Positions 1 to 64,000 of a stretch of DNA of 64,000 nucleotides are shown one piece after another. How positions within the stretch are numbered: position 1 is the first letter of the stretch; each line of letters opens with the position of its first letter. The DNA is from Dyadobacter jiangsuensis (GTDB taxonomy: Bacteria; Bacteroidota; Bacteroidia; Cytophagales; Spirosomataceae): the NCBI RefSeq assembly GCF_003014695.1, contig NZ_PYAS01000002.1:124001-188000 (forward strand), in the 5' to 3' direction. The position numbers and the translations under genes were made by a program. Below the pieces are notes generated by a model that saw only the letters and a program-made list of their open reading frames with translations, was not told the DNA's origin and made no database searches.

Positions 1-648
1 GTCGGCCATTACGAAAGACTTGTAATCGCGGTAAGGTACTACGCCCAGGTTCGGTACAAGGGTTGTGAAGGGATAATCGGCAATTTCGGGCTTGGCGGCC
101 GAGACGACCGACAGCAATGTGGATTTGCCCGCATTCGGGAAGCCTACCAGACCCACGTCGGCCAGTACTTTCAGTTCAAGAATGAACCACTCTTCTTTGC
201 CGGGCTCACCGGGTTGAGCGTATTGGGGCGTTTGGTTGGTCGCCGATTTGAAATGGTCGTTACCCATTCCGCCACGTCCGCCGCGGAGCAGGATCATTTC
301 CTGCCCGTCTTCGGTGATCTCGAAAAGCTGTTCGCCGGTTTCGGCATTTTTGGCGATCGTGCCCAGCGGTACTTCCAGAATAATATCCTTTCCGATTGCC
401 CCCGTGCGCCGCCCGCCTTCGCCGCCTTTTCCGTCGAACGCTTTTACGTGCTTGGTGTATTTCAAATGCAGCAATGTCCAGAGCTGGGCATTGCCTTTCA
501 ATATCACGTGACCTCCGCGTCCGCCGTCACCACCGTCCGGTCCACCTTTCTCGACGTGTTTTTCACGCCTGAAATGCATAGAGCCGGCACCGCCGTTACC
601 GGAGCGCGCATTGATTTTTACGTAGTCTATAAAGTTAGAGGAGGCCAT
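1..648 (-). CDS. obgE: GTPase Obg (partial, C-terminus outside the window)
   Basis: Obg-family GTPase, which binds the 50S ribosomal subunit and acts in late ribosome assembly and stress signalling. The visible 216 residues begin at an ATG on the minus strand at 648. Residues 1-160 are the glycine-rich Obg fold (runs such as [33 protein letters not shown]). The G1 loop GFPNAGKST lies at residues 169-177 and the switch region [12 protein letters not shown] at 191-202. The remaining G-domain and tail continue beyond base 1. It lies 25 bases downstream of adk on the same strand, so the two are probably co-transcribed. Family assignment is secure. Confidence 0.97.
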
Positions 649-673
649 GTGAGTATAGTGAAAAAAATAGAAA

Positions 674-1246
674 TCAGGCTGCTTCGATCGCGTTCGAGAT
701 TTCCCCGAAGATAAAATCGATTTCACCTATTCCGTTGATAGCGATAAACTTACCTTGTCCCTGGTAATAGTCGGCAACGGGTTTTGTTTTGCTGTTATAT
801 TCCTGAATGCGTTTCGCAATCAGTTCTTCGTTCTGGTCGTCGGGACGGCCGGATGTTTTGCCGCGGTTCAAAAGGCGTGCCAGCAGCTCGTCGTCGTCAA
901 CAGACAATGCTACCATCACCGAAATGCCTTCGTTGTAGCTTGCCAGCAGATTGTCCAATGCTTCGGCCTGCTTCACCGTTCTCGGGAAACCGTCGAAGAT
1001 GAAACCTGCCGCGTCGCGGTGCTCTTTCAGCTTGTTGTCGATCATCCCGATCACCACTTCATCCGGCACCAGAATGCCCTGGTCCATCAAAGTTTTGGCT
1101 TTCAATCCCAGCTCTGTACCAGCCTGAATTTCCGAGCGTAGCAGATCTCCTGTCGAAAGGTGGATCAAATTGTACTTTGCAATTATTTTTTCACTTTGGG
1201 TACCTTTCCCGGCGCCCGGAGGGCCAAACAGTATAAGATTCAGCAT
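674..1246 (-). CDS. adk: adenylate kinase, short-LID form
   Basis: Cytosolic adenylate kinase (ATP + AMP = 2 ADP), 190 residues. The P-loop GPPGAGKGT is at residues 8-16, the AMP-binding STGDLLR at 31-37, and the FDGFPRT motif at 84-90. The LID between about residues 125 and 136 ([14 protein letters not shown]) is short and has no zinc-binding cysteines, so this is the short form, as in vertebrate AK1. The ATG at 1246 is preferred over an upstream in-frame start at 1294, because a TAnnTTTG box at 1292-1299 would overlap the longer start. It heads a probable adk-obgE operon. Confidence 0.96.
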
Positions 1247-1291
1247 AGTTGCTTCAAAAATTGATGTCGCGGTAGATTGGTGAATAAGCGG

Positions 1292-1299
1292 CAAATTTA
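1292..1299 (-). promoter_or_regulatory. TAnnTTTG -7 box upstream of adk
   Basis: The minus strand reads TAAATTTG, a perfect match to the Bacteroidota sigma-A -7 consensus TAnnTTTG, about 46 bases before the adk ATG. A transcript would start near 1285. No convincing -33 TTG was identified. Confidence 0.55.
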
Positions 1300-1345
1300 C
1301 AACTCTTACTATGATGTCTGCGAAATTGTTGCATAATTTTTACAA

Positions 1346-1382
1346 GAAAAATCCCCTTTACCATTTCGGGCAAAGGGGATTC
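1346..1382 (-). terminator. Rho-independent terminator of the 1405-2244 gene
   Basis: On the minus strand, AATCCCCTTT and AAAGGGGATT form a 10-bp stem around a 12-base loop, followed by TTTTTC. It lies 23 bases beyond the stop of the secreted-protein gene and separates it from adk. Confidence 0.85.
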
Positions 1383-1404
1383 GCTATCGTAAAAGTGGCT
1401 CCAT

Positions 1405-2244
1405 TCAGGGAATAACCACCCTTTTCACCGCTCCATCTTCATTCTGAACCACCGTTACGAACAGCGTTCCTTTTGTATTTTTCTTAAGTTCGACCTGGCC
1501 TACGTACTCGCCTTCGAACTCGTGAATCTCTTTTTTACCTACTTCTTTGCCTTTGGTGTCGGTGACCGTTACCGTCACATTACCCTTTTGCGGTACGCTG
1601 AAACGCAGGTTTAGGACGTCGTCGGCGGGATTGTTGGTATAAGCATTCAATGACCGGATGCTTGCGCTTTTTGCATTGTCATTGTTATCCCAGGCATAAT
1701 CGAAGCTTTTTCCGAAATTCTTCCCGAAATCCTCCATGTCGCGCATCATCATTTTGGCTTTGGGATGGAAGTTTTTGTCGAAATTTTTCTGAATCGACTT
1801 CATGCTTTCGTTGAACTTCTCGGAATCCCAGTCGAGGTCATGTTTGAAATCGCCGTCCCAGTGAAATACCATCGGCTCACGCGGATCGCGGTGGTCGACG
1901 ATCACTTTTTTGCGCTTTCTGGCAGCTATCACGCCGTCGGCGCCGTCATCAACCGTAATGGAAATGGTTTGCTTACCCTTTTTGTCGACGTTCAATGAAT
2001 CCAGCACTTTGTCGATGAATTTCTGCCTTTCGTCATCGCTTAACGCACCCACTTTGTAACTCTTCTCGATGTCGCGGGTTTTGCCGTTATCATCCTCGGT
2101 TACCCTGATCCGGATGCTGGTCTTTGCGTCGTCGTCGTCCTTTTTAGGTTTTTTGTCGGATTGGGCCTGCGCAACGGATAGCAGAGCGGGTGCCGCCACG
2201 AGCAGCAGCGACCATGTCAGTTTTTGAATTGAAACAGTTTTCAT
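1405..2244 (-). CDS. secreted acidic protein of unknown function
   Basis: Not recognised as a named family. A signal peptide with a hydrophobic core ending in AQAQ is followed by a strongly charged segment (KKPKKDDDDAK). The middle is rich in Asp, Lys and Phe (about residues 125-195, with repeated DFG/NFGK-like words). The last 70 residues form a beta-rich module (LRFSVPQKGNVTVTVTDTKG, ending VKRVVIP) that resembles the C-terminal sorting or adhesion domains of secreted Bacteroidota proteins, but lacks a clear PNP motif. The start at 2244 (MKTVSIQ) is chosen over 2250 (MLMKT); either leaves the signal peptide intact. It is divergent from the histidine kinase gene, so it could belong to that signalling circuit, which is inference only. 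Confidence 0.75.
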   Translation of the reverse strand: MKTVSIQKLTWSLLLVAAPALLSVAQAQSDKKPKKDDDDAKTSIRIRVTEDDNGKTRDIEKSYKVGALSDDERQKFIDKVLDSLNVDKKGKQTISITVDDGADGVIAARKRKKVIVDHRDPREPMVFHWDGDFKHDLDWDSEKFNESMKSIQKNFDKNFHPKAKMMMRDMEDFGKNFGKSFDYAWDNNDNAKSASIRSLNAYTNNPADDVLNLRFSVPQKGNVTVTVTDTKGKEVGKKEIHEFEGEYVGQVELKKNTKGTLFVTVVQNEDGAVKRVVIP

Positions 2245-2328
2245 AAGCATTGTTTGTTTTGAGTCTGAATGAATTGCAAAACCATGGCTATGTTGCTTGG
2301 GGCGTTGTTAAATAATGTTAAAAACACC

Positions 2329-2356
2329 TTGGGCCGGGGGCGAAACATTAAATTTG
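2329..2356 (+). promoter_or_regulatory. promoter of the histidine kinase gene
   Basis: TTG at 2329-2331 and TAAATTTG at 2349-2356 have the spacing expected of Bacteroidota -33/-7 promoters. Transcription would start near 2363, inside a longer in-frame open stretch starting at 2315, so it supports the later ATG at 2414. Confidence 0.6.
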
Positions 2357-2413
2357 TTCTTGGCAAAATGTCGGGCAAAGCACAGCCCGCGTTGCATTTG
2401 GGAAGCGGAAATT

Positions 2414-4255
2414 ATGACCAAACGGAAAATACAAATTATCGTAGGGCTGATGTGTCTCGCATTGATCGGGCTCATCGGTTTTCAGTGGTACTGGATCAGG
2501 GAGGCGATTGCGATCAGGAACGACCAGTTCAACCAGAAGGTCTCGGAATCGGTACAGCAGGTGGTGCACCGGCTGGAAAAGCAGGAAATGATGTACCTCC
2601 TGCAACGCCGTATCGAAGCTGAACAGCAGAAGAGCAAGCTCGATCGCATTGCGCAGCTGCGCGACATGCCCATGAAGCGGACCACTCCGCCGGCCCCCAA
2701 AACACCTGCTCATGAAGCGGTACCGCGCGTGCAGCCGCGGATGGAGGTCGCCATCGGCCCGAATGGCGAGGAAATACACTATCAGATCATTACCGAAGCA
2801 GCTCCTACCGACGTACTCAGCCCGAATATCAGGGTGATGGTGGATCATCAACAGCGCATTATAGAGGAATTTTTCCAGGCCCAGCAATATGGTATGGCCG
2901 GGATCGACGAGTTTATGCGCCGCCGGCTGGACGACGAGCGCCGTTTGGGAAATGCGATGCGCGGCATGGCAGATCCCGAAATCCGTCGGAAAGGAGCCGA
3001 TTTCCTAAAAAAGGATTCGGTTTCCAGAAATATCGCCAACCGGAAGGTGGCCTTGCCGGACAACGCCAAAGGCAGCAAGCAGAAGTCGCGGGCGATCCTC
3101 AGTACCGGGGAACCCGACCGTGCGGAGCTACTGAAAGAGGTGATGAAGGATTTTGTCTACACCCAAAGACCGATCGAACAGCGTGTGAACCGCTTTTTGC
3201 TGGATACATTATTGAAAAAACAGCTGATTCAAAATGGCGTCACATTGCCTTACGAGTTTGCCGTGAGGGGTGCCGTGCGCGGGCAATCGCCGGATAGCCT
3301 CATTTTCTCGACCGTGAGTATGCGCCGGAGTGAGTGGGAAGAGCGGTCGTACAAAGCGGCGTTGTTCCCGAACGAGACACTGACTGCGCAGAACGCATTA
3401 TATGTGTATTTCCCGGATCAGCAGCGCTATATTCTCAGTAATATGGGGGTGATGTTTGGTGGCTCGGGCATTCTGATCATCGTAATTATGGCCTGTTTCT
3501 ACCTGGCCGTTACGACCATTCTGCGTCAGAAAAAGCTTTCCGATATTAAAAATGACTTCATCAACAATATGACTCACGAGTTCAAAACGCCCATTTCCAC
3601 CATTGCATTGGCGGCGGAAATGGCGCAGGAGAATTCGGCCTCATTATTGGATAGCCCAAAAGGCTCACGGCTCGACCGCTACCTGGGCATTATCCGCGAG
3701 GAAAATAAACGGCTCGGAACGCATGTCGAGAAGGTTCTGCAAATGGCGTTGCTGGATAAAGGGCATGTAAAACTCAAAATCACCGAAACGAACATTCACG
3801 ACCTCATCGGCGCTGCACTGAATGGTCAGAGCGTGCAGATCGAGCAGAAGGAAGGGGAAGTAGACCTGAACTTCGATGCCGAGGAGGATGTAGTGGCGGC
3901 GGACGAGGTGCATATCTCCAATATTTTGAATAACCTCATCGACAATGCGATCAAGTATTCACCGGAGAAGCTGTATTTGAATATCAGTACCAAAAATGAA
4001 AACGGCGGCATCGCGATTTCCATTGCCGACAGGGGCATAGGCATGAACCGCGACCAACAGCAGCGCGTTTTCGATACTTTCTACCGTGTGCCTACCGGCA
4101 ATGTGCATGATGTGAAAGGCTTCGGGCTTGGGTTGAGTTATGTCAAAAAGATGGTCGAAGCACACGATGGTACCGTTCGTCTGCTAAGCAAACCGGGTGA
4201 GGGGAGCACATTTACGATCTGGCTGCCGGTCCGCAAAGAGGAGCAAATAGTTTAG
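2414..4255 (+). CDS. membrane sensor histidine kinase
   Basis: Two-component sensor kinase of 613 residues. A transmembrane helix at about residues 7-27 and a second at about 350-372 flank a large periplasmic sensor region with no recognised domain and an N-terminal part rich in Gln, Arg and Pro. The HisKA motif THEFKTP places the phospho-acceptor at H388. The ATPase domain shows the N box NLIDNAIKYSP near 506, DRGIGM, and FGLGLSYVKKM. No response regulator lies beside it, so its partner must be encoded elsewhere. The ATG at 2414 is preceded by a GGAAGCGGAA stretch and lies downstream of the promoter at 2329-2356. The ligand is unknown. Confidence 0.93.
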   Translation: MTKRKIQIIVGLMCLALIGLIGFQWYWIREAIAIRNDQFNQKVSESVQQVVHRLEKQEMMYLLQRRIEAEQQKSKLDRIAQLRDMPMKRTTPPAPKTPAHEAVPRVQPRMEVAIGPNGEEIHYQIITEAAPTDVLSPNIRVMVDHQQRIIEEFFQAQQYGMAGIDEFMRRRLDDERRLGNAMRGMADPEIRRKGADFLKKDSVSRNIANRKVALPDNAKGSKQKSRAILSTGEPDRAELLKEVMKDFVYTQRPIEQRVNRFLLDTLLKKQLIQNGVTLPYEFAVRGAVRGQSPDSLIFSTVSMRRSEWEERSYKAALFPNETLTAQNALYVYFPDQQRYILSNMGVMFGGSGILIIVIMACFYLAVTTILRQKKLSDIKNDFINNMTHEFKTPISTIALAAEMAQENSASLLDSPKGSRLDRYLGIIREENKRLGTHVEKVLQMALLDKGHVKLKITETNIHDLIGAALNGQSVQIEQKEGEVDLNFDAEEDVVAADEVHISNILNNLIDNAIKYSPEKLYLNISTKNENGGIAISIADRGIGMNRDQQQRVFDTFYRVPTGNVHDVKGFGLGLSYVKKMVEAHDGTVRLLSKPGEGSTFTIWLPVRKEEQIV

Positions 4256-4333
4256 AAATATCGCCCGTAACCGCTAACTTGCCGTCTTTTTAAGATGACT
4301 AACCGACAGTTACGGTAAATTTCTGAACACGCA

Positions 4334-6976
4334 ATGATTTCCAAAACTTATGCCCCTCAGGAGATAGAGGATAAATGGTACTCCTACTGGATCGAGAACA
4401 AGTTCTTTCAGTCGAAACCCAATCCTGACAAAGAACCCTACACCATCGTGATCCCGCCGCCGAACGTCACAGGTGTGCTGCACATGGGGCATATGCTCAA
4501 CAATACCATTCAGGATATTCTGGTCCGCAAGGCGCGGATGGAAGGCAAAGAGGCTTGCTGGGTGCCCGGTACCGACCACGCTTCCATTGCTACCGAGGCC
4601 AAAGTAGTGGCGATGCTCAAAGAGCGCGGCATTAACAAGCGTGACCTTACCCGCGACGAATTCCTTGAATATTGCTGGGAATGGACGCACAAATACGGCG
4701 GCATTATCCTCAAACAACTTCGTAAGCTGGGCGCTTCCTGCGACTGGGATCGCACGCGCTTCACCATGGAGCCGGATTTGTACGATTCGGTGATCGACGT
4801 TTTCATTGACCTGTATAATAAGGGAGAGATCTACCGCGGTCACCGGATGGTGAACTGGGACCCTCAGGCGCGCACGACCGTGTCCGACGAGGAGGTGATC
4901 ATGAAGGAAGTGAACCAGAAGCTGGTTTATCTGCGCTATCCTTTAGAAGGGGAGAATGGAGGAGGGAGTATGGAGGAAGGGGTTACTATTGCTACTACGC
5001 GGCCGGAGACTATTATGGCCGATGTGGCGATCTGCGTGAACCCGGCCGATGAGCGGTACCAGCATTTGATTGGTAAGAAAGTACTCATTCCATTGATCAA
5101 CCGGGCTATTCCGATTATCGCGGATGATTATGTGGAAATGGAGTTCGGAACGGGCTGCCTGAAAGTGACGCCTGCGCACGATACGAATGACTATGAACTT
5201 GGAAAGCGTCATAATCTGCCGATTATTGATTTGTTGAATGAGGATGGTACTCTGAATGAAAAAGCGCAGATCCTGGTAGGCGAGGACCGTTTCATTGCAC
5301 GCAAGAAGATCATCAAGTTGCTCGAAGAATCGGGTAACCTCGTGAAAGTGGAGGAATACCGGTCGAATGTAGGGCATTCGGAGCGTACCGATTCGGTGAT
5401 CGAGCCGCGGCTTTCGGAGCAGTGGTTCCTGAAAATGGAACAGATCAGCAAGCCCGCATTCGAGAATGTGATGAACGATACGGTGCAATTGATCCCCGCG
5501 AAATTCAAGAATACCTACCGTCACTGGATGGAAAACGTTCGTGATTGGAATATCAGCCGCCAGCTTTGGTGGGGGCACCGCATTCCGGCTTACTACCTGA
5601 ACGACGGCACGATGATCGTCGCGAAGTCGAAGCGGGAGGCATTGCGCAAGGCGCAGCACGAATACCAGCTTTTTGCATTGACCGAGGAGGATATCAAGCA
5701 GGATGAGGACGTGCTCGACACATGGTTCTCGTCGTGGCTTTGGCCGATCTCCGTGTTCAACGGGATTAAAGAGCCGGAAAATGAAGAAGTGAATTACTAT
5801 TACCCGACCAATGACCTCGTAACGGCCCCTGAAATCCTTTTCTTCTGGGTGGCGCGGATGATCATCGCGGGCTACGAATACCGCGGCCAGTATCCGTTCA
5901 AGAATGTATACCTGACCGGTATCGTTCGCGACAAGCAAGGCCGTAAAATGTCGAAATCGCTGGGTAACTCCCCCGATCCGATCGATCTCATCGATAAATA
6001 TGGTGCTGACAGTATCCGTACCGGTATGCTTTTCAGCTCCCAGGCGGGTAACGATTTGCCTTACGATGAAAAGCTGATTGAGCAGGGCCGGAATTTTGGT
6101 AACAAAATCTGGAATGCATTCCGTTTGGTTAAGGGCTGGACTGTGGACAGCGAGCTTCCTGTTCCGGAAGGTTCGAAACTGGCCGTACAGTGGTTTGAAA
6201 GCAAATTGAACCAGACATTGGCCGAAGTGCAGGACCACTTCTCTAAATTCCGCATTTCGGATGCATTGGGTTCCGTTTACAGGCTGATCTGGGACGATTT
6301 CTGCGCACAATATCTCGAAATGATCAAGCCGGGCTTCGAGCAGCCGATCGACCTGTCGACCTATGACTCGACGCTTGACTTCTTCGATCGCCTGATGCGT
6401 TTGCTGCATCCGTTTATGCCTTTCATTTCGGAGGAAATCTGGCAGAACATCATTGAAAGGGGCGAGAAAGAGTCTATTTGCGTCGCGCATTTCCCGCAGG
6501 CCGGAGAGTTTGACCAGGCATTGCTGAATGACTTTGATATATTGTTCGAACTCGTTTCGTCGATCCGTAACCTGCGCAATGCAAAAGGCATTAGCCCCAA
6601 AACCGCATTGCCGCTTGCGATCCGCGCCGAATCGAACGAACGTTACAACGCATTGACGCCGCTGATTGAAAAGCTGGCGAATGTAGAGGGCATTAGTTAC
6701 GTGGTCGGAGAAGCGGAAGGAACGTCATTCCGGGTGAAATCGGATGAGTTCTTTGTGAACCTGGCCGACGAGCTGGATGTAGAAGCGGAGCGTGAAAATC
6801 TTCAACGTGAATTGGAATACACCAAAGGCTTCCTCGACTCGGTAATGAAAAAGCTTTCGAACGAACGCTTCGTGGCTAATGCAAAAGGTGATATCGTCGA
6901 AAAGGAGAGGGCGAAGCAGGCAGATGCCGAAGCTAAGATCGCCACATTGACCGAGGCGCTGGCACGACTCAAATAA
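4334..6976 (+). CDS. valS: valyl-tRNA synthetase
   Basis: Class I aminoacyl-tRNA synthetase charging tRNA-Val, 880 residues, full length. The HIGH-type motif is HMGH at 50-53 within PPPNVTGVLHMGH, the KMSKS loop is at 538-542, and the editing-domain ATTRPETIM sequence is present. The C-terminal 70 residues form the charged coiled-coil arm typical of ValRS. An odd feature is a purine-rich stretch at 4947-4982, encoding a GENGGGSMEEG-like segment just before ATTRPET; it resembles repeats found elsewhere in this window and sits where the family has a variable linker. A hairpin terminator follows. Monocistronic by context. Confidence 0.98.
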   Translation: MISKTYAPQEIEDKWYSYWIENKFFQSKPNPDKEPYTIVIPPPNVTGVLHMGHMLNNTIQDILVRKARMEGKEACWVPGTDHASIATEAKVVAMLKERGINKRDLTRDEFLEYCWEWTHKYGGIILKQLRKLGASCDWDRTRFTMEPDLYDSVIDVFIDLYNKGEIYRGHRMVNWDPQARTTVSDEEVIMKEVNQKLVYLRYPLEGENGGGSMEEGVTIATTRPETIMADVAICVNPADERYQHLIGKKVLIPLINRAIPIIADDYVEMEFGTGCLKVTPAHDTNDYELGKRHNLPIIDLLNEDGTLNEKAQILVGEDRFIARKKIIKLLEESGNLVKVEEYRSNVGHSERTDSVIEPRLSEQWFLKMEQISKPAFENVMNDTVQLIPAKFKNTYRHWMENVRDWNISRQLWWGHRIPAYYLNDGTMIVAKSKREALRKAQHEYQLFALTEEDIKQDEDVLDTWFSSWLWPISVFNGIKEPENEEVNYYYPTNDLVTAPEILFFWVARMIIAGYEYRGQYPFKNVYLTGIVRDKQGRKMSKSLGNSPDPIDLIDKYGADSIRTGMLFSSQAGNDLPYDEKLIEQGRNFGNKIWNAFRLVKGWTVDSELPVPEGSKLAVQWFESKLNQTLAEVQDHFSKFRISDALGSVYRLIWDDFCAQYLEMIKPGFEQPIDLSTYDSTLDFFDRLMRLLHPFMPFISEEIWQNIIERGEKESICVAHFPQAGEFDQALLNDFDILFELVSSIRNLRNAKGISPKTALPLAIRAESNERYNALTPLIEKLANVEGISYVVGEAEGTSFRVKSDEFFVNLADELDVEAERENLQRELEYTKGFLDSVMKKLSNERFVANAKGDIVEKERAKQADAEAKIATLTEALARLK
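4947..4982 (+). repeat. purine-rich GGA repeat inside valS
   Basis: Two adjacent imperfect copies of GGAGAATGGAGGA / GGAGTATGGAGGA within the coding strand, almost free of pyrimidines. It is in frame with valS and related in sequence to the purine blocks at 49812-49972 and 56141-56310. Confidence 0.6.
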
Positions 6977-7000
6977 GCGTCAGAAATACAACTTTTTTGT

Positions 7001-7033
7001 AAAGCACAGGGCATTAGCGCCTTGTGCTTTTTT
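7001..7033 (+). terminator. Rho-independent terminator after valS
   Basis: AAAGCACA pairs with TGTGCTTT around a GGGCATTAGCGCCT loop that can pair further, followed by a run of T. It lies 24 bases after the valS stop. Confidence 0.8.
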
Positions 7034-7241
7034 ATTATGCAAGAATACGGTTTTATGTCTGTGTGACATTTAAAAAGTGCAACGGGACGACCACGTAAAT
7101 GGCTCACCCTTAGGATTAATCAATGAATTAATGGAGATAAAATTATATTCATTTTTAAAAAATTTTATTAGTTCAAACTGTTTGGAAATAGGAAAAATCC
7201 GGGTGTAAATTTCCCGCCAATCTCATGTAATTCAATTGACT

Positions 7242-8237
7242 ATGGCGACGAAAACAGTACAGGACCTGGTGGTGCCGGTGGGTGTCACCCTCGACCGGTT
7301 TATCATGCACAGCCAAAGCGCGTTTCCCTACGCGACGGGCGAGTTGTCGCAGCTGCTCCGTGACATTGCGCTTGCGGGGAAGATTATCAACCGGGAAATT
7401 AACCGCGCGGGGCTGATCGACATTGCGGGCGGCAACGGGACGGAAAATGTGCAGGGTGAAGACCAGCAAAAGCTCGATATCGTCGCCAACGTACGGTTCA
7501 TTCGTGCTTTGAAGAATGGGGGAGAGGTTTGCGCCATTCTTTCGGAAGAGGAGGAAGATATTATCCACACCGGCAACAATCATGGGAAGTACGTCGTGGC
7601 TATGGACCCGCTCGATGGTTCGTCCAACATCGATGTGAATGTTTCGATCGGTTCGATTTTCTCTATTTACAGACGAGTGACGCCTATCAACGGCCCGGCA
7701 TCGATGGAGGATTTCCTGCAAGGCGGCCGGAAGCAAATCGCGGCGGGCTATATTCTCTACGGCTCATCAACAATGCTCGTTTATTCTACCGGGGATGGTG
7801 TGAACGGGTTCACCTTTGACCATTCGCTGGGGGAATTCATTTTATCACACAAAAACATGGGTACGCCCGCCGATGGCAGGATTTACTCGGTGAACGAGGG
7901 GCATTACCACAGCTATCCGCCATTTGTACAGCAATATATTGCCCAATGTAAAACCAGAAGTTTCAGCGCACGATATATTGGCTCGCTTGTTGGTGATTTT
8001 CATCGGAATATGCTCAAAGGCGGCATTTACCTTTATCCATCCACTAAAAAAGACCCGAAAGGCAAATTACGTTTGCTTTATGAATGTTATCCGCTGGCAT
8101 TCATAGCTGAAAAGTCGGGTGGTAAGGCGAGCGACGGTTTCGGGAGTATTCTCGATATTGTGCCGCAGTCGTTTCACCAGCGTTCGCCGCTCTACATCGG
8201 CTCCGCTGGGCTTGTGGACGACGTTGTGAAGGGCTGA
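7242..8237 (+). CDS. fbp: class I fructose-1,6-bisphosphatase
   Basis: Gluconeogenic enzyme hydrolysing fructose-1,6-bisphosphate to fructose-6-phosphate; 331 residues, the usual length for class I. The metal-binding motif [10 protein letters not shown] is at residues 122-131, preceded by EEEED; the sugar-phosphate region includes [19 protein letters not shown] and [22 protein letters not shown]. The ATG at 7242 is used rather than a TTG two codons upstream. The preceding 265 bases are AT-rich near the gene and hold only the valS terminator. It is immediately followed (37 bases) by the helicase gene with its own promoter box. Confidence 0.97.
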
Positions 8238-8262
8238 TTACCGGCTACCGTTTTAGTTTTCG

Positions 8263-8270
8263 TAACTTTG
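8263..8270 (+). promoter_or_regulatory. TAnnTTTG box 4 bases before the helicase ATG
   Basis: TAACTTTG matches the Bacteroidota -7 consensus exactly and ends four bases before the ATG at 8275. Transcription would begin at or within a few bases of the start codon, predicting a leaderless mRNA. No good -33 element is visible. Confidence 0.5.
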
Positions 8271-8274
8271 CGGA

Positions 8275-9612
8275 ATGCAGACTACGCAAAACTCATTCGA
8301 GCAGTTTAAGCTCAACCGCCAATTGCTCAACGCGATTGAAGAAGCAGGTTACACTGAACCAACCCCCATTCAGGAGCAGGCGATACCCGTGGCGCTGGCC
8401 GGGCAAGACATTTTGGGCATTGCCCAGACAGGCACCGGCAAGACCGCTGCCTATACATTACCCTTGTTGATGCGCATCAAATATGCCCAGGGACAGCATC
8501 CCCGGGCATTGATTTTGGCTCCCACGCGCGAGCTCGCGATGCAAATCTCCGAGGCCATTACGCAGCTGGGCAAATACACCGACATCCGTACGGTGGTACT
8601 ATATGGCGGCGTAGGCCCGAAAACGCAGATCGAAGCATTGCGTAAAGGCGTCGATATTATTGTGGCGACACCGGGCCGGTTCATGGATTTGTATTTCCAG
8701 GAAGAGATCGTCGTCAAGCATTTGAATGTAATGGTGCTCGACGAGGCCGATAAAATGATGGATATGGGCTTTATGCCGCAGATCCGCAAGCTGCTGGAAG
8801 TGATTCCGCGCAAAAGGCAGAATATGCTTTTCTCGGCCACGTTTTCAGGTAAAGTAGAGAATCTTTCCTACGAATTCCTCGAATTTCCTACGCGCATCGA
8901 AGTCACCCCACAGGCTACTGCCGCGGAAATGGTGACGCAGGCCCTTTACGAAGTGCCTAATTTCCGCACGAAAATCAATCTGTTATCCTATTTATTGGAA
9001 GACAAAGAGGCCTTCACACGCGTGCTCGTGTTCACGCGCAGCCGCGAGGTGGCCGGGTTGGTGCATCAAAATTTGTTGAACCGGGTAGTCCCCGAGGCAG
9101 AACTTCGCGTAATCCATGCGAACAAAGGCCAGAATACGCGCATTAATGCGATGGAGGCGTTCAGGGAGGGGAATATCAGGGTGATGGTTGCGACGGATGT
9201 CGTGGCGCGTGGTATCGATATTACCGAAGTAAGCCATGTGATCAATTTCGACGTGCCTTTAATTTACGAAGATTATGTGCACCGGATCGGCCGGACGGGG
9301 CGGGCTAACACCGTGGGCAATGCGATCACCTTCATGACCATCGCGGATGAATACCATATCCGCAAAATCGAAGCGATGATACGTATGGAAATTCCGAGAG
9401 CGGAGTTTCCGGACGATGTTTACATTGCCGAGACGCCCTTTCAGGAACGGCAGGATATGCTGCGTGAAATCGATAATCAGCGACGCAAGGAAGATCCGAC
9501 ATTCAAAGGAGCATTTCATGAGAAAAAGCATAGTTACCCGCCTGCCAAGAAGAGTTCGGGGAATACCACTAAGGGCCGCAGGGCTGCGGGCGGAAGAAGT
9601 AAACGCCGGTAA
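8275..9612 (+). CDS. DEAD-box ATP-dependent RNA helicase
   Basis: RNA helicase of 445 residues, resembling the RhlE group. It has the Q motif (FEQFKLNRQLLNAIEEAGY...PTPIQ, residues 8-33), Walker A AQTGTGKT at 50-57, PTRELA, DEAD at 156-159, SATFS near 188, ARGID, and HRIGRTGR at 336-343. The C-terminal 30 residues are basic and Gly/Ser-rich, as expected for an RNA-binding tail. Likely roles are ribosome assembly or cold adaptation (family knowledge). The start fits a -7 box lying just upstream, suggesting a leaderless transcript. Confidence 0.95.
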   Translation: MQTTQNSFEQFKLNRQLLNAIEEAGYTEPTPIQEQAIPVALAGQDILGIAQTGTGKTAAYTLPLLMRIKYAQGQHPRALILAPTRELAMQISEAITQLGKYTDIRTVVLYGGVGPKTQIEALRKGVDIIVATPGRFMDLYFQEEIVVKHLNVMVLDEADKMMDMGFMPQIRKLLEVIPRKRQNMLFSATFSGKVENLSYEFLEFPTRIEVTPQATAAEMVTQALYEVPNFRTKINLLSYLLEDKEAFTRVLVFTRSREVAGLVHQNLLNRVVPEAELRVIHANKGQNTRINAMEAFREGNIRVMVATDVVARGIDITEVSHVINFDVPLIYEDYVHRIGRTGRANTVGNAITFMTIADEYHIRKIEAMIRMEIPRAEFPDDVYIAETPFQERQDMLREIDNQRRKEDPTFKGAFHEKKHSYPPAKKSSGNTTKGRRAAGGRSKRR

Positions 9613-9680
9613 TGCAATACAATTCCAATAAAACCGTTTAACTTGGACAATAGAAAACCTGTCTTCTATTAAAGTCAATT

Positions 9681-10421
9681 ATGAAAGAGTCTGTTGTAAT
9701 TTGGCTTGCCCTTTTGATTCCTGTGCTGAGCTTTGCTCAAAACACGCATCTGGCAAGCGCGGGTCCAAGCACAGATACAAACGTTGCCCCCAAAAAGCCC
9801 CTTGATTTAAAGGAAAGGCGTATTATCCCGCTCTTCGGGGAAGTGAGTAAGACATCGGAGCAGATTGATGAAGAGATCAAATTCCTGAGCGAATGTGACA
9901 AATCATTTTCTAGCCGCACAGAGGCCAGCAGTTTTTTTGCGACCCGTGCGTGGGAATATTTGCAGGAAGGTTCTCTGGATACAGCCTGCTATCGTTTCAA
10001 TCTCGCCCAACTGTTGAACGACAAGAACGTGGAGGCGTATTGGGGACTCGGGGTTGTATCGTACCAGCGCGAAAACTGGGTGGATGCCAAAAGAATGCTG
10101 AGTAAGGGCGTAAGCCTGCAAGGCGACAACGTGCCGCTGCTGGTGGATTTATCGACGGTTGAACTCAAACTGTATGCGATTACCAGCCGGAAAGAGGAGT
10201 TGGACGAGGCGGGAGAATTGCTGAAACATGCAGTTTCCATTGATTCCACGTACGCACTTGGGCAGTACAATCTGGCATTGCTGCATTATAATCTCAATGA
10301 ATTGGATAAGTCATGGGAGCATTTGCATAAAGGCCGGACACTGGATTTCAGCCAGCTCAACCTCGACTTTGTGGAACTTTTAAAAGCCAAGATGCCCGAT
10401 CCGCAAGGATTTTTCAAATAA
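9681..10421 (+). CDS. secreted tetratricopeptide-repeat protein
   Basis: Periplasmic or outer-membrane-associated TPR protein of 246 residues, specific function unknown. A signal peptide ends at about residue 20 (VLSFAQ), followed by a low-complexity linker. From residue 85 there are three to four TPR-like helical pairs (AWEYLQEGSLDTACYRFNLA; AYWGLGVVSYQRENWVDAKRML; ALGQYNLALLHYNLNELDKSW). It lies 68 bases after the helicase and ends in a strong terminator. Such proteins usually serve as scaffolds. Confidence 0.75.
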   Translation: MKESVVIWLALLIPVLSFAQNTHLASAGPSTDTNVAPKKPLDLKERRIIPLFGEVSKTSEQIDEEIKFLSECDKSFSSRTEASSFFATRAWEYLQEGSLDTACYRFNLAQLLNDKNVEAYWGLGVVSYQRENWVDAKRMLSKGVSLQGDNVPLLVDLSTVELKLYAITSRKEELDEAGELLKHAVSIDSTYALGQYNLALLHYNLNELDKSWEHLHKGRTLDFSQLNLDFVELLKAKMPDPQGFFK

Positions 10422-10443
10422 GGGGCATGGTTCCGAAATTGGA

Positions 10444-10471
10444 AAGTCTCCCAAGCGGGAGACTTTTTTTG
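10444..10471 (+). terminator. Rho-independent terminator after the TPR gene
   Basis: AAGTCTCCC and GGGAGACTT form a 9-bp stem around a four-base AAGC loop, followed by seven T. It separates convergent genes ending at 10421 and 10500. Confidence 0.9.
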
Positions 10472-10499
10472 TTTCTGACGCTCAGTGTGACATTCCACA

Positions 10500-11582
10500 T
10501 TATTGGAAGAAGAATCCGGACGGTGCGATTCCAACTTTGACGGAGTCGACCAAACTTCCATCAGCGCGATAACGAACCGCGTAACCTGCCTGCTTGTACG
10601 ACGGGCTCACGCCGGCGTAAAGTAACCCTTGCGACGGATCGACCGCGAGACCGTAGAACGGCCGTGGGATCAAAGGTGTGACCATGGCGATCTGCGTATC
10701 GGAAATGGAGAACTTGTAGGTCGCGCCATGTTCCTTGAAAGCGCTATCATACCATGAAAGCACGAAGAAAATGGATTTCAGGTCGTTGCTGAGTGTAAAA
10801 TTGCCGGCTGTTTTAGTGCCGCCGGTAGCGATTGGGAGCGTTGCTTCGGTCGCGTTGGTTTCCGTATTGATGCGCAGCATCTTATCGCCCACGTTCACCC
10901 ACAGTTTCCCATTGGCGTCGATACCGACCGGATTGGCAATACCTGGTGTAGCAATAGGCGATGTTGCTTCATCGGAGTTGGTATTGATAATCGCCAGCTT
11001 GTTTCCTACACCCCATTGGGTAGTTCCTACGTAAAGTTTTGCATTGGCATAGGTCAGGTTTTCGGGCCCATCGGATACATTAATTTTCTTCGTAACCTTC
11101 TTGGTGGTAAGGTCGATAACCGCAATATAACCAGTCGAATATTTGTCGACGTCGGTTCCCCAGCACGAAACATATGCCTTTCTGCCGACGATCACTACTT
11201 CGCGGGGGTTCTCGATATCCGGTGCGCCGATGGTACCTTCGTCTTTGAAAGTGTACCGGTGCACAAACTGCACCTTATCCTGGCCAGTCACGGAGTTATC
11301 GACGAGAATAATGCCCTGTTCTTCGGACGCAGCATAATCCTGCACTCCACCTTTCAATGCAGTTCCGTTAGCAGCGGCGAAAATATCAGCGTCGGCTGTG
11401 GTACTTTCCCGTGCAAAGTATGATATCCCACCATTATTGTCCTGGAAATTACCTTCATTCGATACGAAAACGCCGCTTATGTAATCGCCCTTCGGAGCGG
11501 GGTCGCTTTGGTTACAGGACCATATTGCTAGGGTAGAAAAAGCTATTGCTAATGAACTGGCTAACTGTCTTTTCATTTTCAT
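10500..11582 (-). CDS. surface lipoprotein with YncE-like beta-propeller, BtuG-like
   Basis: Lipoprotein of 360 residues; the lipobox is IWSC with the acylated Cys near residue 23 (NQSDPAP follows). The mature part is a series of beta-propeller blades (GYIAVIDLTTKKVTKKINVSDGPENLTYANAKLYVGT; KLAIINTNSDEA; GKLWVNVGDKMLRINTETNA), like DUF5074/YncE proteins. Its gene starts four bases after the TonB receptor gene. In Bacteroides, BtuG is a surface propeller lipoprotein that captures cobalamin and caps BtuB; the gene order and sizes here match that pairing. The ligand is inferred, and no cobalamin riboswitch is visible upstream. A heme or other metallophore is possible. Confidence 0.7.
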   Translation of the reverse strand: MKMKRQLASSLAIAFSTLAIWSCNQSDPAPKGDYISGVFVSNEGNFQDNNGGISYFARESTTADADIFAAANGTALKGGVQDYAASEEQGIILVDNSVTGQDKVQFVHRYTFKDEGTIGAPDIENPREVVIVGRKAYVSCWGTDVDKYSTGYIAVIDLTTKKVTKKINVSDGPENLTYANAKLYVGTTQWGVGNKLAIINTNSDEATSPIATPGIANPVGIDANGKLWVNVGDKMLRINTETNATEATLPIATGGTKTAGNFTLSNDLKSIFFVLSWYDSAFKEHGATYKFSISDTQIAMVTPLIPRPFYGLAVDPSQGLLYAGVSPSYKQAGYAVRYRADGSLVDSVKVGIAPSGFFFQ

Positions 11583-11586
11583 TGAT

Positions 11587-13509
11587 TTATTGAGAATCGT
11601 AACTAAAGGTTAAACTTAATGCAAAACTTCTTCCCGGCATCGCATTATTTCTGACATTTAAATAAAACGTGTCCGTGATGTTGCGGACCTGCCCTTGCAA
11701 AACGAGCTTGAATTTGTAAAAGGCAAAGGTGTGCTCGGCCAGGAGATTAAGCAGACCGTAGCCGTCCAGAAACTGTGAATTGTCGAACGTTGTATAGCGT
11801 TTGCTGGCCGCCTGCAACTGGCCTGTTAGCTTCGTAGATTTGAACTGGACGAATGCATTGGCATTAGCTGTATGTTCAGGCACATACACCAGCTGTTTAC
11901 CGATAATGTCCTGCGAGTAATTATCGTAAGCTTTCTCCTGGCTGCTTTTGTTGAATGCATAGCCCGCTTCCAGACCTGTTCGCCAAGGCCCGGTTTGGTG
12001 CTGATAGTTCAGTTGCAATTCGATTCCCCGTGCCAATACCTGTTGCAGATTCTCGACGCGGTAGTTTCTGGTAGGGTTCCAGTAAGTCCAGTCTTTAATG
12101 CGGTTATGGTAGAAAGTTGCCGAGGTTCGTAATGTGCCGCCGAAAGCCGCTTTAAAAGTCTGTTCAAGGCCTATTTCCTTGTTCCAGCCCGTTTCCGGAC
12201 GGATATCCGGGTTACCGAGATCTTTCCAGTAACGTTCGTTCAAAGTAGGCACCCGATAGCTGCGGCCATAAGAGCCTTTCGCGACTAGGTTGTAAAGCGT
12301 TTTTTGAATTAAACCATATTCCAAGCCAACTGATGGGGTGAATGGGGGATTAAAACCGGTAACGAGCCCCTGCCTGAGGTTAAATGAGGTCGTGACCCTT
12401 GCTGTCGGTTGCCAGCGGGTCAGCAGGAAAAAATCGGTGCGGTTCTCGCTCACGGGCGAGCGTGCATACCCGGGCACGCGCGAGCGGTAATGCGTCCATT
12501 CTCCACCGGTTTTGACGGCGACGGGATTTAAATCTCCTCCAATATTTAGCGTAAAGTCCTTTTCAATTCTCGAAGAGAACTTATCGGTTACCGAATGATC
12601 GGGATTAGCGAGGTCGCCTTTGGCGTAATCGATGATATCGCGCACCCACGCGGTGCGTAGCGTGAGCGTCCGCACCTGATAGCGCACCATCGTACGATAG
12701 GCAGTGGTGCGGGTCATTTCACGGCCTTGTACATCGTCGGGCGTGAGCGTCAGCTTATTGTCGGTGAGCCAGGCATGTACAGAAATTTCCTGGTCGTTAC
12801 GAGAGAGCAGGAACAGATCCTGTACGATGCCTTTTTGAAAAGTTTCCGTAGGTAGGAGTGCGTACGTATTCCGGGTCGGTTTCGGATAATCATTGTTCAT
12901 CCTACCGTTGTAAAGTGCCGTTTTACCCGAGAAAGCCCATTGGTCACTCAATCGCGCCGCATAACGGACGTCTGTTCTGCTCTGATGATTACGGAAGCTT
13001 TCCCGTTGTCTGCCGTCAGACACATGAAATGGCGTGGCCGATGCACGGCTTTCAAGCAAAATACTCCCGCCTACGGCATCGGAACCCACGACGCTTGCCG
13101 CAGAGCCATATTGAACCGAAAGCTGGTCGAAACCGGCCACGGGAATGGTGGAAAAATCCGTTTGTCCAAGAGTAGGCGCATTGATATTGAGCCCATTCCA
13201 CAGTACCGCAGTGTGGTTTGCCGATGTGCCGCGGAATGATGCCGTGCTGAGCTGGCCAGGCCCGTAGTTTTTAAATGCAATAGGAGTATATGCCGATAAA
13301 ACGTCGCCGATATTCTGATAGCGAACTTGCGTGAGCGAAGCAGAATCGATACGCTGGATTTTCAGGCCGCTCATGAATTTTTGAGGGACAAATCCCTTCA
13401 CGGTTACCGGGTCAAGAGCGATGGAGTCTTTTTGTGCATAGGCAGTTACTGTGAATGCAAAACTTGCCCACAATATCGAATAACGCACAAATCTTAGGAT
13501 GGTAAACAC
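11587..13509 (-). CDS. TonB-dependent outer-membrane receptor, BtuB-like
   Basis: Outer-membrane active transporter of about 640 residues, the short class that includes BtuB and siderophore receptors rather than the 1000-residue SusC class. After the signal peptide (ILWASFAFTVTAYAQ) come a plug (LDPVTVKGFVP...YQNIGDVLSAYTPI...FRGTSANHTAVLWNGLNINAPTLGQTDFSTIPV...GSDAVGGSILLES) and a 22-strand-type barrel ending in SFALSLTFSYDSQ with a terminal aromatic strand. The start is uncertain: the longest frame begins with a TTG at 13557, but that lies inside a TAnnTTTG box, so a GTG at 13509 or 13488 is more likely. It forms an operon with the propeller lipoprotein. Confidence 0.88.
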   Translation of the reverse strand: MFTILRFVRYSILWASFAFTVTAYAQKDSIALDPVTVKGFVPQKFMSGLKIQRIDSASLTQVRYQNIGDVLSAYTPIAFKNYGPGQLSTASFRGTSANHTAVLWNGLNINAPTLGQTDFSTIPVAGFDQLSVQYGSAASVVGSDAVGGSILLESRASATPFHVSDGRQRESFRNHQSRTDVRYAARLSDQWAFSGKTALYNGRMNNDYPKPTRNTYALLPTETFQKGIVQDLFLLSRNDQEISVHAWLTDNKLTLTPDDVQGREMTRTTAYRTMVRYQVRTLTLRTAWVRDIIDYAKGDLANPDHSVTDKFSSRIEKDFTLNIGGDLNPVAVKTGGEWTHYRSRVPGYARSPVSENRTDFFLLTRWQPTARVTTSFNLRQGLVTGFNPPFTPSVGLEYGLIQKTLYNLVAKGSYGRSYRVPTLNERYWKDLGNPDIRPETGWNKEIGLEQTFKAAFGGTLRTSATFYHNRIKDWTYWNPTRNYRVENLQQVLARGIELQLNYQHQTGPWRTGLEAGYAFNKSSQEKAYDNYSQDIIGKQLVYVPEHTANANAFVQFKSTKLTGQLQAASKRYTTFDNSQFLDGYGLLNLLAEHTFAFYKFKLVLQGQVRNITDTFYLNVRNNAMPGRSFALSLTFSYDSQ

Positions 13510-13554
13510 GCTGAACCGCAGTGAATTGGCGGTGATCTTTCTGTTTTTTGGGTG

Positions 13555-13562
13555 CAAAGGTA
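13555..13562 (-). promoter_or_regulatory. TAnnTTTG -7 box of the TonB receptor operon
   Basis: The minus strand reads TACCTTTG, an exact consensus match. It overlaps the longest possible start codon of the receptor gene, implying a start near 13548 and a downstream GTG as initiator. Confidence 0.55.
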
Positions 13563-13600
13563 GGTATTTCCCCTGACTTTCCGTTCTGTGCGATAACTGC

Positions 13601-13608
13601 TATCTTTG
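13601..13608 (+). promoter_or_regulatory. TAnnTTTG -7 box of the EamA transporter gene
   Basis: TATCTTTG, an exact match, 13 bases before the first possible start codon at 13622. It is back to back with the box at 13555-13562, so the two operons share a 65-base divergent promoter region. Confidence 0.55.
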
Positions 13609-13621
13609 TGCCAAATTCTGA

Positions 13622-14548
13622 TTGCTTTTGGCCGCTTCTACTGAAAATTTCCCGACTGCATCTTCCCTGAAAGGTATTTACCTCATGCTGGGGGCCGCAT
13701 TTTTCTTCTCGCTTACATCCGCAATTTCGAAATGGCTGGGAAAGGAGTTTCATATCGTGCAGCTGGTTTTTTTCAGGAATATTGTCGGGGTGGTTTTTAT
13801 TGTTAGTAGTATCTGGCAACGACCGTTAAGACAGGAAGGTGGGAAGTTAGGCTTGCTTATTTTCAGGGGTGTGGTAGGGACATTGTCGCTCTACATGCTT
13901 TTTTATGCAATCCAGACGCTTGGACTCGGTCGTGCCTCTACCTACCAATATACCTACCCGATTTTTCTGGCGCTTTTTTCCTGGCTGCTCATCGGCGAAA
14001 CGCTGAATGGAAAGGAGTGGATGGCCATATTTGTCGGATTTACCGGCATCCTGTTTGTATTCCGGCCCGATCTTTCGTCGTCGCTGCGGGATAATGCCTT
14101 GGGACTTGGCAATGCATTGCTGACGGCTATTTCCTACCTGTCGATCCGCCAGCTCGGCGTCGTGTATGATACGCGCGCGATCATCCTTTCATTTATGCTA
14201 AGCGGGATTGTAATGCCTATTCTGTCGATGCTGGTCGGGACGTATTATCCCATGGAGCATTTGGATTTTCTGATAGGCACATTCAAATGGCCTGAAAATG
14301 TTTGGCATTGGTTGGGTTTTCTCGCATTGGGCCTTACGGCGCTTTTAGGTCAAAAAATGCTTACGCAGTCGTTTACCTACGACAAAGCCGGTCGCGTCGC
14401 AGCGGTGGGCTATTCCAATATCCTTTTTTCTGTATTGATTGGCTTTTTGATGGGCGAAGCAATTCCAACATTATCCATGCTGACGGGCATGCTGCTGATC
14501 ATCACCGGAGGTATTCTGGTGTCTTTGGCTAAAACCAAAAATGCTTAA
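13622..14548 (+). CDS. EamA/DMT-family transporter
   Basis: Inner-membrane drug/metabolite transporter of about 308 residues with ten predicted helices in two EamA repeats (first from GIYLMLGAAFFFSLTSAISKWLG, second from NALGLGNALLTAISYLSIRQL). The substrate is unknown; relatives export amino acids, nucleotides or other metabolites. Start choice is open: a TTG at 13622 follows an in-frame stop directly and gives a complete first helix; the next ATG at 13685 would trim that helix. Its end overlaps the end of the glyoxalase gene by four bases, tail to tail. Confidence 0.88.
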   Translation: MLLAASTENFPTASSLKGIYLMLGAAFFFSLTSAISKWLGKEFHIVQLVFFRNIVGVVFIVSSIWQRPLRQEGGKLGLLIFRGVVGTLSLYMLFYAIQTLGLGRASTYQYTYPIFLALFSWLLIGETLNGKEWMAIFVGFTGILFVFRPDLSSSLRDNALGLGNALLTAISYLSIRQLGVVYDTRAIILSFMLSGIVMPILSMLVGTYYPMEHLDFLIGTFKWPENVWHWLGFLALGLTALLGQKMLTQSFTYDKAGRVAAVGYSNILFSVLIGFLMGEAIPTLSMLTGMLLIITGGILVSLAKTKNA

Positions 14549-14907
14549 AGCCGCTCGTTGAATGCCAACCGGTTCATGAACGGATCGATGACGGTTACAG
14601 AGATGGCGTCCCAAGGTTCGTGTTCAAGTCCGGGGTGATTGTATTTGTACTGTTTGTCATTCAGCTCCTTGTGGAAATCCCGTACGCCAGTGCATTCGAT
14701 GAAGACTTTGGCCCCGGGTGTGCTATCGCCGTGATGTTCGGAAAGGTGGAGAACCACACCGCCTCGGGAAACCTGCATGTATAACGGCGCGTCGTTGGAA
14801 AACCGGTGTTCCCAATCGATCTGGAAGCCGAGCCAGCCGATGTAAAACTCCCGTGCTTTGGTTTCGTCAAAAATGCGTAAAATTGGGATGACTTTGCTGG
14901 CTTCCAT
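14545..14907 (-). CDS. glyoxalase/bleomycin-resistance superfamily protein
   Basis: Small VOC-fold protein, 120 residues (KVIPILRIFDETKAREFYIGWLGFQIDWEHRF...VVLHLSEHHGD...VTVIDPFMNRLAFNERL). The beta-alpha-beta-beta-beta layout, the FYxxxLGF motif and the final DPxxNRLxF motif identify the fold. The family includes bleomycin-binding proteins, glyoxalase I and dioxygenases; the sequence does not show which activity applies. It resembles the proteins usually annotated as bleomycin-resistance protein. Confidence 0.85.
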   Translation of the reverse strand: MEASKVIPILRIFDETKAREFYIGWLGFQIDWEHRFSNDAPLYMQVSRGGVVLHLSEHHGDSTPGAKVFIECTGVRDFHKELNDKQYKYNHPGLEHEPWDAISVTVIDPFMNRLAFNERL

Positions 14908-15013
14908 GTCGATAGCGTTTTGAGGCTTGGTGCCGGGCGCCGCAAGCGGGCGCCGGGTACGGCAATGATTTGTGGCTGAGATTTGTTAAAGAGAAGAAAT
15001 CTAAAAAATTACC

Positions 15014-15580
15014 ATGAAACGACTCCTGTCATCACTGATAATATTTCCGGCCATGCTGGTGTTCCTTGCCGGTTTCAAGGCTGATACCGGTAAGGAGCGT
15101 GAGGCGGCGGAAGGCATTCAATGGCTGACCATTGAAGAAGCATATGCCAAAATTCAGAAAGAACCCCGCAAAATCCTGATTGACGTCTACACCGACTGGT
15201 GCGGATGGTGCAAAGTGATGGATCGGGAAACGTTTAAGGACAAGGCCGTTACTGAATATATCAACAAGAAATATTACGCCGTGAAGCTCGATGCAGAGCA
15301 AAAAGGGACGATCAAGTTGGGCGACAAGCAGTTCAAATACCTTGAACAAGGCGGGCGTGGCATCAACGAGATCGCACTGGCATTAACCAACAATCAACCA
15401 AGCTACCCTACAACGGTTTTTCTGGACGATCATTTCAACATGATCCAGCCCCTGGCCGGTTACCTGAAAGCCAAAGAGTTTCACCAGATCATCACCTTTT
15501 TTGGCGAGGATTACCACAAAAAGCAAGACTTCGAAAGTTATAAATCGAAGACTTACGCGCAGTTGTATCCTGCGAGATAG
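15014..15580 (+). CDS. periplasmic thioredoxin-fold protein
   Basis: Thioredoxin-like protein of 188 residues with an N-terminal signal sequence (about residues 1-24, LIIFPAMLVFLAGF). The redox motif WCGWC gives cysteines 63 and 66 after the typical ILIDVYTDW strand. A later cis-proline-type segment is SYPTTVFLDDHFN. It is close to the DUF255/thioredoxin_7 group, which reduces or isomerises disulfides outside the cytoplasm. No neighbouring cytochrome or disulfide-exchange gene indicates a dedicated partner. Confidence 0.87.
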   Translation: MKRLLSSLIIFPAMLVFLAGFKADTGKEREAAEGIQWLTIEEAYAKIQKEPRKILIDVYTDWCGWCKVMDRETFKDKAVTEYINKKYYAVKLDAEQKGTIKLGDKQFKYLEQGGRGINEIALALTNNQPSYPTTVFLDDHFNMIQPLAGYLKAKEFHQIITFFGEDYHKKQDFESYKSKTYAQLYPAR

Positions 15581-15679
15581 GCATAATTCATTTCACTCGA
15601 CTTCCTTATAAATAGTCTTTAATCGACAGTAGCAGATTTGATGCTCTCAAAACTGTATTCTGTTATTTAACTAATTTAT

Positions 15680-15877
15680 ATGAAGTGTAGTGAGCTCATC
15701 AGAATACTAAAAATTGATGGTTGGTTTATTGTCAGGCAAGAAGGCAGTCATGTCATAATGCGGCATCCCACTAAGAAGGGGCAGGTGTCCGTTCCTAATC
15801 ATGGCTCGAAAGAAGTGAAGAAAGGACTGTTGGTAGCGTTGTTTAAGAAGGCGGAAATAAAAACCAATAAGAGATGA
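15680..15877 (+). CDS. hicA: HicA-family mRNA interferase toxin
   Basis: Toxin of a type II toxin-antitoxin pair; 65 residues, full length for HicA. The double-stranded-RNA-binding-like fold is shown by ELIRILKIDGWFIVRQEGSHVIMRHP, with the catalytic His in GSH (residue 28), and by VSVPNHGSKEVKKGLLVALFKKAEI. HicA cleaves mRNA when free of HicB. The stop overlaps the hicB start by four bases (ATGA), showing translational coupling, with the toxin first. Confidence 0.9.
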   Translation: MKCSELIRILKIDGWFIVRQEGSHVIMRHPTKKGQVSVPNHGSKEVKKGLLVALFKKAEIKTNKR

Positions 15878-16104
15878 AGAAGCCTAAAATAGTTTTGGAA
15901 GTTATCAGGGAAGAGGAAGGTTTTAGCGCCGTTGCCGACATTGCGGACAAATTCATTGGCACGCAGGGCGATAACATGGAGGAATTAAAACAAAACATCC
16001 TCGAAGTGGTCAATCTGACCTTCTCCGAGGATGGCTTCACTTATAATATGGATGAGATCGAATTAAGGTTGCCTATTGAAAAGTCTGCAACTTCACTGCA
16101 TTAG
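15874..16104 (+). CDS. hicB: HicB-family antitoxin, short form
   Basis: Antitoxin of 76 residues overlapping hicA by four bases. It has the partial RNase H-like HicB fold (VLEVIREEEGFSAVADIADKFIGTQGDNMEELKQNILEVVNLTF). Unlike classical HicB it has no room for a C-terminal helix-turn-helix or ribbon-helix-helix DNA-binding domain, so autorepression, if any, must work differently. It ends 16 bases from the convergent prfA gene. Confidence 0.87.
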   Translation: MKKPKIVLEVIREEEGFSAVADIADKFIGTQGDNMEELKQNILEVVNLTFSEDGFTYNMDEIELRLPIEKSATSLH

Positions 16105-16120
16105 TTAACGGGGAACATTC

Positions 16121-17194
16121 TTAAACCGCTTCACCCTCCTGCATTCTTTCCGCATTCTCTGCAATGCGCAGTTTTTCGATCAGCTCCGCTATATCTCCTT
16201 CCATTACAGCAGGGAGATTGTAAACGGTATAACCGATGCGGTGGTCGGTAATGCGGCTTTGCGGGTAGTTATAAGTCCGGATTTTGTCGGAACGGTCGCC
16301 GCTGCCGACCATCGATTTCCGTTGTGAGCTGATCGCGTCGTTGTGCTTTTTCAGCTCGATCTCATACAGGCGCGAGCGCAGTACACTTAATGCACGATCT
16401 TTGTTTTTGAGCTGCGAACGTTCGTCCTGGCAGCTTACTACCAATCCGGATGGAATGTGCGTAAGACGCACCGCAGAATAAGTCGTGTTTACCGATTGTC
16501 CTCCCGCACCCGAAGATTGGAAAGTATCGACGCGAATGTCGTTCATATTGATCTGCACATCTACTTCCTCGGCCTCGGGAAGTACGGCCACCGACGCGGC
16601 CGATGTGTGGATACGGCCTTGCGATTCCGTTTGAGGCACACGCTGCACGCGGTGCACACCCGATTCGAATTTCATTTTACCGTACACATCTTCTCCCTCG
16701 ACTTTGCAGATAATCTCTTTATAACCGCCATTAGTGCCTTCGGTGTAATCCATTACCGATGATCGCCAGCCCATTTTCTCGAAGAAGCGCTGATACATCC
16801 TGAAAAGGTCACCGGCAAAAATAGCAGCTTCGTCGCCGCCGGTACCGCCGCGGATTTCCAGGATGATGTTCCGGCTGTCGTTAGGATCTTTTGGGATAAG
16901 CAATTCCTTAATGGTCTGTTCGAGTTCTTCAAGTTTGGGAACCAGTTCGTCGAGCTCCTCTTTGGCCATTTCGCGCAGATCTTCGTCTTTTTCAGTCGCT
17001 ATAAGTTCTTTGGTGCCGGCAATGTCCTTCTGCAATTTCTGGTAAAGCGCATATTGCTCCACGATCTTGCCGAGGTCCTTGTATTCCTTGCTGATCTTGG
17101 AATAACGTGTAGAATCGGAGACCACTTCCGGTTGTATGATTTGTTGAGAAACCTCTTCAAACCGTTCTTTTATAGCTTCTAATTTATCGATCAT
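16121..17194 (-). CDS. prfA: peptide chain release factor 1
   Basis: Cytosolic class I release factor for UAA and UAG, 357 residues. The peptidyl-tRNA hydrolysis motif GGQ is at 231-233 within SSGAGGQSVNTTYSAVRLTH; the codon-recognition tripeptide of the PxT type is PQT in RVPQTESQGR. The N-terminal coiled region and C-terminal GDRSDKIRTYNYPQSRITDHR are typical of RF1 rather than RF2. A single promoter box lies 38 bases upstream. It converges with the HicAB pair. Confidence 0.97.
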   Translation of the reverse strand: MIDKLEAIKERFEEVSQQIIQPEVVSDSTRYSKISKEYKDLGKIVEQYALYQKLQKDIAGTKELIATEKDEDLREMAKEELDELVPKLEELEQTIKELLIPKDPNDSRNIILEIRGGTGGDEAAIFAGDLFRMYQRFFEKMGWRSSVMDYTEGTNGGYKEIICKVEGEDVYGKMKFESGVHRVQRVPQTESQGRIHTSAASVAVLPEAEEVDVQINMNDIRVDTFQSSGAGGQSVNTTYSAVRLTHIPSGLVVSCQDERSQLKNKDRALSVLRSRLYEIELKKHNDAISSQRKSMVGSGDRSDKIRTYNYPQSRITDHRIGYTVYNLPAVMEGDIAELIEKLRIAENAERMQEGEAV

Positions 17195-17231
17195 CTTTAT
17201 TGAATATCTTTGGCATCTCGCATTCGGGGCA

Positions 17232-17239
17232 CAAAGATA
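17232..17239 (-). promoter_or_regulatory. TAnnTTTG -7 box of prfA
   Basis: The minus strand reads TATCTTTG, an exact match, about 38 bases before the prfA ATG at 17194. Confidence 0.55.
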
Positions 17240-17326
17240 CGCATTTTAGCTAAATGAATGGTTTCAAGGAACTGGCTGCATGCTGTAAGAGAAACCGTTT
17301 GATGGATTAAACTAATATTTGGAACA

Positions 17327-17911
17327 ATGAAAAGAATCATATGCATTGCCATGTTGGCGGTCGCCTTCACAGGCTGCGATTTTAAAAGCGGCCGCATCGA
17401 AAACACGAAGGAGTTAAGCAGGGAAATAAAAGCCTCGCAGATCAAACGGGTTACCAATGTACAATTGATATCATCGGCCGACGAATGGGGGAAGAAGATC
17501 GCACAGATCGCCGAGAAATCGCTGAAAGGCGAGCTCGAAAAGAACCCTGATACCGGACTGGCGCATTGCCGCGATTTGAGCGGCATTCCGGTTATTGCCG
17601 CATTGGAAAAGGAATATGGCGTTAAAGTCGAATTGTTTGGCATTAACGACGTAAAGCGCGCTGATTTACACGCCAAGGAACGGGAAATACTCGACGCATA
17701 CGCTTATAGCGCTAAAAGCAACACCCAGGCGGGCGATAATTTGCAGCAGTTGAACGACAGCTTGCTTGTTTACAACGCGCCCGTTGCCGCAGGAAGCGTC
17801 ATTTGCAAAAAATGTATGGCTAGTCAGGACACCACTTTCGCCGTCTGGCGACTGCTTTTCAACAAAAAGGAGATTATCAGAAAGCTGGACGCCAAGCAGT
17901 TGAAAGATTGA
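17327..17911 (+). CDS. Tll0287-like (DUF3365) lipoprotein
   Basis: Lipoprotein of 194 residues; the lipobox is AFTGC with Cys17. The body resembles the Tll0287/DUF3365 sensor or heme-binding family (ELSREIKASQIKRVTNVQLISSADEWGKKIAQIAEKSLKGEL, then LAHCRDLSGIPV and later VYNAPVAAGSVICKKC). In many relatives the conserved cysteines form a CxxCH heme c site; here the motif is CKKCM at 160-164, so the heme-ligating His is replaced by Met. It may bind heme differently or not at all. Its role is unknown. Confidence 0.72.
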   Translation: MKRIICIAMLAVAFTGCDFKSGRIENTKELSREIKASQIKRVTNVQLISSADEWGKKIAQIAEKSLKGELEKNPDTGLAHCRDLSGIPVIAALEKEYGVKVELFGINDVKRADLHAKEREILDAYAYSAKSNTQAGDNLQQLNDSLLVYNAPVAAGSVICKKCMASQDTTFAVWRLLFNKKEIIRKLDAKQLKD

Positions 17912-17953
17912 TTCCCGTGTGATTTTTTGCTTACTTTAAGAAAACAAAGGATC

Positions 17954-18562
17954 ATGATTACTCAGCAGAAAAAGGGCCTCTCTTACCGGGAAAATGTCTC
18001 AGATCCCCTCGTTTTGGAGGAATGGGATGGTAAAATCTATTACCGGAAAGGATACCGCGAGGTTTTGAGCGGAGCCAAAACTGTTGAAGAAATCATGGGA
18101 AGCAGTAGCTTACAAGCTGAAATTATTTCCTATATCCTGCAAGTTATCCTGCGGTCTGCCGATCTACGTAAGTATCGTGTGCATACGAGCGAGCCAGGGA
18201 TTCATATATCGAAACAGGCCAATATGGCTGGGGATATCCTGGTCTACGATAAGTCCGTCCTTACTCCGGAGAAAATCTCGCGGAAATATGCGGACGTGCC
18301 TCCGAAAATAGTCATAGAAGTTGATATTAGTATTGAAGCAGAAGGAATTACCGAGATGGGTTATGTTTTCCAGAAATCGGAGCGGCTTATCGACTTTGGT
18401 TGTGAAAGGGTGATCTGGGTGTTGAGTGAAATACAGAAAGTGGTCATCTTCACGCCCGGGGCCGAAGCGGAAATTCTGAACTGGTACAGCGATATAGCTG
18501 TGCTGCATTATATAACCTTCAATATTGGTACTTATCTGGACTCGGAAGGCATCAGCATTTGA
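17954..18562 (+). CDS. Uma2-family (DUF820) putative endonuclease
   Basis: Uma2-family protein of 202 residues with a PD-(D/E)XK nuclease-like fold: a central GDILVYDKS, the PPKIVIEVDIS strand, and a late RVIWVLSEIQKVVIFTP. The family is abundant in cyanobacteria and some Bacteroidota, and its biological job is unknown. The IEVDIS core lacks the usual Lys two residues after Glu, so activity is doubtful. The ATG at 17954 is preferred over an earlier frame start at 17927. A second Uma2 gene is at 43732-44313, with low visible similarity. Confidence 0.78.
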   Translation: MITQQKKGLSYRENVSDPLVLEEWDGKIYYRKGYREVLSGAKTVEEIMGSSSLQAEIISYILQVILRSADLRKYRVHTSEPGIHISKQANMAGDILVYDKSVLTPEKISRKYADVPPKIVIEVDISIEAEGITEMGYVFQKSERLIDFGCERVIWVLSEIQKVVIFTPGAEAEILNWYSDIAVLHYITFNIGTYLDSEGISI

Positions 18563-18586
18563 TCTGGAAGTCGGTATTGTCGTAAA

Positions 18587-18627
18587 AATGAAGGGACACT
18601 GTTACAATTAGCAGTGTCCCTTCATTT
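18587..18627. terminator. bidirectional Rho-independent terminator
   Basis: AATGAAGGGACACTG and its exact complement form a 15-bp stem with a ten-base loop, flanked by T-rich tails on both strands. It lies between the convergent Uma2 and aldo/keto reductase genes. Confidence 0.9.
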
Positions 18628-19503
18628 TTATTTCCCTACAACCTGGTAAATATCATACCAATCCTCCCGGCTCAGCTTAATATCCGAAGCGCTCGCTCCA
18701 TTGCGAATGCGTGCTTCGGATAGCGACCCAATGATGGGTAATGTGCCCAGTTTCATGAGCCAGGCAACCGCGGTTTGTTCGATATTGGCATCGTATTTTT
18801 TGCCGACTTCATCCAGTTTGGCCCGCAGCCGCACGGCTTTTTCGTCGGTACCATTCAGAATTTTTCCTCCTGCGAGGGGAGCCCAGGCGAGCGGTTTGCT
18901 GAAACTTTGTTTGATAAAATCGATACGGCCGTCTTCGATCGCGGTCGTATTCATCAAATTCAGCTCGATATGGTTCGTAACGATCGGAATCCGGAGGTAT
19001 GACGCGAGTAGCTGATGCTGGAAAACTGTAAAATTGGCGATGCCAATATGTTTTGCTTTCCCTGAGGTTACGATTTCAGCCAACGCCATCGCTGTTTCTT
19101 CAGGATCGGCAAGCAAATCGCTTTGGTGCAGCAGAAAGATATCCAGATAGTCGGTCTTGAGCCTTTTGAGCGAGCCGTTAATGCTATTGATGATGTGCTC
19201 ACGCGAATTATCGTAGTACGTCAGGTATTTATCATCCGACATCCTGATGCCGCATTTACTGAATAGCACAATATCCTCTCGCTTGAAGGATTTGTTGGCG
19301 ATGATCTTTCCGAAATGCTCTTCAATCGTATGGTCGCCGTAAACATCAGCATGGTCGAACGTATTAATGCCCAGATCGAGGCAGAGGTTGACCGTTTTTT
19401 CAATTTGCGTGGTGGTAACGGCACCTTCGTCGGTCCATCTCCAAAAACCATAAATTGCTTCCGAAACCTTCGGGCCGGAATCACTGAGGCTTACTTTTTT
19501 CAT
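18628..19503 (-). CDS. aldo/keto reductase, YdhF-like
   Basis: NAD(P)H-dependent oxidoreductase with a TIM-barrel fold, 291 residues. The catalytic set is visible: Asp in INTFDHADVYG, Tyr in the same motif, Lys in VLFSKCG and His in IFLLHQSD. The cofactor-binding end includes LPIIGSLSEARIRNG. Overall it resembles E. coli YdhF. The substrate cannot be told from sequence. The ATG at 19503 is chosen, since an upstream TTG at 19527 falls inside the promoter box at 19525-19532. Confidence 0.92.
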   Translation of the reverse strand: MKKVSLSDSGPKVSEAIYGFWRWTDEGAVTTTQIEKTVNLCLDLGINTFDHADVYGDHTIEEHFGKIIANKSFKREDIVLFSKCGIRMSDDKYLTYYDNSREHIINSINGSLKRLKTDYLDIFLLHQSDLLADPEETAMALAEIVTSGKAKHIGIANFTVFQHQLLASYLRIPIVTNHIELNLMNTTAIEDGRIDFIKQSFSKPLAWAPLAGGKILNGTDEKAVRLRAKLDEVGKKYDANIEQTAVAWLMKLGTLPIIGSLSEARIRNGASASDIKLSREDWYDIYQVVGK

Positions 19504-19524
19504 CGGTGGTAGTTTGAATTCCTG

Positions 19525-19532
19525 CAAAAGTA
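19525..19532 (-). promoter_or_regulatory. TAnnTTTG -7 box of the aldo/keto reductase gene
   Basis: The minus strand reads TACTTTTG, an exact match, giving a leader of roughly 15 bases before the ATG at 19503. Confidence 0.55.
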
Positions 19533-19533
19533 T

Positions 19534-19890
19534 CTATTTCTCCAATCGTTTATCCCTTACGATCAGATAAAAATCATTGTCCAGTTCAAGGTAGCCATAG
19601 TCGTAAACGAAGCGGTAAATGCTTCCTTTGAGGGTCGGACGGATGTTCGTAATCAGGTTAAAATCAAAGCCTTTCGCCAGTAAAATGTGCTTGGTCGTTT
19701 TGGATTTGTCATCGGGACAAAGCTCTTCCAGAATCCGGCGGTTCTTTCGGAGCTGATTGTTGATGTTCCTCACAATGTTGTAAGAATCCGAATTGAGCCG
19801 GTTATTGAAGCTGTTCCGGCACATATCGGAACAAAATTTTTTATCGACCCTACCCGTGAGGGGTTTCCCGCATTCCTGGCAATTGATCAT
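19534..19890 (-). CDS. zinc-ribbon protein of unknown function
   Basis: Small cytosolic protein of 118 residues from the ATG at 19890. Four cysteines at 4, 7, 20 and 24 (CQEC...FCSDMC) form an N-terminal zinc ribbon, followed by RNSFNNR. The rest is a basic helical stretch (RNINNQLRKNRRILEELCPDD) and a beta-rich end. This looks like the DUF2116-type zinc-ribbon proteins common in Bacteroidota; no function is known. An in-frame extension to 20007 lacks conserved features and is not used. Confidence 0.72.
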   Translation of the reverse strand: MINCQECGKPLTGRVDKKFCSDMCRNSFNNRLNSDSYNIVRNINNQLRKNRRILEELCPDDKSKTTKHILLAKGFDFNLITNIRPTLKGSIYRFVYDYGYLELDNDFYLIVRDKRLEK

Positions 19891-20140
19891 ATCCTTTTCG
19901 TTTCGCCGGACCGCTTGTAATCCGGGCAGTGTGCATAGATTTTCCTGAACTGCAATATAGTAAAATTCATTTGTGAGGGTCGCCAGCCTGTATTTTTCCG
20001 TTTGCAAACGGCTGCAAATACTTTCATATGACTATAAGCGGTTAAAAACCGACTACTGTTTTCCGCTCGCTACACCTTTGCATTGCCGGTTCGCATTGTT
20101 TAATCCGGCATTCGTATCCATCATCTAAACATTAGTGAAA

Positions 20141-20476
20141 ATGAACTCGGTAAAATTAATCGGAAATGTAGGTCGTGAAATCAATGTAAGGGAATTTGAT
20201 GGCGGCAAAATGCTTAGCTTTTCACTGGCGACAGACGAAGGCTATGTTAATAAGGATAAGGAAGAAGTCAAGAATACAGTCTGGCACACGGTAGTCGTGT
20301 GGCGGGAACTGGCGCAGCGCTGCGAAACATTTCTGACCACTGGTAAAATGGTCTCTATCGAAGGTCGGCTAACTTATCGGCAATATGTTGACAAGGACAA
20401 TCGTACGGTAAGACGCACGGAGGTAACCGCGCATAAAGTGGAGGAGATCCAGAAGAAGCAGGAGGCGGCGGTGTGA
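20141..20476 (+). CDS. ssb: single-stranded DNA-binding protein, tail-less
   Basis: OB-fold single-stranded DNA-binding protein, 111 residues (MNSVKLIGNVGREINVREFDGGKMLSFSLATDEGY...NTVWHTVVVWRELAQRCETFLTTGKMVSIEGRLTYRQY). The core matches SSB, but the protein ends KKQEAAV right after the OB fold: the Gly/Gln-rich linker and acidic tip (DDxIPF) that recruit replication and repair partners are missing. It is therefore probably an accessory SSB rather than the replicative one. ATG at 20141 is preferred over a GTG two codons earlier. Confidence 0.9.
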   Translation: MNSVKLIGNVGREINVREFDGGKMLSFSLATDEGYVNKDKEEVKNTVWHTVVVWRELAQRCETFLTTGKMVSIEGRLTYRQYVDKDNRTVRRTEVTAHKVEEIQKKQEAAV

Positions 20477-20500
20477 TGTTATGCCCGTGGTGCGAGCGAT

Positions 20501-20539
20501 AACAGGCCTCATGCCTGGTTTCGACATGAGGCCTGTTTT
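20501..20539. terminator. terminator hairpin between ssb and xylB
   Basis: AACAGGCCTCATG pairs with CATGAGGCCTGTT around a ten- to twelve-base loop, followed by TTTT on the plus strand. It lies between convergent ssb and xylB and can serve ssb best; the minus-strand tail is weaker. Confidence 0.75.
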
Positions 20540-20543
20540 GTGC

Positions 20544-22031
20544 TTATGAAAGACTTTTTTCGAGAGTCGCTTTCCAGTTACTGTATGCGTCGCGTGTTGC
20601 CTGTGCGAGATTTGCGTCGGGCTCGATCGTGCGTAGCGCTGTAAGCCCGACGAATGCCTCTTCGCGGTTTTTGTAATAGCCAAGTCCGAAGCCGGCTGCA
20701 CGGGCTGCTCCCTGTGCGCCATCGGTATTGTAAAGCTCAACAGTGGCACCGGAGACGTTGGCAAAAGTTTCCCTGAAAACAGGGCTGAGGAACATATTGG
20801 CTTCCCCGGCGCGGATGTTCTTGAGAGAAACACCTACCGTTTCCATGATTTCCATGCCGTAATACAGTGCGAAGACAATGCCTTCCTGTGAAGCACGCGT
20901 GAAATGGCTTAATCCGTGACGGCTGAACTGAAGTCCTTTAAATGTGCTTCCGGGATCCTGGTTTTCGAGCATACGCTCCGCTCCGTTACCGAATGGAAGA
21001 CAGAACAGGCCGTCGGAACCCACTGGTGCCTGTGCAGCGAGGTTGTTCATTTCAGGATAAGAGATGTTCCCCTGGAAGAGCGCATTGCGGAGCCAGCCAT
21101 TCAGGCTTCCGGTCCCGTTTACGCATAGCAAAACGCCATAACGGGACGCCGAAGAAATCGGGTTCACGTGCAGGAAGGTATTGACGCGTGATTTCGGATC
21201 GAATTTGATTTGATCGCTGACACCGTAGACTACCCCGGAAGTGCCGGCCGTAGCAGCAACTTCCCCCGGTTCGAGGACATTGAGTGAAAAGGCGTTGTTA
21301 GGCTGGTCGCCTGCGCGGTAAGTGACGGGGATGCCTGCCCGCAAACCAAGTTCTGCCGCCGCCGCCGCACTTACTTTTCCTTGTTCGGCGAATGTTGGGA
21401 GTATCTCTGGAAGAATGCTTTGGTTGAATCCGAAGTGATCAAAGAGGAAATCGGCCGGACGTTGGTTCACGAAGTCCCAGAAGATTCCCTCGGAAAGTCC
21501 CGATGGGGTCGTCACCACTTCCCCCGTCATACGGGCAGCGAGGTAGTCGCCGGGAAGCATGAATTTATGCACTTTCGCGTAAACATCGGGCTCGTTCTGT
21601 TTTACCCAACCCAGTTTGGATGCCGTGAAATTGCCCGGGGAGTTGAGTAAATGAGGCAGTACATATTCCTCACCAAGTGCTTCCATGGCCTGGTTACCCA
21701 CTTCCACAGCGCGGCTGTCGCACCAGATAATGGATGGACGAAGCACATTCAGATTTTCATCCACGACTACCAGCCCGTGCATTTGGTACGATATACCTAT
21801 TGCACCGACCTCGTCAGGGGATACGTTTGCTTTTTTGATAACAGCCTGAGAGGCAAGACATGCATTTTCCCACCACATCTGAGGCTGCTGTTCGGCAAAA
21901 CCCGGCTTTGGGGCTGCAATGGTCATTTCCCTTTCAGGATAGAATGCGGAGGCGGCAACTGCCCCGGTATCTGCGTGAATCAAACAAGCTTTGACGGACG
22001 AACTGCCTAAATCGAATCCAAGGAAATACAT
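20544..22031 (-). CDS. xylB: xylulokinase (FGGY carbohydrate kinase)
   Basis: FGGY-family sugar kinase of 495 residues, best matching D-xylulokinase: N-terminal phosphate loop FDLGSSSVKACLI, QMHGLVVVD, WCDSRA, AGDQPNNAFSLNVLEPGEVAATAGTSGVVYG and the C-terminal ADP-binding region (NTDGAQGAARAAGFGLGYY). It phosphorylates D-xylulose to xylulose-5-phosphate for the pentose phosphate pathway. No xylA or xylose transporter is adjacent, so it stands alone here. A long AT-rich upstream region contains an inverted repeat that could be its operator. Confidence 0.92.
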   Translation of the reverse strand: MYFLGFDLGSSSVKACLIHADTGAVAASAFYPEREMTIAAPKPGFAEQQPQMWWENACLASQAVIKKANVSPDEVGAIGISYQMHGLVVVDENLNVLRPSIIWCDSRAVEVGNQAMEALGEEYVLPHLLNSPGNFTASKLGWVKQNEPDVYAKVHKFMLPGDYLAARMTGEVVTTPSGLSEGIFWDFVNQRPADFLFDHFGFNQSILPEILPTFAEQGKVSAAAAAELGLRAGIPVTYRAGDQPNNAFSLNVLEPGEVAATAGTSGVVYGVSDQIKFDPKSRVNTFLHVNPISSASRYGVLLCVNGTGSLNGWLRNALFQGNISYPEMNNLAAQAPVGSDGLFCLPFGNGAERMLENQDPGSTFKGLQFSRHGLSHFTRASQEGIVFALYYGMEIMETVGVSLKNIRAGEANMFLSPVFRETFANVSGATVELYNTDGAQGAARAAGFGLGYYKNREEAFVGLTALRTIEPDANLAQATRDAYSNWKATLEKSLS

Positions 22032-22337
22032 TGCGAAATATGATTATTTTGATTTAAAATGCTTCAATGTTTAAATATAAGTGCTAAAAAGTACAAAAAT
22101 GTTCAAATAACTTTAAGAAAAGAAACATAATAAGTGTAATTTTTACACTTAAATATAAATGTACTGAATACATACGGGAAAGTGATGTCAGAACAGTCAG
22201 AAATTGGGTATATTAATGACTTGATGAAACTAAAGGGTTGATTTTAGGGTCTCCTTTGTGTTTATCTTGCAAGAGGTCAAATATCTATGCGATATTTGAG
22301 GAAAATTTCCAGTTGCTGACATCCTTTATCGGGAATT
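22032..22337. other. AT-rich intergenic region between divergent xylB and M28 peptidase genes
   Basis: 306 bases without an open frame of note. It holds the inverted repeat at 22131-22151 and, on the plus strand, TTG at 22238-22240 with TATCTTG at 22263-22269 as a weak promoter candidate for the peptidase gene. Nothing else was recognised. Confidence 0.6.
22131..22151. promoter_or_regulatory. candidate operator upstream of xylB (9-3-9 inverted repeat)
   Basis: TAAGTGTAA and TTACACTTA are perfect inverted arms separated by three T, 100 bases upstream of the xylB start. A related half-site (TAAGTGCTAAAAAGTAC) lies nearer the gene at about 22079-22095. The form fits a dimeric repressor such as a ROK or LacI-type sugar regulator; none is encoded beside it. 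Confidence 0.5.
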
Positions 22338-23801
22338 ATGAAGAAAGTTGTACAAGTCGTTCTCATTGGTGGGCTGTTTTTGTTGTTTTCGGAGTTTCGT
22401 ACCGTAGATAGAAAATGGGAGAAGCAGTTCTCCCGCCTCGATCGGGAAGTCAGGGAAAATAGCAAAGCCTATGCAACACTGGGGGATGCAACCAAGACCA
22501 TCGGGCACCGGCTTACCGGAAGTGTCAATGGAGAAAAGGCTGAGGAATATGCATTCAAGCTTTTGAAAAGCTATGGCTTCACCGATGTGGTCTATCAGCC
22601 ATTTGAAGTGGAAGCCTGGATGCGGGACACAGTGACACTCTCCATCGCCCCTGGAAGCAGCGACAATTTTCGCGATGTTCCCGTTGTGTCCCTGGCGCAT
22701 TCGCCCGTAGAGGCTATTCTGCAGGGCGAAATTGTGGATGTAGGCAATGGATTGGAAGAGGATTTTCTTGCCTTGAAGGATAAAGTGAAAGGCAAGATTG
22801 CGATGGCGAACATCAATCTGGTGGACGCAACAGGCAAAAAGAACCTTCATCGGTCAGAAAAGACGGCATTGGCGATCAAATATGGTGCAAAGGGAGTGAT
22901 CATGGTCAATGGTGCGCCGGGCAAGATTTTGCTTACCGGGACTGCATCGGTTACAGGAGCCATTATTTCCATTCCCGCGGTGTGTATATCCAACGAAAGC
23001 GGCCATGAGATCAGAAAGTGGATTAAGGACGAAGGTCCTTTGGAAGCGCATATAGACATGCACAACATTTCGAAGCCTATCAAAGCGCGGAATGTAATTG
23101 CAACGCTCAAGGGGAAATCGGATGAGAAAGTAATTATCGGCGGTCACCTCGATTCATGGGACCTGGCTACCGGTGCGATTGATAATGGAATCGGCTCATT
23201 TGCAGTCATTGACGTGGCCAGAGCATTTAAGGCATTGAAGGTGAAACCGGAGCGGACCATTCAATTTGTGTTGTTCATGGGAGAAGAGCAGGGGTTGCTA
23301 GGCTCCAAGCATTTTGTGAACGAACTCAAAAAGTCCGGGACGATCGATAAGGTTTCTTACATGATGAATCTCGACATGACCAATGACCCGAATGGTGCGA
23401 ATACATTCGGACGGGATGAGATGACTGAATTCTTTGCGACGGTAGGGCAAGCCATTCGTTCGGTAGACAGCGACTACAAAAACGAGACGACGAACAGGGC
23501 CGGCCTGCACAGCGACCACCAGCCATTTATGCTGGAAGGTGTTCCCATTGCAGGTTTGTCGGGACACCTCGACCCGAATGTTTTGCAATGCTACCATGCG
23601 GATTGTGATGATTTCAGCCTGGTGAACAAGGATCAGCTGGAAAATACCGTGCGCATTGCTTCTATGTACCTGTACGCACTATCCAATGCAGAGAATATTG
23701 CGGTGAAGAAATTGTCGGACCAGAAAACCCGCGACTACCTGATATCGCAAGGACTGAAAGAAGAATTGATTATCGGCCAGGAGTGGCGCTGGGAACAGTA
23801 G
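22338..23801 (+). CDS. secreted M28-family zinc aminopeptidase/carboxypeptidase
   Basis: Extracytoplasmic M28 peptidase of 487 residues, with an N-terminal signal or anchor (VVLIGGLFLLFSEF), a PA-type insert (residues about 110-250, VVSLAHSP...GKIAMANIN...GAKGVIMVNGAPG) and the catalytic domain. The co-catalytic zinc ligands are visible: H270 in GGHLDSWD, D282 in GAIDNG, E316-E317 in GEEQGLLGS, D346 in NLDMTND and H420 in CYHADCDD. It resembles plasma glutamate carboxypeptidase-like proteins. It likely trims peptides for uptake. The ispE gene follows after 24 bases and may be co-transcribed. Confidence 0.93.
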   Translation: MKKVVQVVLIGGLFLLFSEFRTVDRKWEKQFSRLDREVRENSKAYATLGDATKTIGHRLTGSVNGEKAEEYAFKLLKSYGFTDVVYQPFEVEAWMRDTVTLSIAPGSSDNFRDVPVVSLAHSPVEAILQGEIVDVGNGLEEDFLALKDKVKGKIAMANINLVDATGKKNLHRSEKTALAIKYGAKGVIMVNGAPGKILLTGTASVTGAIISIPAVCISNESGHEIRKWIKDEGPLEAHIDMHNISKPIKARNVIATLKGKSDEKVIIGGHLDSWDLATGAIDNGIGSFAVIDVARAFKALKVKPERTIQFVLFMGEEQGLLGSKHFVNELKKSGTIDKVSYMMNLDMTNDPNGANTFGRDEMTEFFATVGQAIRSVDSDYKNETTNRAGLHSDHQPFMLEGVPIAGLSGHLDPNVLQCYHADCDDFSLVNKDQLENTVRIASMYLYALSNAENIAVKKLSDQKTRDYLISQGLKEELIIGQEWRWEQ

Positions 23802-23825
23802 CTACCTGCCGCAATAGAAAGTACA

Positions 23826-24635
23826 ATGCTAGTATTTCCGAATGCCAAGATCAATATCGGTTTAAATATCGTCGAAAAGCGCCCGGACGGGTTTCATAAC
23901 ATCGAGTCCTGTTTCTATCCCGTAGGTTGGTCGGATGCTCTGGAAATTACTTTGGCGGAGAAATTTTCGTTTCATTCCGACGGGATCACTATCCCGGGGA
24001 ATGCTGATGACAACCTTTGCACAAAGGCTTACGAAATGCTCAGGCGTGATTTTGACTTGCCTGCCGTCAAAATACATTTGCTGAAAACGGTGCCTATCGG
24101 CGCAGGACTTGGTGGGGGATCGGCAGACGCTGCTTTTACGATCAAAGCATTGAATCAGCTGTTTGATCTAGGGATTTCTATTGAAGGGCAAGAGAAATAT
24201 GCCAGACTTATTGGCAGCGATTGCGCCTTTTTTATCCGCAACAAACCGGTATACTGCTTCGAAAAAGGCGACCAGTTCGATACAATCGACATTGACATTT
24301 CCGGAAAATGGATCGCACTCGTGAATCCCGGGATCCATATCTCCACCGTTGAAGCATATTCCGGCGTGGTCGCGAAACGAAGCACCGAAAATTTACGTAA
24401 TATACTTCGGGAGCCGATTGCTGAATGGAAAGGCCGTGTTACGAATGATTTTGAAGCAGCTCTTTTTATAAAATACCCCTCTTTGGAGGAAATAAAGGAA
24501 AAGTTATATGGCCTTGGGGCGGAGTACGCAGCCATGTCCGGTTCAGGATCTACCCTGTTCGGCATTTTCGGGCAGGAGCAAAATGTAAAAGAGCATTTTC
24601 CTGACTTTCGTCTTTGGCAGGGTTTTCTTAAATAA
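23826..24635 (+). CDS. ispE: 4-diphosphocytidyl-2-C-methyl-D-erythritol kinase
   Basis: GHMP kinase of the non-mevalonate (MEP) isoprenoid pathway, phosphorylating CDP-methylerythritol; 269 residues. The N-terminal PNAKINIGLNIVEKRPDGFHNIES motif, the ATP-binding PIGAGLGGGSADAAF loop near 91-105 and the C-terminal AAMSGSGSTLFGIF glycine motif are all present. It shows that this organism makes isoprenoids by the MEP route. Only 24 bases separate it from the M28 peptidase. Confidence 0.97.
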   Translation: MLVFPNAKINIGLNIVEKRPDGFHNIESCFYPVGWSDALEITLAEKFSFHSDGITIPGNADDNLCTKAYEMLRRDFDLPAVKIHLLKTVPIGAGLGGGSADAAFTIKALNQLFDLGISIEGQEKYARLIGSDCAFFIRNKPVYCFEKGDQFDTIDIDISGKWIALVNPGIHISTVEAYSGVVAKRSTENLRNILREPIAEWKGRVTNDFEAALFIKYPSLEEIKEKLYGLGAEYAAMSGSGSTLFGIFGQEQNVKEHFPDFRLWQGFLK

Positions 24636-24723
24636 ATTTAACCTTCACGTTATGTATTAAGGTGCAAAATAGTCGTTATATTCACTTTGAATTGCGCTTT
24701 TCGAAGATATCAATGATTGCGAG

Positions 24724-25335
24724 ATGAGTCCGAAGCACACAACTAAGCAAACCGAAAATCCTTTCACCAAACGTCGTGAGCCGCTTGGCTTTATGCTTTG
24801 GTTAGGAGTTGCTGGGAGCTCAGTGCTTTTTACTTCGATCTTCGTCATTTTTCTTCTGCGGGCACACAAAGAGACGGCGCACCTGGTTGCGTTGCCGGAT
24901 ATGTTCTGGCTCAGTACGCTGGTTATCCTTTTCAGCAGTATTACACTTCACGAAGCGAACCTCGCCTTTACAAACGAACGTTTCCTGCATTATCGGGTGT
25001 TTTTGGGTGCAACGCTTTTGCTTGGGTTTACCTTTATTGTGCTGCAAACGGGAGGATGGATGGAGATGGTTAATTCCGGCGTTTTTAGCGGTGTCAATAC
25101 TTCCGAAGGATTTATTTACCTGTTGACGGGCCTTCACCTGCTACACATGATAGGTGGTGTGCTATACCTCAGCTACCTGTTCAGAAAAGCCCTCAAAAAC
25201 AGGAGCTATGTGGACTCTTTCGTGTATAGCGTCAATCCTCCGAACCGCCTACGCATTAAACTTTTTACCCGCTACTGGCATTTCACAGGGGCGCTCTGGC
25301 TTGTGGTATTTATTTTCCTGATCGTGCTTTACTGA
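24724..25335 (+). CDS. heme-copper oxidase subunit III-like membrane protein
   Basis: Five-helix membrane protein of 203 residues of the cytochrome c/quinol oxidase subunit III family. Helices begin at about residues 23, 59, 91, 127 and 180. Family markers are SSITLHEANLAF, the EGFIYLLTGLHLLHMIGGVLYLSYL helix and the final RYWHFTGALWLVVFIFLIVLY. Subunit III normally stabilises the oxidase core, but no subunit I, II or assembly gene is nearby, so it is an orphan copy. It could supplement an oxidase encoded elsewhere or a nitric-oxide-reductase-type complex. Confidence 0.85.
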   Translation: MSPKHTTKQTENPFTKRREPLGFMLWLGVAGSSVLFTSIFVIFLLRAHKETAHLVALPDMFWLSTLVILFSSITLHEANLAFTNERFLHYRVFLGATLLLGFTFIVLQTGGWMEMVNSGVFSGVNTSEGFIYLLTGLHLLHMIGGVLYLSYLFRKALKNRSYVDSFVYSVNPPNRLRIKLFTRYWHFTGALWLVVFIFLIVLY

Positions 25336-25383
25336 GTACCGGGGCGGATAAGGCACCTTCGCCCAATTGCATTCCCGAATTCG

Positions 25384-25391
25384 TATATTTG
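25384..25391 (+). promoter_or_regulatory. TAnnTTTG -7 box of the AraC-type regulator gene
   Basis: TATATTTG, an exact match, 20 bases before the ATG at 25411. A TTG at 25367-25369 is a slightly close -33 candidate. Confidence 0.55.
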
Positions 25392-25410
25392 GAATCCGAG
25401 ATGTAACAAC

Positions 25411-26586
25411 ATGATCCCCGCTCCGCCGCCGATTCGTACCGACCTTTTTTCATTGTTCATTCTTCTGGGTTGTGTGCAGGGGTTGATACTCTCATACGTT
25501 TTCCTGTCGCATGCAAAGGGTAGCAACCGCGCGAATCTCTTCCTCGGAATTCTTATCCTGGCAATGTCGGTTATTATCAGTGACGTCTGGTTGGGATATA
25601 CCCATTACATGTTCCGCGTGTTGTGGCTGGTTGATTTCAGCGAACCGCTCAATCTCCTGATGGCGCCGACTGCGTTTCTCTACACCCAAACCGGGGTGAA
25701 CCAGAAAATGCCCAGGCGTGCATGGCTGCATTTTTTACCATCGCTGGTGTACCTGGTGTACATGTGCGTGCTCATATACCCGCAGGACCTGACATTTAAA
25801 TATAACTCGAACATAGGCTCTTTCCATCCAGAATTGGAGAGGATCGAGGCATTGAGGTACGGCAGCGACTGGATGTTTTATCCGAAATGGCACATCAACG
25901 ACCTCACGTTCGCCAGCATGATCATTTACAGCATTGCCGGTTTCTGGTTTTTGACGAGAGTATTTCGGCAACGCAGTATTTCCTTCTTTACGGGTGAAAA
26001 GAACTCGCTGACCTGGTTCAGGGACATGTCTTTGCAGCTCACATTCCTGATCGTGGTTTTCTTTATCGTCCGCACATCCTTCCCGCACGATCTCGGCGAC
26101 CATATTATCGCCGCATTCATTTCCCTTATCATCTATATTATCAGCTTCACGGTTCTGAGAAGATCGCTGTTTTTTCACGAACCGATTGAACGGACGACCC
26201 GGAAATATGAAAAATCATCATTGACGGAGGAAATACAATCGGCGACGCTGGGTAAGCTGGAAGCAGTAATGCTGGCGGAAAAGCCTTTTCTGGATCCCGG
26301 ATTTTCTCTGCCGGCACTTTCCAAAAGACTCGGCGTGTCGACCCACCATTTATCACAGATACTCAATGAGGAATTGAAGCAAAGCTTTTTCGACTTTTTG
26401 GGCGCATACCGCATTCAGGAGGCGCAGCGGTTGCTAGCCGATCAGGAGAACGCTTACATCAAAATTGAGGAAATAGGACAGATGGTCGGTTACAATTCGA
26501 AATCTGCATTCAACACGGCTTTCAGGAAGATAACCGGCACCACTCCCTCCGAATACCGTAAGAAACAGGCGAATCAGAGGTTCTGA
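25411..26586 (+). CDS. 7TM-linked AraC-family transcriptional regulator
   Basis: Membrane-anchored one-component regulator of 391 residues. The N-terminal half carries six to seven hydrophobic helices (from LFILLGCVQGLILSYVFLS to IIAAFISLIIYIISFTVL, ending near residue 250). The C-terminal third is an AraC DNA-binding domain: FSLPALSKRLGVSTHHLSQILNE and the second helix-turn-helix IKIEEIGQMVGYNSKSAFNTAFRKITGTTPSEYRK. This architecture is common in Bacteroidota. The divergent or downstream acyltransferase gene is a possible target (inference from proximity). Confidence 0.92.
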   Translation: MIPAPPPIRTDLFSLFILLGCVQGLILSYVFLSHAKGSNRANLFLGILILAMSVIISDVWLGYTHYMFRVLWLVDFSEPLNLLMAPTAFLYTQTGVNQKMPRRAWLHFLPSLVYLVYMCVLIYPQDLTFKYNSNIGSFHPELERIEALRYGSDWMFYPKWHINDLTFASMIIYSIAGFWFLTRVFRQRSISFFTGEKNSLTWFRDMSLQLTFLIVVFFIVRTSFPHDLGDHIIAAFISLIIYIISFTVLRRSLFFHEPIERTTRKYEKSSLTEEIQSATLGKLEAVMLAEKPFLDPGFSLPALSKRLGVSTHHLSQILNEELKQSFFDFLGAYRIQEAQRLLADQENAYIKIEEIGQMVGYNSKSAFNTAFRKITGTTPSEYRKKQANQRF

Positions 26587-26644
26587 CTTATCGGGAAGAA
26601 CATCGAACGTATCAGAACGGTCGTTTTAGCCCTATTACAGGCGC

Positions 26645-26652
26645 TAGTTTTG
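26645..26652 (+). promoter_or_regulatory. TAnnTTTG -7 box of the acyltransferase gene
   Basis: TAGTTTTG, an exact match, 23 bases before the ATG at 26676; it shows the acyltransferase has its own promoter downstream of the AraC-type gene. Confidence 0.5.
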
Positions 26653-26675
26653 GGCATCATTCAAAACTATTCGTC

Positions 26676-27875
26676 ATGGAAACAAAGCCCAACCAATTCA
26701 ATCCCGCATCATCCCAAATCCGCCGATACGACCTCGACTGGCTCCGTGTAATCGCCTTCGGAATTCTGATCTTCTTCCACGTCGGAATGTTTTTTAACCA
26801 CTGGGGATGGCACATCAAAAACAATGTGGTTACGGACGCCGTAGAATGGCCGATGCGGTTCAGCAGTCAATGGCGCATGTCACTGCTATTCATGATTTCG
26901 GGTGCAGGCGTGTATTTCGCTCTCGGAAGTCGTGGGCCGGCAGCTTTTCTGAAAGAGCGTTTTGTACGAATTTTCATACCACTCGTTTTCGGGATGTTTG
27001 TCATAGTACCACCGCAGATATTTTTCGAGCGGCTAACACAAGGGCAAACCTACGGCTACCCGGATTTCTACAAAACCGTATTTCAATTCGTCCCTTATCC
27101 GAATGGTAGTTTCAGTTGGCACCATTTATGGTACCTGGTTTACATTTTCTGCTATTCCTTAATAGGACTGCCACTACTGCTTTTGCTGCGTCGCTATACG
27201 GGCTTTACGCAGCGTGCGGCGGCATTCTTTGCCAATCCATGGACTTTGATCGCCGTGCCGGTACTCTGGCATGTGGGCGGAAGTATTTTGCTGGAAGAAC
27301 ATTTCCCTACCACTCATAACCTGGTGAAGGATTGGAACGAACATTTTCATGATTTTACACTCTTCGTGACCGGTTTTGTGATTTGCACACAAGCCCGCTT
27401 CTGGGATACGCTCCAACAATACCGGCGATTAACACTAGGCATCTGGATTACGCTGACTATCGCACTCTATGCGTATTACTGGACCGTCGACAGGGATATG
27501 AACGCGACGCAGTGGCTTGTTTATGATGTGATCAAAACTACGAACGCGTGGTGCATTCTACTTTCGATCTTCGGATATGGTTATACTTACCTGCAATTCA
27601 CGAATCCATTTTTGAGATACGCTAATGAGGCGGTGTACCCATTTTACATCCTGCATCAGACGGTAATCATCTGTCTGGCATACCCGCTGATCCAATCACC
27701 AGTGCATTGGTTTGTGAAGTTTATATACCTGTGCGTCGCTACGTTCGTGATTTGCCTCGGCACGTACCACTTTCTGATCCGGCGAAGCAACCTTCTCAGG
27801 ATATTGTTTGGAATGAAAGCAATGAAATATCGAAAAAGCAAGGAGCCCGTGGCGGCTATTTCTTCAGTATCTTGA
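26676..27875 (+). CDS. acyltransferase-3 family membrane protein
   Basis: Multi-helix membrane protein of 399 residues in the acyltransferase-3/OpgC group. The N-terminal RRYDLDWLRVIAFGILIFFHVGMFF carries the family's Arg and the active-site-type His. About ten helices follow, with SSQWRMSLLFMISGAGVYFAL and SFSWHHLWYLVYIFCYSLIGLPLLLLL. Relatives transfer acyl or succinyl groups to sugars at the membrane (OpgC modifies periplasmic glucans). The acceptor here is unknown. The last 20 bases overlap, tail to tail, the OmpA-type gene on the other strand. Confidence 0.87.
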   Translation: METKPNQFNPASSQIRRYDLDWLRVIAFGILIFFHVGMFFNHWGWHIKNNVVTDAVEWPMRFSSQWRMSLLFMISGAGVYFALGSRGPAAFLKERFVRIFIPLVFGMFVIVPPQIFFERLTQGQTYGYPDFYKTVFQFVPYPNGSFSWHHLWYLVYIFCYSLIGLPLLLLLRRYTGFTQRAAAFFANPWTLIAVPVLWHVGGSILLEEHFPTTHNLVKDWNEHFHDFTLFVTGFVICTQARFWDTLQQYRRLTLGIWITLTIALYAYYWTVDRDMNATQWLVYDVIKTTNAWCILLSIFGYGYTYLQFTNPFLRYANEAVYPFYILHQTVIICLAYPLIQSPVHWFVKFIYLCVATFVICLGTYHFLIRRSNLLRILFGMKAMKYRKSKEPVAAISSVS

Positions 27876-29436
27876 ATTCCACACGGCGGTTCTGCTGCTG
27901 GCCTTCCGGTGTGTCATTTTTGGCCACCGGTTTGGTCTCGCCGTAGCCTTTGCTGGCAATTCGATCGGGTTCGATACCTTTTCCGATCAGGTATTCGCGC
28001 ACGGCGTCGGCCCGTTTCTGTGAAAGGTCGATGTTGAATTCGGCGCTACCGGTATTGTCCGTGTGGCCGCCGAGCTCGATAGAAAGCGTCTTGTTCTCTT
28101 CCATCGAGATGGCAATGCGGTTCAGCTCGCCAAACGATTCGTCACGCAACGTAGCTTTTCCCGTGGCGAAGAAAATGTTGTTGAGGCGTACAATTTGCCC
28201 TTCTTCAATCGGGATCAGTTTCAGCGATTTATTCGCGATTTCCTTGAAACCTTTATTGCCGTTGCTGGTGGAATCAGTAAGGTCGATATTTTCTCCTTCC
28301 GCAATAAAATTGGGGGCTACGGCCCGCCAGCTATATTTCTGACCGTATGGAAGTACGAGTTTGTACTCGCCGGTAGTAGGGTTGGTCGTCGCGGTGCCTA
28401 CTTCTTCACCGGTAGCGAGGTCTTCGTAAATGATGGTTGCCTCGACAGGTTTCCCGGTTTTGGAATCGATTACTTTCCCGCTGATCATCACCACAGGATC
28501 CGAAGGCGGCACGACGGCCACGGGAGCTTCGGTGGTCGAATCAGCAGGTGAAGGTTTGGGTTGAAGGTTATAGCGGACAATATCGCCTTTGCCTTCCGTG
28601 TCTTTAAAGGATACCATGTAGGCGAAATCGCCCAAAGCGGAAATGGTGTAATAAGCGTCGTAGCCGTCGGTATTAATGGCAGGGCCGAGGTTTACGGGCC
28701 TGCTCCATCTTTTCCACGATTTGTCGATCCGCTTGCTATAATAAATGTCGTTGCTGCCCTGCCCGCCTTTCCGGTCGCTCGAAAAATAGAGCGTTACACC
28801 ATCAGGCGCGAGGAATGGGGTGGTTTCGGTGAAATCCGCGGTGTTGATTTCAGAGCCCAGGTTCAATGGTTTCGACCAGGTACCGTCTTTTTGTTTAAAA
28901 CTCACATACAAATCGTCGACTTTGCTGTTTTTCTTTTCGCTGAAAGACATGACCAACGTTTTGCCGTCATTGGACAGATAACCGCAGTCGAACTGACCTT
29001 TGCTGAGCTTGGTATAACCGGGAATGTCCAGCTTGTTCGGGGCGGACCAGCCCCGGGCTGTTTTTTTACTGGTTGAAAACCCGCGTGTCTCGTAAGTGCC
29101 GTTTTTATATGAACCTTTGATTAACAGGGTATTACCGTCGGGTGTAATGCTGTAAAGGCTGTTGTAGTCTTCCTTATTGAGCGGAGAAGGCAGCCTCCTT
29201 GCAGGCGTCCATTTATCGCTTTTGAGTTCTGAAAACCAGATATCCTGGCTGCCTTTCGGGCCGTGCGTGTTCTGCGGATGGCTTACCCTTGAAAAATAGA
29301 TCGTTTTGCCGTCGGGAGAAATGATCGGACTGATTTCATTGTATTCGGTATTGACCGATTTCCCGAGGTTTTCCAGCTGCGCATAGGCAGAGATGGAAGT
29401 AACGACCGTAATGGCTAATAGGCAGAAAGCACGCAT
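27856..29436 (-). CDS. PD40/OmpA-family outer-membrane protein
   Basis: Cell-envelope protein of 526 residues. A signal peptide ends at about residue 20 (SISAYAQ). Residues 25-290 hold WD40-like PD40 blades (EISPIISPDGKTIYFSRV; ETTPFLAPDGVTLYFSSDRKGG; YDAYYTISALGDFAYMVS). A carboxypeptidase-regulatory-like domain follows (GKVIDSKTGKPVEATIIYEDLATGEEVG) and then a C-terminal OmpA peptidoglycan-binding domain (LGGHTDNTGSAEFN, QKRADAVREYLIGKGI, GYGETKPVA). This domain order is frequent in Bacteroidota, including T9SS-associated envelope proteins. It begins 16 bases after the LOG-family gene, so they probably share a transcript. Confidence 0.92.
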   Translation of the reverse strand: MRAFCLLAITVVTSISAYAQLENLGKSVNTEYNEISPIISPDGKTIYFSRVSHPQNTHGPKGSQDIWFSELKSDKWTPARRLPSPLNKEDYNSLYSITPDGNTLLIKGSYKNGTYETRGFSTSKKTARGWSAPNKLDIPGYTKLSKGQFDCGYLSNDGKTLVMSFSEKKNSKVDDLYVSFKQKDGTWSKPLNLGSEINTADFTETTPFLAPDGVTLYFSSDRKGGQGSNDIYYSKRIDKSWKRWSRPVNLGPAINTDGYDAYYTISALGDFAYMVSFKDTEGKGDIVRYNLQPKPSPADSTTEAPVAVVPPSDPVVMISGKVIDSKTGKPVEATIIYEDLATGEEVGTATTNPTTGEYKLVLPYGQKYSWRAVAPNFIAEGENIDLTDSTSNGNKGFKEIANKSLKLIPIEEGQIVRLNNIFFATGKATLRDESFGELNRIAISMEENKTLSIELGGHTDNTGSAEFNIDLSQKRADAVREYLIGKGIEPDRIASKGYGETKPVAKNDTPEGQQQNRRVEFKILKK

Positions 29437-29452
29437 TGTTCTGACAGGATGG

Positions 29453-30049
29453 CTAGTTTTTATCTACATACAACGACCCGTCCAACGGCTTATTTTCCGC
29501 GTTTTGCAAACGGAAGGCTTCCATTTTTTCAAGGAGCATTGCAGGATCTTCCGCAACCACCAAAAGTGCGCGGTTATCGGGCCTCAAAAAGCCTTCTTCC
29601 ACCATCTTATCAAGTTGCAGAAGCAAAAGATCGTAAAATCCGTTGACGTTCAAAAGCCCGACGGGCCCGTGGAATATGCGGAGCTGCGCCCAGGTCAGGA
29701 TCTCGAAAAGCTCATCGAAAGTACCGTAACCGCCCGGTAATGCAATGACACCGTCGGACATCGATACCATTTTGGCTTTGCGCTCGTGCATGGTGTCTAC
29801 GAAATGCAGCTCCGATAACGTCTTATGCGCCACTTCGAGCTTCGCCAGGAAGTTCGGGATAATGCCCGTAACAAACCCAGCATTGTCCATCGCACCGTCG
29901 GCAACGCGGCCCATCAGGCCCATATTGCCGCCGCCGTAAATGAGTTTGATATTCCGCTTTGCCAGTGCTACGCCCAGTTCGTAGGCGGCTTCGGCATACA
30001 GCGCTTTCTTTCCCGGATTTGAACCGCAGTATACAACTATGGATTGCAT
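29453..30049 (-). CDS. LOG-family protein (TIGR00730), putative nucleotide 5'-monophosphate phosphoribohydrolase
   Basis: Rossmann-fold LOG-family protein of 198 residues. Family motifs: VYCGSNPG at the N-terminus, IYGGGNMGLMGRVADGA and the signature PGGYGTFDELFEILTWAQL. Characterised members release the base from nucleotide monophosphates, including cytokinin activation in plants; bacterial ones are often annotated lysine decarboxylase in error. It sits between mpl and the OmpA-type gene in one direction. Confidence 0.93.
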   Translation of the reverse strand: MQSIVVYCGSNPGKKALYAEAAYELGVALAKRNIKLIYGGGNMGLMGRVADGAMDNAGFVTGIIPNFLAKLEVAHKTLSELHFVDTMHERKAKMVSMSDGVIALPGGYGTFDELFEILTWAQLRIFHGPVGLLNVNGFYDLLLLQLDKMVEEGFLRPDNRALLVVAEDPAMLLEKMEAFRLQNAENKPLDGSLYVDKN

Positions 30050-30093
30050 CGGATGAACGGATTTAGTATAACAAGGCAGGATTATGCGGCAGG

Positions 30094-31476
30094 TTATGCC
30101 AGAATATCCGCTGCCAGTTTTTTCAAGTCAATATCGCCGAAGGTGCCGGAGCTCATCAGCAACAGATTGGCGTCTTTCCAGGTCAGCGATTTTAAAAATG
30201 TTTCCAGTTCGGCAGAATTGGTGAACACCTTCAGATCATCGCGCTTGAATGCCGCTTTGATATCGTCTTCCGACAGACTTTCCAGGCGTTTATGTTCCAA
30301 TGTCAGTGGATTGAAATACACGACTGCTACATCGGCCGCTTTTAGTTTGCGGCGATATTGGGATAAAAATCCCTTATTAAGACTGCTGAAAGTGTGAAGT
30401 TCGGCACAGGCTACCAGTGTTCTGTTGGGAAACTGCTCTTTCAGGGCATTGGTAGTTGCCTCTACCTTGGAAGGCGCATGGGCGAAGTCACGATAGACGT
30501 TCACTGTTGCATTTGTTCCAAGGAGTTCCAGGCGTTTCGAGGCTCCTTTGAATGTGCGGATCGCGTTGTAAAACTGCTCGTCGGTCACGCCCAGCCGTTC
30601 GCAGACTTCGCGCGCGCCGCTGATATTTTTCATATTATGGCTCCCGAAAACGAGTACCGGAACTTCGCCTTGCTCGGCAGTGATCAATATCGTCTTGTTG
30701 TCCTCGATCCGGTGCGGATGTACGGCATATGGCGTGCTGACCACGTCCGGACGTTCCTTCTGGCCGATCACGTCGAGCATATCGTCCGTTTCGTCGAAGA
30801 TGATCGCACCGGCTTTGGGTAAAGAATCCGCCAGCAGTTCGAACTGCTTCACATACGATTCCCAGGTCGGGAATACATTGAAATGATCCCAGGCAATACC
30901 GCTGATTAATGCGATGTGCGGCTGGTAGTGGATAAATTTCGGAGTGGGATCTATTGGTGAAGTGAAATACTCATCGCCCTCGATCACGATCAGCGGAGCA
31001 TTCTCGGAAAGCTTCACCATATTATCGAAACCTTCGATTTGTGCGCCGACCAGGTAGTTGAAATTCCTTTTATTGTATTTCAAAACGTGGAGTATCATGG
31101 AGGTAATGGTTGTTTTTCCATGGCTGCCCGCGATCACGACGCGTTGTTTGTTCTGGCTTTGTTCAAAAATATACTCGGGATAGGAATATACTTTGATCCC
31201 CAGCTCTTTCGCTCTCGCGAGCTCGGGATTGTCCTGTCTGGCGTGCATACCGAGAATCACGGCTTCCAGGTCGGAGGTGATTTTCTCCGGAAACCATCCT
31301 GTAACAGGTGGAAGCAGGTCATATTGTGCGAGGCGGCTGGACGATGGCTCATAGATCTCATCATCCGATCCCGTCACAATGAATCCTTTTAAATGTAATT
31401 CGATGGCCAGGTTGTGCATGACGCTGCCGCCAATCGAAATGAAATGTATTTTATGCAAAGATGAAGATTGACTCAT
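30094..31476 (-). CDS. mpl: UDP-N-acetylmuramate:L-alanyl-gamma-D-glutamyl-meso-diaminopimelate ligase
   Basis: Mur-ligase-family enzyme of 460 residues used in peptidoglycan recycling; it joins the recovered tripeptide to UDP-MurNAc. Motifs: IHFISIGGSVMHNLAIELHLKG at the N-terminus (MurC/Mpl UDP-binding), the ATP loop GSHGKTTITSMI, EGDEYFTSPIDPTPKF and the Mpl-specific RDFAHAPSKVEATTNALKEQFP. It lacks the MurC hallmark AYGHHPTE. The ATG at 31476 is used, because the in-frame extension to 31533 has no conserved residues. It heads the mpl-LOG-OmpA run. Confidence 0.93.
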   Translation of the reverse strand: MSQSSSLHKIHFISIGGSVMHNLAIELHLKGFIVTGSDDEIYEPSSSRLAQYDLLPPVTGWFPEKITSDLEAVILGMHARQDNPELARAKELGIKVYSYPEYIFEQSQNKQRVVIAGSHGKTTITSMILHVLKYNKRNFNYLVGAQIEGFDNMVKLSENAPLIVIEGDEYFTSPIDPTPKFIHYQPHIALISGIAWDHFNVFPTWESYVKQFELLADSLPKAGAIIFDETDDMLDVIGQKERPDVVSTPYAVHPHRIEDNKTILITAEQGEVPVLVFGSHNMKNISGAREVCERLGVTDEQFYNAIRTFKGASKRLELLGTNATVNVYRDFAHAPSKVEATTNALKEQFPNRTLVACAELHTFSSLNKGFLSQYRRKLKAADVAVVYFNPLTLEHKRLESLSEDDIKAAFKRDDLKVFTNSAELETFLKSLTWKDANLLLMSSGTFGDIDLKKLAADILA

Positions 31477-31547
31477 TGACAATTTTAAAAACTGATTCCG
31501 TTCGAAAGTTAGCAAGAATTGGCCTTCGGGCAAATCCCGCCCGTATC

Positions 31548-33815
31548 CTATTTGCCGGCTTCCTTTACGAACTTGATATTTTCCTGCGTACCGTTGTCGT
31601 GCACAAGGCCGATTATGTAGGAGCCCGAAGCGAGGTTCCGTATATCGATCTCGCGCCGCGGCTTGTCGGAACTATAAACTATCTGACCTGAGACGTTGAC
31701 AATCCTGACGGTTCTCATATCTTCCCAGTCATCCGCAGCGATCGTTATCCTGTCGCTGGCAGGATTAGGATAGGTGCTCGCTACCGAGAACGTTTTGAAA
31801 TTCAGGTTGACGATCTTGCTGTACGAGAAGGTCTGGTCGCGGTCCACCATTTTCAGTCGGTATAAATTTTCGCCGGCCACCGGGCTAATATCGGTGAAAT
31901 TATATCGGGTAACGGCATTCAATATGTCACCTCCTGCCGGTAGAGAGACAATGCGCACCCATTTCTTGCCATCGGTGCTCCGCTCCACATCGAACTTTTC
32001 GCTATTCACCTCTTCCGACGTCGACCAGGCAAGTTGTGCTTGCTGGCCTTCCTTCACGGCAGTGAAGTCGATCAGCTTCACCGGTAACGCGCGGGCGACC
32101 GGGACGATTTTCGCTGCGGATTTGGCAACACACCCACTGCGGGTCGATTTCGCAGAATAATTGTAGTCACCAGGAGAACTGGGGGCATTGATCGTAATGG
32201 AGTTGCCTGTCCGGTTATTAGCGCCCTCGCCACTCCATACATAGTTGGCGGTATTGCATTCTGGCCCCTGGCAATTGATGCTGAGCGTAACCGGAGTGCC
32301 TACGACAGGCTTGCTCGGCGAATTGTTCACATTCACGGAGTAGGAGCACGGCAGGTAATTGCCGCTATCCCAGACGTTTTCCCAATAGCCCGTGTCCGTC
32401 ATCCGGATGGATTTTGGTTGAAGGTCTGTTTGTCCGAAATTCTGCCCGCCGATCTGGTTCCAGGTTTCAAAAAGGAAATTTCCGGTGAATACATTCGGGA
32501 AAATGTTGACCGTCACAGCCTCTGCACGTGCCGGAGGCTGGTAGGAAGGCTTAAGATATTGCTCGCGGCATAACGCAAGTGTGGGCGCGAGCTGGGCCAT
32601 TTCAATATCATTAAAATGCATGGCAATATGCACGTAGTCCGCGCCGTGCTTGTAGGCACGGGGAAACCACTCGTACGGAATGCCGCCATTGATCCCCGAG
32701 CCTCCGTCGGGTTGGCCGAGGTCGGTTGGGTCGAATTCCAGGCCTGCTATTTTATTGGGATAAGTGCCTTTTATGACGTCGATCCCCATTATTTTTCTCC
32801 AAAGGTCCCATTGATGACTGCCGTCGGTATGGTAAATGCCGTCTGAAAGTTCCAATGCGAGGAGGAGCGTGCTGCTGTGCAAATGCCAGTTGTTACCCTG
32901 CACAGAACCGAAGTCGGATATGAAATGCAGTACTTTGATGGAAGAATTACGGTTTTTGACGGTTTCATAAAAACCTTTGAAAAGCTTCAACAAACCCCAC
33001 CCTGCAAAGCGATGCAGGTCACGGCCCATCTCAGAATTGTAATTTCCGTCGGTTGGCTGGGGGGCGGTAGCGATGGGGTAGGAGGTCCGGCCCCAGGTAG
33101 CATTGGTTTGGCCCGGAAATCTCATCGGAAGAAACTTGGTACGCCAGGCTTGCAATGCCTTAGCTTCGAACATCCCGGCGTAGTTGACCGAGTTGACGAC
33201 TTTGTTAGGCATATAAAATTCTTCGGATCCGTTGTTTCCCATCGCGACGTACAAAATCCTCGACGAATAACCCTGCACCTGAGCGAGCGCGTCGTCTACA
33301 AATGCCAGAAAGCGGCCGGTGGCATATTCGGAGAAGACAGACGGGACCGTGTGGGAAATGGCCTCGCGCATGAGCGAGCCGTTGGAGAGCTGAGCCACGT
33401 CTACCGTCGAAAGAAAGTTGTCGTTCCAGTACCCGGGCCGGAGATAGGAGAAGTGAAGCGCGACCTTGATGTTCGGGTTAATGTCCAGAATGGCCTTGAC
33501 GGCCTGGGCCATCTTCGCGCGCTGGTAATTACCGAGCGTCGGCTCATAATGTTCCCATTGGATGTGCAGCCTGACAGCCGTTGGACTGGCGTCCTTTCCG
33601 TTGTATTTGAGGTTCGCAAATTTCAGGATATACTGCCATTGCTCGGTATTGATACCGTTGGGCGCCGTTCGGTCGAATCCGTAGCCTGTGGTATTGAGGA
33701 TCAGCTCCCTTTGCGCCAGAAGCGCGGTCGGCCGGCTGGATAACAGGGCCAGAAAAAGTGCGATGGTTAATAAACGTGGGTGGTTGAGCGGCGACGTCAG
33801 ACGTATGAAGCGCAT
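31548..33815 (-). CDS. large secreted T9SS cargo protein with a glycosidase-like domain
   Basis: Secreted protein of 755 residues. After the signal peptide (ALFLALLSSRPTALLAQ), residues 30-420 look like a TIM-barrel glycoside hydrolase: the entry strand VRLHIQWEHYEPTLGNYQ, KVALHFSYLRPGYW, a possible acid/base at YVAMGNNGSEEF and a possible nucleophile at IAGLEFDPTDLG. An Ig/PKD-like domain follows (PVTLSINCQGPECNTANYVWSGEG), then a fibronectin-like module and a C-terminal type A sorting domain (YPNPASDRITI...VSGQIVYSS...LASGSYIIGLV) for type IX secretion. I cannot name the hydrolase family or substrate. It lies 71 bases upstream of mpl. Confidence 0.8.
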   Translation of the reverse strand: MRFIRLTSPLNHPRLLTIALFLALLSSRPTALLAQRELILNTTGYGFDRTAPNGINTEQWQYILKFANLKYNGKDASPTAVRLHIQWEHYEPTLGNYQRAKMAQAVKAILDINPNIKVALHFSYLRPGYWNDNFLSTVDVAQLSNGSLMREAISHTVPSVFSEYATGRFLAFVDDALAQVQGYSSRILYVAMGNNGSEEFYMPNKVVNSVNYAGMFEAKALQAWRTKFLPMRFPGQTNATWGRTSYPIATAPQPTDGNYNSEMGRDLHRFAGWGLLKLFKGFYETVKNRNSSIKVLHFISDFGSVQGNNWHLHSSTLLLALELSDGIYHTDGSHQWDLWRKIMGIDVIKGTYPNKIAGLEFDPTDLGQPDGGSGINGGIPYEWFPRAYKHGADYVHIAMHFNDIEMAQLAPTLALCREQYLKPSYQPPARAEAVTVNIFPNVFTGNFLFETWNQIGGQNFGQTDLQPKSIRMTDTGYWENVWDSGNYLPCSYSVNVNNSPSKPVVGTPVTLSINCQGPECNTANYVWSGEGANNRTGNSITINAPSSPGDYNYSAKSTRSGCVAKSAAKIVPVARALPVKLIDFTAVKEGQQAQLAWSTSEEVNSEKFDVERSTDGKKWVRIVSLPAGGDILNAVTRYNFTDISPVAGENLYRLKMVDRDQTFSYSKIVNLNFKTFSVASTYPNPASDRITIAADDWEDMRTVRIVNVSGQIVYSSDKPRREIDIRNLASGSYIIGLVHDNGTQENIKFVKEAGK

Positions 33816-34181
33816 AAAATTTTAGTTCAGTGGGCGGTTATAGCTTTTTAGGATTCGTTGAGACAGGTTTAATTTTCTCTATAATCGATATAGAAGTTTA
33901 TGGAGTTACATGCGGCTGCCAGATTGGGACGGTCGTTTGCAAAACCCTGTTGAGTGTCAGGATGGAAATAGAAGAGGAATTTCAGTTTTTAAGCCTGATA
34001 GGCTAACAGCTCAATATAATTTGAATTGACAACTTGATAAAGGATGGTATGAATATGATAGAAAGGTAGAATATTAAAACTAGATTTCAAGAGAAATAGT
34101 AAATAAATTCTACAAGCGGTCACAAAAAAAGTGCTCACCTGTGTAGGTAAGCACTTATTAAGCGGTAAATCCGGACGGTTA
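33816..34181. other. intergenic region without recognised genes
   Basis: 366 bases between the T9SS cargo gene and ettA, both on the minus strand. It holds the ettA terminator at 34122-34157. The rest is AT-rich towards 34100 and contains no open frame with conserved features; a remnant of a lost gene cannot be excluded. Confidence 0.5.
34122..34157 (-). terminator. Rho-independent terminator of ettA
   Basis: On the minus strand AAGTGCTTACC and GGTGAGCACTT pair around a seven-base loop, followed by TTTTTTTG. It lies 25 bases beyond the ettA stop. Confidence 0.88.
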
Positions 34182-35849
34182 CTATGCCAGTTTCTTGTAT
34201 TTGATACGCGTCGGCGTAGCGTCGGTACCGAGTCTTTTGCGGCGGTTTTCTTCGTATTCGGAGAAGTTACCTTCAAACCAGTAAACCTGTGAATCGCCTT
34301 CAAAGGCCAGAATGTGGGTTGCAACGCGGTCGAGGAACCAGCGGTCGTGGGAGATGATCACCGCACAGCCTGCAAAGTTTTCGAGACCTTCTTCCAATGC
34401 GCGGAGCGTGTTAACGTCCAGGTCGTTGGTAGGTTCATCGAGCAGGAGCAGGTTCCCGCCCTCTTTCAATGTCATGGCAAGGTGTACGCGGTTACGCTCA
34501 CCGCCGGAAAGCGTTCCTACTTTCTTCTCCTGGTCGCCGCCGCCGAAGTTGAACCGGCTCACGTAAGCACGCGCGTTCGACTGCTTGCCCCCGAGAATGA
34601 TCCAGTCGTTGCCGTCCGATACGCTCTGGTATACCGTCTTATTCGGGTCGAGATTGTCGTGTTCCTGGTCTACGTAAGCGAGTTGCACGGTCTCACCTAC
34701 TTCGAAATGGCCTGTCAGCGGTTTCAGCTGGCCGGTAATGAGTTTGAACAGGGTGGTTTTACCGGCACCGTTTGGCCCGATAATGCCCACAATACCATTT
34801 GGCGGCAATGCGAAGCTGAGGTTTTCGTAAAGTAACCTGTCGCCAAAGCCCATCGATACATTATGCGCTTCGATAACCTTGTTCCCCAGCCTAGGGCCTG
34901 AAGGGATGAAGATTTCCAATTTTTCTTCCTTCTCCTTGCCTTCCTCGCTGAGCAATCTCTCGTAAGCGCCCAACCTCGCTTTGGATTTGGCCTGGCGAGC
35001 CTTTGGTGCCAAACGCACCCATTCCAGCTCACGCTGCAATGTTTTCTGGCGCTTTGATTCGGTTTTTTCTTCTTTTTTCAGGCGCTCCTGCTTTTGTTCC
35101 AGCCAGGAAGTGTAGTTGCCTTTCCACGGAATACCTTCGCCGCGGTCGAGTTCGAGGATCCAGCCGGCTACGTTGTCGAGGAAGTAGCGGTCGTGGGTTA
35201 CGGCGATAACCGTTCCTTTATATTGTCTCAAATGCTCTTCGAGCCACAGGACCGACTCTGCATCGAGGTGGTTGGTAGGTTCATCCAATAAGAGTACATC
35301 CGGCTGGCGCAGCAGGAGGCGGCACAACGCAACCCGGCGCTTTTCTCCCCCCGAAAGGGTCGATATCAATGCATCCGACGGCGGGCAGCGGAGGGCATCC
35401 ATCGCTATTTCGAGGCGGTTGTCAAGATTCCACGCATCGGATGCGTCGAGTTTTTCCTGCACTTCGCCTTGTCTTTCCAGCAATTTGTCGAAATCTGCGT
35501 CTTCTGCACCGAAAGCCTCATTGATCTCGTCGAATTCTTTCAATAGATTTACAATTTCTTGTACACCTTCTTCTACAACTTCGCGAACGGTCTTGTTCGG
35601 ATCGAGTTTCGGTTCCTGTTCTAGCATGCCGACGGAGTAGCCCGGGGAGAAAACTACCTCACCCTGAATGTCTTTGTCGATACCGGCGATGACGCGAAGG
35701 AGTGTCGACTTACCGGAACCGTTCAGACCGAGGACGCCTATTTTGGCACCGTAGAAAAAGGATAAATAAATGTTTTTAATAATATGTCTGTTGGGAGGAA
35801 TGATTTTGTTAACCCCCGACATTGAGAAAATAATGGTTTCGTTACTCAT
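34182..35849 (-). CDS. ettA: energy-dependent translational throttle protein EttA
   Basis: Soluble ABC-F ATPase of 555 residues that gates the ribosomal E site according to ADP/ATP ratio. Two ABC domains: Walker A GLNGSGKST (about 38-46), signature LSGGEKRRVALC and LLLDEPTNHLD in the first; GPNGAGKTT, LSGGERNRVHLA and LLLDEPTNDLD in the second. Between them is the basic coiled linker (KKEEKTESKRQKTLQRELEWVRLAPKARQAKSKARL). The ESVLWLEEHLRQYKGTVIAVTHDRYFLDNVAGWILELDRGEGIPWKGNYTSWL-type region is typical of EttA. Monocistronic with its own terminator. Confidence 0.96.
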   Translation of the reverse strand: MSNETIIFSMSGVNKIIPPNRHIIKNIYLSFFYGAKIGVLGLNGSGKSTLLRVIAGIDKDIQGEVVFSPGYSVGMLEQEPKLDPNKTVREVVEEGVQEIVNLLKEFDEINEAFGAEDADFDKLLERQGEVQEKLDASDAWNLDNRLEIAMDALRCPPSDALISTLSGGEKRRVALCRLLLRQPDVLLLDEPTNHLDAESVLWLEEHLRQYKGTVIAVTHDRYFLDNVAGWILELDRGEGIPWKGNYTSWLEQKQERLKKEEKTESKRQKTLQRELEWVRLAPKARQAKSKARLGAYERLLSEEGKEKEEKLEIFIPSGPRLGNKVIEAHNVSMGFGDRLLYENLSFALPPNGIVGIIGPNGAGKTTLFKLITGQLKPLTGHFEVGETVQLAYVDQEHDNLDPNKTVYQSVSDGNDWIILGGKQSNARAYVSRFNFGGGDQEKKVGTLSGGERNRVHLAMTLKEGGNLLLLDEPTNDLDVNTLRALEEGLENFAGCAVIISHDRWFLDRVATHILAFEGDSQVYWFEGNFSEYEENRRKRLGTDATPTRIKYKKLA

Positions 35850-35921
35850 TTTTTGTTTAATTTGTGCGTAACAAATATCGTTATATATCCCTACACTTAG
35901 CAGATAAAAAAAATTGAAAGA

Positions 35922-37202
35922 ATGGAAAATGCCACATTGAATGATGAATACGGCTACGTTAAGGACAGCAAAGTATTTTTAAAGGGGTATCTGGATTTCC
36001 CCGACCGGCAAATTGGAGAAGTAAAAAGGACTGAGCAGGAAGCGATTGACTATTTCAAGAATCGTTTTAACATTGTCCTGAACAAAGTAGAGCAGCTGGA
36101 ACGCGAAATTGATGAAGCACTTAATAAGGGCTCCTATCTTACCAAACTGATCCAGTTACAGCGCAAGTTGAAAAGTTTTGATGCATTGGGCGATTTTGTG
36201 CCTTTGCTCAGAAGGCTCGAAGAAAAAGAAGAATATCTCAAAAGCCTGATCGAGGTTAACCAGCTCAAAAACCTGGAAATCAAACGCGCACTGATCGAAG
36301 ACGTGAAAGTTGCCGCCGCTGTTACCGACTATGCCACCGCGACAGACCAGATTCAGGAAATCAAAGCTAAATGGATTCGTACCGGGCCGGTCGACAAGGA
36401 ATATCAGGAGGAAATCGAAACGACATTCCAGCAAATCCTGGATGATTTCTTCCAGCGCCGTCGTGATTACTTCGACGAGCAGAACAAATTGAACCAGCAT
36501 CGTATAGAAGAATACGAGAAGCTGATCAAAATCACCAAAACGCTTAGCTACGCCAAAGATCTGGACGAAGCCTACGCCAAAGCGAGAGATGTACGTAATG
36601 CGTGGAACAATATAGGAGAGGTTCCGCCGAAGCGTTTTTTCAAAGTCAACAAGGCTTATCGCCACTTCCTCAAACTGTTCTACGATAAATATAATGCGGC
36701 CAAAGGCATCGAACCGAAAGTTCGCGTTGACCCGCGTATTGTTGAACAGCAAAAGCTGCTTGCCCAGGCCGAAACATTGCTGAGATCGCCGGATATCATC
36801 GAGGCGTCGCAGGAAGCCAAAGTCCTGCTTAGCAAATGGAAGGAGATCAAGATTCCATTCAAGCTGGCAGACAAGGAATTGGCAGAACGCTTCCGGATGG
36901 TTTGCGATAAGATATTCGAGTTGAGCTACCTCGCCCGCGTGATTAGCCGCAAATACCCGGCTTTCGACCTGAAAAGCCCTGAAGAGCAGCTTCGTACGAA
37001 ATACCGCGAGCTCGAATGGCTTACCAAGCGCGAGAAAAGCGACCTGGAATTCGCGCAGCTGGAATTTGACCGTACCGCTACCGGCGATCCCGAGCAGGAT
37101 AAGCAGGCAGTAGGCCGGATCAACATCCAGAAACGCAAGGTTCAGATGAAAGAGCGTATCCTGATTGAATTCGAAAGAAAACTGAAAGCTATAACCGGTT
37201 AA
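35922..37202 (+). CDS. DUF349 domain-containing protein
   Basis: Cytosolic, highly charged helical protein of 426 residues. DUF349 units recur at about 75-residue intervals (for example EIKAKWIRTGPVDKEYQEEIETTFQQILDDFFQRRRDYFDEQNKL; DVRNAWNNIGEVPPKRFFKVNKAYRHFLKLFYDKYNAAK; LLSKWKEIKIPFKLADKELAERFRMVCDKIFE). The whole is predicted to be coiled coil. The function is unknown; DUF349 proteins are conserved across Bacteroidota and Actinobacteria. It converges with the LacI-type gene, leaving 11 bases between stops. Confidence 0.93.
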   Translation: MENATLNDEYGYVKDSKVFLKGYLDFPDRQIGEVKRTEQEAIDYFKNRFNIVLNKVEQLEREIDEALNKGSYLTKLIQLQRKLKSFDALGDFVPLLRRLEEKEEYLKSLIEVNQLKNLEIKRALIEDVKVAAAVTDYATATDQIQEIKAKWIRTGPVDKEYQEEIETTFQQILDDFFQRRRDYFDEQNKLNQHRIEEYEKLIKITKTLSYAKDLDEAYAKARDVRNAWNNIGEVPPKRFFKVNKAYRHFLKLFYDKYNAAKGIEPKVRVDPRIVEQQKLLAQAETLLRSPDIIEASQEAKVLLSKWKEIKIPFKLADKELAERFRMVCDKIFELSYLARVISRKYPAFDLKSPEEQLRTKYRELEWLTKREKSDLEFAQLEFDRTATGDPEQDKQAVGRINIQKRKVQMKERILIEFERKLKAITG

Positions 37203-37213
37203 TATCGTCCGCG

Positions 37214-38236
37214 CTAGTGTCGCATAGACGACTTATTGATCACCAAATTAGATTGCAATACCCTGGTCTCAAATTCGGCCGGGGTATTTTTGCTTTCAAT
37301 GAGGTCCAAAAGCAGTGAAGTCGCCTGCTGCCCCATTTCAAACGACGGCTGGGTGACCGAGCTCACCGGCGGATCGAGGAGAGAGGACATGGCGATGTCA
37401 CAAAAGCCTACTACCGCTACGTCGTCGGGCATTTTGTAGCCGAGCTGCCGCAATGCCCAGTGAATACCCATGGTAATGCGGTCGCTTGCACCGAAAATAG
37501 CGTCGGGACGCTCGCGCAGGGCCATGAGCTGGTAGGTACGCTCGGTACCGCCTGCCTGGGTGATCTCGCTGTGCAGCACCCACTCTTCCTGGAAATCGAT
37601 TCCGTATTTCCGCAATGCATCCTTATATCCTTCCAAACGAAACCGTGTAATGGACACCGGTTTCGGGCCGGCAATGTGCGCAATGCGCCTGCATCCCCGC
37701 TTGATCAAATGCTCCGTGGCATCGAATGCGCCCTTATAGTCGTCCACGCGTACCTTATGGGTGTGCATGGCGTCGCTCACGCGGTCGAAAAACACAACGG
37801 GAATGCCCTGTTCCTGTAAAGATGCGAAATGGTCTATATTCTCCGACTGGCTTGAAATGGCCACCACGAGTCCATCCACCCGCCGCGATGCGATATGGCG
37901 TGTGGCAGAGCGCTCCCTTTCGAGCAACTCGTGGCTTTGATAGATCATGGTATGATAGCCGCGGCTGTAAGCAATATCCTCCACTCCGCCGATTGCCGAG
38001 GAGTAGAACCGGTTGGCAATATCCGGCACAATTACGCCGATCGTTTGCGTGCGGTTTTTGAGCAGGCTGATCGCGATCGGGTTGGGGTAATAGTTGAGCT
38101 GCTCGGCCAGATCGATCACCTTTTGCTTGGTTTCTTCACTGATCTCACTGCTGTCGCGCAGCGCCCGAGACACGGTCGATTTGGAAATACCGAGTTGTCT
38201 TGCAATCTCTTTAATGGTGATAGAAACCTTTTTCAT
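37214..38236 (-). CDS. LacI-family transcriptional repressor, probable hexuronate regulator
   Basis: LacI/GalR-type repressor of 340 residues from the ATG at 38236. The helix-turn-helix and hinge occupy residues 1-60 (ITIKEIARQLGISKSTVSRALRDSSEISEETKQKVIDLAEQLNYYPNPIA), followed by a periplasmic-binding-like effector domain (TIGVIVPDIANRFYSSAIGGVEDIA; VFFDRVSDAM; AIFGASDRITMGIHWALRQLGY; DDVAVVGFCDIAMSSLLDPPVSSVTQP). Its position beside uxuA-uxaC-kdgK-eda-uxaB suggests it senses a hexuronate or KDG, which is inference. Palindromes at 38352-38374 in the adjacent intergenic region could be its operators. Confidence 0.93.
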   Translation of the reverse strand: MKKVSITIKEIARQLGISKSTVSRALRDSSEISEETKQKVIDLAEQLNYYPNPIAISLLKNRTQTIGVIVPDIANRFYSSAIGGVEDIAYSRGYHTMIYQSHELLERERSATRHIASRRVDGLVVAISSQSENIDHFASLQEQGIPVVFFDRVSDAMHTHKVRVDDYKGAFDATEHLIKRGCRRIAHIAGPKPVSITRFRLEGYKDALRKYGIDFQEEWVLHSEITQAGGTERTYQLMALRERPDAIFGASDRITMGIHWALRQLGYKMPDDVAVVGFCDIAMSSLLDPPVSSVTQPSFEMGQQATSLLLDLIESKNTPAEFETRVLQSNLVINKSSMRH

Positions 38237-38351
38237 AGGGCTATATTGAAATAGTACAATCTTACTAAAAATCGGCGAAAATCGCCCGGCGGTCAATGTT
38301 GCACAATGTAGCCGGTGTTCGCACAAAGTTCCGGGAAAAATTGCGGGAATG

Positions 38352-38374
38352 GGAACGGTTCCGGGAACGGTTGC
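38352..38374. promoter_or_regulatory. tandem operator-like palindromes (GGAACGGTTCC)
   Basis: GGAACGGTTCC at 38352-38362 is a perfect 5-1-5 palindrome, and GGAACGGTTGC at 38364-38374 is a near copy, 12 bases apart (about one helical turn). They lie between the divergent LacI-type and ECF sigma genes, just upstream of the sigma gene's -33 element. LacI-family operators commonly have this form with a central CG. Confidence 0.5.
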
Positions 38375-38383
38375 GTAAATTTA

Positions 38384-38409
38384 TTGCTTTTTTTCAAGAT
38401 TTATTTTTG
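38384..38409 (+). promoter_or_regulatory. promoter of the ECF sigma gene
   Basis: TTG at 38384-38386 and TATTTTTG at 38402-38409 (exact -7 match). The predicted transcript starts near 38416, leaving an untranslated leader of about 100 bases before the ATG at 38518. Confidence 0.6.
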
Positions 38410-38517
38410 TGTATCAGCGAATCAGTATTTAAACTAGGTAAATCATCGACGAAGACAAGGGGCTAAATACCACTACAATTCCAGGAAATTTTCTATAATT
38501 AACCTAGCTCAGCTAAC

Positions 38518-39129
38518 ATGGAGACAAACTCATTTGCCAGTGCATTACCATCAGCCTGTTCCCAGAAAAGTATACTGGAAACCCTGTTTGGCAGAGTGGT
38601 GACTAACGGTGATTATAATGCTTTCCGCGAGTTGTTCACGCGCCATTACCGGTCGCTTTGCAACTACGCCATGCGCGTGGTGGTGACGCGGGAGATCGCG
38701 GAAGAAGTGGTATCCGATGTATTTGTAAAACTTTGGAAAAATCGTGAGCAGATTGAAGTGCATACTTCGTTTCAGGCTTACATTTACAGAGCTGTGCGCA
38801 ACCAGGCTTTGGATTACCTGAAACTGCGTATCCATCGTCAGAATGAGCGTGATTCGCTGGAATCGGTGCAGTGGAATATGAACCACGCCGACCATTTTTC
38901 ACCCGCGGAAGAGCTGTCGTACAACGAATTTTATTCGCATATAGAAGATTGCATCCAGGCGTTGCCGCGCCAGTGCCAGCTCATTTTCCGCCTGAGCCGC
39001 GAAGAAGGCCTTCGTTACCGCGACATTGCGGAGCGTTTGGATATTTCCGTCAAAACCGTGGAAACGCAAATGAGCCGCGCATTGAAAGTATTGCGAGAGC
39101 GCGTACCGGAGCATCGCCTGGTAGCATAG
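38518..39129 (+). CDS. ECF RNA polymerase sigma factor (Bacteroidota family)
   Basis: Sigma-70 family ECF factor of 203 residues. Region 2 is visible from AFRELFTRHYRSLCNYAMRVVVTREIAEEVVSDVFVKLWKNREQ, and region 4 from ALPRQCQLIFRLSREEGLRYRDIAERLDISVKTVETQMSRALKVLRE. It is of the type normally paired with a FecR-like anti-sigma and a SusC/D transport system, but no such partners are present. It lies between a LacI-type gene and uxuA, so it might drive the hexuronate genes or an unlinked polysaccharide locus. A tandem repeat starts at its stop codon. Confidence 0.92.
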   Translation: METNSFASALPSACSQKSILETLFGRVVTNGDYNAFRELFTRHYRSLCNYAMRVVVTREIAEEVVSDVFVKLWKNREQIEVHTSFQAYIYRAVRNQALDYLKLRIHRQNERDSLESVQWNMNHADHFSPAEELSYNEFYSHIEDCIQALPRQCQLIFRLSREEGLRYRDIAERLDISVKTVETQMSRALKVLRERVPEHRLVA

Positions 39130-39206
39130 TATTCGGCGGTCGGCTGTCTATGGTCGGCGGTCAAACATAGTATTTCGGCGGTCGGCTGTCAGCGGTCGGC
39201 GGTCAA
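39128..39206 (+). repeat. tandem direct repeat (two copies of about 37 bases)
   Basis: Copy 1 at 39128-39164 and copy 2 at 39169-39206 share TTCGGCGGTCGGCTGTC and end in GGTCGGCGGTCAA. Inside each unit GGTCGGCGGTC and CGGTCGGCTGTC are themselves related. It begins at the ECF sigma stop codon and ends 60 bases before uxuA. Confidence 0.85.
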
Positions 39207-39266
39207 TTTGAATGTTGTTAATAATTAAACCCTGGCCAATGGGAAACCAGAAGCCAAAGTACCTCA

Positions 39267-40454
39267 ATGGCATTAGAACAAACCTGGCGTTGGTTCGGGC
39301 CTAACGATCCTGTTTCGTTGCAGGATATCCGTCAGGCCGGAGCAACCGGAATCGTAACCGCATTACATCACATTCCCAACGGCGAAGTTTGGGAAGTATC
39401 AGAAATTCAGGCGCGCAAGCAGTTGATCGAAGACGCAGGCCTTACATGGTCGGTCGTGGAAAGCGTGCCCGTGCACGAGTCGATCAAAACACGCTCCGGC
39501 GATTTTGAAAAACATATTCTGAATTATCAGCAGTCGCTCCGTAACCTGGGGCAATGCGGTATCGACACCGTGTGCTATAATTTTATGCCCATTCTCGATT
39601 GGACGCGCACCGACCTGGACGCGCCGATGAAGGATGGTTCCACGGGCTTGCGGTTCGATGCAACGCAATTCGCGGCATTCGATCTTTACCTGTTGGAAAG
39701 GCCGGAGGCAGGAGAGCTGTATACCGACGACCAAAAGCGCGCCGCTAAAATTTGGTTGGATACGTCGTCAGAGGAAGAGAAGCAAAAACTCGTCCGTAAC
39801 ATTATAGCCGGTCTGCCGGGCTCCGAAGAGAGCTTTACGGTGGAGGAATTCAGGAAAGTGCTGAAAACCTACGAGCATATCGGAGACTTTGAGCTGCGTA
39901 CGCATTTGTACCAGTTCATCCAGGCCATCGGGCCGGTGGCGGAAGAGGCGGGAATCCAATTAGCGATCCACCCGGACGATCCTCCTTATCCGATTCTGGG
40001 TCTGCCGCGTGTGGTAAGCACCGAAAATGATGCGGAAATGCTGTTGAAAGCATATGATAAGCAGGCGAACGGCATTTGTTTCTGTACCGGGTCATACGGC
40101 GTGAGGCCGGACAATGATTTGGCCGGAATGGTCGACAGGTTGGGCAGCCGCATTCATTTCATCCACCTGCGCGCTACCAAGCGTGAGCACGACGGCAGTT
40201 TTTACGAAGCCGATCACCTGGATGGTGACGTGGATATGTACGGTGTGATGCGGGCGTTGGTGTTGGAGCAGAAAAGGCGTGAAAATGAAGGTAGAACCGA
40301 TTTGAGAATGCCTTTCCGTCCTGATCATGGCCATCGTATGCTCGACGATCTGTCGGCGACGAAGCGTACCAACCCGGGTTATACGGCTATCGGACGCCTG
40401 CGCGGGCTTGCGGAGCTGCGCGGCCTCGAATACGGGATTGAAAGAAGTTTGTGA
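39267..40454 (+). CDS. uxuA: mannonate dehydratase
   Basis: Converts D-mannonate to 2-keto-3-deoxy-D-gluconate (KDG) in glucuronate catabolism; 395 residues, as in E. coli UxuA. Family sequences include [59 protein letters not shown], a metal-binding [37 protein letters not shown] and DHGHRMLDD. The stop overlaps the region before uxaC, so uxuA and uxaC are one transcript. No clear promoter was found directly upstream; the ECF sigma gene and a repeat precede it. Confidence 0.97.
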
Positions 40455-40471
40455 TTGTAACAAGAAAGAGA

Positions 40472-41899
40472 ATGGAAACGATTAGCACCGCTGTACAAAA
40501 GACCTTCATTTCCGATGATTTCCTCCTCCGTTCGGAAACCGCGCGTATCCTTTACCATGACTATGCAAAGGAAATGCCGATCATCGATTACCACTGTCAC
40601 CTGCCGCCCGATCAGATCGCGGAAGACAAGCAGTTTGAGAACCTGACGCAAATCTGGCTTTACGGCGACCATTATAAATGGCGGGCCATGCGTGCGAATG
40701 GTATCAACGAGCGGTATTGCACCGGCGATGCAAGCGACTGGGAGAAGTTCGAACAATGGGCGGCTACGGTACCGTACACAATGCGTAATCCGCTCTATCA
40801 CTGGACGCACCTCGAACTGCTCCGCTATTTTGATATTGACATTGTTTTAAATAAACATACAGCCCGCGAGATTTACGATGAGTGCTCGGCGAAGCTGCGC
40901 CAGCCCGATTACTCGGTGAAAAGCCTGCTGAACCGCATGAACGTGAAGGTAATCTGCACCACGGATGATCCGACGGACTCGTTGAATTACCACAGCGCGA
41001 TCAGCGAAAGCGGTTTCGATATCCGCGTATTGCCGACATTCCGGCCGGATAAAGCCATGCTGCTGATTGATTCGCCGGAGGACTTTAAACAATATCTGGC
41101 AAAACTGGCGCAATCGGCAGGGACTGGCGAGATTGCTTCTTATGATGCATTGCTGGCCGCATTGCAGAACCGTCATGATTTCTTCGCTTCAATGGGCGGC
41201 CGTTTGTCGGATCATGGTTTGGAGCATATTTATGCAGAATTCGACGAGGTTGCGGCACGCGAGGCATTTGCGGCTGCATTCAGAGGCGAGAAACCTTCGG
41301 CAAGCCAGGCGCTGGCGTTCAAATCGGTGCTTTTGTATGAAATGGCCAAAATGGACCATGCCAAAGGCTGGACGCAGCAATTCCACCTCGGTGCGTTACG
41401 CAACAATAATGAGCGAATGCTCCGGGAACTCGGCCCGGATACCGGCTGGGATTCCATCGGCGATTACAGCCAGGCGCAGGCGCTTTCCAAGTTTTTGAAT
41501 AAACTCGATTCGACCGACCAACTGGCCAAAACGATTTTGTATAACCTCAATCCGGCCGATAATGAAGTGCTGGCTACGATGACGGGTAACTACAACGACG
41601 GTACCGTTGCCGGTAAAATGCAGTTCGGCTCCGGCTGGTGGTTCCTCGACCAGAAGGATGGCATGGAGCGGCAGATGAATGCGCTTTCGAATATGGGCTT
41701 GCTAAGCCGTTTCGTGGGAATGCTGACGGATTCACGCAGTTTCCTTTCGTACCCGCGTCATGAATATTTCCGTCGTATTTTGTGTAACCTCATCGGCCAG
41801 GATGTCGAGAATGGAGAGTTACCGAACGATATCCAGTGGCTGGGTAAGATGGTGCAGGGTATTTCTTACAACAATGCCAACAAATATTTTGGCTTTTGA
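40472..41899 (+). CDS. uxaC: glucuronate/galacturonate isomerase
   Basis: Uronate isomerase, 475 residues, converting D-glucuronate to D-fructuronate and D-galacturonate to D-tagaturonate, the entry step of hexuronate use. Amidohydrolase-like fold; markers are MPIIDYHCHLPPDQIAEDKQF, WTHLELLRYFDI, VICTTDDPTDSL, LSDHGLEHIYAEF, FHLGALRNNNERM and FLSYPRHEYFRRILCNLIG. An ATG at 40472 is preferred; a GTG at 40451 would overlap the uxuA stop. The gene ends before a terminator hairpin, so the uxuA-uxaC operon stops here. Confidence 0.97.
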   Translation: METISTAVQKTFISDDFLLRSETARILYHDYAKEMPIIDYHCHLPPDQIAEDKQFENLTQIWLYGDHYKWRAMRANGINERYCTGDASDWEKFEQWAATVPYTMRNPLYHWTHLELLRYFDIDIVLNKHTAREIYDECSAKLRQPDYSVKSLLNRMNVKVICTTDDPTDSLNYHSAISESGFDIRVLPTFRPDKAMLLIDSPEDFKQYLAKLAQSAGTGEIASYDALLAALQNRHDFFASMGGRLSDHGLEHIYAEFDEVAAREAFAAAFRGEKPSASQALAFKSVLLYEMAKMDHAKGWTQQFHLGALRNNNERMLRELGPDTGWDSIGDYSQAQALSKFLNKLDSTDQLAKTILYNLNPADNEVLATMTGNYNDGTVAGKMQFGSGWWFLDQKDGMERQMNALSNMGLLSRFVGMLTDSRSFLSYPRHEYFRRILCNLIGQDVENGELPNDIQWLGKMVQGISYNNANKYFGF

Positions 41900-41932
41900 T
41901 TAAAATCCGAATTTAAATACGCTAATAAAAGG

Positions 41933-41963
41933 AATAGCCCAGACATTTGTTGTGGGCTATTTT
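41933..41963 (+). terminator. Rho-independent terminator of uxuA-uxaC
   Basis: AATAGCCCA and TGGGCTATT form a 9-bp stem around a loop of about 12 bases, followed by a short TTTTAAT tail. It lies 34 bases after the uxaC stop and immediately before the kdgK promoter box. Confidence 0.75.
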
Positions 41964-41975
41964 AATGTTAATACT

Positions 41976-41983
41976 TAATTTTG
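41976..41983 (+). promoter_or_regulatory. TAnnTTTG -7 box of kdgK-eda
   Basis: TAATTTTG, an exact match, 13 bases after the preceding terminator and 70 bases before the kdgK ATG. TTTG at 41946-41949 or TTG at 41950-41952 may serve as -33. It implies separate transcription of kdgK-eda. Confidence 0.55.
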
Positions 41984-42052
41984 GCGCGTAATCATTTTTC
42001 AATGGCCCGTCAGGGAGCTTCATTCTTTGGCAAACGGGCAATAGTTTAAAAT

Positions 42053-43048
42053 ATGGCTCAGATAGTATCCTTCGGGGAAGTCCTTATGCGGCTTTCCACT
42101 CCTGGTTTTTCCCGTTTTGAACAAGCCCGTCAATTGAATGTAACATATGCTGGTGGCGAAGCGAACGTTTCGACCGCGCTGGCATATTGGGGACACAGCA
42201 CGGCGCACGTTACCCGTTTCCCTGACTCGCCCATCGGACGTGCGGCGGCTCAGTACCTGCATTTTCATGGCGTCGATACGTCGCATATCCTTTTCGGAGG
42301 GCCGAGAATGGCCGTTTACTTCCTTGAAACCGGCGCTGCCATGCGTGGTAGCCAGATCGTATACGACCGGGCCAATTCATCCCTGGCAACGATCGATCCG
42401 AAGGAACTGGATTGGGATAATATCCTGAAAGACGCTAAATGGTTTCACTGGGCGGGTATAACCCCTGCATTGTCGCAAGAAGCGGCCGATGCATTGCTGG
42501 ACGGAATTAAAGCGGCCCGCAAACGCAACATTACCGTGTCGGGTGACATTTTTTACCGCGCCAACTTGTGGAAATATGGTAAAAAACCATCCGATATTCT
42601 GCCCGAACTGACTGCCGGAACAGATGTTGTGATTGCCAACAGCATCAATATCAAGGAGATTTTTGACATCGACGGAAACGATTTTGTCGAATCCTGCGTC
42701 AATTTACAGAAGGCTTTCCCGCAGGTGAAAACGGTAGTGGATACGAAAAGAACGTCGATCAGCGCGTCGCATAACTTGTTGAGGGCGTTTTTGTGGAATG
42801 GCAAGGAACTGCTCGAAACGGAAGACATTGAAATTAACCCGATCATCGACCGCGTAGGCGGCGGCGACGCATTTATCGCGGGTCTTATCCACGGCCTCAT
42901 TACCTTCGACGACCAGCAAAAAGCACTGGAATTCGGGGTGGCGGCTTCTGCATTGAAGCATACTATCGAAGGCGATGCGTTGATCTCGACGATCGCCGAA
43001 GTGGAAGCCATCCGGCAGGGAGAGACCTCAGGAAGAATCAAACGCTAG
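42053..43048 (+). CDS. kdgK: 2-keto-3-deoxygluconate kinase
   Basis: PfkB-family sugar kinase of 331 residues that phosphorylates KDG to KDPG. Motifs: SFGEVLMRLSTPGFSRFEQARQLNVTYAGGEANVSTALAYWG at the substrate-binding N-terminus, and the anion-hole/catalytic loop DRVGGGDAFIAGLIHGLI near residue 265. The spacing to eda is 17 bases, so both form an operon. Its substrate assignment rests on the neighbouring uxuA and eda genes; the family alone would only say sugar kinase. Confidence 0.94.
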   Translation: MAQIVSFGEVLMRLSTPGFSRFEQARQLNVTYAGGEANVSTALAYWGHSTAHVTRFPDSPIGRAAAQYLHFHGVDTSHILFGGPRMAVYFLETGAAMRGSQIVYDRANSSLATIDPKELDWDNILKDAKWFHWAGITPALSQEAADALLDGIKAARKRNITVSGDIFYRANLWKYGKKPSDILPELTAGTDVVIANSINIKEIFDIDGNDFVESCVNLQKAFPQVKTVVDTKRTSISASHNLLRAFLWNGKELLETEDIEINPIIDRVGGGDAFIAGLIHGLITFDDQQKALEFGVAASALKHTIEGDALISTIAEVEAIRQGETSGRIKR

Positions 43049-43065
43049 TAATCTGGCCAACAATC

Positions 43066-43731
43066 ATGGATAAAGAAACAACACTGATATTATTGAACGA
43101 AGTGGGCGTATTGCCGCTGTTCTATCATGCAGATATCGAAATCGCCAAAGAGGTGATCAATGCGGCATACCGCGGAGGTGCGCGTGCATTCGAATTCACG
43201 AATCGCGGCGACAATGCCTTTAATGTGTTTACGGAGCTTTTGGCTTATGTAAAGGAAAGCCTTCCCGGCCTGTCAATGGGAATCGGGACGATTTATGATG
43301 CGGAAACCGCACAAAAATTCATCGATGCCGGTACGGATTTCATCGTGACGCCTTGCCTCAATCCGGCCGTAGGTGAAGCTTGTTTGAAAGCAGGTATTCC
43401 CTGGATCCCGGGTATTTCTACCCTGACTGAAATCTACAATGCGCAGCAAGCCGGTGCAGAAGTAGTAAAGCTGTTCCCGGGCGAAGTGGTAGGTTCCGCG
43501 TTCGTGCGTGCGATCCGCGGGCCTATGCCGAAGGTGAAAATCATGGTTACGGGCGGCGTACAGCCTACCAAGGAAAGCATCAACGAATGGTTCGGCGCGG
43601 GAGCTTACGCTGTTGGTTTAGGCTCAAACCTGTTCCCGAAAGATGTGGTAGCACAAGGTAATTACCCCTGGATCGAACAAAAAGTAGCAGAAAGCATCGC
43701 GCTCGTGAAGGAGTTCCGCGCGAATAGCTGA
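43066..43731 (+). CDS. eda: 2-dehydro-3-deoxyphosphogluconate aldolase
   Basis: Class I KDPG/KHG aldolase of 221 residues, splitting KDPG into pyruvate and glyceraldehyde-3-phosphate. Motifs: GARAFEFTNRGDNAF (catalytic Glu), IGTIYDAETAQKFIDAGTDFIVTPCLNPAV, PWIPGISTLTEI and the Schiff-base lysine in VVKLFPGEVVGS. A C-terminal GLGSNLFPKD follows. It completes the hexuronate-to-central-metabolism route. Its stop directly abuts the Uma2 gene stop on the other strand (43731/43732). Confidence 0.96.
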   Translation: MDKETTLILLNEVGVLPLFYHADIEIAKEVINAAYRGGARAFEFTNRGDNAFNVFTELLAYVKESLPGLSMGIGTIYDAETAQKFIDAGTDFIVTPCLNPAVGEACLKAGIPWIPGISTLTEIYNAQQAGAEVVKLFPGEVVGSAFVRAIRGPMPKVKIMVTGGVQPTKESINEWFGAGAYAVGLGSNLFPKDVVAQGNYPWIEQKVAESIALVKEFRANS

Positions 43732-44313
43732 TTAGTATTCTAAAATATCGCTCAGGCGGGTGGAGAAATTGAGAAGTACTTCACCGCCTGAAAGCGTTTC
43801 TTCAAAATGTACTGCAAGCGGAGGCTTGCCCGGTTCGTAAATGTAGGTTGTCTGGCTTTTCGGACACACAAGCCAGGCAAGCCTCACGCCGTTTTCAATC
43901 CACTTCAGCATTTTTCGTTCCAGGTAACGGAGGCTATCTGTTTTGGATTGTAATTCAATCACAAAATCCGGCGCCATGTATGGGAACGAATTCTTTTCAT
44001 CGTCTGTCAGCGCATTCCAGCGGTCTATTTGTATCCAGGCAACGTCCGGCACCTGCATGGACCTGTCTTGAAGAAAAAAACCTCCATTTGATTCAATTAC
44101 CCTTCCTCCCTTTTTCTTGCGGTTCCAAATAGCTATTTCGGCGATTAATTCACTGTTGTTAGAACTGCCAAGGAGAAAGGTGGGTGTCATAGTGATGTGT
44201 AGTTGACCATTTTCATCCCTTTCCACCATCAATTCGGGATTGGCCACACAGAATGCGACCAACTCGTCGTCGGTGAAATACGGATGTGCAGGTATGTTCA
44301 ATGGGAGAATCAT
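43732..44313 (-). CDS. Uma2-family (DUF820) putative endonuclease
   Basis: Second Uma2-family protein in the window, 193 residues. The N-terminus (HPYFTDDELVAFCVANPELMVERDENGQLHITMTPT) and the PD-(D/E)XK-like core (VPDVAWIQIDRW, APDFVIELQSKTDSLRYLERKMLKWIENGVRLAWLVCP) are complete, with Asp, Glu and Lys in the expected places (E-L-Q-S-K). It is inserted between the hexuronate operons with no obvious functional link. The ATG at 44313 is chosen, since the in-frame start at 44340 precedes the -7 box at 44328-44335. Confidence 0.85.
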   Translation of the reverse strand: MILPLNIPAHPYFTDDELVAFCVANPELMVERDENGQLHITMTPTFLLGSSNNSELIAEIAIWNRKKKGGRVIESNGGFFLQDRSMQVPDVAWIQIDRWNALTDDEKNSFPYMAPDFVIELQSKTDSLRYLERKMLKWIENGVRLAWLVCPKSQTTYIYEPGKPPLAVHFEETLSGGEVLLNFSTRLSDILEY

Positions 44314-44327
44314 AATGTGCTTTTTAT

Positions 44328-44335
44328 CAAATATA
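44328..44335 (-). promoter_or_regulatory. TAnnTTTG -7 box of the second Uma2 gene
   Basis: The minus strand reads TATATTTG, an exact match, leaving a leader of only about eight bases to the ATG at 44313. Confidence 0.55.
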
Positions 44336-44375
44336 AGCATTTACCAAAATGAATGCCAATTGACTTTCTCCCGCA

Positions 44376-44383
44376 TAATTTTG
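44376..44383 (+). promoter_or_regulatory. TAnnTTTG -7 box of the DUF3784 gene
   Basis: TAATTTTG, an exact match, 32 bases before the ATG at 44416. It falls inside a longer in-frame frame starting at 44353, which supports the downstream start. Confidence 0.55.
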
Positions 44384-44415
44384 TAACTTATAAGGCAATT
44401 AGCCGTGACAAAATT

Positions 44416-45135
44416 ATGCTTACCGTTGCCATCATCATTTCGCTGGTCCTGTTTTCGCTCGGGTTTATCGTGACGCCCGGTAATGCGAAGTACCTGTTAT
44501 CGGGGTACAATACGATGTCCGAGGCCGATCGCGCGAAGATGGACATCGTTTCCTACGTCAAGTTTTTCAATCGGTTCCATATATTTCTGGGTATTAGCGA
44601 GTTGGCTGGAGTGCTGATTCTGAACGCTTTTAATCCCAACTGGGCTACGGTGTTCATGGTGATGTACCCGCTGCTGGCGTATGTGTACATGATCGCCGTG
44701 GGCAACCGCTATTACACGGGAACGAGCGGTCAGCGTGTGGGAACCTACATCGTTATGGCCATTATCCTTGTGGTGGTGGTAGGCGTAGGTTATCTGATGT
44801 TTACAGGAATGAAGAACAGCGAGATATCTATGACTGCCGACGCTTTGGAGATCAAAGGGCTTTCGGGGATCAAAGTAGCACGTGATGAAGTGACGGGTTT
44901 CGATGTGACGGACAGTCTGCCCGATATTACGAGTAAAGCAAACGGCTTCGCAGGCGGAGAATTTGCCAAAGGTGCATTCAAGACAGGCGATGGACGCATT
45001 GTCAGATTGTATATCAATAAAAAATCCCATCCCTACCTGCTGATCAAGACAGTTGGGGATGAGATCTATTTCAGTTCTGATGAAATCTCGGCTACCGAGC
45101 TATACAATCACCTTAAAGCGTGGAAGTCCCGGTAA
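44416..45135 (+). CDS. DUF3784-like membrane protein with a C-terminal PH-like domain
   Basis: Membrane protein of 239 residues with an unknown role. The N-terminal half has three to four helices in DUF3784 style (MLTVAIIISLVLFSLGFIVTPGNAKYLLSGYNTMSEADRAKMDIVSYVKFF; LLAYVYMIAVGNRYYTG; IVMAIILVVVVGVGYLMF). The C-terminal half is a beta-rich bacterial-PH-like domain (SMTADALEIKGLSGIKVARDEVTGFDV...GRIVRLYINKKSHPYLLIKT). Its end overlaps the uxaB end by 23 bases on the other strand. Confidence 0.82.
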   Translation: MLTVAIIISLVLFSLGFIVTPGNAKYLLSGYNTMSEADRAKMDIVSYVKFFNRFHIFLGISELAGVLILNAFNPNWATVFMVMYPLLAYVYMIAVGNRYYTGTSGQRVGTYIVMAIILVVVVGVGYLMFTGMKNSEISMTADALEIKGLSGIKVARDEVTGFDVTDSLPDITSKANGFAGGEFAKGAFKTGDGRIVRLYINKKSHPYLLIKTVGDEIYFSSDEISATELYNHLKAWKSR

Positions 45136-46603
45136 AGACCGGCTCGGTTATATAACCTTTCACGGCGTCGGCAAAGCCCGGCAGGAGCGTGAGGTCGGTA
45201 TCCCAAAGTGATGCGTCGCTCAACACCTGTTGCGCCAGATCTACCGGTGATGCGGCATTCTTCCATTTTTCATCGAAATAAGCCGCAGCATCGCAGCGGA
45301 TCGGGTACGACTGACCGTCGCGTTCGCCGAAATAGGCATTGTCCTTATGCACGACAGGCTTCATAAACCGCAGAAATGCCGCAAATCCTTTGGCAAACAG
45401 TGCAGGCACTTCGTCGGACTTCTGGTAATGGCTCAGAAGCGTCGGAATGTTGCGCATTTTCATCTTGGCAGTGTATTGCACGGTAATGTCGATCAGCTGG
45501 TGGCGGATGAACGGGTTCCGGAAGCGATCGAGTACCTGGTTGCCGAATTCCTGCGCCTTCGCAGGGTCGACAGCGTACGGGATCGCGGGTGCAAGTTCTT
45601 TCAGCATCACATCCGCGATAAATTGTGCAGTTTCGGCATTTTCCATTGCCTCGCGAACTGTGTCCAGGCCGTGCAGGTAAGCAAGCCCAGATGCCAGCGT
45701 ATGAGTGCCATTCAGTAATCTCAATTTGAGCTCCCGGAACAGGTCTATATCCGGCTCGATGACCACGCCTTTGTCGGCCTTGGCAAAGCTCAGTACGTCG
45801 CGCACGTGCTGGTCACCTTCGATGGCCCAGAGGCGGTAAACCTCGGAAACGATCAGCAAATCATCTCGGAAACCATGTTTTTCGGAAAGTGCTGCCACTG
45901 TTTCCGCATCGGGCTTGCCGGGAACAATGCGGTCGACCAGCGAGCTGCAAAAGTGGTTATGGTTTTCAAGCCAATAAATAAACGCCCTGTCTAGGTCATG
46001 CCGCTGAGCCTGTTCGAGAACGATGGCTTTCAGTTTAGGGCCATTGCCGACGATCAGCTCCGTAGGAACGATTACCATACCCGACTCTGGCGCACCGTTG
46101 AATGCTTTGTAGCGTTCCAGCAAATAGGCTGTCAGCTTGCCCGGAAAGGACACCGGCGGATTGGCGAAAATATCGTCGTCGGCCAGTTGAATACCGACTT
46201 CAGTTGTATTTGAAATAACAATATTAAGCTCTGAGCTGTGCGCACATTCGAGAATATCGGCCCAGTCACTGGCGGCCGCTAGCGTGCGGCTAATGCTGGT
46301 GTTGATGAGGGATTCATCGACTTGGCTGCCGTTTTCAATTCCGCGGATGCTGTGGGAGAAAACATTCTGCTGTTCCGCAAATGCGTCGGTTCCCCCGGTG
46401 CTGGTCGATTTCACGACGACGATCCGGCCGTTGAATATGCCCTGGGCATTGGCCTTGTTTACAAAATAGTCGGGCAGGCCGCGCAATAGCACACCCGTAC
46501 CGAACTGGATGATTTTTTCAGGCAATGCAAGAAGTTTCCGGTGATCGGGAAGAAGTTCCGGCTGCTGGTCGAGCAGTTGGGGAGATAGCTGCGGTAACGA
46601 CAT
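45113..46603 (-). CDS. uxaB: tagaturonate/fructuronate reductase (UxaB-type)
   Basis: Long-chain mannitol-dehydrogenase family oxidoreductase, 496 residues. Best match by sequence character is tagaturonate reductase (D-tagaturonate to D-altronate, NADH): KIIQFGTGVLLRGLPDYFVNKAN at the nucleotide-binding start, NIVISNTTEVGIQL, PTELIVGNGPKLKAIVLEQA, CSSLVDRIVPG and the catalytic-Lys region RELKLRLLNGTHTLASGLAYLHG. In this cluster the dehydratase is UxuA, which needs mannonate from fructuronate, so the enzyme may in fact act on fructuronate or on both. It is transcribed against uxuA-eda and ends before the lon terminator. Confidence 0.88.
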   Translation of the reverse strand: MSLPQLSPQLLDQQPELLPDHRKLLALPEKIIQFGTGVLLRGLPDYFVNKANAQGIFNGRIVVVKSTSTGGTDAFAEQQNVFSHSIRGIENGSQVDESLINTSISRTLAAASDWADILECAHSSELNIVISNTTEVGIQLADDDIFANPPVSFPGKLTAYLLERYKAFNGAPESGMVIVPTELIVGNGPKLKAIVLEQAQRHDLDRAFIYWLENHNHFCSSLVDRIVPGKPDAETVAALSEKHGFRDDLLIVSEVYRLWAIEGDQHVRDVLSFAKADKGVVIEPDIDLFRELKLRLLNGTHTLASGLAYLHGLDTVREAMENAETAQFIADVMLKELAPAIPYAVDPAKAQEFGNQVLDRFRNPFIRHQLIDITVQYTAKMKMRNIPTLLSHYQKSDEVPALFAKGFAAFLRFMKPVVHKDNAYFGERDGQSYPIRCDAAAYFDEKWKNAASPVDLAQQVLSDASLWDTDLTLLPGFADAVKGYITEPVFTGTSTL

Positions 46604-46661
46604 TTTTTAGTAGATAAAAGGTTTGACAATATGACGCCGTTTGGAAAGCATAACCCCTAAA

Positions 46662-46694
46662 CAAAAAGAGGCACCTTTTCGGTACCTCTTTCGC
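46662..46694 (-). terminator. Rho-independent terminator of lon
   Basis: On the minus strand AAAGAGGTACC and GGTGCCTCTTT pair (one G-T or mismatch) around a GAAAA loop, followed by TTGTT. It lies 18 bases after the lon stop. Confidence 0.82.
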
Positions 46695-46711
46695 ATATTC
46701 TTAAGTCTGGC

Positions 46712-49234
46712 CTAAACCGTCATGGTAGCAAATCCGCTTTCTTCTTTTTCTTTCTTTTCATCGGGAAAAACGAAGTTCATCGGGTTATTCACTTTTTCGG
46801 GAAGCAGCGCGATACCAAGTACCTCATCGACCTGATCCACATAATGGAAGGTCAGGTCCTTGATGTAATTCGCCGGTACTTCCTCCACGTCCTTGCGGTT
46901 CTTCACGCAAAGAATGATTTCCCGTACACCCGCGCGACGGGCTGCCAGGATTTTCTCTTTCACGCCACCCACGGGAAGTACTTTTCCGCGCAATGTGATC
47001 TCGCCGGTCATCGCGATATATGGTTTCACGCGACGCTGTGTAAATATCGATGCCATCGAAGTGGCCATCGTCACACCCGCGCTAGGGCCGTCCTTGGGCA
47101 CTGCGCCCGCTGGCACGTGTACGTGGAGATCGTAATGGTTGAAAATGCGGTAATCGATGCCCAGCCTTTCTGCATTGGCTTTGAGATACGATAATGCGGC
47201 AACAGCCGATTCTTTCATCACATCGCCCAACTGGCCGGATAGTGTCAGCCCGCCTTTTCCGCGGCTCAGGCTCGTTTCGATGAACAGGATTTCTCCGCCT
47301 ACCGAGGTCCATGCAAGGCCGGTCACGACACCTGCAAAGTCATTGTCCTGATACAGGTCTTTATCAAAAATTTCTGCACCGAGGTATTTCTCTATTTGGT
47401 CGGCTTTAACGGTCTTGGGATAATCCTGCTCCATCGCCACCGATTTTGCAATCTTGCGGACAACTGTGCCTACCTTTTGTTCGAGGTTGCGCACACCCGA
47501 CTCACGGGTATAGCCTTCGATCACTTTCAGCAATGCCGCGTCGTCCACTTTCACATCCGTCGATTTCAAACCGTGATCCTTACGCTGCTTTGGAACGAGG
47601 TAGCGTTTCGCGATCTGCAATTTCTCTTCGATGGTGTAGCCGGTCATTTCGATGATCTCCATCCGATCGCGCAATGCGGGATGAATGGTGTCCAGCGAGT
47701 TGGCAGTGGCTACAAAAAGGACTTTCGAAAGGTCGTACTCTACTTCGAGATAGTTGTCGGTAAATGACGAGTTCTGCTCTGGGTCGAGTACTTCCAGCAA
47801 TGCGGAGGAAGGGTCGCCGCGGTAATCGGAGCTCACCTTATCGATTTCATCGAGGATGAACACCGGATTGGCAGAGCCTGCCTTTTTAATATTCTGAATG
47901 ATCTTACCCGGCATCGCACCGATGTAAGTTTTGCGGTGGCCGCGGATTTCGGCTTCATCGTGTACGCCGCCGAGCGCCATACGGATATACTCCCGGTTCA
48001 ATGCCTTTGCAATAGACTTGCCGAGCGAGGTTTTACCCACACCCGGAGGGCCATAAAGGCAAAGAATCGGCGCTTTCAGATTACCTTTTAGCTTCAACAC
48101 TGCCAGGTATTCAATAATGCGCTCTTTCACCTTTTCGAGTCCGAAATGATCGGCGTCGAGGATTTTTTGCGCCCTTACCAGGTCAAAATTGTCCTTGGTA
48201 TATTGTCCCCATGGCAAATCCACCAGTGTTTCCAGGTAATTCATCGTTACCGGGTATTCCGGGGCCATCGGATTAACGCGCTGCAACTTGCTGAGCTCTT
48301 TTTCGAAATGTGCCTTCACGGGCTCCGACCATTTTTTCTGGCTGGCTTTCAGGCGGATCTCGTCGAGATCGCGCTCCGGGCTGTCCATTCCGAGTTCGTC
48401 ATGCAAAACTTTGATCTGCTGGCGAAGGAAGTAGTCGCGCTGCTGCTGGTCGATATCCGAGCTCGCTTTGGTCTGGATCTCCCGTTTCAATTCCAGCATT
48501 TCGATTTCGCGCATCATGTATTGCAGCAAAAGCGTAGCCTGCTTGTGGCCATTGCGTTCTTCGAGCAATTTCTGCTTATCGGCGATTTCGACATTGATAT
48601 TCGACGACAGGAAATGGATCAGGAAGATCGGGCTTTCGATGTTGTCCAATGCAATGCGTGCTTCCTGCGGGATTTCCGGGTTCAGGCGCATGATCTTGTG
48701 CGCACCATCACGCAGCGATTGCAGTAATGCTTTCGCTTCTTTTTTGGTGGGCCCTACGAATGAATCCTCGATCGGACGCACTTCGGCGGTCAGGTAAGGT
48801 TCTTCGTTTACAATGGCTTTGATTTCGAAGCGCTGGCGACCCTGCACGATGATCGTTACGTTGCCATCCGGCAGGGTAATCATTTTCAGGATCTGCGCGA
48901 CGGTACCAATGTTGTAAAGGTCCTCAGCCGTAGGGTCTTCCTTGTTGGGAATGGCCTGAGTGACGGCACCGAGAATACGCTGATTGATATCGGAGTTGCG
49001 GTATATCTTTTTTACAAGCCTGATGGCTTTCTGGCGCACCACTGTCACGGGAATGACCATCCCCGGGAAGAGCACCGTTTGCCTGATCGGAAGTATCGCT
49101 AATTCATTGGGAAGTTCAAAGGGCTCGTCAGAGCCGTCGGGGCCACCAAGAGGAACGATTTCAAGGCTATCCATGTCCGAGTCAGACATCAGCAGCCGGC
49201 TATATAGATCAGAAGGTTCAAATTTCATAGGCAT
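46712..49234 (-). CDS. lon: ATP-dependent protease La (LonA)
   Basis: Cytosolic AAA+ serine protease of 840 residues degrading misfolded and regulatory proteins. The LON substrate-binding domain occupies about residues 40-240 (LAILPIRQTVLFPGMVIPVTV). Walker A GPPGVGKTSLGKS and Walker B VFILDEIDKV follow. The protease domain has the Ser-Lys dyad at S718 (PKDGPSAG) and K759 (GGVKEKI), as usual. ATG at 49234 or 49228 is possible. A perfect CTGTCAA-A-TTGACAG palindrome sits one base upstream of the first start codon. Bacteroidota Lon is usually of this length. Confidence 0.97.
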   Translation of the reverse strand: MPMKFEPSDLYSRLLMSDSDMDSLEIVPLGGPDGSDEPFELPNELAILPIRQTVLFPGMVIPVTVVRQKAIRLVKKIYRNSDINQRILGAVTQAIPNKEDPTAEDLYNIGTVAQILKMITLPDGNVTIIVQGRQRFEIKAIVNEEPYLTAEVRPIEDSFVGPTKKEAKALLQSLRDGAHKIMRLNPEIPQEARIALDNIESPIFLIHFLSSNINVEIADKQKLLEERNGHKQATLLLQYMMREIEMLELKREIQTKASSDIDQQQRDYFLRQQIKVLHDELGMDSPERDLDEIRLKASQKKWSEPVKAHFEKELSKLQRVNPMAPEYPVTMNYLETLVDLPWGQYTKDNFDLVRAQKILDADHFGLEKVKERIIEYLAVLKLKGNLKAPILCLYGPPGVGKTSLGKSIAKALNREYIRMALGGVHDEAEIRGHRKTYIGAMPGKIIQNIKKAGSANPVFILDEIDKVSSDYRGDPSSALLEVLDPEQNSSFTDNYLEVEYDLSKVLFVATANSLDTIHPALRDRMEIIEMTGYTIEEKLQIAKRYLVPKQRKDHGLKSTDVKVDDAALLKVIEGYTRESGVRNLEQKVGTVVRKIAKSVAMEQDYPKTVKADQIEKYLGAEIFDKDLYQDNDFAGVVTGLAWTSVGGEILFIETSLSRGKGGLTLSGQLGDVMKESAVAALSYLKANAERLGIDYRIFNHYDLHVHVPAGAVPKDGPSAGVTMATSMASIFTQRRVKPYIAMTGEITLRGKVLPVGGVKEKILAARRAGVREIILCVKNRKDVEEVPANYIKDLTFHYVDQVDEVLGIALLPEKVNNPMNFVFPDEKKEKEESGFATMTV

Positions 49235-49235
49235 T

Positions 49236-49250
49236 CTGTCAAATTGACAG
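49236..49250. promoter_or_regulatory. CTGTCAA-A-TTGACAG palindrome at the lon start
   Basis: Perfect 7-1-7 inverted repeat ending one base before the lon ATG (minus strand). It could be an operator for a heat-shock or stress repressor that blocks initiation, or a structure at the ribosome-binding site. No other copy was seen in the window. Confidence 0.45.
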
Positions 49251-49363
49251 ATATTCTTTTCCCAATATATAAATAATGACTTTCAAAAGAAAGGCATTAT
49301 AAAACAAAATAGCCGTGCCACTACACATTATGTCATGCATTTTTATGAGCGGTCACAAACCTA

Positions 49364-49945
49364 TTACAGCAGGTGAGAAGTCTGTCCTTTCTTAAATAAA
49401 AGTGTCTTTTTTTCGGACTGGAACTTAACGTTGGTCATATTGACCTGATCGTCAAAAACTTCCATGAGCGTAACGTTCAAAAGTTTGCAGCCGTTCAAAG
49501 CGCCCTGGAAAGGGATTTCGAGATACACCCACGTTGCATCAGCTTCCTGTTCTTTCCCGACATATTTGATAGGGGTATTTTTTTTCTGACTATCTGTCAA
49601 AACAAATGATTTGCGAATGTATTCTTCAACGAAACGATCATTTTGATCATTGTCTTTGATCACAAAACGTTGTTTGGAGTGGCTTTGCGACAATGCTTTT
49701 TCAAGATCGTCAGTGAATATCCGGATACTTACTTCGAACGATTTGGACGAAGCATTGTATTGCATTTGCGTCACCGAAACGTGGTAGTCGTGTTTCGGGT
49801 TGAAGGACGTCAGGAGGAGGAGGAGGGAGGAAAGGAGGAAGGGGAGGAAGGGGAGGAAGGAGGAAGGGGAAAAAGTCAGAAAGTCAGGAAAGTGAAATGA
49901 CCCTCCTGACCCCCTGACTACTTTCCTTTCTTCCCTTTCCTCCAT
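49364..49945 (-). CDS. DUF6702-like secreted protein; signal peptide encoded by a purine/pyrimidine repeat
   Basis: Envelope protein of about 193 residues. The mature part (HDYHVSVTQMQYNASSKSFEVSIRIFTDDLEKALSQ...GAWV-type strands, KLLNVTLMEVFDDQVNMTNVKFQSEKKTLLFKKG) resembles the DUF6702 family of unknown function. The start is uncertain: an ATG at 49984 overlaps rseP, and one at 49945 lies inside the repeat. The hydrophobic core of the signal peptide (FLPFLPFLLSSLLLLLTS) is translated from a CTTCCTCCC-type low-complexity tract, so it may vary between strains. It follows rseP, overlapping or abutting it. Confidence 0.7.
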   Translation of the reverse strand: MEEREERKVVRGSGGSFHFPDFLTFSPSSFLPFLPFLLSSLLLLLTSFNPKHDYHVSVTQMQYNASSKSFEVSIRIFTDDLEKALSQSHSKQRFVIKDNDQNDRFVEEYIRKSFVLTDSQKKNTPIKYVGKEQEADATWVYLEIPFQGALNGCKLLNVTLMEVFDDQVNMTNVKFQSEKKTLLFKKGQTSHLL

Positions 49946-49972
49946 CCTCCCTTTCCTCCCTTTTCTTAAAAT
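49812..49972 (-). repeat. purine-rich composite repeat forming a large imperfect inverted repeat
   Basis: On the plus strand 49812-49899 is almost all G and A (GGAGGAAGGGGAGGAAGG units, then GTCAG...GTCAGG) and 49900-49967 is almost all C and T, mirroring it (CCTGAC...CCTGAC, then CTTTCCTCCATCCTCCC). The two arms form an imperfect inverted repeat of about 75 bases each, covering the rseP end and the DUF6702 start. The minus strand contains AGGATGGAGGAAAGGGAA. Confidence 0.75.
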
Positions 49973-51300
49973 ACCGCTTTCCATACGTCGTTGAAAATGG
50001 CGAATGCCATCAGGCCTAAAAGCAGTACCATACCAACTTTCTGAGCGTTTTCAAGGAATTTGTCGGAAGGCTTGCGGCCTGAGATAATTTCATAGGAAAG
50101 GATCACCGCGTGGCCGCCGTCCAATGCAGGGATAGGCAGTGCATTCATGAATGCGAGCACCATCGATAGCAGGCCGGTGAGTTGCCAGAAACGGCCCCAA
50201 TCCCAAACGCCACCAAACATACGTGCGATGCCGATTGGACCACTCAGCGCCTTGGAAGCGGATACTTCACCGCGGAATATTTTGCCGAAACCTTTGATAT
50301 TGTTATACACTACGCCGAAGGCATTCTCTGTGCCAATCGCTACCGCTTCGCCGAAAGTATACTGAACGACCGTCGAATGGAGAAGACTTTCAGGGTAGAA
50401 CCCGAGCGTTCCGTCTTCGGTTATGGCCGCTTTCAATGATTTTTGTGCGCCACCGCGCTGCACCACCAGGACAGCTTCTTTTCCTTTCAGTTTTTCCAGT
50501 TCCGCCTGCAATTCGTGGAAGAAACGGATAGGCGTGCCGTTGATGGAGGTAATCTGGTCGCCCACTTCTACGCCCGCTTTTTCGGCTGGCATTCCCGGGA
50601 TCAGTTCGGCGATCTTGAAAGGCTCCATCGCACGGATGAAATTCCGTTTCTCGTCGGGGTCAGATAGTTTCTCAATGAAATTGTTGGGAATCTCGATCTG
50701 TACATCCTGTCCGTTGCGGTCAACGGTGTAGGAGCTGTTGCTTCCCAGGAAAACCTCTGAGCTGATCACATCACTGAAATCCGTGAAAGGCTTGCCATTC
50801 ACTCGGACTATTTTGTCGCCTGTTTTCAGGCCGATCTCTTGTGCAAGCTCACCTGCCACGATACCATATTTATTGACTTCGTCGATCGACAGGAATTGTC
50901 TGCCGTCGTGATAAGCGATAGCGATGAAAATGATGATACCGACGACCACGTTCACGATAATCCCGCCTAGCATCACGATCAGCCGTTGCCAGGCTGGTTT
51001 CGAACGGAATTCCCACGGTTGCGGCTCCTGGTTCATCGCCTCGGTGTCCATCGACTCGTCGATCATCCCGGAAATCTTTACAAACCCGCCCAGCGGGATA
51101 GCACCTATTCCATATTCTGTTTCGCCTTTCTGAAAACTGAAAATTTTAGGAGGAAAGCCTATAAAGTATTTTTCAACCCTCATTCCGAACAATTTTGCGG
51201 CGGCCATGTGCCCCCACTCATGCAACCCCACCAGGATCGACAGGCCGAGGATAAGCTGCCCTGCCATGATCAATATTTCCAATGCTTTCTGTAATTCCAT
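49966..51300 (-). CDS. rseP: RIP zinc metalloprotease RseP
   Basis: Inner-membrane site-2 protease of 444 residues that cleaves transmembrane segments, such as those of anti-sigma factors or leftover signal peptides. The zinc site HEWGH (H27, E28, H31) is in the first helix, followed by the cytoplasmic/periplasmic loops with two PDZ-like segments (residues 125-210 and 215-290: GLKTGDKIVRVNG; EKAGVEVGDQITSING). The second zinc-binding motif NALPIPALDGGH is near residue 390. It lies downstream of the mutS-like gene (133 bases) and may be its own transcript. Confidence 0.96.
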   Translation of the reverse strand: MELQKALEILIMAGQLILGLSILVGLHEWGHMAAAKLFGMRVEKYFIGFPPKIFSFQKGETEYGIGAIPLGGFVKISGMIDESMDTEAMNQEPQPWEFRSKPAWQRLIVMLGGIIVNVVVGIIIFIAIAYHDGRQFLSIDEVNKYGIVAGELAQEIGLKTGDKIVRVNGKPFTDFSDVISSEVFLGSNSSYTVDRNGQDVQIEIPNNFIEKLSDPDEKRNFIRAMEPFKIAELIPGMPAEKAGVEVGDQITSINGTPIRFFHELQAELEKLKGKEAVLVVQRGGAQKSLKAAITEDGTLGFYPESLLHSTVVQYTFGEAVAIGTENAFGVVYNNIKGFGKIFRGEVSASKALSGPIGIARMFGGVWDWGRFWQLTGLLSMVLAFMNALPIPALDGGHAVILSYEIISGRKPSDKFLENAQKVGMVLLLGLMAFAIFNDVWKAVF

Positions 51301-51433
51301 TCAGGTTTTGTAATCGTTACGGGTTAATTGTTAATCAAAAAAGTTCGATCTCCGCTACCGGATCAGTGTTTTAAACGTAAATGTAAACAGTAAAGTTACG
51401 CAAATCCGCAAACAACCGTACAAATGCCCGGTA

Positions 51434-53263
51434 TCAGTGTGCAAGCGGGGTTTTGTCGGGGCCGATAGCAATGCCCATCATCCGCATCAGCTCCGACGCG
51501 TTGAAACTTCGGCAAATGCCTTCGTGCAAACGATAATCGAAATGCAGCTGGCCATTCTCCACATCCGACCGGAAATGGAAGTTATGGATGTAGGTTTCGG
51601 TCGCGCCCCATTCGCCGAGTTCGAGATCGTGGGTGGATACCATACCGGACGCTTTTTTGGAATGCAGCTGGCGGATCAGCGCCTCCGCGCCCCGGTGGCG
51701 GTCGGCGGAGTTAGTGCCTTTCAATATCTCGTCGAGCAGATAGAAAACCGGCGCTTCGGCATTTCCATCCGACAATTCGAGCAGTTTCCGCAGGCGTTTA
51801 AGCTCTGCATAAAATGACGACGTGCTTTCTTCCAGCGAGTCTTGCGTACGCATGCTGCTGAACACCCGCACAGGCGAGCAAACGAATGCGCCCGCGCTCA
51901 CGACCGCGCCCATTTGCGCAAGGACGAGGTTAAGGCCAATCGTTCTCAAAAAGGTACTTTTTCCCGACATATTTGAGCCGGTTACGAGTATCGTCTTTCC
52001 TGTTCCCTGCATTGAGAAGTCATTACTGATCCGTTTTGCGGTGGGAATCAGCGGGTGGCCGAGCGAAGTAGCGGCGATTGTAACCTCGGCAGTGTCGTTG
52101 ACAGCGGGCACAATATATTCCGGGTTAGCAAATGCGTGACCTGCCAGGCTGTTCATTGCCTCGGTATCGGCCAGTACGTCGAGCCAATCGGTGAGATGCT
52201 GGTGATGCACGGCTTTCCAGTCTTCGAGGCTGGCGAGGCAATGCATGTCCCAGAGTGTGGGAATGCCGATGAAAATGGCGAAGTAGGGATTGTTGCGGTA
52301 GTCCAGCTTTTCGAAGAGGTTACCGACCTTCGCCAATGCTGCCGAAGAGCCGGTGATCTGCGCCTTTCTCACCTGCCACCACGCCGATTGATACGGTGCG
52401 TGCTCCGCTTTTTTCAACAAATCGGAATAAGCGGTGAGCGTTTGGCCCATCGAGGTCGTGCGGTTGGCGAGCAATTTCACAAAGTCGGCATAGCGGCCTG
52501 ATATGAAAAGATGAATCCCAAGGCTGATCAACACAGCAATGCCTGGCACGATACCTGCGAAATACAATACCGCGATCACCAGAGTAAGCAGCGGGTACCA
52601 GCGCAGCGGTAACGCGTTTTTCAATGGCATGGGAAATGGCTCCACTACCCATGCCTGGAACTCGCCCACGTGTTTGGCCGCGTGCTCGTGAAGCAATGCG
52701 GTCGCTTCCCATTGCTGGATGAGCTCGGGATGTTGGCTGAAATCGGTGGCGGCTGCTTGCCGAAGGCCTACCTCGGTTGCATTAGCCGGGTTTTTGAGCC
52801 AGTTCGCCAGTCGGCGGCTTCCTTCTGAGGTGCGGCTGCGGTTGAGAAGTTTGAAAAGAGAAAAGTCGCCGAAAATGTCCAGATCGTCCGAGTAATTATG
52901 GTCTTTTTCACGGAATTCGGAACCCGTTTCGGGCCTTTTAAAGCGCAGATCTAGCCGGGCCAGTTCGTCGTCGTTAATGGCTACCAGGTTTCGCTGAAAG
53001 TTCCGGTTGGTTCGGGCTTCCTGCTGTTTCCGCATCAGGATAAGGAACACCACAAGGAACACCAATATCCCTATTCCCCAGTAGGCAATGCCGGTTTTGT
53101 TCCAGACCACCGCCAGTATCACCATGCCCGCGAATGCAGCCAGGCGCAGCAGAGCTATATTTTTAAACCTTTCATGTTCCCTTTGTTCCGATATGGCCGC
53201 TTTGTCTTTTTGTGCCTGAAAAAATGTGCGTGATTCGGACCGGGTTGTTTCAGTATTTTTCAT
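51434..53263 (-). CDS. membrane-anchored MutS-like ATPase
   Basis: MutS-family protein of 609 residues. The N-terminus has two hydrophobic helices (residues about 35-78: LLRLAAFAGMVILAVVWN and WGIGILVFLVVFLILMR) followed by a further hydrophobic pair (YPLLTLVIAVLYFAGIVPGIAVLISLGIHLF) in the middle. The C-terminal ATPase is MutS-like: Walker A TGSNMSGKSTFLRTIG, AQMGAVVSAGAFVCSPV, SSFYAELKRLRKLL, Walker B YLLDEILKGTNSADR and STHDLELG. It lacks the mismatch-recognition domain I (no FxE motif), so it is not the classic repair MutS. The ATG overlaps the ABC exporter stop by four bases. Confidence 0.88.
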   Translation of the reverse strand: MKNTETTRSESRTFFQAQKDKAAISEQREHERFKNIALLRLAAFAGMVILAVVWNKTGIAYWGIGILVFLVVFLILMRKQQEARTNRNFQRNLVAINDDELARLDLRFKRPETGSEFREKDHNYSDDLDIFGDFSLFKLLNRSRTSEGSRRLANWLKNPANATEVGLRQAAATDFSQHPELIQQWEATALLHEHAAKHVGEFQAWVVEPFPMPLKNALPLRWYPLLTLVIAVLYFAGIVPGIAVLISLGIHLFISGRYADFVKLLANRTTSMGQTLTAYSDLLKKAEHAPYQSAWWQVRKAQITGSSAALAKVGNLFEKLDYRNNPYFAIFIGIPTLWDMHCLASLEDWKAVHHQHLTDWLDVLADTEAMNSLAGHAFANPEYIVPAVNDTAEVTIAATSLGHPLIPTAKRISNDFSMQGTGKTILVTGSNMSGKSTFLRTIGLNLVLAQMGAVVSAGAFVCSPVRVFSSMRTQDSLEESTSSFYAELKRLRKLLELSDGNAEAPVFYLLDEILKGTNSADRHRGAEALIRQLHSKKASGMVSTHDLELGEWGATETYIHNFHFRSDVENGQLHFDYRLHEGICRSFNASELMRMMGIAIGPDKTPLAH

Positions 53264-55089
53264 GAAAGGGTTTCAACGTTTTCAAATTGTAGTTTGATAA
53301 GGTTGGCGTATAAGCCGTCGGGAATGGTGCTTAATGCCTGGTGTGTTCCCGATTCCGCAATCCGGCCTTCACGCAGGACGTAGATCATATCGACCTTACG
53401 AATGGTGGCGAGCCGGTGCGCGATCACGATCGTCGTGCGGTTTTTCATCAGCTCATCCAATGCGACCTGAACGAGCTTTTCGGATTCCGCGTCGAGCGAG
53501 CTGGTCGCTTCGTCGAGAATGAGGATTTTAGGGTCTTTTAAAATAGCCCTTGCAATGGCAATGCGCTGCCGCTGGCCGCCGGAGAGCTTAATGCCCCGCT
53601 CGCCTACGATAGTCTCAAACCCTTCGGGAAAAGACTCGATAAATTCCAGTGCATGGGCGCGCGCGGCGGCATCGATAATGGCTTCACGAGAGGCCGAAGG
53701 TTTTCCGTAAGCAATGTTTTCGTAGATCGTTCCGCCAAAAAGCATCACTTCCTGCGGCACGATCGCGATGTTTTTCCTTAATGCCGAAAGGCCATATTCC
53801 CGGACAGGCTTGCTATCGACGAGGATTTCGCCGGATTGATATTCATAGAAACGCATGAGCAGCTGAACGATGGTAGATTTGCCCGCGCCGCTGTATCCTA
53901 CCAAAGCTATTTTCTCGCCTGCCTGAATATCCAGCGAAACGCCTTTTAAAACCGGCAGATCGGGACGCGATGGATAAGCAAAATGGATATCCTGATAAGT
54001 CACACGGCCTTCTACGTGACTTGCCACCGCATTTTGCGCTTCATCCACCGAAACCTCGGGCGTTTCTGCCAAAATTTCGAAAATGCGTTCGGACGCTCCC
54101 ACCGTGCGGCTGATTTGAGCATACAAATCACCCATTCCGCTGATCGACGCGCCGATGAAAGTGGTGTAAAGGATAAATGTAAACAGATCCGAAAGTCCGA
54201 ACTCGCCCGCTTGTACCAATGCCGCGCCATACCATACCACGCCTACGATCCCGCCGAATGTAGCGAAAATGATAAACGACACGAATCCGCCCCGGAACCG
54301 CGCCGCGTACAACGTCAGGTCAACCACCCGGTCGAGAATTGTCCGGTACCGGTTGATTTCCAGCGGCTCATTGGTAAATGCCTTTACGACATTTACGGAT
54401 TGCAACGTTTCTTCCACCACCACGTTCGCAGCCGCAAGCTGATCCTGTGCCTTGCGCGAGAGCCTGCGCGTATGCCGTCCGAAGAATACCGAAGCCACGC
54501 CCAGAATGGGTACCGTCGCGAGCATGAAGAGCGTCAGTTTCCAGGAAGTATAAAACAAAATGGACATTCCGACGATCAGCGTGGCCAGCTGCCGGAAGAG
54601 TTCCGCGAGTGTAAATGACAGCAAACCTTGCAGTTGCGAAACATCGGAAGTAATGCGGCTGGTGAGTTCACCCACGCGACGTTCTTCGAGAAACGGCACG
54701 GGCAATGTGATGATCTTGCTGAAAACATCGAGCCTGATGTTATTAACAGCCTTTTCACTGACTTTGGAAAAAAGATAGATCCGAAAGAACGAAAATATGG
54801 CCTGGCCCAGCAACACCACGAAAAGCAGTAGGGTGATTTGATTGATCGTGAACCGGGATTTGCCCTCAATGACCTCGATAATGCTTCCAACGAGTTTCGG
54901 AAATGCCAGGGACGTACCGGTGGACAATGCCAGGAACAGCATCCCCGCCGCGAACATCATACGATAGGGCCGCAGGTAACGCAGCAGCCGGAGTGTAATT
55001 TTCAATCCTTCCCACCTGATTTTTTTTACGGCAAATGGAGAGGGGGTTTCCTTGTCGGGCAAGGACTTGCCAGTTTCATTATTGGCCAT
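53260..55089 (-). CDS. MsbA-like ABC exporter (fused permease and ATPase)
   Basis: Lipid/drug-export half-transporter of 609 residues. Six membrane helices occupy about residues 35-330 (YRMMFAAGMLFLALSTGTSLAF; TIGIVFYTSWKLTLFML-like segments; GGFVSFIIFATFGGIVGVVW). The nucleotide-binding domain has Walker A VGYSGAGKST, the signature LSGGQRQRIAIARAIL and Walker B ILILDEATSSLD. It resembles MsbA-type exporters, so a lipid or lipid-A-like substrate is possible but not shown. The stop overlaps the mutS-like start by four bases, showing a coupled operon with a promoter at 55155-55162. Confidence 0.93.
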   Translation of the reverse strand: MANNETGKSLPDKETPSPFAVKKIRWEGLKITLRLLRYLRPYRMMFAAGMLFLALSTGTSLAFPKLVGSIIEVIEGKSRFTINQITLLLFVVLLGQAIFSFFRIYLFSKVSEKAVNNIRLDVFSKIITLPVPFLEERRVGELTSRITSDVSQLQGLLSFTLAELFRQLATLIVGMSILFYTSWKLTLFMLATVPILGVASVFFGRHTRRLSRKAQDQLAAANVVVEETLQSVNVVKAFTNEPLEINRYRTILDRVVDLTLYAARFRGGFVSFIIFATFGGIVGVVWYGAALVQAGEFGLSDLFTFILYTTFIGASISGMGDLYAQISRTVGASERIFEILAETPEVSVDEAQNAVASHVEGRVTYQDIHFAYPSRPDLPVLKGVSLDIQAGEKIALVGYSGAGKSTIVQLLMRFYEYQSGEILVDSKPVREYGLSALRKNIAIVPQEVMLFGGTIYENIAYGKPSASREAIIDAAARAHALEFIESFPEGFETIVGERGIKLSGGQRQRIAIARAILKDPKILILDEATSSLDAESEKLVQVALDELMKNRTTIVIAHRLATIRKVDMIYVLREGRIAESGTHQALSTIPDGLYANLIKLQFENVETLS

Positions 55090-55154
55090 TGGATATGAGG
55101 TACACCGGGAATCAGCTTAAACCCGGTTTGGATAAACATTCGATAGCTGGTCTG

Positions 55155-55162
55155 CAAAAGTA
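55155..55162 (-). promoter_or_regulatory. TAnnTTTG -7 box of the ABC exporter/MutS-like operon
   Basis: The minus strand reads TACTTTTG, an exact match, about 66 bases before the ABC exporter ATG at 55089. The rest of the 290-base gap up to 55379 shows no open frame and no clear promoter for the divergent sigma gene. Confidence 0.55.
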
Positions 55163-55379
55163 CGCATTATTTAAAAGTCACCCGGGCAGGGCCTCCCGGT
55201 AGGTTTACTTCCGGCAGGGCATTACCACCAAGTTTACGTGCGATTGTCCTTAAAAATTCCTAATTTTTCAATGAACGGACGATGTGTCTTTTTGCCGGTG
55301 TAAAAATGTTGTAAAAAACTTTTCAGCCCCAGGCAACCCTGTGCCGGATTCCCTCGTATAGGCTAAAAAAGCAAATAGC

Positions 55380-55949
55380 ATGCCCGAGTATAACTCCGCC
55401 GTTCTTCAAGAACTACTCGACGGCTGTTTACAGAAAAACCGCCGCAGTCAGGAGCTGTTGTACAAGCAGTTCTACGGCTATGCTATGAGCATTTGTTTAC
55501 GCTATACACGCAGCCGGGAAGAGGCGAAAGAAATACTCAACGATGGATTCCTGAAGGTTTTCACGAAGCTCGAAAGTTTCGATGCAAGCCGACCATTCAA
55601 AACCTGGTTGAGCAGAATCATGATTAATACAGCCCTCGATCATTACAGACAGGAAGTTCGCAGAGATGTTTTTGACGACGTGGAAGTCGCGGAGCAGGTG
55701 TCCGTTGACGAAACGGTTATCAGCAAGCTTTCACACGAAGAGCTGGTCGGACTGATCCAGCGTCTGACACCGGCATACCGGCTGGTATTCAGCTTGTCGG
55801 TTATCGATGGCTACACACACGAAGAAATTGCAGAACAACTGAGTATTTCGGTTGGGGCGTCAAAATCCAATTTGTCGCGTGCAAGGGAAAAGTTGAGAGA
55901 AATGTTATCCAAGATTAATATTGACGACTATGATAGAGTTGCCAGATGA
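55380..55949 (+). CDS. ECF RNA polymerase sigma factor
   Basis: ECF sigma factor of 189 residues. Region 2 is QELLYKQFYGYAMSICLRYTRSREEAKEILNDGFLKVFTKLESFD...FKTWLSRIMINTALDHYRQ; region 4 is LTPAYRLVFSLSVIDGYTHEEIAEQLSISVGASKSNLSRAREKLREML. Its last 20 bases overlap the start of the next gene, a membrane protein, so this is a sigma/regulator pair. It differs from the sigma at 38518 (a SusC/D-type factor) in region 2 and in genomic context. Confidence 0.93.
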   Translation: MPEYNSAVLQELLDGCLQKNRRSQELLYKQFYGYAMSICLRYTRSREEAKEILNDGFLKVFTKLESFDASRPFKTWLSRIMINTALDHYRQEVRRDVFDDVEVAEQVSVDETVISKLSHEELVGLIQRLTPAYRLVFSLSVIDGYTHEEIAEQLSISVGASKSNLSRAREKLREMLSKINIDDYDRVAR

Positions 55950-57510
55950 CGAACTGGACAAGCTCTTCAGAAAGTCATCAGAAGAGCTTGATCCGACATA
56001 CGAACCCGACGATTGGAATGACCTGCGGAAGTTACTCGATAAGCAGGACGGGAAAACTCCGGCCGGATGGTGGCGGAAATGGTGGCCGCTGGGCGTACTG
56101 GCGCTGCTGATACCCGTGGGGATTGCGCTTTATTCTCTCGAAGGGGAGAAGGGAGGAAAGGAGGATGGAGGAAAGGGAATTGCTTTGAAAGGTCTTGAAA
56201 CGGAGGATGGAGGAAGTGAGAGAGGGGTAGTGGAGGATGGAGGCGTGAAGGCTGCTGGCGACGAGTCAGGTGTGGTCAGAGAGTCAGGTATTGTCAATGA
56301 GTCGGGCAGTTCGTTGGAAAAGGTTGGGAAGCCGGGTGGTTCAGGAGAAGAAGCCGTAAAATCGGCTGCGAGTGTGGATAAAGGAAATCCTGCTGTGGAT
56401 AATACAAACGAATTGGTTGCTAAAAGAAATGAGGCTGTTCGGAACGGCAAAATAGCTATTGGTGACAAACTGAAAACCAGTGAAAAAGAGGCTGGTAAAT
56501 CTTCCTCGAAATCAGAATTGAATAATGCCGCGAGTAACGGCAGAAAACCATTGCCCCGGAGCCAATCTAAGGCAGGCGGAGTGTTCTTAGAGCCTAACCG
56601 CTCAAAAGTGGAAGGAGGCGACGGGGCTCTTTCTTTGAAAAACAATGCGAATACGGAAGGCAGGGAGACGTCCTTGCCGCAAGCAGCCAGTCGGCAGGAT
56701 GGCAATGCTGGTTCAAAAGCGCTGACGGGATCGGAAGGTGAGCCTTTGATAAAAGCCGGTGAGTCGGGCCGTGCATTAATCTCTGCATCTGCACTGGATA
56801 GTAAAACATTGAAATGGAGTGTGCTGTCATTGCCCGGGATTTCCGCGCCCGAGCAGGAGATCATGGCAGAGCCTGCGCCCAGGGAATCCTCCATGTCTGC
56901 AGATGATCAGCCTTTGATGGCTGTCAGGTTTGGCTATTCACCGGATTTGAGCACGGTGGGGTTGAAGGATTTTTCAAAACCCGGTACGTCTGTGTCGCTA
57001 TTGGTAGAGTATTCAGTTTTACCAAGATTGTATTTACAAAGTGGGGCGGTTTGGAGCAGGAAAGATTACTCTGCATCGGCGGAGGCATACCAATTGCCCA
57101 AGCACAAGTATTACCCCCCGTTGGCATTGAGTGGAATAGACGGCGTGTGTAAAGTGCTGGAAATACCGCTGAATGTGAGATATGATATAGCATCTGGAGA
57201 ACGTTCTCGCTGGTTTGCAACAGGCGGCTTCTCGTCCTACCATATGAACGGTGAAAAATATAAATACTATTATATCGACCCGAATGATCCCAGTGCGGAA
57301 AAGTGGCCGGGCTGGAATGGCAAAACCGGCTGGTACTGGCTAAGTCACGCCAATGTCTCAGCGGGCTACGAATACAGAATTTCCCGTAAACTCTCCCTCC
57401 TCGCAGAGCCGTCAATACGGATGCCGCTCAAACGCGTGGGTTACGGAAAAGTGAATCTTATTACTACCGGCCTCTGGCTATCGGTGCGCTACACCCCTGT
57501 TTTCAAGTGA
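55930..57510 (+). CDS. membrane protein with Ser/Gly-rich linker and barrel-like C-terminus, sigma-linked
   Basis: Protein of about 526 residues, unrecognised. The N-terminus (MIELPDDELDKLFRKSSEELDPTYEPDDWNDLRKLL) and a single helix at about residues 45-66 (WWPLGVLALLIPVGIALYSL) suggest an anti-sigma-like cytoplasmic head and a membrane anchor. A long low-complexity linker rich in Gly, Ser, Glu and Lys (residues 70-290) contains a purine repeat. The C-terminal 170 residues (VRFGYSPDLSTVGLKDFSKPGTSVSLLVEYSVLPRLYLQSGAVWSRKDYS...LPLNVRYDIASGERSRWFATGGF...SAGYEYRISRKLSLLAEPSIRMPL) look like an outer-membrane beta-barrel. This would span both membranes. The ATG at 55930 is preferred over a TTG at 55921. 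Confidence 0.78.
   Translation: MIELPDDELDKLFRKSSEELDPTYEPDDWNDLRKLLDKQDGKTPAGWWRKWWPLGVLALLIPVGIALYSLEGEKGGKEDGGKGIALKGLETEDGGSERGVVEDGGVKAAGDESGVVRESGIVNESGSSLEKVGKPGGSGEEAVKSAASVDKGNPAVDNTNELVAKRNEAVRNGKIAIGDKLKTSEKEAGKSSSKSELNNAASNGRKPLPRSQSKAGGVFLEPNRSKVEGGDGALSLKNNANTEGRETSLPQAASRQDGNAGSKALTGSEGEPLIKAGESGRALISASALDSKTLKWSVLSLPGISAPEQEIMAEPAPRESSMSADDQPLMAVRFGYSPDLSTVGLKDFSKPGTSVSLLVEYSVLPRLYLQSGAVWSRKDYSASAEAYQLPKHKYYPPLALSGIDGVCKVLEIPLNVRYDIASGERSRWFATGGFSSYHMNGEKYKYYYIDPNDPSAEKWPGWNGKTGWYWLSHANVSAGYEYRISRKLSLLAEPSIRMPLKRVGYGKVNLITTGLWLSVRYTPVFK
56141..56310 (+). repeat. purine-rich GGA/GTCAGG composite repeat within the sigma-linked gene
   Basis: GGGAGGAAAGG followed by AGGATGGAGGAAAGGGAA at about 56151-56178, then two further GGAGGATGGAGG copies (about 56202 and 56233) and a GTCAGG-rich part (56264-56300: GAGTCAGG, GGTCAG, GAGTCAGG, GTCA). 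The order and words match the block at the rseP/DUF6702 junction. It is in frame and encodes the Gly/Glu-rich linker. Confidence 0.75.
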
Positions 57511-57562
57511 GCACTATGCCCACATTATCATTGCATTCTATCTTCTAATTAATTTATTCATT

Positions 57563-58078
57563 ATGAACTCAATTGACCAAGGAAACATGAAAAGAGGCGA
57601 GTTCCTGAGAAGCCTCGGGCTCAGCACCTCAACGTTAATGGCATTCTATTGCCTCGGCACCACTATGACCGCTTGCGGATCGAAAGACGATGATCCGAAT
57701 CCAGATCCGGATCCGAATCCGGGCACTGGTTCAGGCTCCGGAATATCGGGTACAACCACCGGCACAGCGATCAATTTCACGGTTGATTTGACCAATTCGG
57801 CCGTTTCCAAGCTGAAAACCAACGGAGAGTCCATCATTACGGGCGATGTACTCGTGGCGAAAACGACTGCCGGCAGCTATGTAGCTTTGACCAGAATCTG
57901 TACGCATGAAGGAAATGAAGTCCGATACAGATCGACCTCCAACGATGTTTTCTGCCAAACACACGGTTCCACATTCACCACGGCCGGTGCAGTAACCAAT
58001 GGTCCTGCCACAACTGCGCTTAAAACGTATAATGTGACCGTTTCTTCGGACGGAAACACTTTGACCGTGAAAGCTTAA
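57563..58078 (+). CDS. Rieske [2Fe-2S] lipoprotein
   Basis: Envelope electron-transfer protein of 171 residues. It has an N-terminal basic signal with RRxLxxL-like character (KRGEFLRSLGL) and a lipobox TMTAC (Cys38), then a low-complexity PD/NP/GS linker and a Rieske domain. The cluster ligands are visible: C113 and H115 in ICTHEG, and C131 and H134 in FCQTHGS. An ATG at 57587 (MKRGEFL) is an alternative start. It is first in a probable run with the DUF5777 and YceI genes, 12 and 8 bases apart. The electron partner is unknown. Confidence 0.9.
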   Translation: MNSIDQGNMKRGEFLRSLGLSTSTLMAFYCLGTTMTACGSKDDDPNPDPDPNPGTGSGSGISGTTTGTAINFTVDLTNSAVSKLKTNGESIITGDVLVAKTTAGSYVALTRICTHEGNEVRYRSTSNDVFCQTHGSTFTTAGAVTNGPATTALKTYNVTVSSDGNTLTVKA

Positions 58079-58090
58079 TCTCAACCAGTC

Positions 58091-58978
58091 ATGAAAGTAC
58101 TCCGCCTATTCGTGATGTTGATGTGTTCATCAACAGTATTATATGCACAGGACTACTTGCTGAACGAGTTGTCGAAACAGGACAGCGCGCAAACCGTACC
58201 GGTTACCGCCACTTTCAAATCGACCCGCGTAGTGAATGGACAGTCGGTGGAAACGATGAAAAAGAAGCACCTTGATTTCCGCATTTCGCACCGTTTCGGG
58301 AAGCTGAACTCGGGCGCCTACCAGTTCTTCGGCCTCGACCAGGCTACGATGCGGCTGGGATTCGAATACGGATTGACGGACGATCTGATGATCGGAGTGG
58401 GCCGCAGCACGTCGCAGAAGGTGTATGATTTTTTTGGTAAATATAAATTACTGAAACAAAGCACCGGCGCGCGCAATATCCCGGTTTCGGTGACATTGTT
58501 TGGTGGAACGGGCGTGGCTACGGTGGATAAGGAGCGTGATTTTCAGGACAAACTGTATTACACCGCGCAGGTACTCGTAGCACGGAAGTTTGGGGAACGC
58601 TTGTCGCTTCAACTGTCGCCCACCTATTTGTACCGCACCATGCCGGACGTGACGGGAGATGAAAAAGTACTCTTTGCGGTGGGTATCGGCGGTCGTTTCA
58701 AGCTCTCGAAACGTGTTTCGCTCAACGGTGAATACTTTTACACCGCCCGCGAAAAGAACACGGTTACTGCTCCTTACCACGACTCGATGTCGTTCGGCGT
58801 CGATATCGAGACCGGCGGGCACGTTTTCCAACTGCACTTTACCAATTCCCTCGGCATGATCGAGAAACAGTTTATCGGTGAAACCACCGGCAGCTGGGGC
58901 AAAGGGGATATCCATTACGGGTTCAACATTTCCCGTACATTCAGCTTTGACAAGAAGAACAAGAAGCAGCCAAACTGA
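58091..58978 (+). CDS. DUF5777-family outer-membrane beta-barrel protein
   Basis: Predicted outer-membrane beta-barrel of 295 residues with signal peptide MKVLRLFVMLMCSSTVLYAQ. The mature part alternates short hydrophobic strands with turns (LDFRISHRFGKLNSGAYQFFGLDQATMRLGFEYGLTDDLMIGVGRS; ATVTLFGGTGVATVD; VLVARKFGERLSLQLSPTYLYRT; GVDIETGGHVFQLHFTNSLGM), ending FGYGF-type strands. It matches the DUF5777 type. It is embedded between the Rieske and YceI genes, so it may belong to the same envelope redox unit; function unknown. Confidence 0.85.
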   Translation: MKVLRLFVMLMCSSTVLYAQDYLLNELSKQDSAQTVPVTATFKSTRVVNGQSVETMKKKHLDFRISHRFGKLNSGAYQFFGLDQATMRLGFEYGLTDDLMIGVGRSTSQKVYDFFGKYKLLKQSTGARNIPVSVTLFGGTGVATVDKERDFQDKLYYTAQVLVARKFGERLSLQLSPTYLYRTMPDVTGDEKVLFAVGIGGRFKLSKRVSLNGEYFYTAREKNTVTAPYHDSMSFGVDIETGGHVFQLHFTNSLGMIEKQFIGETTGSWGKGDIHYGFNISRTFSFDKKNKKQPN

Positions 58979-58986
58979 TCCAGACT

Positions 58987-59550
58987 ATGAAACCGCATTT
59001 TTATCGCGTGGCCTGCCTGGCCATGTTCAGTACCGCTTTGCTTTCCGGAACTGCATTTGCCCAAATGTTTGCCACTTCGGGCGGCAATACGCAGTTCTCG
59101 GCGTCGACACCTTTGGAGAATATTGAAGCGGAGAATAAAAAATCGCAGGTGATCCTGAACACGGCTAACAACGAGATCGCGATCCGGATGAACATGCGGG
59201 ACTTTTCCTTCCCCAATAAGCTGATGCAGGAGCATTTTAATGAAAACTACATTGAATCGGTGAAATACCCGACGGCCACGTTCTCGGGCAAGGTCGATAA
59301 GGCGCCGGATTATACCAAGGACGGCGACTACGATGTGTCGGCGACCGGCAAATTCACGGTTCACGGCGTTACCAAGGAGCGGACGATCAAAGGGAAGATG
59401 AAGATTGCGGGAGGTAAGATCACGATCAGTTCCGATTTCGAGGTAGCGCTGGTGGATCACAATATCGAAGTGCCGAAGGTGGTTTTCGTGAAAATCGCGC
59501 AGATCATCAAGGTGAAGGCGCAATATGCATTAGCTCCTTATAAAAAATGA
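58987..59550 (+). CDS. YceI-family periplasmic protein
   Basis: YceI-family lipocalin-like protein of 187 residues with a signal peptide (VACLAMFSTALLSGTAFAQ). Family motifs are the N-terminal strand (NTQFSASTPLENIEAENKKSQVILNTANNEIAIRMNMRDFSFPNKLMQEHFNENYIESVKYPTATFSGKV) and DVSATGKFTVHGVTKERTIKGKMKIAGGKITISSDFEVALVDHNIEVPK. Members bind polyisoprenoid or amphiphilic lipids and occur near electron-transfer genes; this one sits eight bases after the DUF5777 gene. Confidence 0.92.
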   Translation: MKPHFYRVACLAMFSTALLSGTAFAQMFATSGGNTQFSASTPLENIEAENKKSQVILNTANNEIAIRMNMRDFSFPNKLMQEHFNENYIESVKYPTATFSGKVDKAPDYTKDGDYDVSATGKFTVHGVTKERTIKGKMKIAGGKITISSDFEVALVDHNIEVPKVVFVKIAQIIKVKAQYALAPYKK

Positions 59551-59554
59551 TAAA

Positions 59555-59608
59555 GACCTACGTTCCGCCGGAACGCCGGAACGCCGGAACGTAGGTCTTT
59601 ATTAAAAC
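59555..59608. terminator. bidirectional terminator with tandem CCGGAACG units in the loop
   Basis: AAAGACCTACGTTCCG and its exact complement form a 16-bp stem; the 17-base loop is made of two further CCGGAACGC units of the same series, so the right arm continues a tandem repeat. T-rich on both sides. It lies between the YceI gene and the convergent beta-galactosidase gene. Confidence 0.85.
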
Positions 59609-59663
59609 TGTGGGGTGTTACAGACTTGGTAAGCCTTTCTTGAACTTGCCAAGTCTTTTTCAT

Positions 59664-63188
<3,525 letters not shown>

Positions 63189-63236
63189 TTATTTGAAGAA
63201 TGCCTTTATTTTGCCTCTACATGTAAATTCTCTGTT

Positions 63237-64000
63237 ATGCTGTTAGCCGTCGACCTTGGCAATACCGACACTGTTTTCGGGCTTCATGATTCCGGTAACT
63301 GGGAGCACATCTGGCGGATGCGCTCGTTGGTGCAGGAAAACGAAGCGCATTACGAGTCGAAGCTCCGGCTGCATTTCCTGGAAGCCGGGTTGTGGTTTGG
63401 GGATGTGGAAACGGTGGTACTGAGCAGCGTCGTGCCTGCATTGACGCCCGTGATACTGAGAATGCTCCGCTCGCTGTTCGGCGACGGTGTGATCGTGGTC
63501 GGGCCGGAGATTTATCCTGCATTGTCTATCGAAATCGATCATCCGCATGAAATCGGCGCGGACCTGATCGCCAATGCGGTAGCAGTATCGACACGATATA
63601 AGGAAAATTGTGTGGTGGTCGATTTTGGCACTGCATTGACATTCACGACTGTTTCCAAAGACAGCAAGATTCTCGGCGTAGCCATATTACCGGGTCTGGT
63701 CACCGCTGTAAAAGCCTTGTTTGCCAACACGGCACAATTACCAGAAGTGCCGCTTCAACTGCCGCCATCGGCCATCGGGAAGAATACCGTGGAAGCTATT
63801 CAGGCGGGTATTCTGCTGGGTTATGAAGGGCTGGTCAAATCGCTTTTGGGGCGCATACGCGCAGAGCTTGGAGGCGAATGCATTGCCGTAGCGACGGGAG
63901 GCTTGTCGTCTATCATTGATACGCTGCGCGACGAGTTCATCGAAATCGACAGAAAGTTAACATTGGACGGCCTGCGCATTATCGGCGAAAGTCTCAGGGC
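63237..64000 (+). CDS. coaX: type III pantothenate kinase (partial, 3' end outside the window)
   Basis: First enzyme of coenzyme A biosynthesis, ATP-dependent phosphorylation of pantothenate. About 254 residues are visible. ASKHA-fold motifs: phosphate-1 MLLAVDLGNTDTVFGL, GADLIANAVA, phosphate-2 VVVDFGTALTFTTV, and adenosine-binding ATGGLSS. The family is usually about 250 to 260 residues, so little is missing. It reads divergently from the beta-galactosidase gene with 177 bases between, and may start an operon continuing past base 64000. Confidence 0.95.
   Translation, partial: MLLAVDLGNTDTVFGLHDSGNWEHIWRMRSLVQENEAHYESKLRLHFLEAGLWFGDVETVVLSSVVPALTPVILRMLRSLFGDGVIVVGPEIYPALSIEIDHPHEIGADLIANAVAVSTRYKENCVVVDFGTALTFTTVSKDSKILGVAILPGLVTAVKALFANTAQLPEVPLQLPPSAIGKNTVEAIQAGILLGYEGLVKSLLGRIRAELGGECIAVATGGLSSIIDTLRDEFIEIDRKLTLDGLRIIGESLR

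Follow-up and report, generated by a model that had tools for sequence, protein, structure and literature searches.

Several families of short palindromes and heptamers are known from bacterial genomes. Rickettsia palindromic elements (RPEs) are lineage-specific families of fixed sequence in which palindromic DNA lies in frame within protein genes, and cyanobacterial STRRs are short intergenic heptamer arrays with a patchy distribution across species. Further systems are described in the accessible parts of the published accounts. REPs, palindromes tagged with GTAG or CGTC, form hairpins between unidirectional and convergent ORFs and are in some cases intragenic (PMC3733652). The TAACTGA heptamer forms intergenic direct repeats that are patchy across species and also occur in five Bacteroidetes, and its arrays in Maribeggiatoa are located mostly just upstream of start codons (PMC4679880). 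The P6b stem-loop of the Nostoc tRNA-Leu intron is composed of one of two classes of degenerate heptamers, which have repeatedly and independently been replaced (PMC4476775, PMC3488679). As far as these sources go, this two-class heptamer hairpin is the closest precedent for the elements reported here. No description of a Dyadobacter family of word hairpins was found in the literature searched by genus and by repeat type, most subscription papers lying beyond reach.

The window analyzed here is a stretch of 64,000 nucleotides from Dyadobacter jiangsuensis (source genome G000, 8.27 Mb). A preliminary description of it had noted an 18-mer, AGGATGGAGGAAAGGGAA, shared by two unrelated reading frames, and both exact copies are present, at 56162-56179 on the plus strand and at the rseP junction on the minus strand (49931-49948). 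Each is preceded by GGGAGGAAAGG, directly at 56151-56161 and with one additional G at 49960-49949, and each is followed by GTCAGG, at 56265 and 56283 on the plus strand and at 49918 and 49910 on the minus strand. A third match with two mismatches (49854-49871) falls in the opposite arm of the hairpin at rseP that is described below. The three matches in the window at up to three mismatches compare with 0.03 expected from shuffled sequences. Across the source genome, 108 matches were found at up to three mismatches, five of them exact, against two for the reversed-pattern control; thus the dispersed repeat family proposed in the preliminary description is real.

The family is centered on the genus. 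When 59 related genomes were surveyed, a 16-mer at up to one mismatch was found in 23 of the 37 members of Dyadobacter (0 to 63 matches each) and in one of the 22 other genomes. A scan of named genomes gave at least 103 stretches, and among the 80 matches listed, 67 are from Dyadobacter, five from Spirosoma or Fibrella and eight from scattered others. Reading around the match revealed a purine arm followed by a pyrimidine arm at the five Spirosoma and Fibrella loci, and no such arm pair at the Bifidobacterium and Paenibacillus loci. Identical words of up to 19 nt are common to unrelated loci, and are also shared with Spirosoma and Fibrella.

The words fall into distinct vocabularies: the purine vocabulary GGAGGAAAG, GGTCGGC, TATAAGC, GTCAGG and two rarer ones. 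Purine and GGTCGGC words tend to be abundant in the same genomes (Spearman 0.43, 37 genomes, uncorrected for kinship). In the stretches of G000 examined, 72 purine clusters were located after de-duplication, a few weak ones among them probably being due to chance. Purine words, measured between GAGGA anchors, are spaced by 9 nt in 118 cases and by 7 nt in 83, and the GGTCGGC and TATAAGC words were read as spaced by 7 nt. By simple count, both arms (purine words, a loop, pyrimidine words) are present in 39 clusters, of which 25 lie between co-directional genes, eight between convergent genes, one in a divergent gap and five in genes. The preliminary description had treated GGATGGAGGAAAG followed by GTCAGG as one ordered composite. 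Exact GTCAGG occurs within 150 nt of 10 of the 72 purine clusters (control mean 11.64, maximum 19), and three or more GTCA-type words occur within the same distance of four (control mean 1.91, maximum 7). GTCAGG is thus not enriched within 150 nt of the 72 clusters, and the composite is rejected as a genome-wide unit, although it does recur in the orthologues of one linker and in one FecR-like gene (C1:710664). GGATGGAGGAAAG and GTCAGG are separate vocabularies that meet at a few loci. That the unit is usually a hairpin, that it adjoins stop codons and that species differ in its content went unnoticed in the preliminary description.

Folding is a common property of these elements. Among 78 segments of at least 55 nt taken from the slots described below, 61 fold at z<-2 and 34 at z<-4, compared with 7 and 1 of 100 random 120-nt stretches of the window, a control that is mostly coding rather than restricted to intergenic DNA. 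The remaining 17 segments do not reach z<-2, which counts against the explanation favored below. Arms sharing at least 30 nt exactly with another locus number 26 of 98, against 2-10 in five order-6 Markov simulations; the excess is modest, and duplicated permease genes may account for part of it. Other repeats were observed alongside. Two near-perfect inverted repeats outside the purine vocabulary lie at 59550-59602, with arms of 21 nt around three copies of CGCCGGAA, and at 18583-18630, with arms of 22 nt. Another dispersed-looking hairpin, CACCCTGAGCGAAGTCGAAGGG ... CCTTCGACTTCGCTCAGGGTGACA, adjoins GTCAGG words at L085 (C10:328613-328913), and the related CTTCGACTTCGCTCAGCGTGACA is found near L010. 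Long uniform heptamer arrays of TGTCGGC and AGCTGAT are carried by a relative, G061 (C1:619854-619927 and C1:661269-661362), and are possible raw material for the vocabularies.

One hairpin element of the window follows the rseP stop codon (49812-49963, minus strand). Its outer arms are purine (49963-49931) and pyrimidine (49871-49820), its inner, nested arms are made of GTCAGG words (49918-49905 and 49888-49875), and with 15 nt of flanking sequence its MFE is -94 kcal/mol. It is situated between the stop of rseP, a gene for an M50-type site-2 protease (Peptidase_M50 with PDZ domains, 49966-51300, minus strand), and the part encoding the mature DUF6702 protein (49364-49984, minus strand), whose ATG overlaps the end of rseP. 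The element is therein read in frame as the N-terminus: the purine arm encodes an n-region rich in K/R/E/G and the pyrimidine arm a hydrophobic region rich in L/F/P/S, an N-terminus that is signal-peptide-like as judged by eye from its residues. Most of 30 genomes have a hairpin or a hairpin-like arm pair at this junction, G009 being an exception (by eye). In the source genome the hairpin is purine on the outside and GTCAGG on the inside; in G003 the arms are mainly GTCAGG. A BLAST search with the element returned 107 matching pieces in the source genome, many of them short (25-50 nt at 85-100%), and the longest non-self match has 75% identity over query positions 1-162. As no near-identical full-length copy was found in that genome, words are shared between loci, and near-identical whole elements are not.

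The second exact copy belongs to a different setting. A 529-aa membrane protein (ORF 55921-57510, plus strand, likely start ATG 55930) is encoded directly 3' of an ECF sigma-70 family RNA polymerase sigma factor (55380-55949, plus strand). It has no match in Pfam at E<=1 or in NCBIfam at E<=0.01, and its position and N-terminus suggest that it is probably a sigma regulator. After its transmembrane segment, which was placed by eye, a one-armed tract of purine words (GGGAGGAAAGGAGGATGGAGGAAAGGG ... GGAGGATGGAGG, 56146-56243, plus strand) runs in frame through the linker and contains the exact 18-mer, and it is followed by in-frame words of the GTCAGG vocabulary (GTCAGGTGTGGTCAGAGAGTCAGGTATTGTCA, 56263-56303, plus strand) encoding ESGVVRESGIV. 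The orthologous linkers were read by eye in 30 genomes, three of which were judged from DNA only. Purine and GTCAGG words are found in 12 of the 30, including the source genome; the G026 orthologue has purine words without the GTCAGG part, that of G011 has the composite repeated, and the other 17 genomes have different linkers of similar length with no such words. The region 56146-56303 is a one-armed relic within the linker. The earlier reading of both copies as in-frame linker or signal sequence agrees with what is seen at 56146-56303 and 49812-49963.

With gene contexts taken from a home-made gene caller, 43 of the 72 purine clusters are co-directional, 13 convergent and four in divergent gaps, and the remaining 12 fall within predicted genes. 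The gene pairs of the two blocks number 107 co-directional, 29 convergent and 31 divergent ones, and divergent gaps hold 4 of the 60 non-genic clusters against 31 of the 167 pairs. Among the co-directional clusters, 37 of 43 lie within 10 nt of the upstream stop codon, some beginning a few codons before it, and 3 of 43 overlap the following predicted start or lie within 10 nt of it. Where at least 80 nt of the gap is free, 17 of 23 clusters abut the stop, where 1.5 would be expected if placement were uniform. Purine elements often occupy the gap between convergent stop codons: 12 of the 13 convergent clusters are within 10 nt of at least one stop and eight are within that distance of both, one of these eight reaching 56 nt into the end of a predicted gene. 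In 13 of the 18 half elements that lie between co-directional genes, the purines are on the sense strand. Intrinsic terminators are unsupported, a T-rich tail being present beside only three of the 39 hairpins and no terminator-like site being called at 49812-49963 in a scan limited to loops of 3-8. At two loci of the source genome, C1:708420-708723 and C14:61619-62211, a single stop codon is followed by a purine half and a pyrimidine half, about 280 nt and about 570 nt apart respectively, a layout resembling a hairpin parted by an insertion.

At orthologous positions, one vocabulary can take the place of another. The block C6:359541-475735 of the source genome is syntenic with contig C9 of G027 at ~87% identity. 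Five gaps carry unrelated sequence (40-420 nt) on both sides, and each of them holds two different vocabularies in the two genomes: purine versus GGTCGGC in four (C6:369245, 373490, 388455 and 425092) and GGTCGGC versus TATAAGC in the fifth, at 39130-39265 of the window. In a sixth gap (C6:437774), a GGTCGGC element of 269 nt stands opposite 30 nt, and the other gaps are one-sided or longer. Alignments chained over eight genomes for the C6 block and over seven for the window block showed two vocabularies at 9 of 16 chosen slots. Within the window, the slot after the stop of ORF 38518-39129 (39130-39265, plus strand) holds GGTCGGC words in the source genome and G063, a TATAAGC hairpin in G027, G003 and G002, and only 13-15 nt in G032 and G062. 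A scan for swaps in any species covered 31 slots, in which many cells are NA and some calls may reflect coding matches (e.g., 384285 and 386684, which were not used), and flagged 12 swaps; ten were kept, since the intervals at 432221 and 437708 merged several elements. Among those kept is C6:375995, where five genomes have GGTCGGC and G069 has purine words. By eye, most of the changes look like replacements of purine by GGTCGGC words. Several slots are empty in some species, and in G066 six of seven mappable C6 slots lack a word hairpin and the seventh has only a weak one, which counts against a function. No target duplication was seen by eye at filled versus empty sites.

Of the ten clean swaps, nine come from a single region with many MacB/FtsX-like permease genes and the tenth is in the window; the two genes checked beside C6 slots encode such permeases. 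Because paralogous permease flanks made flank-only mapping unreliable (it placed one G011 and one G062 sequence in two slots, the permease genes being duplicated), orthology rests on the chained alignments, as does the swap at 378526 in G011. The swapped slots sit between conserved flanks, in blocks about 80-90% identical between species. In the same block, gene-scale differences from G027 were observed at C6:453664-460767 and C6:464937-468800, and a Y1 transposase gene is present at C6:468360-468704.

In-frame copies extend to an essential enzyme. The editing domain of leuS (Pfam tRNA-synt_1_2) contains an in-frame insert in 22 of 30 genomes and a short loop in the other eight. Twenty inserts carry purine words, one is of GGGCATA type (G023) and one of GTGAAAA type (G014); 16 of the 22 fold at z<-2, those of G001, G007, G010, G021, G034 and G069 not reaching this threshold, and in G001, G007 and G021 the pyrimidine arm is indistinct by eye. 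Match lengths suggested a short loop in 17 of 18 further genomes, and in G068 a gap interrupts the match. The leuS tree requires at least six changes between filled and short states, or at least eight when vocabularies are counted. Four short alleles share FA(V/L)DG-DANIEV, and their lineages are interleaved with filled ones, so that recombination of leuS alleles between species may explain part of the pattern and the insertions may not be independent. Other purine copies lie in frame in a loop of an Asparaginase_2 protein (C4:236428), where the copy precedes what we take to be the autocleavage site, in a probable beta-helix protein below the Pfam cut-off (C16:179949) and, together with GTCAGG words, in the gene at C1:710664, which is FecR-like by eye and has no Pfam match in the piece searched. 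A class I tRNA synthetase of the window, presumably valS by its motif, has purine words in frame at 4946-4982 (plus strand) that are of equal length in the seven species compared; they may be an old captured copy or a coincidence. By sequence logic, purine and pyrimidine arms cannot hold a stop codon, which fits the dominance of purine words in genes.

These observations of a dispersed family of hairpins, with its stop-codon position, swaps and in-frame copies, are best accommodated by a family with interchangeable word vocabularies that is shaped by slippage, arm-to-arm copying and short-tract copying and then filtered by tolerance, a reading to which we assign a probability of roughly 50%. 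Its hairpins consist of degenerate words of 7-10 nt, arranged head to tail in one arm and as the reverse complement in the other, with each hairpin drawing mainly on one vocabulary. Slippage inside an arm would multiply and vary the words, one arm would be templated from the other within the folded hairpin so that complementarity is kept, and new words would arrive as short tracts copied from hairpins elsewhere in the genome. Insertions would persist chiefly at sites where they are nearly harmless, after stop codons and within loops, and the purine vocabulary, neither arm of which can contain a stop codon, is able to enter proteins, sometimes as in-frame loops. On this reading, 56146-56303 would be a half element captured as a linker, and 49812-49963 a complete, nested one that was taken over as a signal-peptide-like N-terminus. 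The hairpin formed in RNA at gene ends probably protects the 3' end of the mRNA or sets its limit.

Alternatively, the hairpins could be REP-like or MITE-like palindromes that are moved by a Y1 (RAYT/IS200-type) transposase and prefer sites behind genes. REPs too lie mostly downstream of coding regions, between unidirectional or convergent genes, and in some cases within genes (PMC3733652), and 47 of the 48 Dyadobacter genomes carry Y1_Tnp genes. However, the copy numbers of purine words and Y1_Tnp genes are uncorrelated (Spearman -0.06, 37 genomes), and REP tag tetramers lie within 12 nt of an end in 8 of 39 hairpins, which is chance level by our own arithmetic. The 75% match as the longest relative of the rseP element and the exchange of the entire content at one site with no target duplication visible by eye also speak against such movement, which we regard as unlikely.

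An equally unlikely alternative is that the hairpins are purely selected RNA structures for mRNA 3'-end protection or termination, whose arms re-evolved in each lineage from local words. Abutment on stop codons, rarity in divergent gaps, strong folding and recurring slots would all follow from such selection. The same slots are nonetheless empty in other species, copies lie inside leuS and other proteins, and few hairpins have the T-rich tail (3/39). Moreover, a local origin would not yield identical words of up to 19 nt across unrelated loci, Spirosoma and Fibrella.

A more far-reaching version of turnover, which we consider rather improbable, is an active Dyadobacter process that creates and rewrites hairpins, in interchangeable vocabularies, behind stop codons and in frame in essential proteins such as leucyl-tRNA synthetase, such that the form is inherited and the letters are replaced. 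The rewriting agent would perhaps be a dedicated enzyme copying a short template, or hairpin exchange at cruciform breaks. The swaps might instead have arisen as entire regions were replaced by homologous ones from other Dyadobacter strains, with no turnover of hairpins, and the four interleaved lineages with short leuS alleles are in keeping with this. At intergenic slots, however, the alignment of the flanks runs up close to the hairpin from either side, by eye at ordinary identity, and import merely shifts the question of origin to the donor; we hold this to be very improbable. Finally, chance or a low-complexity purine bias is rejected as the origin, for although purine-rich sequence repeats easily and the word detector gives 52 clusters on reversed sequence (not de-duplicated) versus 72 (de-duplicated), a control that tells nothing, since purine words look much the same when reversed and de-duplication was lacking, the excess of the 18-mer in window (3 versus 0.03) and genome (108 versus 2), the paired complementary arms and the replacement of purine by non-purine words at identical sites leave it next to no probability.

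An ordinary-looking repeat is thus part of an unusual system. In the accessible sources, replacement of a word class in a hairpin is known from one Nostoc intron locus, and here it takes place between sequenced species, at several comparable positions. With empty slots as controls and copies in an essential enzyme, the cause of hairpin turnover becomes directly testable. The family also offers a route from noncoding hairpin DNA to protein loops, linkers and signal-peptide-like segments, and cautions that a conserved position at the 3' end of a gene may conceal a total loss of sequence homology.

Set against the known systems, as far as the accessible accounts describe them, the Dyadobacter family combines traits of several. 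Unlike MITEs, it shows no near-identical full-length copies of the rseP element in G000 and, by eye, no target-site duplication. Its hairpins resemble REPs in lying downstream of coding regions, as seen in the co-directional clusters (37/43), but show no conserved GTAG or CGTC tag, have arms that vary in word number and are not linked to Y1_Tnp copy number. With the TAACTGA repeats and STRRs it has in common short, intergenic and patchy heptamer words, whereas the TAACTGA repeats are direct and, in Maribeggiatoa, mostly precede starts, and the Dyadobacter words form complementary arms after stop codons. The leuS insert is palindromic, in frame and absent from some orthologues (22 filled, 8 short), as in RPEs as outlined at the beginning, but in Dyadobacter one vocabulary can replace another at a given site, and the majority of copies lie between genes. 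The Nostoc P6b hairpin is confined to one intron locus, whereas the Dyadobacter hairpins occupy many genomic slots with at least four vocabularies. Their loci are gene ends and protein genes, positions 38500-57600 of the window match no Rfam family at gathering score, and the copies lie mostly after stop codons and also in frame in proteins. As in P6b, the arms are built from degenerate tandem words of about 7 nt (9 or 7 nt for purine words), and the word class is replaced at the same place, in Dyadobacter at 10 of the 31 listed slots.
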